Below, piece after piece: positions 1-64,000 of a DNA stretch of 64,000 bases. This stretch comes from Hydrangea macrophylla. Taxonomy: Eukaryota > Streptophyta > Magnoliopsida > Cornales > Hydrangeaceae. Below the pieces are notes generated by a model. The model worked only from the letters and a program-made list of their open reading frames with translations. It was not told where the DNA came from and ran no database searches. The stretch covers positions 30,615,637-30,679,636 of the forward strand of contig CM066994.1 of the NCBI GenBank assembly GCA_033977485.1. The letters run 5' to 3'. Each line of letters opens with the position of its first letter. Within the stretch, counting starts at the first letter, position 1. Both the position numbers and the translations under genes were made by a program.

Positions 1-1
1 G

Positions 2-685
2 CTGGCTGAGGGAGCCATTGCGATAGTCCCTGCGGGGCGAACTCCAGATCCTCTCCCGAAGACGTATGACCTTACCCGACATTGTGAGTTCCATTCCGGA
101 ATGATCGGGCACTCAACAGATGATTGCTTCACATTGAAGCATAAAATCCAAGATCTGATCGATGAAGGGAAGATAAATGTCAAGTCATCGGAGCCACTCG
201 TCGATGTGGCTAACAACCTACTCCCTCAACACGGAGCCGCAACGCCAACTATCAATGTGGTGACGGTCGAATATGAGGAGGTTGCCATGTCAGTCACTAA
301 ACATCCCCCACCAAGATGGGTTAGTAACTCGATTCCGATAAACCTAGAAAAGGGATTCTCGAACCTCAATATGAACTCTGCACCGACAAGCTCTCCTTTC
401 CCCGTTTCTATACCAACTCCAACTGTTCCCGTTTCACCAATCCAAAGGGTGACCAAGCTCGTCTCTATACTTGTACATTCCCTCCCTCTCATGTCTGCAC
501 CACTAATTCCTCCCCAAGCGAAAGTCCAAAAGGCAACCAAGCCTATCTCCATATTTGCATACTCTCTTCCACCTACTGCTCCCCACTCAGGAAAAGCAAC
601 CTGGCCAGTCTCTGCACAGGTCAAGCCAGTACTCGAGGTCCTCATTACTCCAATGACCCCGATAGTCCTCTACACAGCCGAATGA
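2..685 (+). pseudogene. Gag C-terminal fragment with zinc-knuckle-like motif
   Basis: The frame is open from base 2 to the stop at 683-685, so the protein is cut by the window edge; the ATG at 101 is internal. The opening residues include a Cys-x2-His...GHST-x-x-C motif followed by LKHKIQDLIDEGKI. This is the pattern of the nucleic-acid-binding knuckle at the end of Gag in plant Tat/Ogre elements. After it comes a 130-residue Pro/Ser/Thr-rich, low-complexity stretch with imperfect internal repeats. The stop falls where the Gag-protease linker would be expected, and no protease follows. The role is inferred from the family as the RNA-packaging end of the capsid precursor. Confidence 0.7.
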
Positions 686-735
686 GGACACTAATGCCAT
701 ACCAGGGGTATATCAGATCCCGGACCATGATATGA

Positions 736-855
736 GAGGGCCCATTCATCATCAATAAGGCATTATCCAGAGGAGCTTTGATACTTCCAAAAATCGACAG
801 TGATGCGTTTCCAGAGCCGATCAATGCTGACTCGGTCAAGAGATTTTACGGTTAA
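736..855 (+). pseudogene. Pol C-terminal tail (end of integrase region), truncated
   Basis: Reading from 736 gives EGPFIINKALSRGALIL, later PEPINADSVKRFYG, then TAA at 853-855. Tat/Ogre polyproteins typically end with a Trp-Glu-Gly-Pro-Tyr/Phe motif, a Gly-Gly-Ala-Leu-Ile-Leu segment and a Pro-x-Asn-Ala-Asp-x-Val-Lys tail, so this is the natural pol terminus. The codon before it (733-735) is TGA where the family has Trp, consistent with TGG to TGA. Only 50 bases separate it from the gag stop, which locates the internal deletion. Confidence 0.7.
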
Positions 856-2435
856 CGTTAAACTTGTGTGTCCAAATGCTTTGATCAAAATAAAGAGAGG
901 CATTCATCTCTCCTATTCATTTTACTAGTAAACTCATTCATTAACCACTTTGAGCCTACTCTTCTTTTTTTTATTATTATCTTCCACACAGGGGCAGTTT
1001 CTCCACTACTAAATATATACATTGTCTGCTTTGTATAAAGTACATACTTTTCTTTCAAAAAAAAAGCACAAATTCAAAAAAAATTATAAATAAATAAACT
1101 TTCTCCATCATTCAATAATTAGCATCTTGCTTTAAAATCTCATGATTCATTGGATATGACTGCCTTGTAACTTGTTGAAGCCAAATTGGACATCGCAATT
1201 AGACTTTTGGATGCAACATGTGTCCAATTTACCATGCAATCGCAGTCCATGACTGAACATGCCAAAAGGCTTCAAGTCTATGATTGATTATTACAGTATC
1301 TGACACTGCTCATCATCACAAGTGCATGCTGCTCTACCACTCCTGTAGGATGTAGCATATGGACAGTACACTTTCAGGGGTAAAAATACCTCAACTCAAG
1401 GCATGTCACACATCACCAAGTACCAACTGGGGCGGCCCATTATTCCTCATGACATTGCACAAATTTCAATGTTGCACATACATGATTTCTAAAATCTAAC
1501 TATGCTTGTGTCAAAATGATGAGAGGCAATCATTTCAACTATCCAAACACTATTATCCACTTGCTAGTCCACTTGAGCCATACAATGAAAATCTCTTTCC
1601 AAATTCAAACCCCCTGAGGATCACCCCCCACGCTGGGGTAATAAAAAAAAACGAAGCTCAGATCAAAAGCAAAAACAAAAAAAAATACGGAGGCTGGAAA
1701 AACCCACAGAATACTATCCAACTTGGATACTCACTTCAAACTGGGGCAATTCCCCCCAAGTCGCATTCCACTCAGTAATACTCACCCCACACCAAAACGG
1801 GGCAGGTAAAAAAAAAAAAAACAAAACAGAGCATAAGGTGATCTCGGGCATTTTAGTCAACCTTTCAAAAAAAAAAAGAGAGAGAAAAACTTTGAGCCTT
1901 CATGCGATCCTTCATTTCATAACCCATGACCCTGGCCTACACTACAACCCACTAAAAGTCCACTCTAATTGACACAAGTCTTGTTGGATTCATTAAATCA
2001 TACTTTTGCATCATTCCAAAGACATGGGCCGTCACATACTGTCAATTTCAAGATAGTCCGGCGGGCGTAGTGAAAAAAAAAAGGGGGCGCTATGAGTCAA
2101 GACTATGGAAAACTGTTAGCGCAGAAAATACGGACAAGGACTGGGCATTCACCGAATACTGGGGCACTGAGCTCATATAGTCAAATAAGTTGTTCTATAG
2201 TGTTCCAACAAGCACCAAGGTAGACAATATCCACTAACTTATGAACATTTCTTCGTAGATGATAAACTCACGCATCAAATACTTTTGTAAATACTCTGTA
2301 CATTGCATTAAAAAAAACAACAAAAAAAAAAAAAACAAAAATCATTCACACTTTACAACATAGTAGAAAATGCATATCTTTTGTAATAGGGGCAACTGGT
2401 CCTGATACCTCCATTATCCTTGTAAGGAAAACACT
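856..2435 (+). other. Non-coding 3' region of the Tat/Ogre-like element
   Basis: About 1.6 kb between the pol stop and the first minisatellite. It is A-rich with several poly-A tracts (about 1058-1090, 1670-1685, 1808-1820, 2300-2340) and short ORFs only. I recognise no domain. Long non-coding DNA between pol and the 3' LTR is usual in this lineage. Confidence 0.6.
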
Positions 2436-2439
2436 CACC

Positions 2440-2965
2440 ACTGCCCCAAACTTCCAAAGCCCAACTACTGGCCCAACTTCCAAAGCCCAACCACTGGTCC
2501 AACTTCAAAGCCCAACCACTGGCCCAACTTCCAAAGCCCAACTACTGGCCCAAACTTCCAAAGCCAAACTACTGGCCCAACTTCCAAAGCCTAACCACTG
2601 GCCCAACTTGCTTCCAAAGCCCAACTACTAGCCCAACTTCTAAGCCCAGCCACTGACCTAACTTCCAAAAGCCTAACCACTGGCCCTCCAAAAGCCTAAC
2701 CACTGGCCCAACTTCCAAAGCCCAACTACTGGCCCAACTTCTAAAGCCCAGCCACTAGCCCAACTTCCAAAAGCCTAACCACTGGCCCAACACTTCCAAA
2801 AGCCTAACCACTGGCCCAACTTCCAAAGCCCAACCACTGGCCCAACTTTCAAAGCCCAACCACTGGCCAAACTTCCAAAGCCCAACTTCCAAAACCTCAC
2901 CACTGGCCCAACATACTTCCAAAGCCCAACCCCTGGCCCAACATACTTCCAAGACCTCTCACTTC
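2440..2965 (+). repeat. 26 bp minisatellite (about 20 units)
   Basis: Tandem copies of GGCCCAACTTCCAAAGCCCA plus ACCACT, with unit variants ending ACTACT and small deletions. It sits inside the 3' non-coding part of the Tat/Ogre-like element. Open frames across it on the minus strand are repeat artefacts. Confidence 0.9.
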
Positions 2966-3039
2966 ATGCAGCCTTTGCTCAGGCTCGCCAACTCTACAAC
3001 AACCCCTCTGCTCAGGTCCACATGTCAAATCAACCTCTC

Positions 3040-3495
3040 CTCTATGGATCATCAAGAGGTACGTCCCGTACTCGGAATCAACCTGATCATCTCATCCAGT
3101 CTCAGGTATAAGTCTGTCAAGGGGCATCCTGTACATACCTTTAAGCTCAGGAGTGAGTCCGTCAAGGGGCATCTTTTCTATCTCACTCAGCCTCAGCCTC
3201 AGCCTCAACACCAGGTATGAGTCCATCAAGTGGCATCCTGTTCATCTCATCTAACTTTGGGTGTGAGTCCGTCTAGGGGCATCCTGTTCATTTCATTCAA
3301 CATTAGGTATAAGTCCGTCAAGGGGCATCCTGTTCATATCATTCAGCATCAGGTATAAGTCCGTCAAGTGGCGTCCTGTTCATATCACTTGACATCAGGT
3401 ATAAGTCCGTCAAGGGGCATCATGTTCATATCATTTGGCATCAAGTATAAGTCTGTCAAGTTGCGTCCTGTCCATATCATTAAGCATCAGGCATT
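3040..3495 (+). repeat. 46 bp minisatellite
   Basis: Repeats built on ATAAGTCCGTCAAGGGGCAT followed by CCTGTTCATATCATTCAGCATCAGGT. For example, the ATAAGTCCG starts at 3309 and 3355 are 46 bases apart. Early units are more diverged than late ones. Confidence 0.9.
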
Positions 3496-3867
3496 TTCTC
3501 CTACTATCCCACGCTCTATAGTAATCATGCCCCACGTGGCATTTTTCTCTCTCATATCTGTGGCCTTTTACTCTCTCATATCCACTACAATCACGCCCTA
3601 TTGTGACATTTTGCTCTTCACTTTCCTAACATAGCATCCTCTTCGTTCCACGAACTACATACGTAGGCAGCTGTAAGAGCTTGACCATACCATTTCTTTA
3701 CTACATTCTTGGTTAAAGATCGAGATTACACAGTTATGCACTTCTCGACTACACCATCCCTCTTCTACTCGATTCTTACATGAATCTCCAACAGAGTCGC
3801 TCACCCTTTTTGGTAATGCTCTCAATCCCCAGCGGAGCTATTTGCCTACTCTGGTGGTACCCACAAT

Positions 3868-4130
3868 CCCCACTTTCCTACATTGGCACCTCGTACTCAC
3901 TTGCCTACGATGGCATTTCACATTCACTTGCCTACATTGGCACCTCATACTCACTTGCCTAGGATGGCATTTCACATTCACTTGCCTACATATTGGCACC
4001 TCATACTCACTTGCCTACGATGGCATTTCACATTCACTGGCCTACATTGACACCTCATACTCACTTGCCTACGATGGCATTTCACATTCACTCGCCTACG
4101 TTGGCATCTCATACATACTTGCCTACTTTG
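3868..4130 (+). repeat. 54 bp minisatellite made of two related 27-mers
   Basis: Alternating units TTGGCACCTCATACTCACTTGCCTACG and ATGGCATTTCACATTCACTTGCCTACA form a 54 bp higher-order period over about five copies, ending about 100 bases before the polypurine tract. Confidence 0.9.
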
Positions 4131-4224
4131 GCACGTCTTTTACTTGTTCTCATCACTTAAAAGAAAATGCGGCAAAAATGTGGTGTCTCCTGTCTTTGTC
4201 ACGATTTGCTTCGCAAAGCATGAC

Positions 4225-4237
4225 AAAGAGGGGCAGC
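4225..4237 (+). other. Polypurine tract
   Basis: AAAGAGGGGCAGC immediately precedes the LTR start TGTAGACACC at 4238. It is the expected primer site for plus-strand DNA synthesis in reverse transcription, and it fixes the element orientation as plus. Confidence 0.8.
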
Positions 4238-6845
4238 TGTAGACACCCCATTTTTGCCCAACCCAGTCATTTCAAAAATAAAGTGCTCATTGACACTAGC
4301 CTGTCATTTTTTGAATCATCTCAATCTGACCTCAAATGGAAAAGATATTGCAAGTCAAAACTATGGGATCAAAAGGTCAACAATCTCACATGCACCCGAC
4401 CACACATGACTATTGCTCACAACTATTGCTCCACATTTTTTTGACAAAACACTTTCGGTGGATTCATAGAAGAGAAAAACAAAAAAATAAAAAATAAAAA
4501 CACCCAACACATGCTAGGATCCCATTCCCATCCTTTCTTTTCTTTTTCCTATCACTTCTTCCTTTGTCTCCCACTCACCTTTCTTTTTCTTTCTTTATTC
4601 CTCCCTCTTCTATTATTTCCAATATATACACCACATTCCCATCTGCACGAATGAGGGAGAACCCCACTCCCTCATCTCCTTCTCATCTCTCTTCTCAAAT
4701 TCAATCACCATTGAAGGACCAAGTCCATTTTGCTAAAGTTTACTGCTGTGATGATCATCAAGGTATCACCACGAATTCATTTTTGATTCAAATCAAATGA
4801 AACCAATTGGAGAGTGTTCTTAACTCAATGATATTGGTCTATGATTTTTCTCAGAATTTTAAAAAATCATAAGACCCATTTTTAAAGCACAAATACACAA
4901 GGCATACAATCTGCCAGAAACATCACAGCAGGGACACCAGATCACGTTCACTGTTTGGACTACTTCATGATTTTTTCTTAACTCCATCTTTTTTGTCCAT
5001 TAACTATAGCCTCTTAACTACGTCTGTGAATTTTTTTGATTTTTTTGGATCAGTTCAATATTTGTAAAAATCATCCAATTTCAGTCGACAGTGCAGTCCC
5101 TATTTCTGAGTAAGGGTGCTTCTAAACTCAATTTTTCCCAATCTCCAAAAGATATTGCAAATGGTTTTCTATCATGGAAACTAGATTCATTTGGGAACTT
5201 TCTCTCAAAATTTCAAAAAATTGGGAACAACAGAACCTCTCCATTCCATTTTTGGAAGACTTCTCTCAAAGCTGTGAAAAAAACTGCACTCTGACATGAA
5301 TTTTTGTAAAACTTTCCTTCGATCTCTTTCATTTGGAGTTTTGATCTTTTTCAAATGAATAAATCCTAGTATATTAGAAAACTTCTAAGAACAAAGAATA
5401 AAAAACAGAAAACAAAAAAAGAATTTTTTTTTTCTTTTTTACCAAATATTCACGTTTATCAAGTTGTTCAATAACTTTGATAAATGGAAATTTGAGCATC
5501 GTTCTACTTCTACTAAAACCGAATATGCCTAATTTATCAAGTTGATCAATAGCTTTGATAAAAGGAAATTCGAACATTTTTCTTGTGGGCACCGACCCTT
5601 ACTTCCGGCATAAAAAATAAAAATACAAAAAAAAAATATACATTTTCTTTCTTTTGGGCACCGACCCTTACTTCCGGCATAAAAAATTAAAAATATAAAA
5701 AAAATCTATTTTCTTTCTTTTTGGGCACCGACCCTTACTTCCGGCATAAAAAATCAAAAATATAAAAAAAAAAATCTCTTTTCTTTCTTTTAGGCACCGA
5801 CCTTTACTTCCGGCATAAAAAATAAAAATACAAAAAAAAAATCTCTTTTCTTTCTTTTTGGGCACCGACCCTTACTTCCGGCATAAAAAATAAAAATACA
5901 AAAAAAAATCTCTTTTCTTTCTTTTGGGCACCGATCCTTACTTCCGGCATAAAAAAATTAAAAATACAAAAAAAAAATCTATTTTCTTTGTTTTTGGGAA
6001 CCGACCCTTACTTCCGGTATGGGAATAAAAGAACAGAAAAATGAAAAAAATATATATAAAAATACAAAAATACATTTCATTCTTCACTTCCTTGCATAAG
6101 CCCGTTTCAATCTCAATCACTTTCCAAAATTCCTAGTTATATCATTTTTCATTCAAATCTTTTTTTCAAAACTAACAACTTTAAAGGTTAAAGTCTAGGA
6201 CTACACCGTACAGGTTAAAGTTCCTAGCTACACCATCTTTTTGCTCAAAATACTACTTCACACTCACACGGTCTGGATCGACCAACCTTTTCAAAACACG
6301 TGCACAAACACATACACACACACACACACATGTACAAAGCACAGAACTACGTATGGCCTGATTCTCGACTTGAGATACGTATGCAGCCCCTCACTTGGGT
6401 GTGGCCATAACCACATTTTTTTCCAAAACTTGTACATTCTCACACTTTCTTTCTTTTACTTCTGCCCCATTATCATGAAAATCATTAGAATTGGCAACCA
6501 TGCTTTGCATGGATGTTCGAGGGTGCCTAACACCTTCGCTCGACATAATCGAGTCCCCGAACCCATATTTTAAAAGATCTCTGGTTTTCGCATGGCTATT
6601 CAAAATCACACTTTTAAAGGGCCAATTTTTCTCAAAACTGTTTTTCAAAAGTCAAAGATGAATTACTTTAATTGTCTTTGCAGGGGTCCTAACACTCCAA
6701 ATGTTAGGTGGCGACTCTGAACATTTAAATAGGCCCGAACGTACTCTTTTCACTATTCTCAATAAACTTCAAGTCGCAATTCACCCACTCTTAGGAAGCC
6801 GGGCCCACACCGATGGTCTGGCGCTCTGAAATCGCGGGCGCGACA
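4238..6845 (+). repeat. 3' LTR of the Tat/Ogre-like element (about 2.6 kb)
   Basis: Begins TGTAGACACCCC after the polypurine tract and ends GGGCGCGACA. Near the end it has GGTGGCGACTCTGAAC (about 6709), a motif common near the ends of these LTRs. It contains a 67-70 bp tandem repeat (5585-6020) and a CA microsatellite near 6316. The partner 5' LTR is outside the window, so the target duplication cannot be checked. No gene lies in it. Confidence 0.7.
5585..6020 (+). repeat. 67-70 bp tandem repeat inside the LTR, about 7 copies
   Basis: Each copy has GGGCACCGACCCTTACTTCC then GGCATAAAAAAT and an A-rich/T-rich tail. Copies start near 5587, 5656, 5723, 5792, 5860, 5926 and 5996. Unit lengths vary by changes in the A-tracts. 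Confidence 0.9.
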
Positions 6846-6883
6846 CCCAACAATTTGGGACGGAGGGAGTAATTTATTAACTA

Positions 6884-7154
6884 CTCCTTCTGCCCCATAT
6901 TAAGAGTCTTTGATGCCGTTTTTTGATGTCCCATTTTAAGAGTCCTCTTTGAAAGGTCAAAGTACTTTAATACACACTTTCCAAATTTGCCCTTTATTAC
7001 ATCCAACTCTTCCCTCTCTTTTGTTGATGTGACACTATAATTTTGAATTTCAAAAAGGGTAATATTGGAAAGTTGAAAATCTCACCAAAATCAAGGTTGT
7101 CCCCTTAATAAGTTGGAATTCCCAAAAGAGACTCTTTATATGGGACGGAGGGAG
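6884..7154. mobile_element. Stowaway-type MITE, 271 bp
   Basis: Terminal inverted repeats CTCCTTCTGCCCCATATTAA and its partner ending ATGGGACGGAGGGAG match the Stowaway (Tc1/mariner) consensus CTCCCTCCGTCCC. The element is flanked by TA at 6882-6883 and 7155-7156. A second orphan terminus of the same type (TTGGGACGGAGGGAGT) lies just left, at about 6855-6870. Confidence 0.85.
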
Positions 7155-7242
7155 TATTAGTATTCTCACCGGGGGTTTGGGACGGAGACAGGTTGCATGA
7201 ACTGCTATAGGCGGGGTCGGGGATGGTAAGATCAATCATGCT

Positions 7243-7669
7243 CAGTGGCGGATTTAAGTGAAGGTCAGGGGTGGCACAAGGTCCCCATGAATTTTTAAAA
7301 ATTATAAAATTATATATAATAGTTTATAGATTTTAGAAATAAATTCTCTTAAATTTCACACAGGCCCTCCTGAACTTCTGAAAACTTTAGACTTACATGT
7401 AATATTTTACAAGTTTTAGACACGGCCCTTTCACTTTTGAAAATTCTATACTTTCGTGTAATATTTTACATGTTTTAGAGATAGACCCGCTAAAAGTACA
7501 TGCATAATTTATCTTAAATTATGGGTGTTAAACCAATTCTATATACGATTCTACCATTTTACATATAATTATGTATCGGTTGACCCAAAAAAAATCACCT
7601 CAGGGGCGCTGTCCCCGAACCCCCGTATAGGTTGGGACCCCCTTGCCAAAAATCCTGAGTCTGCCCCTG
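7243..7669. mobile_element. hAT-type MITE, 427 bp
   Basis: The left end is CAGTGGCGGATTTAAG and the right end, reverse complemented, is CAGGGGCAGACTCAGG. The 8-base flanks ATCATGCT (7235-7242) and ACTATGCT (7670-7677) agree at 6 of 8 positions, as expected for an old hAT target duplication. The interior is AT-rich, with repeated phrases around GGCCC and TTTTAGA, and is non-coding. Confidence 0.7.
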
Positions 7670-7807
7670 ACTATGCTAGGAGGGGCGGGGCGGGGTTGGG
7701 GAAAGGTCATCCCGTCCCATACCCGTTCCGTTGCCATCCCTATGTAGGATTGGTAAAAGTAAAGGTTAAAGCCATTTGTTTTATTTATGTATCTTATTTT
7801 TGTAAGA

Positions 7808-7892
7808 TTCTTGTTCTATTTATCTCCATCTTTGTGGGTGTGGTTTTTCTTATTGTGATTATGGGCCCATTCCCAACAAGTGGTATCAGAGC
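7808..7892 (+). other. Truncated 5' LTR end and copia primer binding site
   Basis: 7808-7878 repeats the last 70 bases of the 3' LTR (9912-9982) with few changes and ends CCCATTCCCAACA. Two bases later, TGGTATCAGAGC (7881-7892) is the classic site complementary to the 3' end of initiator tRNA-Met used by most plant copia elements. Confidence 0.85.
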
Positions 7893-7906
7893 TCGATTGA
7901 GAATCC

Positions 7907-8545
7907 ATGGCAGTTGGAGATAGTTCGCTTGGGGATATGCGAATGGTAATAGAAAAGTTCGATGGCAAGAAGAATTTCAGCATGTGGCAAGTGCGTATAA
8001 AGGACGCTTTGGTGCAACAAGGTATAGAGGATGCATTGTGCGGTGAAGATAACAAGCCAGAAGGGATGACCGACAAGATGTGGAAGAGGATTAACTCTAA
8101 AGTCGTTAGCACCATGCGGCTTAGTTTGGTGGACGCTATGGTGTACGATGTCATGGGAGAGACCTCCACAAAATCTTTGTGGGAAAAGCTTGAGGATCTC
8201 TACATGGGGAAGAATTTCACCAACCGTCTTATGTTGAAGCAAGAGTTGTACTCCTTTAGGTGGAAAGAAGGAGTTGATCTTCAAGCCCATATAGGTGAGT
8301 TTAACAAGTTATTGTGCGAGTTATCCAACGTTGTCTTCAAACTAGACAATGAAGACAAAGCTATCATTCTCCTTACGTCGATAAAATCTACCCATGATCA
8401 ATTATTCAATACATTATTGTATGGGAGAGATACCATAACAGTGGAACAGGTGAAGAAAGCTCTATTCTCTAGCGAGAAGATGGATAACAAAGAGGAAAAG
8501 TTGGAAGATGCACAAGCACTTGTTACACAAAAGAGGCCAAGGTAA
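7907..8545 (+). pseudogene. Copia Gag (UBN2-type) with decayed zinc knuckle
   Basis: The 212-residue frame starts 14 bases after the primer binding site. It has the plant copia Gag fold signature: KFDGKKNFSMWQVRIKDALVQQG near residue 17, SLWEKLEDLYMGK near 90, and LMLKQELYSFRWKEG. Gag packages the RNA. The frame stops at 8543-8545. A zinc-knuckle remnant (GENGHFMRDCP) is readable around 8615-8650 after a frame change, with the first Cys not evident. The protein is therefore cut before its nucleic-acid-binding domain. Confidence 0.8.
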
Positions 8546-8721
8546 GGGAAGAAGAACTCTAGTGGAGGAGCACGACATAAAACTCCTATGAAGGATAAGG
8601 AGTATTACTATTTGGAGAGAATGGTCACTTTATGCGAGATTGCCCAGCGACGAAGGATAATAGTGGTGCCGCTACAAACATGTTGGAACATTCGGATGAA
8701 GATGTAGTAGAAGTCATGACA

Positions 8722-9120
8722 ATTATAGAGGAGGAGAAGAAAATCGCGGATTGGGTTCTTGATTCAGCTTGTTTTGCTCACTTAATGTTCGCATGTAGAT
8801 TGGTTCTCGTCCTACAAACCGATGGAGGGAAAAGTCTATATGGTGAACAACACAGTTGGAGAAATCAAGGGTGTGAGAACCGTTCGAATGAAGACTTCAA
8901 ATGGGTTGACAATGCTTTTGACAGATGTGCTTCATGTTCTAAGTTTGAAGAGAAACATAATTTCCTTGGGAATGTTGGATTCCAAAGGATGCTCATTTGT
9001 CTCGATGAGAGGCTTCATGTAGGTGAAGTGGGATTCTCGTATAATGTTCTTGGGAAAGAAGATTGGAAATTTAAACGTTTTGTTGGGAAGTACAGAATTT
9101 GGAGATGTCCCGAAGAATAA
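8722..9120 (+). pseudogene. Copia aspartic protease and pre-integrase fragment
   Basis: WVLDSAC (about 8750) is the copia protease active-site region, with Asp-Ser in place of the usual Asp-Ser/Thr-Gly context. The downstream homologous text (VGEIKGVRTVRMKTSNGLT, LTDVLHVLSLKRNIISLGML, LDSKGCSF) is in another frame at 8822-9022 and then a third frame at 9023-9115. At least two frameshifts are therefore present. The GAG-pre-integrase wording GNLNVLLGST follows. Integrase and RT are absent. The stretch 9120-9419 keeps short open frames with no recognisable domain. Confidence 0.65.
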
Positions 9121-9419
9121 GAGGGTGTGGAAGCTGGTGGGGAAATCTATTAAGGGAATAGATGATGAGGCTCTAACAACTTTGGTGATGACAAATTCTA
9201 CTCAAGGTGAAGACGACCACAATAGCAAAGTGGAGCTCGTGCATTTCGTGTTTCCATCACATTGGTGATCTCAAGTTCATGGGGGATGTTAACTTGAGTA
9301 ATGGTGTAGCTAAATAGCTTGGGGGTGGCAAAGGCGATGCACTATCGATGTGGAAGTTGAAGATTACAAGAGGAAGACTCTGAGAACTGATGGTAAGGAA
9401 TTTGAGGTAAGGTGAAGTT

Positions 9420-9982
9420 TGTTAGGATTGTGCCTAAAATTCCATTAGTGAAATTATTTCCTAATTATGATTTGGTTTCTTATTTGATGGTTTCATTGTC
9501 AAATAAGGATTCCTTTGATGGTGGAAGTTACCTAGTTCATATAGGAATGTTTGTGAGAGTATTCCTTATTGTACAAGACTTATCATGGGGGTAAATCCTA
9601 CTACAACTAGGATTGGGACTCTACAATCTATATAAATATAGGGCTTACTCAAGGGATTGATAAGATTGGTTGGAAATCTTCTACATACACAAGAGAGGGC
9701 TACAAACTAGTGAGGGAGAGATTAGTTTCTAGCAATTGTGTGTGTCATATAACTTGGTTGGAGAGTTATACACATGAGGTCTTGAGTGCTTGTAATCTTC
9801 ATATTAATCGAGGTGATCGCCTTTGCACGTGGGCGTAGACATTGTTGGGCCGAACCACATTTAAATCTTGTTGTGTTGGTATGCTTGATTTTTTCTTTCG
9901 TGGTTATGTCATTCTTGTTCTATTTATCTCCATCTTTGTGGGTGTGGTTTTTCTTGTTGTGATTGTAGGCCCATTCCCAACA
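9420..9982 (+). repeat. 3' LTR of the copia remnant, 563 bp
   Basis: Begins TGTTAGGATTGTGCC and ends CCCATTCCCAACA, identical in plan to the 5' LTR stub. A TATAAATATAGGG box at about 9631 would be the LTR promoter. The right flank enters foldback DNA directly, and no matching 5 bp duplication can be tested because the 5' LTR is truncated. Confidence 0.8.
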
Positions 9983-10066
9983 CCACCACCATGACCACCA
10001 TCATGACCGGCCACCACACCACACCATGACTAAACCCCAACCTCCCTATCTCTTCTCTCTCTTTGA

Positions 10067-10112
<46 letters not shown>

Positions 10113-10914
10113 TGAGAAGATAATCACCATGAAGAACTCTCCCTCTCTCTCTCAAGAAGAATAAAAAAAAGTTGTAGGTTGGAGCAAGAGTCCAAGCCTA
10201 AGGAGCAACTCACTAAATGTATGGAGCAACTAACCAAACGAAAAGAAAAAAAAAGTGTTCCAGGTGTGGAGCAATAGTCCAAACCTGAGGAACAACTCAC
10301 CAAACCTGATTGGGAGCAACTTACCAAACGTATGGAGCAACTCACCAAACATAAGGAGCAACGCTGCTCTTTCCATTTGGTGAGTTGCTCCATATGTTAT
10401 GTGAGTTGCTCCCGATTAGGTTTGGTGAGTTGCTCCTCAAGTTTGGACTGTTGCTCCAAACTTGGAACTCTTTTTTTTTTTTGTCCTTTTCGTTGGGTGA
10501 GTTGCTCCATACCTTTGGTGAGTTGCTCCCGATCAGGTTTGGTGAGTTGCTCCTCAGGTTTGGACTCTTGGTCCAAACCTGGAACATTTTTTTTTCCTTT
10601 TCGTTTACTGAGTTGCTCCATACATTTAGTGAGTTGCTCCTGATCAAGTTTGGTGAGTTACTCCTTAGGTTTGGACTCTTACTCCAATTTGCAACTCTTT
10701 TTTTATTCTTCTTGAGGGAGAGAGGGAGAGTTCTTCATGGTGATTATTTTCTAGAGAGAGAGAAGGGAGATCAAAGAGAGAGAAGAGATAGGGAGGTTAG
10801 GGTTTGGTCATGGTATGGTGTGGTCACCGGCCATGGTGGTGGTCATGGTGGTGGTGGCTGGTGGTCATGGTCGTGGTGTGGTGGGAGAGGTCGTGGTATG
10901 GTGATGGTTGGTAG

Positions 10915-11753
10915 CAATGTTTTCAAAACCGGACCATTCGTCAAACCGGAAAAATGACCGGGTCATGGGTTAGAGGTTCAACCGTCGGGTGAACCGTAAT
11001 CGGGCCGTGATGTCATAATTATGTAATAAATTATTTATTTTTAAAATTTATACTTTCCATTCTTATAAATATATGAAAATACTTTTGTTCACCCAATTTT
11101 TAGTTCACCAATGCTCAGCCAAGCCTCCCATTGGTCAATCCACGGGAGGCTTGGCTGAGCATTGGTGAACCACTTTTTGGGTGAGCAAAAATGCTCTCAA
11201 AATATATATATCTTGTATTCTTGTGAACTTATATATATAAACTTTCACTACTAAATTAGTTATACTAATCCAACCAATAAATTATTTATTTTTAAAATAT
11301 TTACTTTTCATTCTTATATACTCTGATACTCATCCGATTCATATATAGACTTGTAGAGCTTTCCTTCCATCACATCAATCATCAATGAAAAAAAAAAGGA
11401 AAAAAAGGAAGGGACGGCAAAGTTTACTGCCCATTACAGTTTAGACAGCTTTCAATGATTTAATCAAATCATTATGACTTTATCACTCAAAAAAATTGAC
11501 AATTGTTTTATATATGTATGAATAGCCTTGGAAAGAGGAAGAGAGATGGGAAAGTAAGAGAGACAGAGAGGCGAAAGAGATAGAGAGGGAAAAGGCACGG
11601 TTCAGTTCACTAAAACCGTGACCGGTTCTCCGGTTTAACTGGTCGAACCACCGATTTTGGACGGGTTTCATACTAATAACGGTTACAGAATCAAACCGGA
11701 CCGGAAAGCCGACCGGTCGAAACGGACGGTCCGGTCTAGTTTTTAAAACAATA
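10915..11753. mobile_element. hAT-like non-autonomous element, 839 bp
   Basis: Ends CAATGTTTTCAAAACCGGACC and, reverse complemented, TATTGTTTTAAAAACTAGACC then GGACC. It is flanked by a perfect 8 bp duplication GTTGGTAG (10907-10914 and 11754-11761). The interior has a partial direct duplication (about 11027-11075 and 11276-11325) and a nested MITE at 11075-11199. No transposase is present. The superfamily call depends on the 8 bp duplication. Confidence 0.75.
11075..11199. mobile_element. Palindromic MITE (family P), 125 bp
   Basis: Near-perfect inverted repeat: GTTCACCAATGCTCAGCC and CCTCCC in the left arm, mirrored in the right arm around ATTGGTCAATCCAC. The outer ends are GAAAATACTTTTGTTCACCC and its partner. 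It is flanked by the 8 bp duplication AAATATAT (11067-11074 and 11200-11207). The same family recurs at 57711-57885. Confidence 0.8.
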
Positions 11754-12187
11754 GTTGGTAGTAGTGATGGTCAAGGTGTTGTGTGGTGTGGTGGCCGGTC
11801 ATGGTGGTGGTGGTGGTCATGGTGGTGGTGGCTGCTAGTGGGGGTGGTCATGGTGTGGTGGGAGTGGCGGCGGTGGCTGGTGGTGGTGGTCGTGGTGTGG
11901 TGGTGGTGGGGGGGGGGGGGGGGGGTTAATGCAATTTTTTAATTTTTTATTTTAAAAAAAGATCAAAAGTTTACTGATTTTAGATTTTTTAGTTTCAATT
12001 TGATTTCCTTTTCATTTTAAAAAAGTAGTTGACTGACCTTTAAAACTTTAAATAAATTTGACAGCTTTTTAATAATCCCCAAAAAATTAACATGCCACAA
12101 AGATGAACCTTTATTACCCAGTTCTCTCTCTCTCTTACCCTGTTCTTTCACTCTCATCATTTTCTTTTTTTCTCCCTCTCTCTCTCT

Positions 12188-12325
12188 AATGCTATGTGCA
12201 CATAAAGTGTGCACATAAAAATCTGAGCCATTCATTTCAATGGGGTCCATACCTGCATACATGGGACCTACTAAAATTAATGGCTCAGATCTTTATGTAC
12301 ACATTTTATGTACACGAATCATTAC
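12188..12325. mobile_element. Inverted-repeat MITE, about 138 bp
   Basis: About 45 bp arms: TGTGCACATAAAGTGTGCAC...ATCTGAGCCATT on the left, and AATGGCTCAGATCTTTATGT...TACACATTTTATGTACACG on the right. A 50-base spacer lies between. It is non-coding, and I see no clear target duplication. Confidence 0.65.
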
Positions 12326-12456
12326 TCCTCTATAAAATACTCGCTACAGTTAGTGAATGTTTTTGGTCTTACTCGAAACAAGCGTAGGAAAATCATATAC
12401 TAGCATTATTGCCCAATACACTATTGCATTGATTGCACATGTCAATGACATTAATT

Positions 12457-12560
12457 GATGGGGCAAATTACACTGACCTCCCCTGAGGTATCTGACAATT
12501 ACAGGGACCTCTCTTGTGTTGTCAAAAATTACACTCACCTCCCTTCTATTTTGAAAATGA
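12457..12560. repeat. Terminus-like repeat with CACTGACCTCCC motifs
   Basis: GGGCAAATTACACTGACCTC...GACAATTACAGGGACCTC...AATTACACTCACCTCCCTTC has three staggered copies of a roughly 30-base phrase. The same text recurs at 57001-57085, so it is a dispersed repeat, probably one end of a DNA transposon. The partner end is not seen. Confidence 0.55.
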
Positions 12561-12739
12561 CTGTTATACCCTTGGACAAATCATCAATAAAAAATATCCA
12601 CAACCTTTTAAAAATGAAAAAAAAAATATTAACAATTATTAAAAATAATTTAAAAATCGTCGACAAAATTTTAGTATATACTAAATCAAGCTTTTACTAA
12701 AAAAATTTTGTTAAAAAAACTATCAACAGTAAATTTAAA

Positions 12740-13165
12740 AAACATGAAAAGTCATCAACAAAATTATCTGCTACCACTTTAAAATAAAAAGAATAATAAT
12801 AATAATGAAAAAAAATATATCAACAATTTTTAAAAAAAAATGAATAGTTATATTGTATTTTTGTCTGCTTTATATTTTTAAAATTGTGGACTTGCTCCCA
12901 ATATTGTGAATGAGCTGCTCCAACGAAACTTAATTAGTAGACGCCTTGCATGGGCATTTTCCTAGTATATATATACATATATATATATATGAGACTCCAC
13001 TGAGCATGTTTTTAAAAAATAATAATAATAATAAAGCAAACAAAAATGCAATATAACTATTCATTTTTAAAAAAAAATTATTGATGTTTTTTTTTTTTGT
13101 TATTATTATTTTCATTTTAAAGTGGTAGTAGATAATTTTGTTGATGAATTTTTATATTTTTGAAT
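12740..13165. repeat. AT-rich long inverted repeat
   Basis: 12740-12885 (CATCAACAAAATTATCTGCT...GAATAGTTATATTGTATTTTTG) is the inverse of 13010-13165 (CAAAAATGCAATATAACTAT...AGATAATTTTGTTGATG). The 120-base spacer holds TA dinucleotide repeats. It looks like an inverted-repeat element, but its ends are not defined. Non-coding. Confidence 0.65.
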
Positions 13166-13189
13166 TATTATTGATATTTATAAATAAAA

Positions 13190-13346
13190 GAGTAATGATA
13201 CGCTTCCTAAAAGTGTTTCTCAATACATATGGCAGTGGACCCAATTGATTTTGATTGGTTGTGATGTTAAAGTAGTTCAACTGTGGTCCAACTGTGGTTC
13301 CACTTCAACATCATTTGGAATTAAAATTTGAGAAGCATAGTACTTC
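13190..13346. mobile_element. MITE family M, copy 1
   Basis: Ends GAGTAATGATACGCTTCC and AGAAGCATAGTACTTCTC. Internal phrases GGCAGTGGACCCA and CCACTTCAACATCATTTG are shared with the better-preserved copies at 57326-57479 and 57637-57975. Inner TIR bases are degraded. Confidence 0.65.
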
Positions 13347-13399
13347 TCTAAATAAATGTTCTAATATATTTCACCTACTACTTAGACAAAAAAAGTTAA

Positions 13400-13588
13400 T
13401 GGTGTTATTATAGAGAGGGAATAACATAGAGCAGAAAGTAAAACCAGAATGAAGTGTCTTTTCTTATTGATATGTTCCATATTTATAGAGTAGAGCAGGG
13501 GCGTGTAGATAAATATCACTTTACAATTAGATCCCTAGTTTATTACAAAATGTGGACAGCCACACATAAATATGTAATATTTACAACA
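13400..13588 (-). repeat. 3' LTR of the minus-strand copia remnant, about 190 bp
   Basis: On the minus strand it starts TGTTGTAAATATTACATATT right after the polypurine tract and ends near ...TATAATAACACCA. A TATAAATATGG box (about 13485 on the minus strand) fits an LTR promoter. The inner end is precise and the outer end uncertain by a few bases. Confidence 0.65.
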
Positions 13589-13867
13589 CTCCCCCTTGGA
13601 TGTCCACCATTAAATGATTGTTGCCTCATTAAAATCTTGCCAAAAGTGATAAAAAATCGAAGCTAAGAAAAAAGAGTACAACGTTTTTTAGGAACCTGGT
13701 GGATGCGCATAATGATGCCTCATTAAAACCATGATAAGAGAAAATCCTGTGGGAAAAAACTCTAATCGAAAGAAAAAGAGTACAACGCACTTAAAATTCA
13801 AATATTGCATACTTCAGGATGCTTCTTTTATGATCACTCCTCCTCATTTAGAGAAAACTTCAGTTGG

Positions 13868-15475
13868 TCTGATGATTGAGATGACGCATGCCAATTTCGT
13901 ACACCAATTTCTGAAAAGTTGACTTGGGTAATGCCTTAGTAAAGAGATCAACAAGTTTAACGCTTGATCGAATCTGTTTGACTTCAATTTCACAATTCTC
14001 TTGAAGTTTATGTGTGAAGAAATATTTGGATGAAATGTGCTTGATCGGATCTCCCTTGATGAAACATCCTTGAATTTGAGCAATACATGCAGTGTTGTCT
14101 TATTCATAGATTATAGTCGGTTCATCAACGAATGGAGTTAATTGACAACTACTTCGTATATGCTGAACTAATGATCTTAACCAGACACACTCTCGGCTTG
14201 CTTCATGGAGTGCTAGAATTTCAGAATGGTTGGAGGATGTAGCTGCTAAAGCTTGTTTAGTAGAGCGCCAAGAAATAGCTACATTATTTATTGTTCATAA
14301 ATACAGAACTTGTTTGTGAGCGACCCTTATGAGAGTCGGACAAATAACCTGAATTTGCATAACCAACTAAGTGGGAATGATTAGATAAATCAGACGAATA
14401 AAACAAGCCCATATCAATGGTCCCACATAGGTACCCAAAAATATGTTTTATTCCAGTCCAATGCCTATAGGTGGGTGCAAAACTAAATCTTGCAAGCAGA
14501 TTCACAGAAAATACAATGTATGGTCTTGTACTTTGAGCCAAGTACAATAGTGCACCAATAGCACTCATGTATGGTACTTCAGGACCAAGGATTTCTTTGT
14601 TTTCTTCTTTTGGTTGGTATGGATCTTTCTTGACATCTAGGGACCTGACGACCATGGGTGTACTTAGTGGATGAGATTCGTCCAAATTAAAGCGCTTCGA
14701 CATCTTTTCAGTATAGCTTGATTGATGAACTAATATTCTACTATTACTTCTCTCGAGCTACAGGCCGAGATACAATTTTGTTCTCCAAGGTCTTCATTTC
14801 AAACTCTTTCTTTAAATAGCTAGCAGTTTTATCAAGCTCTTCCGGAGACCCAATTAGATTTCTATCATCCACATAAACAACTACTATGGAAAATCCATTT
14901 GCAAATTTCTTTATGAAGACACATGGACAAATGGGATTGTTTTCATGCCCTTTCTTAGACAAATATTCACTAAGACGGTTGTACCACATTCTTCCGGATT
15001 GTTTCAAACCATACAATACACGTCTTAGTTGATCGAGTAAGTACTTCTTGGTTTTGCTTCAGGTAAAGCCAATCCTTTAGGCATCTTCATGTAAATATTT
15101 GTGTCTAATCCCCATATAGATATGTAGTTACTACATCCATGAGTCTCATGTCTAGTTTTTCAGAAACTGTGAGACTTATTAAATATCTAAATGTGATTGC
15201 ATCCATAACTGGGGAGTATGTTTACCAATCCCAGGTTTCTGCAGGAAACCTTATGCTATAAGACGTGCCTTATATCTTGCAATATCATTTTTCTCATTCC
15301 TTTTTCTCACAAACACCCATTTAAAACCTATGGGGTTTACATTCTTTGGTGTTTGTGCTATAGGTCCAAATACACCACGTTTTTCGAGAGATTCCATTTC
15401 TGCTTGATTTGCCTCTTTCCATTTTGGCCAATCATTTTTCTTTGTCGACATTCATTTATACTACGTGGTTTATAG
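13868..15475 (-). pseudogene. Copia reverse transcriptase and RNase H, broken
   Basis: Three recognisable blocks are read from high to low coordinate. 15451-15251 has the RT_2 start W-x-E-A...E-M-x-S-L-E-K, GFKWVF and ARYKARLIA. 15016-14744 has MYGLKQSGRMWYNRL and the catalytic YVDD followed by RNLIG. 14703-14284 has SAIGALLYLAQSTRPYIVFSV, GYLCGTIDMGL and GYANSGYLSD (usually Asp in the second motif). RNase H continues through SISWRSTKQALAATSS, a stop after IYE, then DNTACIAQIQ and a tail DLFTKALPKSTF, ending near 13868. Several stops and frameshifts separate the blocks, so it cannot encode an enzyme. Confidence 0.8.
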
Positions 15476-15489
15476 TACATTGTAAGCAG

Positions 15490-16036
15490 CGAAGAAGCCA
15501 GAGATCAACAATCTCGCCGCTTATTTAAACATAAACAAGAATCTCGCCGCTATTTATACGTAAACCACAATATGAAAAAATAGTTTTTTTCCCAAAACAT
15601 ATTTTTAATAGATTTTCAACAGATTTTGGGTTAATTGATTGTTTTGGAAAAAAAAAACTATTTTTTTATTTTTCAATAGATTTTCAACTTTTTTTTTTTG
15701 GAAAATGTTGACATTTTAAGTTAACCCAAACACTTGTATTTTACAAAACAATCACATTTTTTTTTCTTTCTTGTAATCCATAATTCATCACTTAATTTTA
15801 AAAATTCATCTAACCCTAACACCCTCTCAAGTGTACCCAATTGTAAAAAACTCCTTCCCCTATGTAAGATAGATATATACATCAAATAACAAGTACCACT
15901 ATAAATACATCAAAGCCCTAGACAACTTTAAAGAGAAAATCTAAGAGGACAAAGCGATGAAGGTAAAGAAAAATCAGTCAAAGCGAGAGAGAGAGAGAGT
16001 GAGAGAAATCAGAGCACCAAGAGAGAGAAAATGGCG

Positions 16037-16095
<59 letters not shown>

Positions 16096-16427
16096 GAGGG
16101 AGGGAGGGAGAGAGAGAGAGTACCTGAGCGCGAACCGCTGATGAGAGAGAGGGACAGAAAGTCGCCGCCGATTATGGAAGGAGCCGGTGGACGCAGGGGA
16201 GGAGGGGAGGCTCAGTTTCTCTCAGCTAGGGCTTGCACAGTGTTTGATTTGGGGATGTTTACTATTTTGGCTCCAAAACTCAAATTTGAGAGAGATGAGT
16301 TTTGAGTTTGTGGGTCCCAAATATTTTTGTATAATTGCTAGTTGGTCCCTAGTGTCAAATTCGGTGTGAAAATAGAAGTTTGTCTAGCATTTCTGAAGAA
16401 AAAAAATCTCATTAGTATTAATTCTTT
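15490..16427. other. Unassigned sequence with GA microsatellite
   Basis: AT-rich to about 15950, including two near-inverted T/A-rich stretches with AATAGATTTTCAAC repeats. Then follows a purine-rich tract with (GA)n at 16039-16083 and a moderately GC-rich patch (16110-16230) with no convincing reading frame. I see no gene or known repeat. Confidence 0.5.
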
Positions 16428-17310
16428 GGAATTATTAAAAACCAGTCAACTTTTGTTTGACATTTTAAAGGACAGTCAACTACTTTCTCACCACATCCAC
16501 CACCATGGCTGGCCACCACACCATACCATGACCACCACCACTACCAGCTACCACCACACCATGACCGCCACCACCACCCCCACCACAACCTCTCTCTCTA
16601 TATGTGTATATATATATATCCATGAGTATATATATCTAATGTATGGCCACCACCACCCCACCCTCTCTCTATATCTTCTCTCTCTTCTCATCACCACCAC
16701 CACAACTACCACGACAGGCCTCCTTCCTCATCCACCCCTGCCACTGCAGAAAAGAAAAGAAACAAAAAGTTGCATGTTGGATGAAATGTCCAAACGGCAG
16801 GAGCAACTCACCAAACTTATCGGGAGCAACTCATCAAACGTATGGAGCAACTCATCAAACCGAAAGAGTAACGTTGCTCTTTCTGTTTGGACAATTACGT
16901 GAAAAACCTACACTTTTTTTTTGTAGCGGCGATGGTGGATGAACGAGGTGGCTTGTGGTAGTGGTGGCTATTAGAAGAGAGAGAAGAGATCAAAGAGAGA
17001 GAAGAGATAGAGGGGTTGGGGGTGGCAGTGGTGGTGGAGCAAGGTGTAGGTTTTTTGAGCAATTTTTCAAACTGAAGAAACAACTCACCAAACATATAGG
17101 GAGCAACTCACCAAACGTATCGGGAGCAACGTTACTCTTTTCATTTAGTGAGTTGCTCCCAATAAGTTTGGTGAATTGCTCTTGTCGTTTGGACAGTTGC
17201 TCCAACCTGCAATCTTTTTTTTCCCTTTTCTTTTCTACAGTGACAGGCCAGGGTGGATGAGAGAGGGGGCCCGTGGTGGTGGTGGTGACCATATATTAGA
17301 TATCTATAAT
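16428..17310. mobile_element. Foldback element family F, copy B
   Basis: The left terminus GGAATTATTAAAAACCAGTC...AGGACAGTCAACTACTTT is the mirror of copy A's right terminus. Next come CCA-rich DNA, GTATATATATATCCATGAG, ATGGCCACCACCACC, then GGAGCAACTCACCAAAC units (16798-16860). They face inverted units at about 17095-17200 with a GTGG-rich outer arm. The right arm stops after GGTGACCATATATTAGATAT, so its terminal repeat is missing. No protein gene. Confidence 0.7.
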
Positions 17311-18217
17311 ATATATAAGTGCACCGATGACTATAATGTTTTACACTTTTATCAATCGGTACATTTTTACTTAAGTAATTTTTTTTAGAGTTTTAATAAC
17401 ATTTTTATTTTGGTAAGTCAATTTTTTTTAGAGCAAGCCATGCCACTTATTTTGGTATGCCACTTTTTCACTTTAAGTAATTTTAAAAATTGGTATGCCA
17501 CTTTATTTGATCGGTCCATAAGAGTTCTACTTTTTGATTGGTGGATTGGGTGAGAAATTCTTTCCTAATAATAACAATGGTAAATATCACGTTTTTACTT
17601 CTTCTTTTTTTTTTTGATAGGCCGTGCCACTAAATTGTTGGTCATCACAATTCCATTTACTCGACAATTTGAGCTAACTAGAAGAGTCCTAATTAAAGCT
17701 TATATTTTTTTAGGATCTGTGTTTATCTTTCCAAAATGGAAAACATGATATATTTGGGTTGATATACCCATCAGTGTAATTACCAAGTAGTGTTGGGTAT
17801 CTCATACAGAAAAATATGGACAATGGATATGCACCTAATACATTGAGCCCTATCTCGGTTCTCCATTTAACATATTTACTCTAAAACTTAATTGAGTATT
17901 TTGTTTTATTATGACTTACAATTACTATTATTATTTTCAATACGTAAAATTAATATAATTGTTATCATCATACTTAAGTTCTACAAAAAAAGTCAAATTA
18001 TGTCAGTAAGTTAAATGACTTGGCTCGGTTTGGTTCATAAATTTAATAAGGGAAAAGAAAAGAAAGTAAATCTTACAGAGTCACTTTTTCTTAATTCTTT
18101 GTCTCTTTTGGATCGCTTTGTTCTTTCTCTTTTCTTGAGTATTTATCTTATTTTGAAAATAATCACCATCTAATGTTATTTAATATGTCTAGAGTTATTA
18201 TTCCCTTTTACACCTTA
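17311..18217. other. AT-rich intergenic DNA, part of a duplicated block
   Basis: No coding region is seen. 17400-17600 has several repeats of the phrase GGTATGCCACTTTTT. 18083-18190 (CTTTTTCTTAATTC...ACCATCTAATGTTATTTAAT) is paralogous to 25030-25110 and 26085-26190, and so belongs to the block that the Harbinger element later entered. Confidence 0.5.
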
Positions 18218-18698
18218 GGGCAACTCCAAGGGTAAAAGGCAAAAGGGCTAGCCAAAACTTAATTTTGGCTTGTTGAATAGTAAAATGGCTAGGCATTTTA
18301 TCAAACCTACTCCTACCACACAAGGCATAATGACTAGGCATTTCTTTTCTTTTTGTATTTTCTATATTTTTCATTCAAATAATTATACACTTCTAGAAAT
18401 GAAATGAAAATTCAAATTTTAAAAATAATCCGGTCAATTGAAATTCAAAAGTTGTCCCGCCCCGCCTAAATGTGAAATTTGAAATTTCCCGCCAAAATTT
18501 GTTAATTCAAAATTTTAAAAGCTACCAAAATGTGATTCAATATTGAAAATACCGCCAAATTTTTTAAAATTCAAATTTTGCCGGTCAAATATAAATAAAA
18601 AATTTAACCGCCAAATCTTTTAAAACTCAAATTTTGCCGCTCAAATATAAATTAAAAATTTAACCGCCAATTTTGAAAATTCAAAATTCACCCAAATC

Positions 18699-18712
18699 TG
18701 TCTATAAATATG
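18699..18712 (+). promoter_or_regulatory. TATA box for the Harbinger transposase
   Basis: TCTATAAATATGAG lies about 85 bases upstream of the transposase ATG at 18792, the right distance for a short leader. This is a sequence-only prediction. Confidence 0.45.
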
Positions 18713-18791
18713 AGTGCTATCACCTATGTTTTAATCCATCCCCCTTCTACACTTTTCACCATTATCAATTCAATTTCTCTCTTCATATACT

Positions 18792-20069
18792 ATGCTTCCT
18801 TTTCCTAAAATTTTGGAAGACATCCATGATGTATCGGATGATGAGTTTGAGTCATTAGCAAATGTGGTGATAGAAGATGAGCTAGTAGAAAGTCGAAGGC
18901 GAAATACATGCCGTCGTGGCTCTATTCCAGGCCATGTTGTCATTGATCGTGGTAGAGTTGAAGGTCATGAAAGATTACATCAAGACTATTTCTCAGAAAA
19001 TCCGGTGTTTCCTAACAATCTATTCCGACGAAGGTTTCGAATGAATCGTTCTTTATTTTGTCGAATTGTCAATGAGGGGGAACAAGGTGATCCATATTTT
19101 GTCAAAAGAAGAGATGTTGTCGGTGTTTACGGCTTGTCTTCTCTTCAGAAAATAACAGCCGCGTTGAGAATGCTTGCCTATGGCTCTCCAGCAGATTCTG
19201 TGGACGAATATGTGCGAATTGGAGAAAGTACGGCAATTGAGAGTCTGAGAAGGTTTGTGAGAACGATTGTCACAGTCTTTGGTGATGTGTATCTAAGAGA
19301 ACCAAACACCAGTGACATTGCTAGATTACTAGCAGTTGGGGAACAACACGGCTTCCCTGGAAAGTTGGGAAGCATTGATTGCATGCATTGGAAGTGGAAG
19401 ACTTGTCCCAGTGCATGGAAAGGAATGTATACTGGTCATTGTCATGACTCAACGATTATCTTGGAAGCTGTGGCTTCTCAAGATTTATGGATATGGCATG
19501 CCTTTTTTGGGATGCCAGGATCACTTAATGATATCAACGTTTTAGAGCGATCTCCTGTTTTTGCTGCACTAGCCGAAGGACGTGCTCCTCCAGTCAACTA
19601 CACAATTAATGGGAACGAGTACACAATGGGCTATTATCTAGCAGATGGAATATACCCGACCTAGTCAACACTTGTGAAAACAATATCATGTCCACAAGGC
19701 AGAAAAAACCAACACTTTGCTGTTGAGCAAGAGTCGGCAAGGAAGGACGTAGAACGAGCATTTGGGGTGCTTCAAGCACGTTTTGCTATCGTCCGTGGAT
19801 CAGCACGTTTATGGGATGAAGAAACTCTTGCAAACATAATGAAGGCGTGCATAATAATGCACAACATGATCATTGAGGACGAAGAAAGTGCTGGGGATGT
19901 TGACTTCGATGGAAGTGAGGCAAATACGCCTGTATCAATTTTGCGCAACACTAGGCAGGAACTAGCAGAATTTATTCAAAAACACCACCAAATCAGAGAT
20001 AAAAGAACCCATTCCCAACTTCAAGCGGATCTTGTTGAGCACTTGTGGCAGCGACATGACCAAGAGTAG
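18792..20069 (+). pseudogene. PIF/Harbinger transposase (DDE nuclease), one nonsense codon
   Basis: A single frame of about 425 residues broken only by TAG at 19662-19664, at a place where the family normally has Trp (GIYPT-x-STLVK), so TGG to TAG is likely. The N-terminal acidic/Arg-rich segment is followed by FPNNLFRRRFRMNRSLFCRI. Next comes a helix-turn-helix-like region with LSSLQKITAALRMLAYGSPA, then the nuclease core. The three catalytic acids are visible: Asp in GSIDCMHWKWK (about residue 196), Asp in FGMPGSLNDINVL (about 240) and Glu in DVERAFGVLQARF (about 322). The enzyme would cut and join DNA at TTA/TAA targets together with the Myb-like partner. I used the first ATG after the TATA box. 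Confidence 0.88.
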
Positions 20070-20419
20070 GAAGATGTTGGTGTGCTTTTTTTCATGTTGG
20101 TCTTTTATGTTGGTGTGTTTTTTTTTTTTTTTTCCTTTTATGTTGGTGTGCTTTTTTTTTTTTTAAAATGCTGGTGTGCTTTTTTTTAATGTTGGTGTGT
20201 TTATTTGTGTATTTGCCTCTATGTTTATTTGTTTTTGGTGTATTTTCCTATTTTTAATTTAATTTTTTGTTTGTTGAACCCAACAAAATAAAAGAAAATC
20301 TATCCATTATAAAGTATCCATTAAAGCCACCGATATGATAATGCATTCATTAAAATTAAAGAACTACAATTTTCTTACATTCCACAAAAGTACAATAATA
20401 TTGATTACATCTACAAATA

Positions 20420-21443
20420 CTAGAAATTAAATCCCTTCTTTGCATAAATCTCCATCTTCAATTTGTTATAATACTCAGCCATTGGCGGATTCATTCCGCT
20501 TGTATCCATTTGCATTATGCGCTCTTCGTATAGTCGTTCCTCGAGTTGTAATTGTCTATCATGTTGAGCTAATGCTCTTTCTTGTCTTTCTGCTTTTGCA
20601 CTTTCAAACCAAAATTTATCTTGTCTATATTTTTCTAAAACCCGAGACGATGGCGTCTCTTCAACATTTGTGTCGCAATTTTTCTCTTTAGCTTTTCCTT
20701 CGAAGCCTTTCTACCCATTGGTCGAACATTGTAGGAGGGGTTTTCATTGTCATCCCCCATGTTAACTGATTGGGGAGTTGCAGGAGAAGACTCAGCAGGA
20801 CTCGCGTCGCTATTACTTTTTTGCCGTTTTTGAGATTGGTTGTCATCCCATTTGCGCTCGTTCTTTAATATTTCCCAACAATGTTCATATGGAAATGGTT
20901 TTTTAAGAAATGACTTGTACAATTCTCGTGCATCGTCCAACTGAAAAATATATACAATCATCATTGGATTATGTGAAAGTATTTAATAATAGAAATGTAA
21001 TGCAACTATATTAAGAATATAATTATTACCTTTCCAGAATGAGTTTCTCCACTTTTATTCCTTGTTTCAACCTGACTAACGTATCCAACAAACTTGGCAC
21101 ATTTTGAATTAATATCAGACCAACGATTCATGAGAGATGTTTGGGTACGTTCGTATTGACCACCTCCATGAGCAATAAAATAATCATGTATTCTCTTCCA
21201 AAAGGAGCCGAGTTGTTGGTCGTTGCTTGTGACTGCATCTTTGCTTGTGTTAAGCCATCCAGACACTAGCAAAATGTCCTCTTTTCGACAGAAATTTTTT
21301 GCTCGGTGTGCTTTTTTTGATGTAGTACTGACTTGGCTAGCCTTTTCAGATTGACCAATATCATTGTTTTCATCGAATTGCTCACACACTTCTGGGAAGT
21401 CACTGGTTAACAAATTAGAATAGTAATTGAATTCTGAATCCAT
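20420..21443 (-). pseudogene. Harbinger-associated Myb/SANT-like DNA-binding protein, two exons, one frameshift
   Basis: Exon 1 is 21443-21030 (138 residues): an acidic N-terminus, then a trihelix/SANT-like domain with FCRKEDILLVSGWL, SFWKRIHDYFIAHGG and RTQTSLMNRWSDIN. The splice donor is GTAATA at 21029 and the acceptor ...TTTTTCAG ends at 20941. Exon 2 (20940-20420) opens LDDARELYKSFLKKPF and carries PMGRKASKEKLKRK, then a helical Glu/Gln-rich tail (EKYRQDKFWFESAKAERQER) to a stop at 20422-20420. A one-base loss in the A-run near 20685 moves the reading frame, and an early stop follows at about 20635. An upstream TTTTGCAG directly before the ATG may be the acceptor of a leader intron. In the family this protein recruits the transposase to the ends. 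Confidence 0.8.
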
Positions 21444-22484
21444 CTGCAAAATGACTAATGATTAATTAAAACAGTGAATCTAAGTAAATAATATGATTTA
21501 AAATTAACTAAAATAATAGTTAGTAAATTAATAACAAACTAATTAGTTCAATAACAATTTAAAATTAATAGTAAAAAAATGTTTATTGAATAAAAACCCA
21601 TACCCAAATTATTTTATTAAATCTAAAAAAAGCCAAATAACTAAAAAAAATAAATAACACTAAAACATAAAAATTACTTATTAATAACTACACTAGTATA
21701 TAATATATAATATAATCCATATACAATTGAGAGACCCTAAACATTTCACTAATCAAAAGCCCAGCCCAAGCCCACAAATAATTAACCTAACCTAATCACT
21801 CTTCACATTCAGCCACACACATACCTAGCCACTTCACTTCTTCTTCTTCACGTTTGTACACAGAGAGAGAGAGAGAAGAGAGAGAGATCTTCACATTTTT
21901 TTGCACAGAGAGAGTGAGAGAGAGAAAAAGGCAAAGCAAAGAAGAGCAAGGTGAAGCAGAGAAGAGAGAAAGAGAGAGACAGAGGCGCAGAGACTGATGA
22001 AAAGAGATGGAGGATCTGATTTGAGTACAAGGTAGGTTTAATCTTTCAATTTATAGCTTGATTTGTGTTTTGATTTGAAAATAGAGACTGTTCATAGCCG
22101 TTGGAATCCATCCGTTGGAGACCAACGGTCATGAACAGTGTCGCGCCCTATTTTCCCTCTTCTCTTCCACGCTCTGAATAATGGCTCGTGAGTTTGGGGC
22201 TCTCCATTTTACAGAGCCTGATGGCTCGTCCATTGGAGTGTTTATTTTGGGGATGGACGAGCCATTTTGGCAGTTATATGATTTGGCTAGGGTAATGGCT
22301 CTCCCGTTGGAGATGGCCTTAGAAGATGGATTTTGATAATTCATATCCTCTTTGTTTACAAAATTCACTATTATTAATTTTGATTTTTTTTTCTTTGTTC
22401 CTTCTAAAATATTCCTGACCCAGCATATTAATCTTGAAGATTTCATCAATCAAAATTCTAACTACGCAGCCTATTAAAGTATTA

Positions 22485-24228
22485 GAAAATTGTTGAAAAA
22501 TCTCTACAAATAACCCTCATAAGTTTAAAACTCCAATTGGTTTGACCATTTTCTAAAAAGGACAAAAGGAATCTAACCAGTGCTCACACTGTATAAGTGC
22601 ATGCACCACAGAAAATTCCATGTGACTCCCAACGCCTCACGCGGGTGACTCCTTCATTCAGCCACTCACACCGTGTGAGTGGCTGTACCATATGATATCC
22701 ATTTCGAAAATATTTTTTAAAATTTTAAACCTCCGTAACTTTTGATCTACAGCTCTATTTCGTACAAATTTTATACTGTTCGAACCGTGTCGACGAGAGC
22801 TACAAAACTAGTACCATTGTTGATACCTTTTAAGGAAAAAAAAAACTCTTATTTTTACATACCATGTTCTAGACGAACTTAATAGAATTTTCACATAATA
22901 TTCGTGTATGGGTTATTGATTTTTCACGTAATATTCACATATGCCAAGTTGATATATTGTGAGGAAAAAAAAACCGAATGTTCACTTTGTTCTTAAGGAG
23001 AGTTTTAGTGAAATTTCACAAGAATTTTGTATTTGTTTGGGTTGAAAAACTATGTTTTATAATTGATTTGTGAAATTTGATTTTTTTTTAACGAAATATG
23101 CATTATTTAATATGAAAGAAAAAGAAAAAAGTGAAACTTCACTTGGTATATATGAATATTAAGTGAAATTTCACTGAACTTGTACATGAATATTAAGTGA
23201 AATTTTACTTAAATTGACACTTGAGTGACTTTTTAACAAAGTAAGTATCAAATTAGATCTTAAACTCTAGAGAGTTACTTCTAACGACTTTTGGGATAGT
23301 TAGTGAATTTTCACTTGACCTACTAAGTGAAATCTCACTGAACGAGTACATGAATGTTAAGTTTAATTTCAAGTTTTTCAGGAAGAAGGCATGTGCAGGT
23401 TCAGTGAATTTTTACTTAATATTTATGTATGCCAAATTTATATGTTTTGAGAAAAAAAAATTAAAAAAAGACGAATAGCAATAAAGCCATTGCTAACTCA
23501 TTAACGCTTAGTTTGGCCCCCATTTTGGTGCTTCTCCTTTTTTAAATCACAATTTCATGTTAATTCATTTGGTAACTAGTTTATGAGCTTTGCAAAAATC
23601 GAACTTAGGATTTTTTGAGGAGAGCTTTTAATATTTTTCATGTATTCAGTGAAATTTCACTTAACATTTTATGTATATCAAGTGAAATTTCACTTATTAT
23701 TCATGTATGAAAAAACATGAAATTTCATTTAATAATTTTCATGTATTCAGTGAAATTTCACTTAATATTTTATGTATATCAAGTGAAATATCACTCATTA
23801 TTCATGTATGTAAAAACATGAAGAAAAAAAAATTCTCAAAACATATCAACAATGATACTAGTTTTATAGCTCTCATCGACACGATTCCAACGGTATAAAA
23901 TTTACGAAAAATGGAGTTGTAGGTCAAAAGTTATGGATGTTTAAAGTGTAAAAACATTTTTCGAAATTGAAAATAATACGGTACAATGCTCGCACGGTGC
24001 AAGCAGCCTGCAAAGGAAGACGCGCGCGTGGGTTGCGCGTGGTCGCGCGCGTGTGACGCGTGGAAGTGAAGGCGGTTGAGAGAATTGTGCATGGAAGATT
24101 CTATGGTGCGCGCACTTATACCGTGCGAGCACCAGCTGTCAACTTTTTGTCATTTTTGTTACGTCATTCTCTAATTTATACTTTAGCTTAATAAATGGTG
24201 TACTGAGGTCCTTTTTGGTAAATGCCCC
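22485..24228. mobile_element. Mutator-like foldback element, 1.74 kb
   Basis: Flanked by a perfect 11 bp duplication TTAAAGTATTA (22474-22484 and 24229-24239). The arms are imperfect inverted copies: GTGCTCACACTGTATAAGTG (about 22580) faces its inverse at about 24110-24130. GATCTACAGCTCTATTTCGT...ACCATTGTTGATACC (22743-22830) faces 23850-23930. The centre (22870-23815) has at least eight copies or near copies of the palindrome AGTGAAATTTCACT, spaced by ATTCATGTAT-like text. A CG-rich patch with GCGCGCG lies at 24010-24062. Non-coding. The superfamily call is from duplication length and structure; the outermost bases match only weakly. Confidence 0.65.
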
Positions 24229-24774
24229 TTAAAGTATTAATCTTAAAGATTTTATCAATTTGTATTTTAAAACATATTCTAAATTTGACATTTGAAGATT
24301 TCTTTATAAATTGTAATTTAGAAGAGAAGCATAATACAAAAGCTGCTTTGTTCAAATTAATAAGACTAACAATTGGAAAAAAAAATTGTTAGGACCCAAT
24401 GAAATGCATAAGTAAAATATGAAACTAGGGCTCAATATAGAATAAAGAATCAATGACGGGAGAGGTTGAGCCTAATGGGAGTTAGAAGAAAAACATAAAC
24501 TAAGGGTCTGTTTTATAACTCAATTAAGTGATGAAAATAAAAATTTTTGGCACTTAATTTTATTTTATTTTTTAGTGCTATTGATAATTTAATACTTAAT
24601 TGAAAAGCAGCCAAAAATCCCACCAAAAAGCTTCAGTGAAAAAACTCCGCTGAAAATTTACCATTGAATACAGTCTATTTTAATACTTAACATGTTTTTT
24701 GTATTGCATATTCAATTACTTAAAATTCAACACTTAATTTTCAGTTTTATCAAAAGGACTCTAAGACTACATTT

Positions 24775-26200
24775 TTTTAATTTTAACAGATTATACAAAA
24801 AAAAACCATCAACTTAATGCTAAAATCAAATAGATAATAATAAATAAGGGCATGAAAAAATGAAATAAAAAATGAGTGGAAGTGATTAACAACTACCAAA
24901 AGAATAACATCTACTACAACACAAACCCTTAATGTGTAAGAATATTATTACCTACATTTTTGTAAGAGTGCCATGAATAATTCTTATTTGCCACATGCTA
25001 TTAGTAATGTTGTCTAGGTTTAGTTTTTCCTCCTCTTTCTTTTTGATCTTTTGGTTCTTCCTCTCTTCTTGAGTGTTATTAAATTTTGACAATTTTTACC
25101 TACCACTGTCATTTAAACATGGAGGAAACACTACGAAAAAAATTGGAAGGGAAATTCTTCTTCTTTTCATAAAATAATTTCGGACTTTTAGAATATGATG
25201 GTTAATTTTTATTTCTTTTATAAAAGTTCATTTGATTTTTGTTTCAGTACTTATGCTTTGATAGCTTCTTCAACCCTTTGAGTTATGTTATTTCTCCCCT
25301 TTTTTGAATCGGTATCTAGAGTTATTATTCTCTATAACATTGGAAATGGGATTTTGATAATTCATATCCTCTTTGTTTACAAAATTCACAAATATTTATA
25401 CATATTTTTTTAAATTAAATTTCAACTAAACCACATCTTACATTTTAATAGAATATGCAAAACAATCAATACTTTTGAATATATTTCTCTGTTCCTTCTA
25501 AAATATTTCCGACCCAGTCTATCAATCTTGAAGATTTCATCAGCTAAGATTTTCTCAAACCCAACCTATAAATCTTAAATTTTTCATCAATTTTTGTCTA
25601 AAAAAGTTTATTTAATTTAGAAGAGAAACATAATACAAAAGTAGTTTTGTTTAAATTAAAACGATTAATGCTTGAAAAAAAAAAAGAGTAGGACCCAATG
25701 AAAGAAAAATTATGAAACTAGGGCTCAACATAGAATAAAGAATCATTGACTGAAGTGGTTGGGCCTAATGGGAGATAGAAGAAAAATATGAAAATAAGAA
25801 TGCTTTTTTTTTTTAATCAAAAAATAAAAGATAAGAAAGACTAAATTAAATTTACTATTAAATAAAGGTCATCTTAATGCTAAAATGAAACAGATAATAA
25901 TCAATAGCTCGGGTAATCACAAACAGGAAAAAAAAAAATGAATGAAAGTCAATAGCTACTACAAAAATAATATATACAACATCCGGACCCTAATGTGTAA
26001 GAATATAATTAATTAAGCAGTGTCATCATGAATAATTCTTATTTCCTACCTACTAATAATGTTGTTGTCTAGGTTTAGTTTGTCTTCCTCTTTTCTTTTT
26101 GATCGCTTCTTCCTCTTTTCTTGAGTATTATTAGATTTTGGCAAAAAAAAATTACCATCTAATGTCATTTAAATGTAGGAAACACTATTTTGTGGACTTA
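24775..26200. repeat. Tandemly duplicated non-coding block, period about 1.06 kb
   Basis: CTTAATGCTAAAAT at 24813 and 25871, TAATGTGTAAGAATAT at about 24931 and 25990, and CTTTTTGATC plus CTTGAGT-TTATTA (25045-25080 and 26095-26130) recur in the same order. A third, older copy is split by the Harbinger element and the foldback element (18083-18217, 22322-22473, 24229-24480). The copy at 25320-25560 is the equivalent of the Harbinger insertion region without the insertion. No gene is seen. Confidence 0.65.
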
Positions 26201-27424
26201 ACATCATTTTTTCTTTTCTTTTGTTAACCACCTTGATGCAATGCAATATAAGGGCATATGTCATTAATAAGACTAATTAAGCATCATGGGTTAAGGGACA
26301 CCTCTATTAGTTCATACAATTTATTGAAAAACATTCCATTTCATTTGAACAACCAGCTCTCAACATTTTTCACAACTTTTCAAAGAGTCTAATTTTTTTA
26401 ATTTTTAATTTTTTTTATTTTATAATTAATGAGCTTTAATACATCATTGTGTAAAAAAATTATCTATGATTTTGAATTTGATTAATTACGGAGTACTCAG
26501 AATTGGCTAGAATTATCCATCAACCTAAAAAATCATTACAAAAGATAATCAGAAGTAGAAAATGAGTCAAAGGTAAATTAAAAGTCTTTTATGGCAGGGA
26601 GGGAGATCGGATTCTTTTTTCCTCATTGGATGAACAACTATTACTCAAGCAAATGGCTTATGACCTATCTCTCTTTTAATGTGACTTTCAAGGGCAAAGG
26701 AGATATTTTATCCGTCAAATTAGGCTCCCAAGTATAAAATCATTAAATTGGATGGAAAAACTCACAATTACACTTTACTCTGAACCACAAGGATATTATT
26801 GCCAAATTAAAAGCACGTACATGTGGTGTAAGTGTATTTAACCCTATATTTATAGGTGGTTTTGACAAAATCATATAAAATGATTGTGTATACTTCAATA
26901 AACTAAAGCTGTACAAGCTTTATGCAAAACTCACAATATTGCTATAGGTATTGAAAATGAGATTCAAAAACAAACAAAGAACTTAAAAGAAACTTGAACG
27001 TAATCTTTAAAATTATTTTAAAAAACAAGTAATATTCCTTTATATGATCATACTTTGTCACTTGATGATTTATTACAATAGTTATATGAATTAAGGGATC
27101 CAAGGCTACTAATTTTTTTTAAAATTAGCTCGAATATTAGTAGAACCATTAGCAATTTTTTAGTATTTTCTTTTTGTCAAGAGAGATATTTAGGTTAAAG
27201 ATATAATTATAGGATATAAGTTAAAGAAAATGTTTCTTACTAAGGATTTACCTGTTAATTGTCAATAGGAAAATGTTAAGTACACCCAAAAAAGATACAT
27301 AAATTGTTTAATTACTTGGTAATGTGTCAATGACAATTGGAAGATCAAATCTAATTTTAAGTTCTTTTCTGTTTGTCAATAAAGGAGAGTTTTTGTTATT
27401 CACATCGGGCATCTTTTTTAGATG
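26201..27424. other. AT-rich DNA without recognisable features
   Basis: Short ORFs only, many A/T runs. The stretch holds no domain, tRNA or repeat that I can support. The final bases AGATG (27420-27424) are the target duplication of the solo LTR. Confidence 0.5.
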
Positions 27425-28069
27425 TGTAATACCCGTAAATTTTGGTTATTAATAAATGGGCCCCGTATTTTTAATTCGTTATTTCTAGTGTCTACATGAA
27501 TAATACGTATTATTTTATCACTAACTTAGACTGTAAATTACAACTCGGACTGACATATCACTCGGACCCGTAAAATCTGCATTTATCTGGACTGCCTTGC
27601 ACATTAGTACAATGAAGATCTTACCTTAGATACCCATGGTACTTACCCAATCAACATAGACACCACATCTCCCAACTACTGTTCTTATGTATATATGTAC
27701 ATATATAACTACACATACACAAATCCATGTATACAAACAGATCTCTTCAAATATGCTGGGGCCAACGAGGAGGGGTTGAGTAAACCATAGAGAAAGTTGC
27801 AGGGTACACGCATGCTCACACATTTCCCAAACGCCGGCTCTTTTCTTTCTTTTCCAAGAACCATCTAATCTGACTTGATATGAAATCTGCATGTGTAATA
27901 ATGAGCAAGTCCATGCGTGTTCTTGGGTTTGTGTAATATAGTGTGAGCTGTTGAGAGGGAGTACCATCGAGAGTTGAGAGAGAACACAACACACATTCAC
28001 TGCTCACCTCTCTGCCATTCACTCCACACTCACACCCACTGGAGAAGCAGCAGAAGAAGAAGAGACACC

Positions 28070-28075
<6 letters not shown>

Positions 28076-28122
<47 letters not shown>

Positions 28123-28156
28123 CACCGGACGGGAGAAGGAGAGAGAGAGAGAGAGA
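28076..28156 (+). repeat. GA microsatellite
   Basis: (GA)n with short interruptions inside the first segment of the solo LTR. Apparent ORFs encoding Arg-Glu or Ser-Leu runs here are artefacts. The LTR promoter and leader may lie around it, but I cannot place them. Confidence 0.85.
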
Positions 28157-29151
28157 CCTGAGACTGTCTAGAGAAGAGGTAATGTTCCCCCCCACCCTTT
28201 GTATTTCTATATATGCACTCACACACAAACCCCCCATGCTTAAACCAAACAAAGCCTAGAGCTCTGAATGATCCGGCGGCCATTAAAGCTTCACCATGAA
28301 AGCTTGGAAATTCAAACTTGACCAAAGCTTACAAAAATGGTACCAAACAGACCCTTATGGTCCTAGATAGGCCCTATAGGAACAGCTTTTGGTTTGATAC
28401 CCGTTTGGTAGGCCATGCAAGCCTTTATTCTTGTTTTGGCCGAAAAGAATAATGGGTTTGTAGTAACCCAAAATGAGATACCCCAGTTCCCAGCCTCTAG
28501 TATGTTGTAGAGGGCCTCGAACCGAACAATTTGGCGTTGGATTCGTCGATTTTTATGGAGAGATGACAAAGATATAGCCATTGGAAGTTTTCCGGCCAAA
28601 TCGGGTGTCGTCGGCGACCGCTTGTGTTTTTACGAAGAAGGCACGAGCCATTTGGGTCCGGGTTATATCGTTTACCCATTTTAGATTGATTTGGATCAGG
28701 CAGTGGGTTTGGGTATGGGTTTGCTTGTGTGTATAAGTGGATAGTGGGTTGGATTATATTAGCTAAAACGAATCGGGTCAGATTTTTAAGTTGGATCAGG
28801 TTGGGAGTGTAAAGCGGGTAGCCCAATGAATCTGGGCCGGATCGGGTTTGACCCGCGGGTCTTTGTAATTGTTTATAATTAGTTGTTTTATATTATTATT
28901 TAACCTATTAATCTTAATTAAGATTTTAATAATCTGTTTTGATAATAATTAGTAATTATTTTATTCTGTTAACTAAGATTAGTTTATAAAGGAACTATTT
29001 ATTACATATTATGTATTAATAAATAGTTACAAATAAATATAAATAGTTATAAAATGGTTTTTTTTTAAATAGTTTAAATTATTTCAAAAATAGATTTAAA
29101 TGCCAAATTGTATTGTAAAAATTAGGGGATATTATTTTAAATAATACTTAT

Positions 29152-29776
29152 TGATATGTCCAGAAATATTCTGTAGAAGTCCAACCGCCACGTGGTCAGC
29201 CAACAGCCCGGGTAATCTGGACTGGGGGCGTAGAGCCCACAGTCCCGAGACGACCAGCTGTTGCCGCCCGGGATACTCGGCAGCTCGGGCATGAGGCGTG
29301 GGGAGTACCCATGAGACGCGGCATGGATCACGCTTCCAGCGTTCCCTTATACAGCCATGACTCTATCAAGAAGAATCAATGGTTTCCTAAACCACTTAGG
29401 AAACTCTCCAAACATTGTACAAATCTATTATGATTAGATTTAGGCTTCCTAATCTAATGAACTTACCATGTAAAGGTGGACTCTTGCACCTATAAAAGAG
29501 CCCACCTGCCCTCTCTAAGGGGATCCGAATATCAACTCTCTAAGCATACAAGCACACATTAGAGAACTCACCACTTACACGCATACACCCGGCCGGTATT
29601 ACTGGTAGTGCCGCCCACCATTGTTGGCTCACCAGGCCCGCCGGTGATCTGCTAGTGAAGGCGCATAGACGCAACCGTGGACGTAGGTCACCTCTTTAAC
29701 GGGGCTGAACCACATACAAATCTTCTGTGGCTTTATTTTCTGTCTAAATTACTCTTACCGATTTTTGGCATCATCA
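29152..29776 (+). repeat. T1 5' LTR, 625 bp
   Basis: Runs from TGATATGTCCAG to GGCATCATCA. It contains a hairpin-like GGTTTCCTAAACCACTTAGG and a TATA box at 29491. T2's LTR has the same plan with roughly three quarters of bases matching by eye, so T1 and T2 are sister families. Confidence 0.93.
29491..29500 (+). promoter_or_regulatory. TATA box of the T1 LTR
   Basis: TATAAAAGAG, preceded by GGACTCTTGCACC, sits at the same place in all four T1/T2 LTRs (also about 41158, 42564 and 52967). It marks the U3/R boundary roughly 25-30 bases downstream. Confidence 0.7.
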
Positions 29777-29779
29777 GTT

Positions 29780-29795
29780 TGGCACCGTCTGTGGG
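29780..29795 (+). other. T1 primer binding site
   Basis: TGGCACCGTCTGTGGG begins three bases after the LTR end. T2 has TGGCGTCGTCTGTGGG at the same place (42852-42867). This site is typical of one group of plant Tat elements. I do not assign the tRNA. Confidence 0.7.
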
Positions 29796-29841
29796 AAGCG
29801 ACACAGTTTTCTCATCAACCAAAAATCTTTGACTGATCAAC

Positions 29842-31920
29842 ATGCCGCCAAAGAAAGGTAAGAAAAACGCCGACTCAACCGGTCAGGAGGACCTGCAGAT
29901 CGAGCCGCGGGCTACCTCCATGACCACTGATCAGGTCACGGCAGCGCTGGAGCAACTCTTGGAGGGCCAGCTCTGGACACAGCAACAAATAGAGGCGTTT
30001 ATGGCCCAACACGAAAAGGCGGTTGGGGACCATGAGAAAGGCCCTTCGGCGGAGAAGCAGCCCGAAAAGAGCGTTTCTAGCCAAAGGCCCGCTCGGACCC
30101 GCGGAAAAGCCCGATCTGCTCCAATATCCCAACGAGATCGGGAACATCATGCAGAGGGAGAACGTAGCCAGGCTCCTAAACGCCCGCAGGGAGAACCTCG
30201 GCACATTCCTCGTCGAGCGCGCCGAGTGGAGGACGCCAGGATCCTCATTGAACGGCGCCGAGCGGCAAGGGGAGAAGCGTCCGGACGCAGAGTCCGGGAG
30301 TCGGCCGATGACCCACCCGTCTTGAGCCGCGGGGATCTTAGGCACAGACTTTCCCGGACCCACAGTCGGGTACTATCACCGAGGTCGACGCGCTTTGAGG
30401 ATGAGGCCTCATCATCCGACCCTACCTACCACTCGGACGCAGAAAGGAGGACCGGGCGCACTGACGTCAAAGCCCAGGTCGAGGAGTTGCAGCAACAGAT
30501 TGAGAGACTGAACCGCAAGTCCGGTCATGACCTCACGAATACAGAAACAGAGTCTCCCTACACCACCCGGGTGACACAGTTTCCCATTCCACGGAAATTC
30601 AAACCCCCGCACCTTAGCTCATACGACGGCAAGGGGAGTCCGGTGGACCACATCCGCACCTATAAGGCGCAGATGGCACTGGTCACTACAACGGTCGAGC
30701 TGCTGTGCCTAGCGTTCCCCAGTACTCTAAAGGGATCAGCCGCACAATGGTTCCATGCCTTGAAGCCGCGGACGGTTGACAACTTCAAAACACTCGGCAA
30801 ACTCTTCATCAGCCAGTTTGTTGGGATGCTAGACCGATCACAGCCAGACACCCAGTTGCTGGCTGTCAAGCAGCAAAAGGGGGAATCTTTAAGGGAATAT
30901 GTGGATCGTTTCAACCAGCAGAGGCTCCTGATCCGCAACCTCAACGAGACGGCCGCAATCATGGCCTTCTGCTCGGGAGTTCAACACACCAAGGTGGCCA
31001 CGTCGTTTCATCAAAACCGACCGGCAACCCTGGTGGAGCTCTCGGAGAGAGTTGGAAAGTATATCGATACCGAGGAGTTTTTGAAGGCGAAACGTGCCAG
31101 CCAGGCGAGAGATGAATCCCCAAAACCCAAGCGTAAGCGCGAGGGATCCGAGAAGAACCCGGGAAAGAAGCCGAAACAAGATCAGAGGGATCCCAGGGGC
31201 CAGCCCCCAATAGCTTTCACGCCCCTTTCCCGGCCCATTCATGAGGTGATGGCCGCTGCCGAGGCACAGAGGCTGCTCCCGCAGCCAGCCAAACTCAGAG
31301 CCCCACCCGGTAAGAGAAACCGGGAGAAGTTTTGCCGTTATCACAGGGATCACGGCCACGAAACGGAGGATTGCTTCAAGTTGAAGATAGCAATCGAGAA
31401 ACTGATCGAGCAGGGACATCTTGCCGAGTTTGTCACAGCTGATAGACGCCCCCGACAGGATGCCCGAGCTCCCGGTCAGCCCCCTCCACCGCTCGGCCAC
31501 ATTTACGTGATCTCCGGAGGAACATCGGGCGGAGGTGACTCTCAGTCGGCACGGAAGAGGCATGCCCGAGCATCCCGAACGGATGTATGGCAGGTCCAAT
31601 CCACCGGCTCCTCACCAACTGACGTTCTGACGTTCTCGTCCGACGATATGCAGGGCCTCCACTGCCCCCATGACGACCCGCTAGTAGTAACGCTTTCTAT
31701 AGCTAACTATATGGTCCAAAGGTTACTGGTCGACATGGGCAGTTCGTCCGACATAATGTTCACAGCGGCATTTGACCAACTCGGGATTGACCGGAATCGG
31801 CTCCGGCCAGTTGCTACTCCCCTGGTCGGTTTCAACGGCTCCAGCACTCAACCGCTCGGCACGATCGAGCTCCCAGTTCTCATGGGGACCTACCCGCAGC
31901 AGGTTTCCATACTCACCAAT
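29842..31920 (+). pseudogene. T1 Gag and aspartic protease (5' part of gag-pol)
   Basis: Starts MPPKKGKKN 62 bases after the primer site. The N-terminal 230 residues are basic and low in hydrophobics. Next comes the retrotransposon Gag domain (PPHLSSYDGKGSPVDHIRTY, AQWFHALKPRTVDNF, REYVDRFNQQR; residues about 250-390), then a Lys/Arg-rich linker. Near residue 495 there is a CRYHRDHGHETEDCFKLK knuckle. The protease motif near residue 629 is VDMGSS; T2 has the normal VDTGSS, so the catalytic Thr is replaced by Met. At about 31921 an extra base (TTTTCGTG against TTTTGTG in T2) breaks the frame and joins a short out-of-frame tail ending at 32091. Confidence 0.85.
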
Positions 31921-34900
31921 TTTCGTGATAGTGGAGGCCCCGTCGGCCTACAACGTCATCCTCGGGAGGCCGACTCTCAACAGGGCCCGAGCTGTCGTCT
32001 CAACTTACAGCTTAACCGTGAAATTCCCAACTCCCCAGGGACCCGGATGCTTGCGAGGGGACCAGACCGCTGCTCGAAGTTGTTATGTTAGCTCGTTGCG
32101 CCGGGGGGCAATCACCAAAACGCTGAACATCCAAGAAATTGACCCACTGGACCAGAAGGACGTAATAGGACCCATGGAGGAATTGGAACAAGTTGTGCTG
32201 GATCCAGAACACCCCGGCCGCACGGTCAACATAGGCGCACTGCTGGAGCCCGCCTTAAAGGAAAAGTTGACCCAGTTCTTGAGGCAAAACCAGGACGTTT
32301 TTGCTTGGAGTCATGAGGACATGCCCGGAATTGATCCCCGGGTAATGTCCCATCATCTCAACGTCAGCCAGGACTGCCGCCCAGTGAAGCAGAAGCGGCG
32401 GGGCATGGCCTCCGAAAGACAAACAGTAGTGAGTGAGGAGGTTGAGAAGCTCCTAAAGGCAAACTCTATCCGGAAGGTTCAGTACCCCGATTGGCTGGCC
32501 AATGTTGTACTGGTCAAAAAGAGCAATGGAAAATGGAGGATGTGTGGGGACTTCACCGACCTCAACAAGGCCTGCCCCAAGGACTGCTACCCATTGCCCA
32601 GGATAGATCTCCTTGTCGACTCAACGGCAGGCCACTCACTCCTCTCGTTCATGGACGCTTACTCGGGGTATAATCAGATCAGCATGTACCCCGGGGACGA
32701 AGAGAAGACGGCGTTCATCACCGACCAAGGCACATACTGTTATAGAGTTATGCCATTCTGCCTCAAGAATGCCGGGGCTACATACCAGCGCCTGGTCAAC
32801 TTCATGTTCAGAGACCTCATCGGAAAGTCCATGGAAGTGTACGTGGACGATCTCCTGGTCAAGAGCCGGGAAAAGACCGACCACCTTGAGCACCTAACTG
32901 GGGCCTTCAGCATTTTGAGAAAGTTCAGGATGAGGTTGAACCCGGCCAAATGCACCTTTGGGGTCTCGTCCGGGAAGTTCCTCGGCCACCTAGTTAGCAG
33001 ACGGGGAATCGAAGCAAACCCCGACAAAATCCAGGCCATCATCAACATGCGGTCACCCAAATCAACAAAGGAAGTTCAAAGCCTAGCCGGACGGGTGGCC
33101 GCACTGAACAGATTCGTGTCCCGAGCTACTGACCGGTGCCTGCCGTTCTTTAAAATCCTCCGCAAAGCTTTTCAATGGTCGGAGGAGTGCGAGGAGGCAT
33201 TCCAGGAACTCAAGAAATACCTTGCCTCTCCTCCTCTATTGTCGACACCTACGGCCGGAGAGGAACTGTTCCTATACTTGGCGGTGTCACCATCGGCGGT
33301 TAGTTCGGAGCTTATTCGGGAAGAGCACGGGATACAGTTCCCAGTGTACTACACCAGCCGGGCGCTGTAAGGTGCGAAAAGCCGATACTCCCGCATCGAG
33401 AAATTGGCCTTCGCCCTCATTACCTCAGCCCGAAGGCTCCGACCGTACTTCCAGGCCCACGCCATTGTCGTACTGACCGATCAGCCTCTCCGCAAAATTC
33501 TATCTCGACCGGACACATCCGGGAGGCTCGTCAAATGGGCTTTGGAACTGGAGGAGTTTGAAGTAACTTACCGGCCGCGGACGGCCATCAAGGGACAAGC
33601 CGTCGCAGATTTTCTGGTCGAGTTTACGTATCCTGAAGACCCGGTCGAAGAGCCCGAGCCTCCGGCCTTACCGCCCGAATTGCAATCCGGCATCTCTACT
33701 TGGGTACTGCATGTTGATGGCTCTTCTAACCAGCAAGGTAGTGGGGCCGGGATCATCTTGACTACCCCCGACGGAATCCAGCTCGAATATGCTTTAAGGT
33801 TCGGGTTTCGTGCCTCCAACAACGAGGCCGAGTATGAAGCCCTTTTGGTCGGATTACAATTAGCCATCTCAATGAGTGCACAACAAGTCGAGAGCTTCAG
33901 CGACTCCCAGCTCGTTGTCAATCAGGTAAACCAAGAATACGAAGCACGTGAAGATAGCATGGTGGCCTACTTAGCCCTCGTCCGAACGGTTTCCAAACAG
34001 CTCCGAGGATTCTCCATCACTCGGATACCTAGAGAAGAGAACACCAGAGCTGACCGGCTGGCTCGCCTCGCCTTGTCGTCTGAGTCAGACTTGCCCGGGA
34101 TAAGGATACAATTCCTACCCGAGCCAAGTGTGATCAACTCAGAGGGTATGGAGGTCGACCCGGTTACTCTGGGACCCAGTTGGATGGATCCAATCGTTAC
34201 ATTATTGACAACAGGAGGGCTGCCAAACGACAAAGAGGAAGCAAGGAGGGTCAGGTACCGGGCGGCGCGATACCACGTTCTAGACGGTGTCCTCTACAAG
34301 AGAGGATTCACCATCCCGTACCTTCGCTGCGTTCATCCTACGCAAGTTCAAGCAATATTGTTTGAAATCCACGAAGGTGTGTGCGGGAACCACGTAGGAG
34401 GCCGGACACTTTCCAGAAAGGCCCTACTGCAAGGTTATTACTGGCCAACCATGGCCCGAGACTCGCAGGAGTACGTTCGAAGATGTGACAAGTGCCAACG
34501 GTACTCTCCCATGATAAACCAACTGGGAGAACTTCAGACCCCGGTCCATAGTCCCTGGCCATTCGCCCAATGGGGGATCGACATCGTTGGTCCCTTACCA
34601 CCAGGGAAAGGGCAGGTTAAGTTTGCTGTAATAGCCGTTGACTACTTCACCAAGTGGGCGGAAGCCGAGCCCCTGGCAACGATAACCGAGCGAAAGATGG
34701 AACATTTTGTGGAGAGAAATATCCTTAGCAGGTTCGGTATTCCACGAGTCCTGATCAGCGACAATGGAAGACAATTCGATACACCTATCTTTAGACAGTT
34801 CTGCTCGGACTATGGGATACTGAATCATTACTCTTCTCCCGAGCATCCGCAAGCTAATGGTCAGGCCGAGGTGACCAACCGCACGATCTTGCAGTCGATT

Positions 34901-35416
34901 AAAACGAGGTTGGAAGGTGCCAAAGGCCTGTGGGCTGATGAACTCCCAGCCCTCCTGTGGGCCTACCGCACCACACCCCGGGCAGCTACGGGCGAAACCC
35001 CATTTTCATTAACTTATGGTTTTGAGGCAGTAGTCCCCACAGAGCTCGGGCTTCCCACATACCGGGTGGCTACCTTCAATAACCCGGACAATGGAGAAGC
35101 CCTCAGGACAGAGCTAGACCTGGTGGAAGAAAAAAGAGACCAGGCCTATCTCAAGGTGGCAGCTTACAAACAAAGGGTCTCGCGGTATTACAATAGCAAG
35201 GTGAAGCATCGTAGCTTTCAAGTCGGGAACCTCGTCCTTAAGGCAGTGAACCAGTCTACCCGAGTCCCAAGCCATGGGAAGTTGGGAGCAAACTAGGAAG
35301 GACCGTATATAGTGACTCGGGTCAACCGACCAGGAACCTACTGGCTACAGAGCATGGACGGGCATGATCTCACCCATCCTTGGAACGTGCAACACCTCCG
35401 CAAGTATTATCAGTAG
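31921..35416 (+). pseudogene. T1 Pol: RT, RNase H, second (archaeal-type) RNase H, integrase
   Basis: Open in one frame apart from TAA at 33368-33370 and TAG at 35294-35296 (Trp in T2). RT: DWLANVVLVKKSNGKWRMC, LLSFMDAYSGYNQI and catalytic YVDD at about 32840. Two changes at conserved sites, GDFTDLNK for the usual VDFTDLNK and PFCLKN for PFGLKN, suggest damage. The gypsy RNase H (PVYYTSRAL...VLTDQPLRKIL) is followed by a second RNase H with HVDGSSNQQGSGAGI and SNNEAEYEALLVGLQ (33700-34060), the extra domain that marks the Tat lineage. Integrase: a zinc finger with His-x-His and CDKCQ, catalytic GID, SDNG and GQAEVTNR. It ends at 35414-35416 after a GPY-type tail. Confidence 0.88.
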
Positions 35417-35554
35417 CATCTGGCTACGGGAATTTAGTATTATAGAAAAAATTCTTTTCATGTAGCCCTGATGGGACAACTGTTACCGATTGTTATCTTT
35501 TAAATGAAATTGAAAAAGTTTGCTTTGAAAACTTATTCCTGTCAGTATATCGTG

Positions 35555-35700
35555 CAAAGCACAAAAAGACCTCGGGCCTAACCCCGAGGCACAAAAAGAC
35601 CTCGGGCCTAACCCCGAGGCACAAAAAGACCTCGGGCCTAACCCAGAGGCAGAGAAGACCTCGGGCTCCGAACCCAGGCACCAAAGGACCCTGCAACCAC
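35555..35700 (+). repeat. T1 hairpin array after pol
   Basis: Tandem 30-base units CACAAAAAGACCTCGGGCCT plus AACCCCGAGG. Each CCTCGGG can pair with the following CCCGAGG to form a small GC hairpin. Four units, the last imperfect. T2 has a longer array at 48590-48800. Frames across it are artefacts. Confidence 0.85.
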
Positions 35701-36273
35701 CCATGTTCCAGGTTGGTTTCCTATGGTCGATCCCCAGCACGCCCCCGCCTTAACAGTAGTCCCGGGGGCAAGAGGGTTCTACACCTAAACAGAAAATTAA
35801 CTAAAGCTTCGCCTAGGTCTAGCCAACGACGGGGCCGAACCCCTAGGTGGCCGACGATGGCAAGCTTAAAACGCACCTGCGACCACCCATGTCCCAGGTC
35901 GGTTCCCTACGGCCACTTACTCCCGTACTCCCATACTCCCGCCTTAGCAAAATGCTTGGGGGGCAGGGGAATAAGGGGAATATAGAAAGGCTAAAACAGG
36001 GAATCACACCATCTGACTAGGTGTTCTGTTGGTTACGGTCCTAAAGCATTTGCTAAGGCAGGTGTTAGGTCGGCCACAACCGTACGGATACTAGCAAATA
36101 CGGAAAGTACAAAAAAGGCACATATACAAAGTTGATGGAAGGTTGACCTCAAGGGTCTTTTTCATTAATTAAATATACAAAGCCCGGGGGGCAATTGTAG
36201 CAGCCTCCCCAAAAAAAAAAAAAAAAAAACTACAAGCAATGAAAGCAAACAATAGGAAGGAGGGACCGGGGAG
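35686..36273. other. T1 spacer between pol and antisense gene A
   Basis: Two partial copies of a module with CCACCCATGTTCCAGG and CGGTTCCCTACGG (35690-35760, 35880-35950), a CCTTAGCAAAATGCTTGGGGGG hairpin (35944), and the conserved 3' end of antisense gene A (36140-36250, read on minus). No coding region is supported. Confidence 0.6.
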
Positions 36274-38405
36274 TCAGTCTCCCACATTGACCACATTCTC
36301 GGTCTGCTCCCTTGGTACGGCAAGTGCTTCGTCCCCCAAGCCCCCGCCTGGGGCAAGTTCTGTGGCCTCAGCAACGACCGCAGGATCTTCACCGACCGCA
36401 GGATCTTCACCGGTCGCAGGACCTTCACCGACAGCAGGAGCTCCACCGGCTACAGGATCCTCACCGACGTCCCAGTAATCCGAGTCAATTCCCTCATAGG
36501 CGGAAAGCGCCCATTCGGGGTGATCACGGGCTACCCGCCGCTTCAGATCGTCATAACCTTGGAAGAAGCCATCGTCAAATGCTCCCTCCAGGGCCGCTGC
36601 GGAAGGTGTCTCGGCCACCGTCTTCGCCCGGGCTTCTGCGGCCGTGGTCAGAGCCCGGGAAACCTCCAATTCTGCCAAAGCCGCTGCCAGGTCCGCCTGA
36701 GCGGCCCCTAAACTCAAGGCCAATGACTTCGTCTTGCTTGTCCCACGGCTAGGGCGGCTCTCGCTACTTGTAGCTCTTTTCGCTCCTTCGAAAGGACGGC
36801 TTCAGTAGTGCGGACCTTCTCGGCCTGAGAGGATAGGACGGACTCGGATCCCGCGGCCATGCAGCCAACCTACGGCAAGAGGATGAAAATCAGTTAGGCA
36901 AGTAGAAAGGGGAGCAGACCAATGTTTAAAAGGGGGACAGAACACTTACCAGGTGGGATATGCTATACAGCCACCCTTGGAAGCCTTGCGGAGATAACCC
37001 GGCGCATGCCTCCACCTGGCTTGGGACAAGGACGGACTTCAACCTTTCCCGGACCTCCTCAGGCCCGCCCAGGGACAGACCTGACGGAATATCAGCCCTG
37101 GGCGCGGGCTCGTCAGCAGCCGGCCTGTGGGGAGCCGATGTCCCCACAGGGTCGTGTCGGGTGGTCGTCCCGTGACGAATACGCCTGAGCGGGCGCTCAC
37201 CGCCCAAGGCCTCGGTAGCTGGTCTCTTTCCTTGAGCGATCGCCGCCCGAGCGGCAGTAGTGGCGGCGGCGGCAGCCTGTCTCTCCCGCAGCTGGTCCAA
37301 GGTGCGCTTGGGGGCCATTTCTGCAAAAACCAAGATCGCACGGTCAGAAGTGCAAGGGGCAAAAATTATACAAGCGCATAATGCAACCAGGATACTCACC
37401 AGGAATGATGGGCATAAAGCTGGGGGCCAGAACAGGCTCCTCAGGGGAATAGGTCGCGATAAAATCCCCCGTACGGGACAACACGTTCCAAACGCTAGTG
37501 GACAGCCCTGCTAGCCTCAAAATCCTGGCCTGGGACGTCTCAGGGATTTTTGGGGGTTTAGCTGAGCCCGCTGTGGACAGAGAAAAGAAATTAGTCAGTA
37601 ATCCACCGTATTCCCGAAATACCAAGATAGCAGACGAAGTTGGAAGGGCGGTCTTACCCCTCAACTCCCTGGCCCAGGATGTCCTCAGCTGGCTTCCCGG
37701 AGCCATGTCGCAGAGGCGAAGGGTAGACACCTGGAAGAATTTGCCCTTCCACCCTTTATTATTGCTAGGGCAATTGTCGATAATTTTCCTGCCCAGACGG
37801 GCAAAAAAGGAGAAAAACCCCAATTCCTGATGCACGGGGAATGGTCGATGGGCCCAGAGAAACTCCTGGAGGGTAAGCTCGTACCCGAACACTTGAGGCC
37901 ACAAGGATATACACCCCATCAGGAACCTCCACCCGTTGGGGGCCAACTGACCGGGAGCGATATCGAGAAAGATCAGCATGTCCCGGGCTAGAGGGTGAAG
38001 CGGAAGTCGGAGGCCCGCCATCATAGCGTCCTCGAACAGGGTGACAAACCCCGACTGATAGAGATGCGCGCCGCCGATGTTTACGGCTAGGGCGCAACCA
38101 TCTGGAAGGGAATATCTCTCCCTGATCCGGAGAAGATCTTCGGAGCGCAAGACAGAAGAAGTGGACTCACAAGTAGAAACTACGCGGTCAGTCCCCTCGG
38201 GCAACTCGTCGCCCGAACCCCTCGAGACGGAGGCAACGGGGGCCTCCTCGAAAGACTCACTGTCAGATAGACGAACGGAAATCCTGGCCCCACTTTGGTG
38301 ATCGGACAGGGACTCAGGAAGCCGGCCCAGACTGGCACCGGGGGACCCTGATCGATATTGTTCACTCTCGGATCTCGACGCAGAGTTGAAGCCGGAGTGT
38401 TCCAT
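36274..38405 (-). CDS. T1 antisense gene A: four-exon 'gypsy-type transposon' domain protein, one frameshift
   Basis: Exons 38405-37658, 37570-37400, 37320-36950 and 36869-36274. Introns are GT-AG with phases 1, 1 and 0: GTAAGA..CCACAG, GTGAGT..TTGCAG and GTAAGT..CCGTAG. The start MEHSGFNSAS aligns with MCHLDFNSSS in T2. Exon 1 carries the domain catalogued as putative gypsy-type transposon (PF04195-like): SGFVTLFEDAMMAGLRLPLH, IAPGQLAPNGWRFLMGCISL and NCPSNNKGWKGKFFQVS. Exon 3 is basic and Ala/Arg-rich. Exon 4 is an Ala/Glu-rich coiled coil with a tail FFQGYDDLKRRVARDHPEW. Exon 4 is 596 bases, one short of frame, so a frameshift lies near 36735. Without it the product is about 630 residues. 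Function is unknown. Confidence 0.72.
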
Positions 38406-38773
38406 CTCTGGCTCTCCGGCGGGAAGGAACGGACACAAACTACAACTTGCGAATGGATCAGAAACCCCAAACCTGATATACAGGGGGAGCAGAGTTACTA
38501 ACCTGAATGGTAACGAGTAGACACTCCTCAGCACCAGATAACACTCTCCCAGAACAACACAAGAAACACCCGCTCGGTTCAGATGAGTTAGAGTTCCACC
38601 CGACTCAAAAAATACATAGAATCTAAGAAGGAAGAAATCCCACTCCCGCTCGAACCTCTCAAGATTCGTTCTCTCCAGCCTCACTTCGAAATGGAAAAGG
38701 AATGGGGGAAGAGGGAAGAAAAGCATAAAATAAAGGATCAAGAAGGGATGCAGGAGGTGGGGCGAGTGCTCCT

Positions 38774-38900
38774 TATATAAAGACCCTGAACGGCCAAGAT
38801 CAGAACAGATCCAGCGGTTCAGAAGAATTCCCGCCCAAACCGTCGCTTCGGTCACGTGGGGAGTCGCCTCAAAAGGCGCGCGCATTAAATGCGCAAAAAG
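38774..38900 (-). promoter_or_regulatory. Antisense promoter of T1 gene A
   Basis: On the minus strand: a G-box CACGTG (38853-38858), the palindromic GCATTAAATGCGC further upstream, and TATATAA at 38780-38774, about 370 bases before the ATG. The same elements in the same order precede gene B and the T2 antisense gene. Confidence 0.6.
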
Positions 38901-39089
38901 ACGGTTCCGTTAGTCTGCAAACGGTTCGGTTACGACCACGTCTCCACTTGTTAGGATCTAACCTGACTGATGATTGGTTGGTACAGGATAGCAGTGGTCC
39001 GGGCCTGAGCAATCACAACCCGGGCGCATTCATAAGCCGGTCGGGTATTAACCTCCCAGCGTCGTACAGAATTTATAAATAGTTTGAAG

Positions 39090-39210
39090 GGCATAGTGAA
39101 GGAAAGAGTTGGCCTCAAGGACCTTTTTATTGCTATAAAGGGTGAACTATATAGAAGCCGGGGGCAATTATAATAGCCTTCTCGGTGAAAAAAAAAAAAA
39201 CTAGGTGCCT
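39090..39210 (-). terminator. Conserved 3' end of gene B
   Basis: Downstream of the stop on minus: poly-T, GAAGGCTATTATAATTGCCC, CCGGCTTCTATATAG, AGCAATAAAAAGG and CCTTGAGGCCAA. Genes A (36250-36140) and T2 (49560-49466) have the matching box with TTAATTAATGAAAA in place of AATAAA. It is probably the polyadenylation region. Confidence 0.5.
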
Positions 39211-40305
39211 TCAAGGTCCTTGGCCCTTCAAAGCCTTGACCTCCTCTTCCAAGGCCGCCACCTTCGCCACCAGCTCCTCTACGGTGAGCTCCAGGGCATG
39301 GAAGTCCACCCCCCGCAGGGCGGAGTCCATCTGCAGTTCGTCGCCCATCTTCTCCACCTCCTGCAAACGCCTCTCCATGTTCACAAGAGAGAAGTCCGAC
39401 CATGAGCCAGGCATGCGAAGATCGGCGGACGCTTCTGGCCGGCCCCTTTTCGGTGGGGGCTGAGATTCTTTCTCAACCTTTTTCTCATTTCCCTTCCTGG
39501 ATGGGCCTGGTGGCGGGCTTGCGTCCTCAGATGAGGAGGAATCACTGCTGGTGGACAAGGTGACCGGTCCCTCGGACAGGTCAGCCCTGCTGGTGGTGCG
39601 CGCCCCGGTCGCCATGGAACGAGTATAGTGGCGCGAACCAGAGGCCGCGGTGGCAGGAGCAGCAGAGGAGGGTCCGGCACCCGCATCATCCGCAGGTCCC
39701 CCGGCCAAATCAGAAAACGACAGACCAGCCTCGATAGCTCGGTCGATCGCCTCTGTGTCCTCAGCGGTAGGGGCAGCGCCACGGGAGGTAGCGAAAGCCT
39801 GCTTGCAGAGGTCGGGATCAAAAATTGCAGGAGGGCAGAGAGCGGCATCCTCCAGCCAGTTGCCGGCAACCACAACCCAAGGATACCGCTGCCAGTTCTT
39901 GTTCGGGAAGTCCAGGCCTTGGACAAGGTCCTTTCCCTCGGTCTTGGGGCGGAAGTAAGGGCCTCCGTTGTCGATGCCCAATATGTAGCACCTCGCGACG
40001 TCGGCGGACCGGAGGAACAACCCCAGTCGCTCGTTCAGCGCCGATATTCCCCATAGGAGGCGGGCGACGTTTGGGCGGCACTTGTGGAGCGGGATGCGCA
40101 ACCCCTCGAGCAGGTCGCAAAAGGAGACCGGGAGGGGGAAGCGTAGTCCCACGATAAGCAGCAGGTAGCTGCTGATGAGGACGAAGGGAAAGGCTATTTC
40201 CTCCCCCTCAGTGAACGGACAGACCACCACATCGTCCGGAATTTGGCAGTCCTCTCGAAATGATCTGAGCCCTTCATCAGACGATAGATCGATATGCGAA
40301 GCCAT
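39211..40305 (-). CDS. T1 antisense gene B: single-exon paralogous protein, 364 residues
   Basis: Intact frame from MASHIDLSSDEGL to TGA at 39213-39211. The first 190 residues resemble the exon-1 domain of gene A in layout: a short helix with IPDDV, FVLISSYLLLIVGLRFPLPV, DLLEGLRIPLHKCRPN, and later NKNWQRYPWVVVAGNW in place of NKGWKGKFF. Then come a Ser/Thr/Pro-rich linker, a basic patch (PPPKRGRPEA) and a C-terminal coiled coil (LQEVEKMGDELQM, LTVEELVAKVAALEEEVKAL). No intron is needed. The ATG lies about 120 bases below its TATA box. It is absent from T2. Function is unknown; I would call it a diverged duplicate of gene A. Confidence 0.7.
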   Translation of the reverse strand: MASHIDLSSDEGLRSFREDCQIPDDVVVCPFTEGEEIAFPFVLISSYLLLIVGLRFPLPVSFCDLLEGLRIPLHKCRPNVARLLWGISALNERLGLFLRSADVARCYILGIDNGGPYFRPKTEGKDLVQGLDFPNKNWQRYPWVVVAGNWLEDAALCPPAIFDPDLCKQAFATSRGAAPTAEDTEAIDRAIEAGLSFSDLAGGPADDAGAGPSSAAPATAASGSRHYTRSMATGARTTSRADLSEGPVTLSTSSDSSSSEDASPPPGPSRKGNEKKVEKESQPPPKRGRPEASADLRMPGSWSDFSLVNMERRLQEVEKMGDELQMDSALRGVDFHALELTVEELVAKVAALEEEVKALKGQGP

Positions 40306-40423
40306 TTGCTGGAAATGAAAGTTTGGGAAGCGAAGACGGCAGAGAAGAGGGAGCTCGGAGTGTTCTGCTCAGGCGACTTAGTTGATGATGTGCAGTGAGA
40401 AACAAGATTGAACATGTGCTCCT

Positions 40424-40560
40424 TATATAGGCAACACGAACGGTTGAGATCCAGCTTGATCGGATGGCTCACATACTCTCCCGCCGAAACTGTCATTTCG
40501 GGCACGTGGGGCGTCGCCTCAGAAAGCGTGAGCATTGAATGCGCGACGTGATGGTTTAGT
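40424..40560 (-). promoter_or_regulatory. Antisense promoter of T1 gene B
   Basis: TATATA at 40429-40424 (CCTATATAAGGAGCACAT on minus), G-box CACGTG at 40503-40508, then GCATTGAATGCGC and ACGTGATGG. The TATA to G-box spacing (about 74 bases) equals that of gene A. Confidence 0.6.
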
Positions 40561-40802
40561 TGCCAGCTGGACGATTCGGTTACTTCTTAAAACTGGCTGC
40601 TTTGAGTCTGAACTATACCAATAACCAGCAGACACGTGGCGTCGGGGATCTCGGGCCTGCAGAGTCACCGCTCGGTCGATATACCGCCGGGTCATTCCAA
40701 GCCGGCCCCGTTCCGACGGGGGTCTCGGTCTTTTCCCGGTCGGTGTCTGAAAGACACTCTTAATTTTCAAATTTCATCTGACAAGGCGTCATCTCAACCT
40801 TG

Positions 40803-41442
40803 AAAATGGGGGGCAGCTGATATGTCCAGAAATATTCTGTAGAAGTCCAACCGCCACATGGTCAGCCAACAGCCCGGGTAATCTGGACTGGGGGCGTAGA
40901 GCCCACAGTCCCGAGACGACCAGCTGTTGCCACCCGGGATACTTGGCAGCTCGGGCATGAGGCGTGGGGAGTACCCATGAGACGCGGCATGGATCACGCT
41001 TCCAGCGTTCGCTTATACAGCCATGACTCTATCAAGAAGAATCAATGGTTTCCTAAACCACTTAGGAAACTCTCCAAACATTGTACAAATCTATTATGAT
41101 TAGATTTAGGCTTCCTAATCTAATGAACTTACCATGCAAAGGTGGACTCTTGCACCTATAAAAGAGCTCACCTGCCCTCTCTAAAGGGATCCGAATATCA
41201 ACTCTCTAAGCATACAAGCACACATTAGAGAACTCACCACTTACACGCATACACCCGGCCGGTATTACTGGTAGTGCCGCCCACCATTGTTGGCTCACCA
41301 GGCCCGCCGGTGATCTGCTAGTGAAGGCGCATAGACGCAACCGTGGACGTAGGTCACCTCTTTAACGGGGCTGAACCACATACAAATCTTCTGTGACTTT
41401 ATTTTCTGTCTAAATTACTCTTATCGATTTTCGGCATCATCA
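40803..41442 (+). repeat. T1 polypurine tract and 3' LTR
   Basis: AAAATGGGGGGCAGC (40803-40817), then a 625 bp LTR (40818-41442) ending GGCATCATCA and followed by the target duplication CTTAT. Confidence 0.93.
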
Positions 41443-41447
41443 CTTAT

Positions 41448-42232
41448 ATATTCTGAAAATATATTATAGTGTATTTTATACCCTAACATTATAAGATATT
41501 AATTATTATGTGTAATACTTAATGTTTATTTAAGCCTAATTAAATAATAAGTAATTGTTTATAATTAAAATAATTGGGTAATAAATACCTAATGATCATA
41601 TTAAAATATAGGAAAATTATATTAAATTTTCCTAAGGCCTAATGCTTTTAATTTATAAATTTTATTTATAAAACCCCCACTATGATATTTTAATATCACC
41701 TTATTTATTTATAAAAGATCCGTTTGAGTGTATTTTAAATTATTTAAGTACTAAGCGAACTCTGAAAATTACGAGAAAAATACTACTAGCCTATTTTAAG
41801 GTCTAGTATTTAATAAAAATATTTATAAAGGCCAAATATAGTCCTAGATCATATTATATAAATGTGGGACCACGTAGTCCATTATTAGACAATTAGAACT
41901 TCAATAATTCATAGGAAATAAACTGTAGATTAGAAAAATACGCGGTCAGTTCCTAGAGTCTTAGAATAATGTTTAGAACATCCCCTTAAAATTTGGTAAC
42001 CTTTCGACACGGTAAAAAATACAGCTTATCTCTAGGGGGACACACTGGTACAAAAAATCCAGCCTTTTATGCGACGGACTCCGATTTGAGTCTAGTCAAT
42101 GGCGTTAGACTCAGAATGATGTCTACTCATCATGTTGAGGTTTAAGAACCCACTGGCACAATTGCCATTATGCCCTTGATATTAGTGCACATATTAATCA
42201 ACGTTCTATAAATTCATGTACTTTGTAGGAAC
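41448..42232 (+). other. Middle segment of the chromovirus-like solo LTR
   Basis: AT-rich, non-coding DNA between T1 and T2. It begins with the target duplication of T1 and ends with GGAAC, the target duplication of T2, so it is continuous with 27425-29151 and 53257-54680. Confidence 0.65.
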
Positions 42233-42848
42233 TGATATGTCCAAAATTATCCAGCCATGAAGCCAGTCTGCCACATCACCAAGAGGTACCGGTTATTTTG
42301 GTAAAGGCGCCAATAGCCGAGCCATCCCGAGGACTTCGTCAGAACCGCGCGGTTCCTGCCAACAGGCCGGGATTGGGGGCCCGCGGCATCCCGTGGACTT
42401 GATCTATAAAGCAGTTTCCTAAATCAGCTACAAGTCTGCAAGATGGAAGGTGGCAGTTTCCTAAACCACTTAGGAAACTTTCCCCAAATTACGTAAATCA
42501 ACTCTAATTAGATTGGGTTTCCTAATCCTGTTAACTTACCATGTAAGGGTGGACTCTTGCATCTATAAAAGAGCCCACCTACCCTGTCAATAGGGATCCC
42601 GGAAAATAATTCTCTAGCTAGCAAGCACACAATAGAGAACTCACCACCAACACGCATATACCCAACCGGTATTACTGGTAGTGCCGCCCATCTTTATTGG
42701 CTCGCCAGGCCCGCCGGTGATCTGCTAGTGAGAGTGCACAGACGCAACCGTGGACGTAGGTCACCTCGTTAACGGGACCGAACCACATACAAATTGTTCC
42801 TGTCTTATTTTCTCTCTAAACCCTTCTTACTAATTTTAGGCAGCATCA
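42233..42848 (+). repeat. T2 5' LTR, 616 bp
   Basis: Runs from TGATATGTCCAA to GGCAGCATCA. TATA box TATAAAA at 42564-42570. Primer binding site TGGCGTCGTCTGTGGG at 42852-42867. Confidence 0.93.
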
Positions 42849-42909
42849 GTTTGGCGTCGTCTGTGGGAAAGACATAGTTTTCTCATCAACAAATTCGTGA
42901 CTGATCAAC

Positions 42910-45900
42910 ATGCCGCCGAAGGCGGGTAAGAAAACTACTGTTTCGACCAGTCAGGAGAACCCGCAGCTTGAGCAACAGGCTGCCTCCATGACCACCGAAT
43001 AGATAATGGCTGCACTGGCGTAACTCTTGGAGGGCCAGCGCCGAACACAGGAGCAAATGGAGGCATTTTTGGCCCGACAAGAGAAACGTCCTGCATTAGA
43101 AAACCAGCCTGAGAAGAGCGCCCCTATTCAAAGGCCCACTAGGGCACGCAGGCAAGCCCGTCCTGCCCCGGTGTCTCCACCGGATCGGGAGCACCCTGAT
43201 GATGGTGAGCGCAGCCAGGCGACCAGGCATTCACAAAGGCGAGCTCGGCCTGATCCTCGCCGGGTAGAGGATGCCAGGACTATCATCAATTGACAGCGTG
43301 CGGCAAGAGGGGAGGAGTCCGGACGGAGAGCCCGGGAATTGACCGAGGACCCTCCAGCCCAGAGCCAGGGGGATCTTAGGCACACGCTTTCCCGAACCTG
43401 GAGTCGGGCCCAATCCCCGAGGTATACGCGTTTTGAGGAAGAGGCCTCATCCGATCCAACTTACCTCTCGGATATAGAGAGGAGAACCGGGCGAGATGAT
43501 GTAAAGGCCCAGGTCGAGGAATTACAGCAGCAAATTGAGAGGTTAAACCGCAAGTCCGGCCATGACCTCACTAACACAGAGACTGAGTCACTCTATACCG
43601 CTCGGGTAACACGGTTTCCTATTCCACGGAAGTTCAAACCCCCTCACCTCAGCTCCTATGATGGCACAGGGAGTCCGGTGGACCACATCCGTACCTACAA
43701 GGCTCAGATGGCACTGGTCACCACGGTGGACGAGCTACTGTGCCTGGCCTTTCCCAGTACCCTCAAGGGGCTAGTCGCACAGTGGTTCCATGCTTTAAAG
43801 TCCCGGAAGGTCGACAACTTCAAAGCCCTCGGCAAGCTGTTCATCAGCCAGTTTGTCAGGATGCTCGACCGGTCGCAACCGGACACTCAGCTGCTGACTG
43901 TCAAGCAGCGCAAAGGGGAGTCCTTGAGGGAGTATGTGGACCGTTTCAACTAGCAAAGGCTCCTGATTCGCAATCTTAATGAAACGGCCGCAATCATGGC
44001 CTTCTGTTCGGGAGTTCAACACACCAAGGTTGCCACGTCGTTCCATTGCGACCGACCGGCAACCCTAGTGGAACTCTCGGAGAGGGTCAAAAAGTACATA
44101 GATACTGAAGAGTTCTTGAAGGCGAAATGCGCTGGCCAGGCAGGAGACGAATCACTGAAAGCCAAGCACAAGCGTGAAGGATTCGAGAAGGGCTCGGAAA
44201 AGAAGCCAAAGCATGATCAGAAGGATGTATGGGGTCCGCCCCCAATCGCTTTCACACCCCTTTCCCGGCCCATACATGAAGTCATGGCCGCCGCCGAGGT
44301 GCAAAGACTGCTCCAGCAGCCGGCAAAGCTCAGAGCCCCACCTGGTAAGAGGAACCGGAACAAATTCTGCCGCTACCACAGGGATCACGGCCATGAAACG
44401 GACGATTGCTTTAAATTAAAGATGGTAATAGAGAAGCTGATCGAGCAAGGACACCTGGCAGAATTTGTCACAGCAGATAGACACCGGCAGGACACCCGCG
44501 CTCCCGATCAGCCACCACCACTTGGCCACATCCACGTGATCTCCGGAGGAACATCAGGCGGAGGAGATTCACAGTCGGCACGGAAGAGGCATGCTCGGGC
44601 ATCCCGGGCGGATGTCTGGCAGGTCCAATCCACCGGCTCCTCCCCAACTGATGTTCTAACATTCACGTCCGACGACTTGCAGGGCGTCCACTGCCCCCAT
44701 GATGACCTGCTAGTTGTGACGCTTTTTATAGCCAACTATATGGTCTAGAGGGTGCTAGTGGACACAGGCAGCTCGTCCGACATTATGTTCACGTCGGCAT
44801 TCGATCAGCTTGGGATCTCCAGGGATCGGCTCCGGCCGATCGCCACTCCCCTGGTTGGATTCAATGGCTCCAGCACACAACTGCTCGGGACAATCGAGCT
44901 TCCAATTCTCATGGGGACTTACCCTTAGCAAGCTTCCGTGCTGACTAATTTTGTGATCGTAGAAGCCCCGTCGGCCTACAATGTCATCCTTGGCAGGCCA
45001 ACCCTCAACAAGGCCAGGGCGGTCGTCTTCACCTACAGCTTAACAGTGAAGTTCCCAACTCCTCAGGGACCCGGATGCTTGCGTAGAGATCAGAATACCG
45101 CCCAGAGTTGTTATGTTAGCTCGTTGCACCGGGGGGCAATCACAGAAACATTGAACATCCAAGAGATGGATCCCTGGGACCAGAGCGACACGATAGGTCC
45201 GATGAAAGAATTGGAACAAGTGATGCTGGATCCCGAGTACCCGAACTGCACGGTCAGCATTGGTACCCTACTGGAGCCTGGTCTGAAGGAAAAACTGACT
45301 CAGTTCCTGATACAAAATCAGGACATTTTTGCTTAGAGTCATGAGGATATGCCCGGGATTGATCCCCGGGTAATGTCCCATCGTCTCAATGTCAGCCCAG
45401 ACTGCCGCCCGGTCAAGCAGAAGAGAAGGGGCATGGCCCCCGAGAGACAGAAAGCAGTGAGTGAGGAGGTCGAGAAGCTCCTAAAGGCGAAGTCCATCCG
45501 AGAGGTCCACTATCCCGACTGGTTAGCTAATGTTGTTCTTGTCAAAAAAAGTAATGGGAAGTGGAGAATGTGCGTGGACTTCACCGACCTCAACAAGGCC
45601 TGCCCCAAGGATTGCTATCCGCTACTCAGGATAGACCTCCTTGTGGACTCCATGGCAGGCCACTCACTCCTCTCATTTATGGATGCCTACTCGGGGTACA
45701 ACCAGATCAGCATATACCCCAGGGACGAAGAGAAGACAGCATTCATCACTGACCAAGGCATGTATTGCTACAAGGTTATGCCCTTCGGTCTCAAGAATAC
45801 CGGGGCTACCTACCAGCGCCTGGTCAACCACATGTTCAAAGACCTCATTGGAAAGTCTATGGAGGTATATGTGGATGATCTACTAGTCAAGAGCCAGGAC

Positions 45901-48446
45901 AAGCCCGACCACCTCGAGCATCTGGCCGAGGTCTTCAGCATTTTGAGAAAATTTAGGATGAGGTTGAACCCGGCCAATTCCACCTTCAGCGTCTCGTCCG
46001 GGAAATTTATGGGCCACCTAGTCAGCAGACGAGGGATTGAGGCGAACCCCGAGAAGATCAAAGCCATCATCAACATACGGTCGCCCAATTCAACGAAGGA
46101 AGTTCAGAGCTTAGCCGGACGGGTGGCCTCACTGAATAGATTCGCCTCCCGAGCTACCGACCGGTGCCTGCCATTCTTCAAAATCCTCCGCAAAGCGTTC
46201 CAATGGTCAGAAGAGTGTGAAGAGACATTCCAAGAACTCAAGAAGTACCTGGCGTCCCCTCATCTCCTCTCAACACCCGTGCCAGGGGAAGAACTACTTT
46301 TATACTTGGCGGTGTCACCATCGACGGTTAGCTCGGCACTTATTCGGGAAAAGCACGGGATACAGTTCCCAGTGTACTACACCAGTCGGGCGTTACAGGG
46401 CGCAGAGAGCAGATACTCCCGCACCGAAAAATTGGCGTTCGCCCTTATCACCTCGACCCGAAGGCTCCGTCCTTACTTTCAGGCCCATGCCATTGTAGTC
46501 CTCACAGATCAACCTCTCCGCAGAATCCTCAGCCATCCAGACACGTCCGGGAGGCTCGTCAAGTGGGCATTGGAATTGGAAGAATTTGAAGTGATCTACT
46601 GACCCCGGACAGCCATCAAGGGATAAGCCGTAGCAGACTTTTTGGTCAAGTTTACGTATCCTGAAGACCCGATTGAAGAGTCTGAGCCCCCGGCCTTACT
46701 GCCAGGGTAACACTCAAACATCCCAACCTCGGTACTGCATGTGGACGGTTCCTCCAATCAGCAAGGCAGTAGGGCAGGAATCATCCTGACTACCCCCGAC
46801 GGTATCCAGCTCGAATATGCGTTAAGGTTTTGGTTCCGTTCCTCCAACAATGAGGCCGAATACGAAGCCCTCTTGGTCGGGTTACAGTTGGCCATCTCTA
46901 TGAGTGCACAACAGGTCCAAGGATACAGCGACTCCCAGCTCGTGGTCAACTAGGTTAACCAAGAGTACGAAGCATGGAAAGACAACATGGTAGCCTACTT
47001 GGCCCTTGTCCGAGCGGTTTCCAAGAAGCTCTGAGGATTCTCCATCACTCAAATACCCAGAGAAGAAAATACCAAGGCCGACCGGTTGGCTCGCCTCGCC
47101 TCGCCTCATCTTCTGAGTCACACCTGCCCGGGATAAGGATACAATACCTACCCAAGCCAAGTGTGATCAACTCAGAGGGCATGAAGGTAGACCCGGTCAC
47201 CCTGGAACCCAGCTAGATGGACCTGCTCGTGACATTCTTGACGATAGGGGGGCTACCAGACGACAAAGAAGAAGCCCGCTGGGTTAAATACCGGGCGGCA
47301 CGATATCATCTTTCTAACGGCATCCTCTACAAGAGGGGATTCACTATCCATACCTCCGCTGTGTCCACCCTGCACAGGTCCCAGCATTACTGTTCGAAAT
47401 CCAAGAAGGAGTATGCAGGAACCACGTCGGAAGCCGGGCACTCTCCAGAAAGGCCCTATTACAAGGATATTACTGGCCAACCATGGCCCGAGATTCGCAA
47501 GAGTACGTCCGAAGGTGTGACAAGTGCCAAAGATACTCTCCCATGATCAACCGACCGGGAGAACTCCAGACACCAATCCACAGCCCATGGCTGTTCGCCC
47601 AGTGGGGTATCGACATTCTCGGTCCCCTGCCAATGGGAAAAGGACAGGTCAAGTTCGCCGTGATAACCGTTGACTACTTCACCAAATAGGCAGAGGCCAA
47701 GCCCTTGGCGACAATAACCGAACGAAAAATAGAAGGCTTTGTGGAAAGGAATATTCTCAGTAGGCTCGGCATTCCCCAGGTCCTGGTCAGCGATAATGGC
47801 AGACAATTTGACACACCCATCTTCAGGCAGTTCTGCTCGGGCTACGGGATACTAAATCATTACTCCTCCCCCGAGCACCCACAAGCCAACGGTCAAGCCG
47901 AGGTAACCAACAGGACAATCTTGCAATCAATCAAAACAAGGCTTGAAGGCGCCAAGGGATGTGGACTGAAGAGCTACCAACCCTCCTATGGGCCTATCGC
48001 ACTACACCCCGAGCGGCAACAGGCGAGATGCCGTTCTCTTTAACTTACGGATTTGAGGCAGTGGTCCCCACAGAGCTCGGGTTGCCAACATACCGGGTGG
48101 CCAACTTCAGTGCGCCGGATAACGAAGAAGCTCTCAGGTTCGAACTGGACTTGGTAGAGGAAAAAAGAAACCGGGCCTACCTAAAGGTGGCGGCCTACAT
48201 GCAACGGGTTTCTCGATACTACAATAGCAAGGTGAAGCACCGCAGTTTTCTAGTCGGAGACCTCGTCCTCAAGGCAGTGAACCAGTCTACCTGAATCCCA
48301 AGCCATGAGAAATTGGGGCCAAGCTGGGAAGGCCCATACAAAGTAACCCGGGTCAACCGACTGGGAACTTACTGGTTACAGAGCATGGACGTGCACGATC
48401 TCTCTCATCCTTGGAATGTGCAACACTCCGCAAGTATTATCAGTAG
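42910..48446 (+). pseudogene. T2 gag-pol, multiply interrupted
   Basis: Same domain order as T1. Gag: PPHLSSYDGTGSPVDHIRTY, and the CRYHRDHGHETDDCFKLK knuckle at about 44370. Protease VDTGSS is intact. RT has YVDD at about 45867. The two RNases H (second: HVDGSSNQQGS at 46741) and integrase (SDNG, GQAEVTNR at about 47800-47910) follow. In-frame stops begin at 43000, 43021, 43291, 43951, 44746, 44926, 45334, 46600, 46624, 46708, 46951, 47032, about 47214, about 47687 and 48292. Frameshifts, judged against T1, are a 5-base gain near 47100, and one-base losses near 47350, 47960 and 48426. Eleven of the stops differ from the T1 codon by a single C-to-T or G-to-A change. Confidence 0.88.
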
Positions 48447-48589
48447 CAGTTGCCCACAGGAATTTAGTATTGGTAGAGAAATTTGTTTTTGTAGCTCTGA
48501 TTGAGCAACCGTTATAAATTTTTATTTTTAAATAAATAGTTTACTTTGAAAATTTACTCCTGTCAGTACCCCGTGCAATGCAAAAAAAA

Positions 48590-48800
48590 AAAGACCTTGG
48601 CTAAACACCAAGGCAGAAAATACCTTGGGCCTAACCCCAAGGCACAAAAGACCTCGGGCCTAACCCCGAGGCACCAAAGACCTTGGGCCCAACCCCAAGG
48701 CACAAAGACCTCGGGCTCCGAACCCTGAGGCACCAAAAAGACCTCGGGCTCCGAACCCAGGCACCAAAAAGACCTCAGGCTCCAAACCCAAGCACAAAAG
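48590..48800 (+). repeat. T2 hairpin array after pol
   Basis: About eight units of AAAGACCTCGGGCCTAACCC plus CGAGGCAC, some decayed to CCTTGGG/CCCAAGG with both halves changed together. Longer than the T1 array. Confidence 0.85.
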
Positions 48801-49583
48801 GACCCTACAGCCACCCATGTTCCAGGTCGATTTCCTATGGTCGCTCCTCACCACGCCCCCGCCTTCACAGGACGCTCGGGGGAAAGGGGATACTAGACCT
48901 AAACAGGAAATTACACAAAGCTTTGCTTAGGTCCAACCGATGATGGGGCCATACCCCTAGGTGGCCGACGATGGCGAGCTTCAAAGGACCCTGCAATCAC
49001 CCATGTTCCAGGTCGGTTTCCTACGGCCACTCACTCCCGCACTCCCGCCTTAGCAAAATGCTTGGGGGACAGGGGAATATTAGGCCAAAACAGGAAATCA
49101 CACCGGTCGCTACAAGAACTTGAAAGATATTCCTAAGTGCTTACAGTGATCAGAGATATATCCCGGACGGTAAAACATGATACACCTATGATACACCGGA
49201 ACATCCCGGATGGTGATACAGGGTATTCCTATAATACACCGGGCGATCCCGGATGCTAAACAGGACCAGTTTCTACAGCACTGCTAAATAAGACCAGTTC
49301 CTACAGCACTCCGGGCAATTACCTTTTAAACAGGTCAGAAAGACTAGGTGTTTTATTGGTTATGGTCCAAAAACATTTGCTAAGACAGGTGTTAGGTCGG
49401 CCAAGAACCGAGCGGATACTAGCAATTAAAATAGGCAGTGCAGAAACATAGTTAATAGAAAGTTTGACCTCGAGGGCCTTTTCATTAATTAAAAAAGAGA
49501 ACTGTACAAAGCCTGGGGGGCAGTTGTAGTAGCCTTCCCAAAAAGAAAAAAAAACTACAACAAAAATAAAAGGAAAAAAAAAA
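48801..49583. other. T2 spacer between pol and antisense gene
   Basis: Repeats the T1 modules CCACCCATGTTCCAGG and CCTTAGCAAAATGCTTGGGGG. It also has a local repeat of ACACCGGNNNATCCCGGATG (49170-49260) and CAGTTCCTACAGCACT (49265-49310). The conserved antisense 3' box is at 49466-49560. No gene on the plus strand. Confidence 0.6.
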
Positions 49584-51793
49584 CTAGTCCACCATCACTA
49601 CTTCTTCCTCCCCCGCAGCCTGCTCGTCAACGGAGGGGTCCCTAGCTGGTACAGCTTCAACGACGACCTCGGCTTCAGCGGCGACCTCGGAGTCAGCCTG
49701 GCCTTCCTTCCAATAACTGGACTCAGCCCAGGAGTACCCGGACAGATCCCAGTCAGGGTGGTCAGCAGCAGCCCGCTTCGCTAAGTCAGCGTAGCCCGTG
49801 AAGAACCTTGCCTCGAACTCCTCCTCGGCCTCCTTGGCTTCAGCCTCCCGAGAAGCAGTAAGCTCCGAGAACGTGGCCATCATGGCTTCCAGGTCCCTCT
49901 CGGCAGAGATCTTCCCGGACTCCGAGGCTGCAACCTTGGCCTCAGCAATCTTCTCGGCGGTGACCCTCCCGGCCTCCGCAGCAGCCGCCTTAGCCTCCGC
50001 AGCCTTCTGGGCAGCCTGCTCGGTTGACAAGGAATCATGGACCTCCCCTAGCTCCAGGGCTGTCGCCTGGGATCTTTCTTCCTCCACGGTGAGGGCAAAC
50101 TCCGTGGAATCCCAAGCAGCCCTTTCCATGAAAAGGTTGGCCTCAGCAGTGGCCAACCTCTCAGCAATGCCGGGAAGGGTGGTCTCGGCCCCGGCCGCAA
50201 TACAACCAATCTGCAAGAACAAAAAAATATTAGTATGCGCATGGAGGAAAAATTAATGTTCACATTACATAGAGACTTACCATGTGGCTGATGCTGTACA
50301 ACCAACCGATGATGGCCTCGGGGCTCAGTAGGCTGCACTTGTCAATCAGGCTCTGCAGCAGCCCGGGACGTACCCTTTCGCGGACTTCATCCGCTGTCTC
50401 GACCTCCAGCCTAGAGGAGGGGCCCGCGCGAGCAGTCTCCTCCATGCTCGGGAAGGAGACCCCGGACGGTTTGGCTACTGGGAGAAGTGGTGGAGGCGCA
50501 GCAGTGGTTATGCCAGGAGGAGGTGGTGGTGCAGCAATTGTAACCACGGGCATAGAAGTAGCAGCAGCTTCCTTCTCAGCCCGGATGGATATCCCCCAGG
50601 AAATCCTTTTCAGGGGCTGGCCCACCGTGGGATCTGACTTCTTCCTCTTTTGGCCAGCCCAGGCCATCAGCGCCGCGTCCTTCTCCTTCAACGTTGTCGC
50701 ATTCTTGGGAGCCATTTCTGCAAAATCGGAGAGTATGTCAGTTCAGTAAAATCCCAAGCGAAAAGAAAACCGGGCGGTCAAGAAATTGTACTTACCCAGA
50801 ATGATCGCCGGGAGGATGGGAGCTGTGAAGTTCTGGGGCTTGTAAGAGATCTTCGGGATTCCCGACCGAGTCAGTACCTTGTTAATATCAGTTGGGTCCT
50901 CCACTAGAGACAAGACCCGTGCTTGGAGCTCGTCGGGAAGACTCGGCGGGTCCACTGCTCCCACTACGAAGTAAATGCACCAACGGGTTAGTCAAGGCAA
51001 AGTAAAGAAACTAAGCAAGAAAGAAAGGGTGCTTGGGCATACTCCTCAACTTCCCTGCCCAGGAGGTCTCCAGCTAAATACCCGGCGCCCTCTCACACAG
51101 ACCCAGGGTGGACACTTGGAAGAATTTCTTCTTCCATCCCTTATTGTTGCTCGGGCAGTTAATAATTATCTTTCGCCCCTGCCTGGCCCCGAGCGAGAAG
51201 AAACCGGCCTCCCCGTGAACCTGGAAAGGCCGGTGGGTCCAGAAGAACTCCTGCAATGTGAGCTCATACCCGAGGACTTGGGGCCACAAGGAGATGCACC
51301 CCATCAGGTATCGCCAACCGTTCGGAGCAAGTTGCCCGGGGGAGATCCCGAGGTAAATGAGCGCATCCTGGGCAACTGGGTGGATAGGCAGGCAAAGGCC
51401 CGCCATGAAAGCATCCTCGTACAAGGTGACGAAGCCCGACTCGTGGAAGTGAGCTCCGCCATCGTGCACGGCAAGAGAAAAGGGACCAAAAAGTTCATAC
51501 CTATCCCTAATCCGGTCCAAATTAGGGCCACGTAGAATACTGACGATGGACTCGCATGAGAAGACGACCCCGGGGCTGTTCGGTACAGACCCCTCATCGC
51601 CTGACCCCCGAGACATTGAGGCTATGGGAGAATCCCAGCACGTTTTCTCGTGAAATGCCTGAGCAGGTATTATTCCCTCACTATGCTGGTCAGAGGGGGC
51701 TAGAGAAGGAGGGTCTGGGCTTGAGCTCATGGACCCTGACCGCACTTGCTCGTCTTCCAACCGGGATGACGAGTTAAAATCTAAATGGCACAT
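49584..51793 (-). CDS. T2 antisense gene: four-exon 'gypsy-type transposon' domain protein, one stop
   Basis: Exons 51793-51043 (751), 50963-50796 (168), 50717-50281 (437) and 50210-49584 (627), totalling 1983 bases or about 660 residues. Introns GTATGC..TCGTAG, GTAAGT..TTGCAG and GTAAGT..TTGCAG have phases 1, 1 and 0, as in T1. The only defect is TAG at 51076-51074 in exon 1, where T1 has CAG. Exon 1: SGFVTLYEDAFMAGLCLPIH, ISPGQLAPNGWRYLMGCISL and NCPSNNKGWKKKFFQVS. Exon 3: basic QKRKKSD then a Pro-rich stretch and GWLYSISHM. Exon 4: a long Ala/Glu coiled coil (QKAAEAKAAAAEAGRVTAE) and FFTGYADLAKRAAADHPDW. Retained frame through four exons in an element whose gag-pol has 15 stops is notable. 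Confidence 0.75.
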
Positions 51794-52234
51794 GACTAAG
51801 TTTGTGGAAGACCGAGGGGGCAGACGACCTAAGAATGGGTCAAGAACTCCTAACCTGATGTACAGAGGAGGTAGATCTAACAACCTAAACGGCAGGTCGT
51901 ACAAGACTCTAGAAGAACGATAACTCTCTCTCAAGACTGTCCCGGGAAAACCCGTTCGGTCAAACTGCTCTAGCGTACCCCCGGATTGAAAGAAATGACA
52001 AAACCTAAAAAAGAAGAAATCCCACGCTCGTTCTAGCCTAAGTGGGTTTGCACCCTCCAGCTTTGTTCAGATAAGAAGAAAAGAATGAAGAACTGAAGAC
52101 AAAAAGGAAGGACTTACAAGGTTTAGCGTAGAAAAGAGGTCGGGAATCATGCTCGGGAATCTTGAATGCTCTCAAACCGCTCGGTAAACTCTCTCACTTG
52201 GTAGTAGGAACTGAAAAAATGGGCAACTGTTCCT

Positions 52235-52370
52235 TATATAGGAATAGCGGACGGTCTAGATCAATCAGATCCAACGGATCAGGAATTTTCCCGCCAAGAG
52301 TCGCCAACAACTGTCACCTCGGGCACGTGAAGGGTCACCTCAAAAGATGTACGCATTAAATGCGTGACGT
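52235..52370 (-). promoter_or_regulatory. Antisense promoter of the T2 gene
   Basis: TATATA at 52240-52235 (CCTATATAAGGAACAG on minus), G-box CACGTG at 52324-52329, GCATTAAATGCGT and ACGTGATGG beyond. This matches the two T1 antisense promoters in order and approximate spacing. Confidence 0.6.
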
Positions 52371-52623
52371 GATGGTCCGGTTATCACGCGACTATTCGAT
52401 TACATCCAAACTGACTCCGCTGAGCCCTGACCAGGCAAATTACTCCCTGACACATGGCAATGCCCATACCCAAGCTCCTACCTGCACCAGTCGGTTACTC
52501 TACCTGGTGACCTGGAATGTGGGCCCCATCCCGAGCAGCGTTCCCAGAGGACATCTGGACGGTTTCCAAGGAATACTGATTTTTAAATTCTCACTCGATG
52601 AAGCATCCAGTCAGTTCCGAAAA

Positions 52624-53251
52624 ATGGGGGGCAGCTGATATGTCCAAAATTATCTAGCCATGAAGCCGGTCTGCCATGTCACCAAGAGGTACCGATTATT
52701 TCGGTAAAGGTGCCATTAGCCGAGCCATCCCGAGGACTTCGTCAGAACCGCGCGGTTCTTGCCAACAGACCAGGATCGTGGGCCCGCGGTATCCCGTGGA
52801 CTTGATCTATCAAGCAATTTCCTAAATCAGCTACAAGTCTGCAAGATGGAAGGTGGCAGTTTCCTAAATCGCTTAGGAAACTTTCCCCAAATTACGTAAA
52901 TCAACTCTAATTAGATTGGGTTTCCTAATCCTGTTAACTTACCATGTAAGGGTGGACTCTTGCATCTATAAAAGAGCCCACCTACCTTGTCAATAAGGAT
53001 CCCGAAAAATAATTCTCTAGCTAGCAAGCACACAACAGAGAACTCACCACCAACACGCATATACCCGGCCGGTACTACTGGTAGTGCCGCCCATCTTTGT
53101 TGGCTCACCAGGCTCGCTGGTGATCTGCTAGTGAGAGTGCACAGACACAACCGTGGACGTAGGTCACCTCGTTAACGGGATTGAACCACATACAAATTGT
53201 TCCTATCTTATTTTCTCTCTAAACCCTTCTTACCAATTTTAGGCAGCATCA
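52624..53251 (+). repeat. T2 polypurine tract and 3' LTR
   Basis: AATGGGGGGCAGC (52623-52635), then the 616 bp LTR (52636-53251), followed by the target duplication GGAAC. Confidence 0.93.
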
Positions 53252-53659
53252 GGAACCACCGCTACGCTTGCTTTTACGCACCCGCATCGATGTGAGTTGT
53301 CCTAACTCACTTGGTATATTATAGAATTATTCTATGTGTATTATGTAAATACCCAGTGTGTCCTGTGTGACGTACCTGTTAAGTATTAAATATGTGAATG
53401 TTGAGATTTCTACTTATATGATGAACGCATGTTTAGTTAATTATACTCCATGCTTAGTTAATAATCGTTGTTATTCCTGCTTATCATACTTTACGATTAT
53501 ACCATCATATGAACATTCATATAAACATAGTCGAGTCATGATGTCAATATTGACGTTCGCATGGTTAGTCAAGGAGATTAACCCAATCATATTGTTATAC
53601 ATGTTGAGTGGACCGCAGTGGTCTGAATGGTACAGTCAATCAATGGGAACCACGATAAA

Positions 53660-53975
53660 ATTCTATAGGGCCCTGTTACGCAACGATAGTCAAGGTTTCC
53701 ATTGAAATCATTGAAGTGGAACATGAGTTGATGGTTGATACGCTATAGGGCCATGTTAGGCGACGATAGCAAAGTATCCATCTAAACTTGAACACAATAG
53801 TTACCTTTCTAATGCTATAGGGCCCTGCTAGGCAACGATAGCGCTGTAACTATTCTATTCTCCCGGCAAGGTCACGAGGACCTAAGAGTCCAATGATTAC
53901 ACCCTTTTTAAAAAACCAAAAGTACTATAGGGCCCTGCTAGGCGACGATAGCAACGTAATCATTCTACTTTAAGC
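53660..53975 (+). repeat. Interspersed 28-base repeat in the last solo-LTR segment
   Basis: CTATAGGGCCCTGCTAGGCA plus ACGATAG recurs at about 53664, 53741, 53814 and 53927 with unrelated spacers. The rest of 53257-54680 is non-coding and carries a GGCGTGAC end typical of the LTR class. Confidence 0.8.
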
Positions 53976-54734
53976 CAACGGTGTTACACGGGTAATATAA
54001 CAAGTCACATGAGTCAGCATCAATGGTTGAGTAAAGTCGAAAATAGCGATATTGCATTGTGTCATCATACTACCATGTCACATGCTCATTTAATGTTTAC
54101 TTTCAAGATATTCGTCGTACTTGTATATTCTTAATTATATTAGGAGTGATTGGTTAAGACGAACTCACTTAGCTTCAAAGCTAACGGTTCTTCCCTCTGC
54201 CCTGGACATATTACGTCTAGGTTACAATGAGGAGAATTATCAAGGTGACTATGAAGATGAATATCACTAACCTGGAGAAGGGAACTACCAGGAAGGTCAT
54301 ACTGAAGCGGACTTTCAAGAAGAGTATGATAACGAAGGGCATGGGTATGCTAGCTAGAAAGAAGACTCTGGCCTACTTCCGTATTAAGACTTCCTTTATG
54401 TTTTAAGAAACTATCTTTTTGTTAATGTAATAATTTAAGTGGCGCCGACCGCCCAACTTATCTTTTGTGGTTTTCGTTTGGAACTTCTGTAATAGCCTAA
54501 GTAGCAAACACTTAAAGTTCCCCCATGAATACCATTAGACTTTGTGAAGTTTCTTACTCTGATATATCTATGTTAGAATGTTTGCACAGACAGGTCAGTT
54601 TTATGTAACTCGTCATTCCCTATGGGTCCAGAAAGGAAATTTTAAAATTTCCCTATTTTTGGCTACTCCGGGGCGTGACCAGATGTATCTAGCATTACAC
54701 TTACTAATATTATTCTGGAATACTTCCACGTGCA

Positions 54735-55031
54735 TCGCACGTGCTCCCAGACTACTATATATAGAGAGAGAAAGAGAGGTTGTGGTTGGGGGTAGTGGTG
54801 GTCATGCTGTGGTGGTGGCTGGTCGTCATGGTGTGGTGTGGTGGCCAATCATTGTGGTGGAGGTGGTAGTGAGGAAGAAGATAAGGGGCAAATATTATTT
54901 TTTTTTATTTAAAAAAATCAAAATTTGATGTGCGTTTAAATTTTTAGTTTTAACTTTTTTTTTTCATTTTAAAAAAATAATTGATTATAATTTAAAATAT
55001 CAAATAAAATTAACTAATTTTTAATAATCCC
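54735..55031. mobile_element. Foldback element family F, copy D (right end only)
   Basis: GA tract, GTGG-rich DNA, then ...AATTGATTATAATTTAAAAT and the terminus AACTAATTTTTAATAATCCC at 55031. This is the same terminal text as copy A's right end. A further short relic of such an end lies at 55125-55186 (AATTGATTGTCTTTTAAAAT...TTTTTAATAATTTC). Confidence 0.65.
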
Positions 55032-55206
55032 TAAAGACATCACCACATGGTAGTCAAATTTGACAGTGTAGGCCCCTATTTCTTTCTAGTTTCCAATCCC
55101 GAGTTGACTGCAGAAAAGAATCATGTAAAAAAAGTAATTGATTGTCTTTTAAAATGTCAATTAAAAGTTAATTGATTTTTAATAATTTCATGTCTTTATC
55201 TTTGAA

Positions 55207-55474
55207 GGGATAATTAAAATTCAGTCTATTTTATGTAGAGTATTTAAAAGTCAGTCTACTACTTTTTGTAAATTAGAAATACATCAACTTTGGTGTAAAA
55301 TATCTAAAATACCCCTCCTTGTCTCTTCTCTCTCTCCTCACATGGCCACCACCACCACCGGCAGCCGTCGCCACCACCACCACCGGCCACCTCCGTCGCC
55401 GCCACCACTGGCCACCGCTGCCACCAAAGGGCCACCACCACTACTATCACCACCACCACAACCTCTCTAACTCT

Positions 55475-55535
<61 letters not shown>

Positions 55536-56808
55536 ACAGCCACCACCACCAACCCAAACCCAAACTCAAACCCCAACCCCTCTATATATATATGAGTATA
55601 TATACATATCTAACATATGGCCACCACCACCCCAAGCTCTCTGTATCTCTTATCTCTCTTCTCACCACCACCATCACGGGTTACCTCCTTCATCCACCAC
55701 CGTCACTGCAGCAAAAAAAAAAAAAAAAGAGTTGCAGGTTTTTGGAGCAACTGTCTAAACGGAAGGAGCAACTCACCAACCGTATCGGGAGCAACTCACC
55801 AAACAGAATGAGCAAATCACCAAACGTGTTGCTCCTTACATTTAGTGAGTTGATCCTGATACGTTTGGTGGGTTGCTCCTTCCGTTTGGACAGTCGCTCC
55901 AACTTGTAACTTTTTTTCCCTTTTCTACAATGGCGATGGTGGATGAGGAAGATGGTCCGTGGTGGTGGTGGTGAGAAGAGAGATAAGAGATACAGAGAGG
56001 TTGGGGTTTGGGTTTGGTGGTGTTGGTGGTGGAGGTGGTTGTGAGAAGAGAGAGATGAGATCAAAGATAAAGAAGTTGGGATGGTGGTGGTGGTGGTATT
56101 GGTGGTGGCCCGGTGGTAATGGCGGCTGCCGTGGTGGTGGTGGTGGTGGTAGCGACCGGTGGTGGTAAGTAGAAACACGTTTGGTGAGTTGCTCCCGATA
56201 CGTTTGGTGAGTTACTCCTGATTTATTTGGTGAGTTGCTTTTTACGTTTGGTGGGTTGCTCCCGATACGTTTGGTGAGTTGCTCCTTATGTTTGGTGAGT
56301 TGCTCCCGATACATTTTGGTCAGTTGCTCCTTAAGTTTGGTAAGTTGCTCCTTCAGTTTGGACAGTTGCTCCAAAAACTTTTAACTCTTTCTTTTTTTCC
56401 AGTAATAGCGGTGGTGGATGAGGGAGGTGGCTTGTGGTGGCTGTGGTGGTGGTGGTAAGAAGAGAGATAAGAGATAAAGAGATGTAGGGGTGGTGGTAGC
56501 CATATATTAGATATATATATACTCATGTATATATAGAGAGAGAGAGAGAGAAAAAAAAAAACCGAGAGGTGGTGGTGGTGGTGGTGGCGGCGGCGGCGGC
56601 CGGTGGTGGCCAATGGTGCTGGTGGTGGTGGTGGCCATGTGAGGAGAAAGAGAAAGACCAAAGAGAGAGGGGTGTTTTAGGTATTTTAGACAAAAAGTTG
56701 ATGCATTTCTAATTTAGTGACTTTATATAGACTTCCTTTTATTTTCAATAAAGCACTTGACTGACTTTTAAATACTCTACATAAAGTAGAATGAATTTTA
56801 ATTATCCC
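55207..56808. mobile_element. Foldback element family F, copy C (complete, 1.6 kb)
   Basis: Terminal inverted repeats begin GGGATAATTAAAATTCA and run about 50 bases with two mismatches before diverging. The flanks ATCTTTGAA (55198-55206) and ATCCTTGAA (56809-56817) agree at 8 of 9 bases, a Mutator-type target duplication. From the left: CCACC-rich DNA, (CT)n, a TATATATGAGTATATATAC stretch, and GGAGCAACTCACCAA units (55765-55830). Inverted units follow at 55838-55890 and again at 56165-56370, then mirrored outer arms. No transposase. ORFs on both strands are simple-repeat artefacts. Confidence 0.8.
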
Positions 56809-57000
56809 ATCCTTGAATAGGGGAATTCTGTAGTGGAGCAGGGCAGTTTTGCTCCACGTGAAGCACAACAAAGGAGAGTCGTTGGATGAGAAGAGGAGTT
56901 CATCAATAAGTGACAAGTGTCCAAGTGGGTTTAGAAAGTTTCAAACATTGCTTACCTACTAACGCCTAAACCGGTTGCCCACCAACTGTAGGGAAAAAAA

Positions 57001-57085
57001 GGGCACATTACATTGACCTCCTTGAGGTAAATGACAATTACAGTAACCTCCCCACTAGTTTGGAAAATAACACTCACCTCCCCTC
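57001..57085. repeat. Second copy of the CACTGACCTCCC-type repeat
   Basis: GGGCACATTACATTGACCTC...GACAATTACAGTAACCTCCC...ACACTCACCTCCCCTC matches 12457-12560 in phrase order. The partner end is again not seen. Confidence 0.55.
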
Positions 57086-57141
57086 TACCTACAGTTTGTG
57101 TGTAAGATTACCAATTTACTTCTTATCTCCATATATATATC

Positions 57142-57179
<38 letters not shown>

Positions 57180-57325
57180 TGTGTGCGTGTGTGTCCCCGC
57201 GCGCGCGCATGCATTAGGTAAAATTATATACACATTAGCAAATTTTACAGATTTAGATTTATAGTATTTAGCCCTAACTTTATAAACATTTGCAGTTTGA
57301 AAAAAATAAATTAATAAATAAAAGA

Positions 57326-57479
57326 GTAATGCTATGCTTCCCAAATTTCTTTTTCAAAAGTGTTTCACAACACATGTGGCAGTGGACCCAGTTGATTTTG
57401 ACTGGTTGATGTTAAAAGTGATTTCACAGTGGTCCCACTTCAATATCATTTGCGATGAAATTTGGGAAGCATAGCATTA
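57326..57479. mobile_element. MITE family M, copy 2
   Basis: GTAATGCTATGCTTCCCAAA at the left, and TTTGGGAAGCATAGCATTAA at the right, form terminal inverted repeats. The interior has GGCAGTGGACCCAGTTGA. A fragment of another copy (57498-57535) abuts it in the same orientation across the palindrome TTAATTAACC...GGTTAATTAA. Confidence 0.75.
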
Positions 57480-57636
57480 ATTAACCAAATGGTTAATTAA
57501 TGCTATGCTTCCCCAATTTTCATCCCAAATGAAAATTTACAAATTTACAATATTTTATCGATTTAGTTTTTTAATATTAAGCCATTAACATTTTTGTCCA
57601 AGTAATAGATGAAAGACATTATAACATTTATTTAGA

Positions 57637-57975
57637 GTAATGTTATGCTTCCCAAATTTTAATCCCAAAGGATGTTGAAGTGGGACCATTATGGAACCAC
57701 TTTAACATTAGAGAGCATTTTTGCTCACCCAAAAAACGGTTCACCAATGCTCACCTAAGCATCCCATTGCAGTGAGACCCAATGGCCAACAAATGATGTT
57801 TAATCCTGGGTCCCCCTGCATTGGCCAATGGGATGCTTGGGTGAGCATTGGTGAACCATTTTTTAGGTAAGCAGAAGTATTTTCTTAACATTAACCAATC
57901 AAAATAAACATGGTCCACTGCCACATGTGTTAAGAAACACTTTAGGGAAAGAAATTTGGTAAGCATAACATTACT
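57637..57975. mobile_element. MITE family M, copy 3 (split by a family P MITE)
   Basis: Left GTAATGTTATGCTTCCCAAA and right TTTGGTAAGCATAACATTAC are inverted repeats. It is in the opposite orientation to copy 2, and is interrupted at 57711-57885. Confidence 0.75.
57711..57885. mobile_element. MITE family P, copy 2, 175 bp
   Basis: GAGAGCATTTTTGCTCACCC and GGTTCACCAATGCTC in the left arm are mirrored in the right arm. It is flanked by a perfect 8 bp duplication TAACATTA (57703-57710 and 57886-57893). Same family as 11075-11199. A partial relic (AGAAAATACTTTTGCTCAC) is at 62927-62945. Confidence 0.85.
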
Positions 57976-58120
57976 CTTTTATTTTTAAATTTTTATAAAG
58001 ATATTTTTTTCGAACGGCAAATTTGTATAAAGTTAGGGCTAAATACTATAAATCTAATTTTGTAAAATTTGCTAATGTATATATAATTTTATCTAATGCG
58101 CGATCGCACACACAAACAAA

Positions 58121-58170
<50 letters not shown>

Positions 58171-58204
58171 TTTATCTAATGCGCGCTCGCGCACACAACC
58201 ATTA

Positions 58205-58490
58205 ACTTTTTTTTAGTTAGGAACATTTGAACTTTCTTAAGAAACAATTGGATCTTAGTAAAGAACATTTGGACTTTTTAAAAAAAAAAACATTTAGACT
58301 TTTTTCAGCAACATTTGGACTTTCGTAAGGAACATTTGGACTTTCTTAAGCAACATATGGACTTTATTAAAAACATTTGAACTTTCTTAAGAAACATTTG
58401 GACTTTAGTAAAGAACATTTGGACTTTCTTCAGCAACATTTGGACTTTGGCAAGGAATATTTAGACTTTTTTAAGAAATATTTGGACCAA
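58205..58490 (+). repeat. 21 bp minisatellite array 1
   Basis: Units of CATTTGGACTTTCTTAAGAAA with variants (…AGTAAAGAA, …TTCAGCAA). The plus strand translates as a heptad HLDFLKK/HLDFSKE, and the minus strand is also open as VQMFLKK. Confidence 0.9.
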
Positions 58491-58970
58491 ACAGATATCC
58501 TCGCAGGGAAAAATGTTGAGCCAACCGTGCAAAAATCCCCGGTCTTCATGGATATTGAAGACGAGATTGTTCGCCACGTATGAGGAGAACTCGGGTAACT
58601 GCGAAACAGAGACCGGGGAAACAAGGTGTGTCTCCATACTTATATGTGGAGTAAAACTAGTTGAGAAAGGCTATGAAGCCAAAAAAAAATGTCAAGCCTT
58701 CCACCGGTGTTAGAATAAGGGAGTTTAGTGAACAAGAGGAGAAGATTATCCGCTTCGTCTGCAATCCCTAGCTCCCCAATGAGTATGTATGAACTCTTGC
58801 TTACTCTAGTACGTATTGTTTATGATATGCAATGCTATGAACTCTGTTAAATACAAATGCAGCAAGATACTTATACGATCACACATGGAGTTTGCGGATC
58901 GTGCTAGCCTGTTGTTCCCTAAGGAGGGGAAATGGGTCAATGACATGGTACGAAAAGCACAACTCTAGAG
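58487..58970 (+). pseudogene. Broken coding remnant, possibly the front part of a Ulp1/C48-like TE protein
   Basis: Non-repetitive DNA between minisatellite arrays. Conceptual pieces in different frames: KSPVFMDIEDEIVRHV (58535-58583), RRTRVTAKQRPGKQGVSPYL (58575-58645), STGVRIREFSEQEEKIIRFV (58700-58765) and MEFADRASLLFPKEGKWVND (58884-58945). Basic SPY linkers and a WVND or WLND segment occur at the start of Ulp1-type peptidase domains in plant Mutator-like elements. The likeness is weak and by eye. No catalytic triad is present. It may be unrelated. Confidence 0.3.
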
Positions 58971-58989
58971 TCATTCAAATTAACATATG

Positions 58990-59450
58990 TTGTTCTTAGA
59001 AATGTTTGGACTTTCTCAAGTAATATCTGCACCTTATTAAGAAATTCTGGATTTTAAAGATGCTTTGGACTTTTTAAAGAAGTGTTTGGACTTTCTTCAG
59101 AACCATTTGGACTTTTGTAAGGAACAATTGGTATTTCTTCAGAACTATTTGGGCCTTAGTAAGAAACATTTGGACTTTTTTCAGAACCATTTGGACTTTT
59201 GTAAGGAACATTTAGACTTTAGTAAGAAACATGTGAACTTTCTTAAAAAATATTTGGACCTTCGTAAGGAACATTTGAACATTCTTAAGAAATATTCAGA
59301 CTTTCTTCAGCAACATTTAGACTTTAGTAAGGAACATTTGAACTTTCTTAAGAAACATTTGGATCTTAGTAAGGAATATTTGAACTTTTTTAAGAAACAT
59401 TTGGATTTTTTGCAGCAACAATATTTATTTGTGATGGAAACGTTATACCT
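58990..59450 (+). repeat. 21 bp minisatellite array 2
   Basis: About 20 units of the same 21-mer in the same orientation, including variants CCATTTGGACTTTTGTAAGGA. The 134-residue frame 59065-59469 is entirely heptads. Confidence 0.9.
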
Positions 59451-59559
59451 TTCTAAAAACAATAATTAGTAATTTTTAATAAACAATGATGATATGAATG
59501 AAAATCCCACTAAGGAACATTTAGATTTAAGAAAAACTTTGTACCTCACTAAAGAATTT

Positions 59560-59905
59560 TGTAAGGAACCATTTGGACTTTCTTCAGAACCATTTGGACT
59601 TTTGTAAGGAACATTTGGTCTTTTTTAAGAAACATTTGGACTTTCTTAAGCAACACATGGACTTTCCTAAGAAACATTTGGACTTTAGTAATGAACATTT
59701 GGAATTTCTTAAGCAACACATGGACTTTATTAAGAAATATTTGGACTTTAGTAATGAACATTTGGACTTTCTTAAGCAACACATGGACTTTCTTAAGAAA
59801 CATTTGGACTTTAGTAAGGAATATTTGGACTTTCTTTAGAATCATTTGGACTTTTGTAAGGAACATTTGGTATTTCTTCAAAACCATTTGGACCTTAGTA
59901 AGTGT
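59560..59905 (+). repeat. 21 bp minisatellite array 3
   Basis: About 16 units with an alternating CAACACATGGACTTTCTTAA variant. It is open on both strands because the unit length is a multiple of three. Confidence 0.9.
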
Positions 59906-60284
59906 AAATAATATGCACGCAAGCATACGAGTCGAGTATAGGTTCGTTACCTAGCGAAATAACCTGATGGATCGCCGAATGGTGTTGTTACAAGCCCGAC
60001 GTCTTCACCCATGAACTGTTACTCCTTGTAGCCTCCGTGTACTCTCTTATGCTTCGCATAGGTCGTGAAGATCACTACTAGAGCGGTCCTCGTACGTATC
60101 ACGCGCTAAATCCTATGGCACTGTGGTGATGGCCTAGAGAGAGAAAATCGTAGGGAGAGAGAGAGAGAGAGATAGAGATAGAAATAGAGAGAGAGGTCCT
60201 TGGACTTCCTTAAGGAACCATTTGGACAGTGACAGCAAACATTTGAACGCCCACTGTCTAGTTTTGGACATAACTAAGTAACCT
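59906..60284. other. Unassigned spacer with GA tract
   Basis: Unique-looking sequence (59910-60130) with TACGAGTCGAGTATAGGTTC and a (GA)n tract at 60156-60190. No coding region or known repeat recognised. Confidence 0.4.
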
Positions 60285-60389
60285 TTGACTTTCTTAAGAA
60301 AGCATTTGTACCTTTTAAAAAAAGTTTTGAGTCCCCATGGAGAGGAAGGGGGAGGGGGAGAGGTGCAGGGGGGGAGGGGGAGAGGTGCA

Positions 60390-60986
60390 GGGAGAGGAAG
60401 GGGAAATTATTTAGCGTTATATTGGCAAATAGTTAGATTTTACGTAGATCATACTGGTCAGATATGGTATGGAGAAAAACGTCATTTTCTCAATGAACCC
60501 ATTAATACCCATGTGCCACTATCAAGTCACGGGCATGTTTTCATCGGTGAAGCCCAATCTCGCCTGCTACCAAGTTGGCTTGTTAATGATCATTTACTGA
60601 GATGGCCAAACTTGGTCAACAGAAGGCATGACACCGAGGTCTATTGTCGTTGGCATGGATTATGAGTACCCAAAGCTCGCTCTGCTGACATGGTGCAAAA
60701 TCCTGATGTGGATAACGATAAGATGATAAAACGAATAACACTAGAACTCGATCAGATGAATCTTAGATTAATGCGTTTTCACATGATTCAAGATGAAAAG
60801 AAGAATTACTATGACCCCTTCAACGATATTGCAAAGATTGAAGAAAATCCAAATTTCGCTTCAGACCCTGAGCTGTCGGATTATAGTGACGACGACGTTG
60901 ATGGTGATTTTCGGAACTATCTTCCTGATTGCCTATCAACTGATTTCGATTCCATATATTGTCTTGAATTCTATGGAGATGCTTAG
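60390..60986 (+). pseudogene. Unrecognised protein-coding segment, one in-frame stop
   Basis: One frame (phase of 60285) reads from the GC-rich GGGGAGAGG tract through IVRFYVDHTGQIWYGEKRHF, HGHVFIGEAQSRLLPSWLVN, TGA at 60663-60665, then MIKRITLELDQMNLRLMRFH, an acidic DPELSDYSDDDVDGDF and a final YCLEFYGDA stop at 60984-60986. Amino-acid composition is normal, unlike the flanking repeats, so this is a real coding remnant. The stop could be CGA to TGA. I do not recognise a family. It may be host-derived sequence captured by the Mutator-like element, or the last exon of its own gene. Confidence 0.45.
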
Positions 60987-61109
60987 TTTATCAAGGTGTT
61001 GCTTTTTCAATGCACTATATATTATTCCTTTCACTAGTTTGTATTGTGTTCTTTATCTTCAATCTAAGCTTTTCTACATATTCTACACAAAGTTATCCTG
61101 ACTAAGTAC

Positions 61110-61885
61110 AAACGAACATTTTCTTAGAAATGTTTGGACTTTCTCAAGTAATATTTGTATCTTATTAAGGAAATTATGAATTTTAAGGATGCTTTGGACT
61201 TATTAAAGAACTGTTTGGACTTTCTTCAGAACCATTTGGACTTTTATAAGGAACATTTGGTATTTTTTCAGAACCATTTGGACCTTAGTAAGGAACATTT
61301 GGACTTTAGTAAGGTACTGTTGGACTTTAGTAAGGAACATTTGGACTTTCTTAAGAAACATTTGGACCTTAGTAAGGAATATTTGGACTTTCTTAAGGAA
61401 CATTAATTTGGACTTTCTTCAACAACATTTGGACTTTAGTAAGGAACATTTAAACTTTCTTAAGAAACATTTGGATCTTAGTAAGGAACATTTGGACTTT
61501 CTTAAGAAACATACAAAATTTACTATGTTACATTTGGACTTTAGTAAGGAACATTTGAACTTTCTTAAGAAACATTTGGACCTTAGTAAGGTACATTTGA
61601 ATTTTTTTTAAGAAATATTTGGACTTTAGTAAGAGGCATTTGTATTTTCTTCATAACCATTTGGATTTTTGTAATGAACATTTGATATTTCTTCAGAACC
61701 ATTTGGACCTTAGTAAGGAACAATTGGACTTTTTTAAGAAACATTTGGACTTTCTTAAAAAATAGTTGGACTTTCTTAAGGAACATTTAGACCTTAGTAA
61801 GGAACATTTGGACTTTCATAAGAATCATTTGGACTTTCTTAAGAAACACTTGGACGTTTGTAAGGAACATTTGGCGATCTATTTT
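61110..61885 (+). repeat. 21 bp minisatellite array 4
   Basis: About 33 units of the same 21-mer, same orientation, ending GGAACATTTGGCGATC. Its opening (TTTCTTAGAAATGTTTGGAC...AATATTTGTATCTTATTAAG, 61120-61160) repeats the opening of array 2 (58992-59042). Whole-array duplication is therefore likely. Confidence 0.9.
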
Positions 61886-62499
61886 CTTAATGATGCAATC
61901 TACTTATTTTTGTTGTTATCTTCAAGGTAAAGTTATTTTACACTCTATTCACTACATCCAAACTCATGTACATTAATATACAAGATACAGTACATAAAAA
62001 AAAAAATTAATAATAATAATAATTGAAAGGTATTCTAATTAAAAGTATTTTACATAGTATATTTAAAGTAACTTTGATTTAATAATGTTCTAATTCTTTC
62101 AGTAATGTGCATTACTCATAACAATATTGTGTACAACAAAATTATTCACAATAGTTGTAAAATACCTGTAAAATGAAGATATGTTTGTCTTCTCAAATTA
62201 GTACTTCACTTGAATGGTCTTCTATCTTGAACTAGAGTTGAAATGGAATGAAATTTATATATGTTTGTGAAGTAAAACTAAAAAATACAAAGATGTAGTC
62301 AAAATGAGAGAGATGATGAAAGTTAAATGTTTCTCCATTCAACATCTTCTTCAGATTTCTCTTATGAAGTCCAAAGTTTGCCTCCAAAGTTGGTTGTTGG
62401 CTCATTAAAGGGTGTTTAATGCAACAACCTTAATAAAAGCAAAGCAAACCTTAATAAAAGCAAACCTTATATTTTTGTACTTTTTTCAGTCAATGGGTG
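61886..62499. other. AT-rich non-coding stretch
   Basis: No ORF or repeat of note apart from TAATAATAATAATAATT near 62010. It separates the forward minisatellite arrays from the 175 bp repeat. Confidence 0.5.
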
Positions 62500-63365
62500 G
62501 TAGTTGGACTTTAGTTGGATGTGTACAACATCTATTCCATTAGGTATAATATAGTGATGCTTAGTATTTTGCAAATTTAGCACATTTCTTTGCAAAGTCC
62601 AAACAACATTTATCAAAGTCTAAACAATCCTTAGGAAAGTCCAAACCTCCTTTTTTTGTTTTTACAAACTTGAATTTTATTTAGTTGTATACAACATTTA
62701 TTCCATAAGGTACAACATAGAGATGCTTAATATTTTGCAAATTTGGCACTTTTCTTTGCAAAGTCCAAACAAGCTTTATCAAAGTCCATACAACCATTAG
62801 GAAAGTCCAAACCAACTATTTACTTTTTTTTTTTTTTACAGACTTGAATTTTTTTACTTGTGTACAACATTCATTCCATACGGTACAACATATCGAGCTT
62901 ACTATTTTCCATACACATTTCTTTATAGAAAATACTTTTGCTCACATGGACAGTGGTATTCTCCACGTGGAACCGCCCCACTATAGAACCCTTAGGAAAA
63001 TCCAAATCTACTATTTACTTTCTTCGTTTTTTTTTTTTTTTTTTTTTTTTACCAAACTTGAATTTTGTTTAGTTGTGTACAATGTTTATTTCATAAGGTA
63101 CAACATAGTGATAATTAATATTTTGCAAACTTGGCACAATTCTTTTCAAGGTCCAAACAACCCTTATGAAAGTCTAAATCTGCTATTTACCTTCTTTTTT
63201 TTTTTTACTGACTTGAATTTTATTTAGTTGTGTACAATATTTATTCCATAAGGTACACCATAATAATGCATATTATTTTACAAACTTGGCACATTTCTTT
63301 GCAATGTCCAAACAATCCTCATCAAAGTCCAAACAGCTCTTAAGAAAGTCCAAACATGTTATAGC
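62500..63365. repeat. Tandem repeat of about 175 bp, five copies, carrying the inverted 21-mer motif
   Basis: Each unit has TTAGTTGTGTACAACATTTA, TTCCATAAGGTACAACATAG, TTTGCAAACTTGGCACATTT, then CAAAGTCCAAACAA and GGAAAGTCCAAACC, followed by a T-tract of up to 24 bases. AAAGTCCAAA is the reverse complement of the core of the 21-mer arrays. The third copy is disrupted by a family P MITE relic near 62930. Confidence 0.8.
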
Positions 63366-63548
63366 ATGTTGCAAGGCATTTAATGCCCTAATATTATGGC
63401 AGTCTTCCTTCTTCCTAAACATTTAATGGGCTAAATTATGTCAGCATTTTCATATCTCTTCCAATCAACACTTGCCACATATATAGTGGTTTTGCCCCAC
63501 CTAGAGCAAAACTACTCTTGCCCCACCACAGCCGGACCCCCTTGAATA

Positions 63549-64000
63549 ACGGGAGAATTCTATGATGCTTACGGTGGTATTAAAAGTACCAAACTTGCAA
63601 ACGTTGACCAACAGGTAATTCCACCAGGTGCTTAGCTATCATAATGTGGCCGCTGAAGAGATTGTAAGTTATTCATCAAAATATTGTAACTTTTTTTTTG
63701 GGCTAATTGGGGTGTTCGGATTAATTTGTGCGCACCTCGATTAATTCCTCGAAGTTTTGGAGTCGCCACGTGAATTACCCGATGGCCAATCTCTATGACT
63801 CGAATATTAAAACTTTTGAGTAATACACCCAAAATATTTGTCACTCGACCAAAAGAGATATGGTTAAATATTATAACTTAGTGTCCAACATTTGTAACAT
63901 GGCGTAACTGAAGATCGTAATATACAACAGTTGTAACATAGTGCCCATATACTTGTATTTGGGTGCTTAAATATTGTGATATAATGTACAAATTATGTAA
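63549..64000. other. Unassigned; possible antisense Tat/Ogre LTR fragment
   Basis: GGAGTCGCCACGTGAATTAC at 63760 is the inverse of the GGTGGCGACTC-type motif seen near the end of the LTR at 6709, followed by other LTR-like text. The support is one short motif only. No gene. Confidence 0.3.

Follow-up and report, generated by a model that had tools for sequence, protein, structure and literature searches.

Organization of the locus

The window analyzed here, a 64,000-nucleotide stretch of the Hydrangea macrophylla genome, contains two neighboring LTR retrotransposons, T1 and T2, in the same orientation:

29152..41442, plus strand: T1, complete Retand-type gypsy element; LTR pair 98.4% identical; TSD CTTAT on both sides
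33404..35296, plus strand: T1 pol by Pfam, with the end of RNase H, then RVT_3 (read as aRH) and integrase
42233..53251, plus strand: T2, complete Retand-type gypsy element; LTR pair 94.5% identical; TSD GGAAC on both sides

Self-comparison of the window placed the LTRs at 29152-29776 and 40818-41442 in T1 and at 42232-42849 and 52635-53252 in T2, and the 5-bp target duplications of both elements are perfect once the LTRs are trimmed to TG...CA. By Pfam, the plus strand of T1 encodes gag, RT, RNase H, a second RNase H-like domain, and integrase; in the ORF at 33404-35296 the order is an RT_RNaseH piece, RVT_3 (overlapping an RNase_H match), H2C2, and rve. We take RVT_3 to be the archaeal-type RNase H (aRH). 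In T2, Pfam recognized RT and RNase H over part of the plus strand, and the remainder was matched to T1 by BLASTP, the two elements being 88% identical over 349 residues of RT-RNase H and 80% identical over 662 residues of gag.

An extra RNase H between RNase H and integrase is the position rule for the Retand lineage, one common to Ogre (PMC6317226), and Pfam places such a domain there in T1. Both elements carry an antisense Transposase_28 (TRP28, PF04195) ORF between pol and the 3' LTR, above the Pfam cutoff in each. The distance from the end of the T1 integrase ORF (35296) to the 3' LTR (40818) is about 5.5 kb, within the 2,933 to 6,566 bp given for Retand, and tandem repeats of 29 to 30 bp, a feature of about half of Retand elements, occur at 35559-35690 in T1 and 48589-48800 in T2. 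Judged by this layout, T1 and T2 are of the Retand type (Tat, Ty3/gypsy) (PMC6317226, PMC11963269).

Elsewhere in the window, Plant_tran (PF04827) and DDE_Tnp_4 matches at 18792-20069 (plus strand) mark a transposase spread across two adjoining ORFs, and a copia-type gag (PF14223) lies at 7907-8545 (plus strand). Self-comparison also revealed a dense tangle of diverged direct repeats at 58200-61900, running across ORFs of both strands, and local tandem-type repeats at 2430-2950, 3079-4134, and 5579-6041. Scans of the window with Rfam (gathering scores) and for tRNAs returned nothing.

An antisense gene with three predicted introns

The antisense TRP28 gene of the two elements, here called gene A, occupies the minus strand between pol and the 3' LTR and is predicted to consist of four exons:

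51043..51793, minus strand: T2 exon 1 (TRP28 domain); PF04195 E=1.1e-7 on ORF 51074-51934; in-frame TAG at 51076-51074
50964..51042, minus strand: T2 intron 1, 79 nt, GTATGC...CGTAG, phase 1; CTAAC at 24 nt
50796..50963, minus strand: T2 exon 2, from frame and codon-position pattern
50718..50795, minus strand: T2 intron 2, 78 nt, GTAAGT...TGCAG, phase 1; CTGAC at 20 nt
50281..50717, minus strand: T2 exon 3, with a basic KRKK...PLKRI stretch
50211..50280, minus strand: T2 intron 3, 70 nt, GTAAGT...TGCAG, phase 0; CTAAT at 19 nt
49584..50210, minus strand: T2 exon 4, alanine/glutamate-rich, coiled-coil-like by eye
37658..38405, minus strand: T1 exon 1 (TRP28 domain); PF04195 E=1.6e-7 on ORF 37344-38885
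37571..37657, minus strand: T1 intron 1, 87 nt, GTAAGA...CACAG, phase 1, open in frame
37400..37570, minus strand: T1 exon 2
37321..37399, minus strand: T1 intron 2, 79 nt, GTGAGT...TGCAG, phase 1
36950..37320, minus strand: T1 exon 3
36870..36949, minus strand: T1 intron 3, 80 nt, GTAAGT...CGTAG, phase 0
36274..36869, minus strand: T1 exon 4, frameshifted; the entering frame stops at 36716

The original prediction had proposed GT-AG introns of phases 1, 1, and 0 at equivalent residues of both elements. The exon coordinates yield exactly these introns, and the junctions coincide when T1 and T2 are aligned as DNA.

On six-frame translation, the predicted frame of exons 1 to 3 is stop-free in T1 and T2 save one stop in T2 exon 1, and each of the five other frames contains stops in T1, T2, or both; the test fails for exon 4 in T1, where the predicted frame has six stops, because of the T1 frameshift. 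The frame that reaches the normal stop of T1 is open back to 36801. It had been proposed that removal of the introns joins four ORFs into one protein of about 630 to 660 residues. The spliced frame of exons 1 to 3 agrees with this, but neither copy reads through, T2 being interrupted by its TAG and T1 by its frameshift, and on these sequences the predicted whole protein could be made by neither copy today. Read unspliced, T1 would stop in intron 2 and T2 at the exon 1 TAG, with a further stop in intron 1, in both cases ahead of the basic stretch of exon 3.

Substitutions between T1 and T2 at codon positions 1, 2, and 3 numbered 70, 54, and 147 in exon 1; 27, 18, and 37 in exon 2; 48, 44, and 73 in exon 3; and 21, 15, and 24 and 49, 51, and 79 in the two pieces of exon 4, as counted on a protein-guided alignment, which itself favors an excess at the third position. 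On a DNA-level alignment the third position is still the most changed in all four exons, with a weaker contrast. The dN between T1 and T2 is 0.28 in exon 1 and 0.55 to 0.72 in the other pieces; dS exceeds 4 in three pieces, has a value of 1.17 for the first of the two exon 4 pieces, and is not computable for exon 1, so that dN is below dS where dS can be computed, yet the ratio is no measured number. T1 and T2 differ in length by 3, 3, and 66 nt in exons 1 to 3 and by 8, 1, and 10 nt in the introns.

The original prediction had further held that the intron sequences differ while the exon reading is retained. Nucleotide identity between T1 and T2 supports this for exon 1 (63%, against 49 to 54% in the introns), but exons 2 to 4 (46 to 48%) are no more alike than the introns, and "retained" is too strong because both copies are broken. 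Plain nucleotide identity was rejected as a test of exon against intron for exons 2 to 4, where it fails to separate the two. For these exons the case for a coding role is carried by reading frame, codon position, and indel length.

The same data bear on the possibility that the antisense transcript acts as an RNA, by pairing with the genomic RNA or through small-RNA silencing, and that the frames are remnants of an older gene. Such a role would fit the broken state of both copies, and antisense-RNA roles have been proposed for units of this kind (PMC7264820); against it stand the codon-position pattern, dN values of 0.55 to 0.72 that lie below dS wherever dS is computable, and the conservation of the TRP28 domain among relatives (see below). 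We regard it as unlikely.

Splice signals

The six predicted introns are 70 to 87 nt long, with a T content of 36 to 44%, against 16 to 25% in the exons. CTRAY is a plant branch-point consensus. It lies 19 to 24 nt before the 3' end of all six introns, where shuffles scored over a wider interval (15 to 55 nt) gave an expectation of 0.88 in six, for a motif that was chosen after the intron sequences had been inspected. In their GT-AG ends, branch-like CTRAY, and T-richness, all six have the sequence characters of U2-type introns.

Donor-like sites of T1 and T2, aligned over approximately 2.85 kb, formed four pairs, three of which are the predicted donors; under shifted nulls the mean was 0.5 pairs, and 0.2% of shifts reached four. 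On the minus strand, the T1 gene A stretch has two GTAAG sites, both of them predicted donors (introns 1 and 3), and the T2 stretch has three, of which two are the predicted donors (introns 2 and 3) and the third lies in the leader. For acceptors, an initial test recovered that of intron 3 alone among five aligned pairs, its pyrimidine threshold having missed one side of introns 1 and 2, and a search for branch-plus-acceptor modules took its place. The T1 gene A stretch contained six modules, distributed over four acceptors of which three were predicted (shuffle mean, 1.6), and the five in the T2 stretch (shuffle mean, 2.0) marked the three predicted acceptors and two other antisense places. 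The sense strand had two modules in the stretch of T1 gene A and three each in those of T1 gene B and T2; these, and the one T1 and two T2 antisense places outside the prediction, weigh against the spliced reading.

Relatives of gene A

A search with the T1 protein returned three relatives, and a second one with an alignment returned 11, including those three. P0001 to P0003 are 47 to 62% identical, P0004 is 60% identical to T1 exon 1, and P0011 is 37% identical; the TRP28 domain is conserved among them. Ten of the 11 come from contigs of 2.2 kb or less and have the appearance of unspliced ORF calls. The exon 1 boundary is crossed by four (P0001 to P0004), of which three have the protein letters G-K there and one G-M, as expected if the donor DNA were GGTAAR or GGTATG. 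Beyond it their ORFs extend a further 30, 0, 5, and 36 residues, which have little in common apart from a short match of a few residues (ARV) between P0003 and P0004. The P0004 tail resembles a T-rich sequence with a TGCAG-like codon pair at its end, and it may represent intron 1. P0005 loses likeness ahead of the boundary, P0006 to P0010 end or lose frame before it, and in the distant P0011, from a contig of 58.5 Mb, RDY takes the place of G-K or G-M.

Intron 1 is thus backed beyond T1 and T2, because four relatives are donor-compatible at the boundary, and introns 2 and 3 rest on the two elements, because exon 3 of T1 and T2 as a protein query found no relatives. Scans of viral contigs and genome contigs and a tblastn search of plasmids, collections of microbes and their viruses and plasmids from which little was expected, found no DNA relative. 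The structure model of T1 exon 1 (TRP28) was poor (mean pLDDT, 45.9), so the function of gene A is drawn from the literature; the search for a matching solved structure found none.

Could the four pieces instead be separate antisense ORFs, with the TRP28 protein of exon 1 ending just inside "intron 1" and exon 3 being translated independently from a MAPK start? Exon 3 does begin with AAATGG, reads MAPK in both copies, and by itself stays open over 130 and 151 codons; intron 1 of T1 is open in frame; and a published survey treats antisense ORFs singly (PMC11963269). However, a donor, a branch-like, and an acceptor signal are present in every one of the six gaps, exon 2 keeps its frame without a start codon common to both copies, the frames hold though intron lengths shift by 8, 1, and 10 nt, and past the boundary the ORFs of the four relatives continue with little likeness, as described above. 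We consider separate ORFs quite improbable. The frames, splice signals, branch-like sites, and T-richness point to the originally proposed antisense accessory gene of a Tat-lineage (Retand) element, with three conserved introns of spliceosomal type, the relatives adding support for intron 1.

Flanking cassettes and a second antisense gene

T1 has a second antisense ORF, gene B, between gene A and the 3' LTR, and similar cassettes flank the three antisense genes:

52228..52424, minus strand: T2 antisense promoter-like cassette; CACGTG at 52329, TATATAAGG at 52240; 68% identical to the T1 gene B cassette over 201 columns (E=3e-15)
38766..38933, minus strand: T1 gene A promoter-like cassette; CACGTG at 38858, TATATAAGG at 38779; 76% identical to the T1 gene B cassette over 106 columns (E=6e-17)
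40417..40606, minus strand: T1 gene B promoter-like cassette; CACGTG at 40508, TATATAAGG at 40429
39211..40305, minus strand: T1 antisense gene B, one exon, 364 aa, possibly divergent TRP28-like
39092..39203, minus strand: 3'-end cassette of T1 gene B (T-run, AATAAAAAGG); 74% identical to T2 over 115 columns (E=3e-13)
36040..36252, minus strand: 3'-end cassette of T1 gene A (T-run, AATGAAAAAG); 75% identical to T2 over 227 columns (E=1e-38)
49367..49579, minus strand: 3'-end cassette of T2 gene A, by similarity to the T1 cassettes

CACGTG lies 79 to 89 nt ahead of TATATAAGG upstream of all three genes, and the T1 gene A and gene B promoter-like cassettes share a further 14 identical columns at the TATA. 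The 3'-end cassettes are T-rich, with AATAAA or AATGAA.

From TATA to ATG there are 124 nt in gene B and 374 and 447 nt in the A genes, and on this longer span we would guess that a further leader intron is possible there. The T2 candidate for it has GTAAGT at 52117 and CAG at 51855, a place without a CTRAY module. The frame upstream of the antisense ATG (52018-51794 in T2 and 38630-38406 in T1, minus strand) is open in T1, T2, and four relatives, and its substitutions by codon position (28, 16, and 40) are codon-like; T2 is without an ATG in that frame. The frame holds a conserved block, SExYL..LPFRL..LPPLYxRLGVxDPF, which also resembles pyrimidine-rich acceptor sequence, and the upstream open stretch may be a coding extension or a leader intron.

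Gene B matches PF04195 below the cutoff (E=0.049) and gene A weakly (hhalign E, 0.0016; probability, 16%; 136 columns). The only promoter-like cassette of T2 adjoins the 3' LTR, at the location of the T1 gene B cassette, so T2 may have lost gene B, or T1 may have gained it. In T2 there is no room for gene B beside the 3' LTR.

Gene B also bears on how the introns arose, under a history compatible with a spliced gene A: they may have been gained inside the element after an intronless gene was captured, gene B being the older state. Gene B has a single exon, yet its cassettes are similar to those of gene A, and its unit contains no branch-plus-acceptor modules against 1.3 in shuffles. Its likeness to gene A is weak, however, and therefore loss of introns in gene B, or unrelated origins, are equally possible; we hold intron gain to be a minority possibility.

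Model and implications

The spliced antisense gene is the explanation we favor with good confidence: gene A would be an accessory gene spliced by the host, and its introns would persist, reversed, in the sense genomic RNA. An internal antisense promoter on the 3' LTR side would start an mRNA opposite to gag-pol, from which the host spliceosome would take out three short introns. The spliced mRNA would join the TRP28 domain of exon 1, the NLS-like basic stretch of exon 3 (KR...PL[KR]RI in T1 and T2), and the coiled-coil-like tail of exon 4. Packaging and reverse transcription use the sense RNA, in which the introns would stand as reverse complements unseen by the spliceosome; because the genomic RNA is sense, they would survive retrotransposition. 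That antisense orientation explains intron survival, as had been suggested, follows from the way in which retroelements are copied. Gene layout, frames, splice signals, T1-T2 positions, and cassettes were read from the DNA; the model presumes transcription and splicing, a nuclear and regulatory product, and unbroken family members.

The basic stretch of exon 3 is a candidate NLS. By analogy with Grande gene23, whose product is reported to be nuclear (PMC7264820), the gene A protein is probably located in the nucleus, and it probably regulates the element in the way that antisense proteins act in HTLV (PMC8622228). More tentatively, a TRP28 gene may have entered an ancestral Retand element as a reversed, intron-bearing gene of cellular type and may since have been kept as a spliced antisense regulator, its introns acting as a strand lock. 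If this doubtful history is true, the full TRP28-NLS-coiled-coil protein could come only from the antisense mRNA of an integrated copy. The introns would point to a cellular-type origin of the TRP28 gene, and they make strand-specific predictions for plant RNA-seq. If antisense TRP28 ORFs are exons, surveys by ORF length mis-split the protein and miss its NLS-like and coiled-coil parts.

Comparison with known systems

Antisense TRP28 ORFs are a recognized Retand feature, in keeping with the earlier statement that extra antisense ORFs are known in the Tat lineage; among recently active Retand elements, 97% of clusters are reported to carry them, and neither their origin nor their function is considered settled (PMC11963269). 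The ORFs of that survey (Vicient 2025) are like gene A in position, orientation, Pfam domain, and tandem repeats after pol, but they are treated one by one, whereas the four ORFs described here look like exons of one gene. The word "intron" does not occur in the main text of the survey or of a 2020 review (PMC7264820), which urges a search for antisense and spliced transcripts. A direct-RNA study of sunflower includes Retand among the elements that are expressed and describes spliced isoforms for two elements; the word "antisense" is absent from its text (PMC7730604). Among the papers listed by searches of the full-text literature, none was recognized as describing introns in the antisense gene, as the original prediction had supposed, a provisional result. 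Genes of this class are already known, but within that literature an antisense retrotransposon gene with several conserved introns appears to be unreported.

Among individual systems, gene23 of maize Grande is antisense, lies between pol and the 3' LTR, and is reported to have its own promoter and a nuclear product; gene A shares the antisense location and a promoter-like cassette of its own, and the nuclear protein is Grande's (PMC7264820). Spliced antisense transcripts have been reported from HTLV-2, -3, and -4 and their simian counterparts, with antisense proteins that regulate viral transcription, and HBZ and APH-2 are likewise antisense genes of retroelements, likened to gene A by organization as an analogy (PMC8622228). 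The HTLV antisense promoter, however, lies within the 3' LTR (PMC7264820), whereas the cassettes of T1 and T2 are internal and the three predicted introns lie inside the coding region. Plant LTR elements are generally without introns, the exceptions in a 2025 review being Ogre and EVADE (PMC12786077); the Ogre gag-pol intron and EVADE splicing are functional but concern the sense RNA, in contrast to the antisense introns here (PMC12786077, PMC6317226). In Penelope-like elements, an unrelated class whose intron-bearing genes are host passenger genes, introns survive retrotransposition, and an antisense template has been proposed as compatible with that survival (PMC3846280).
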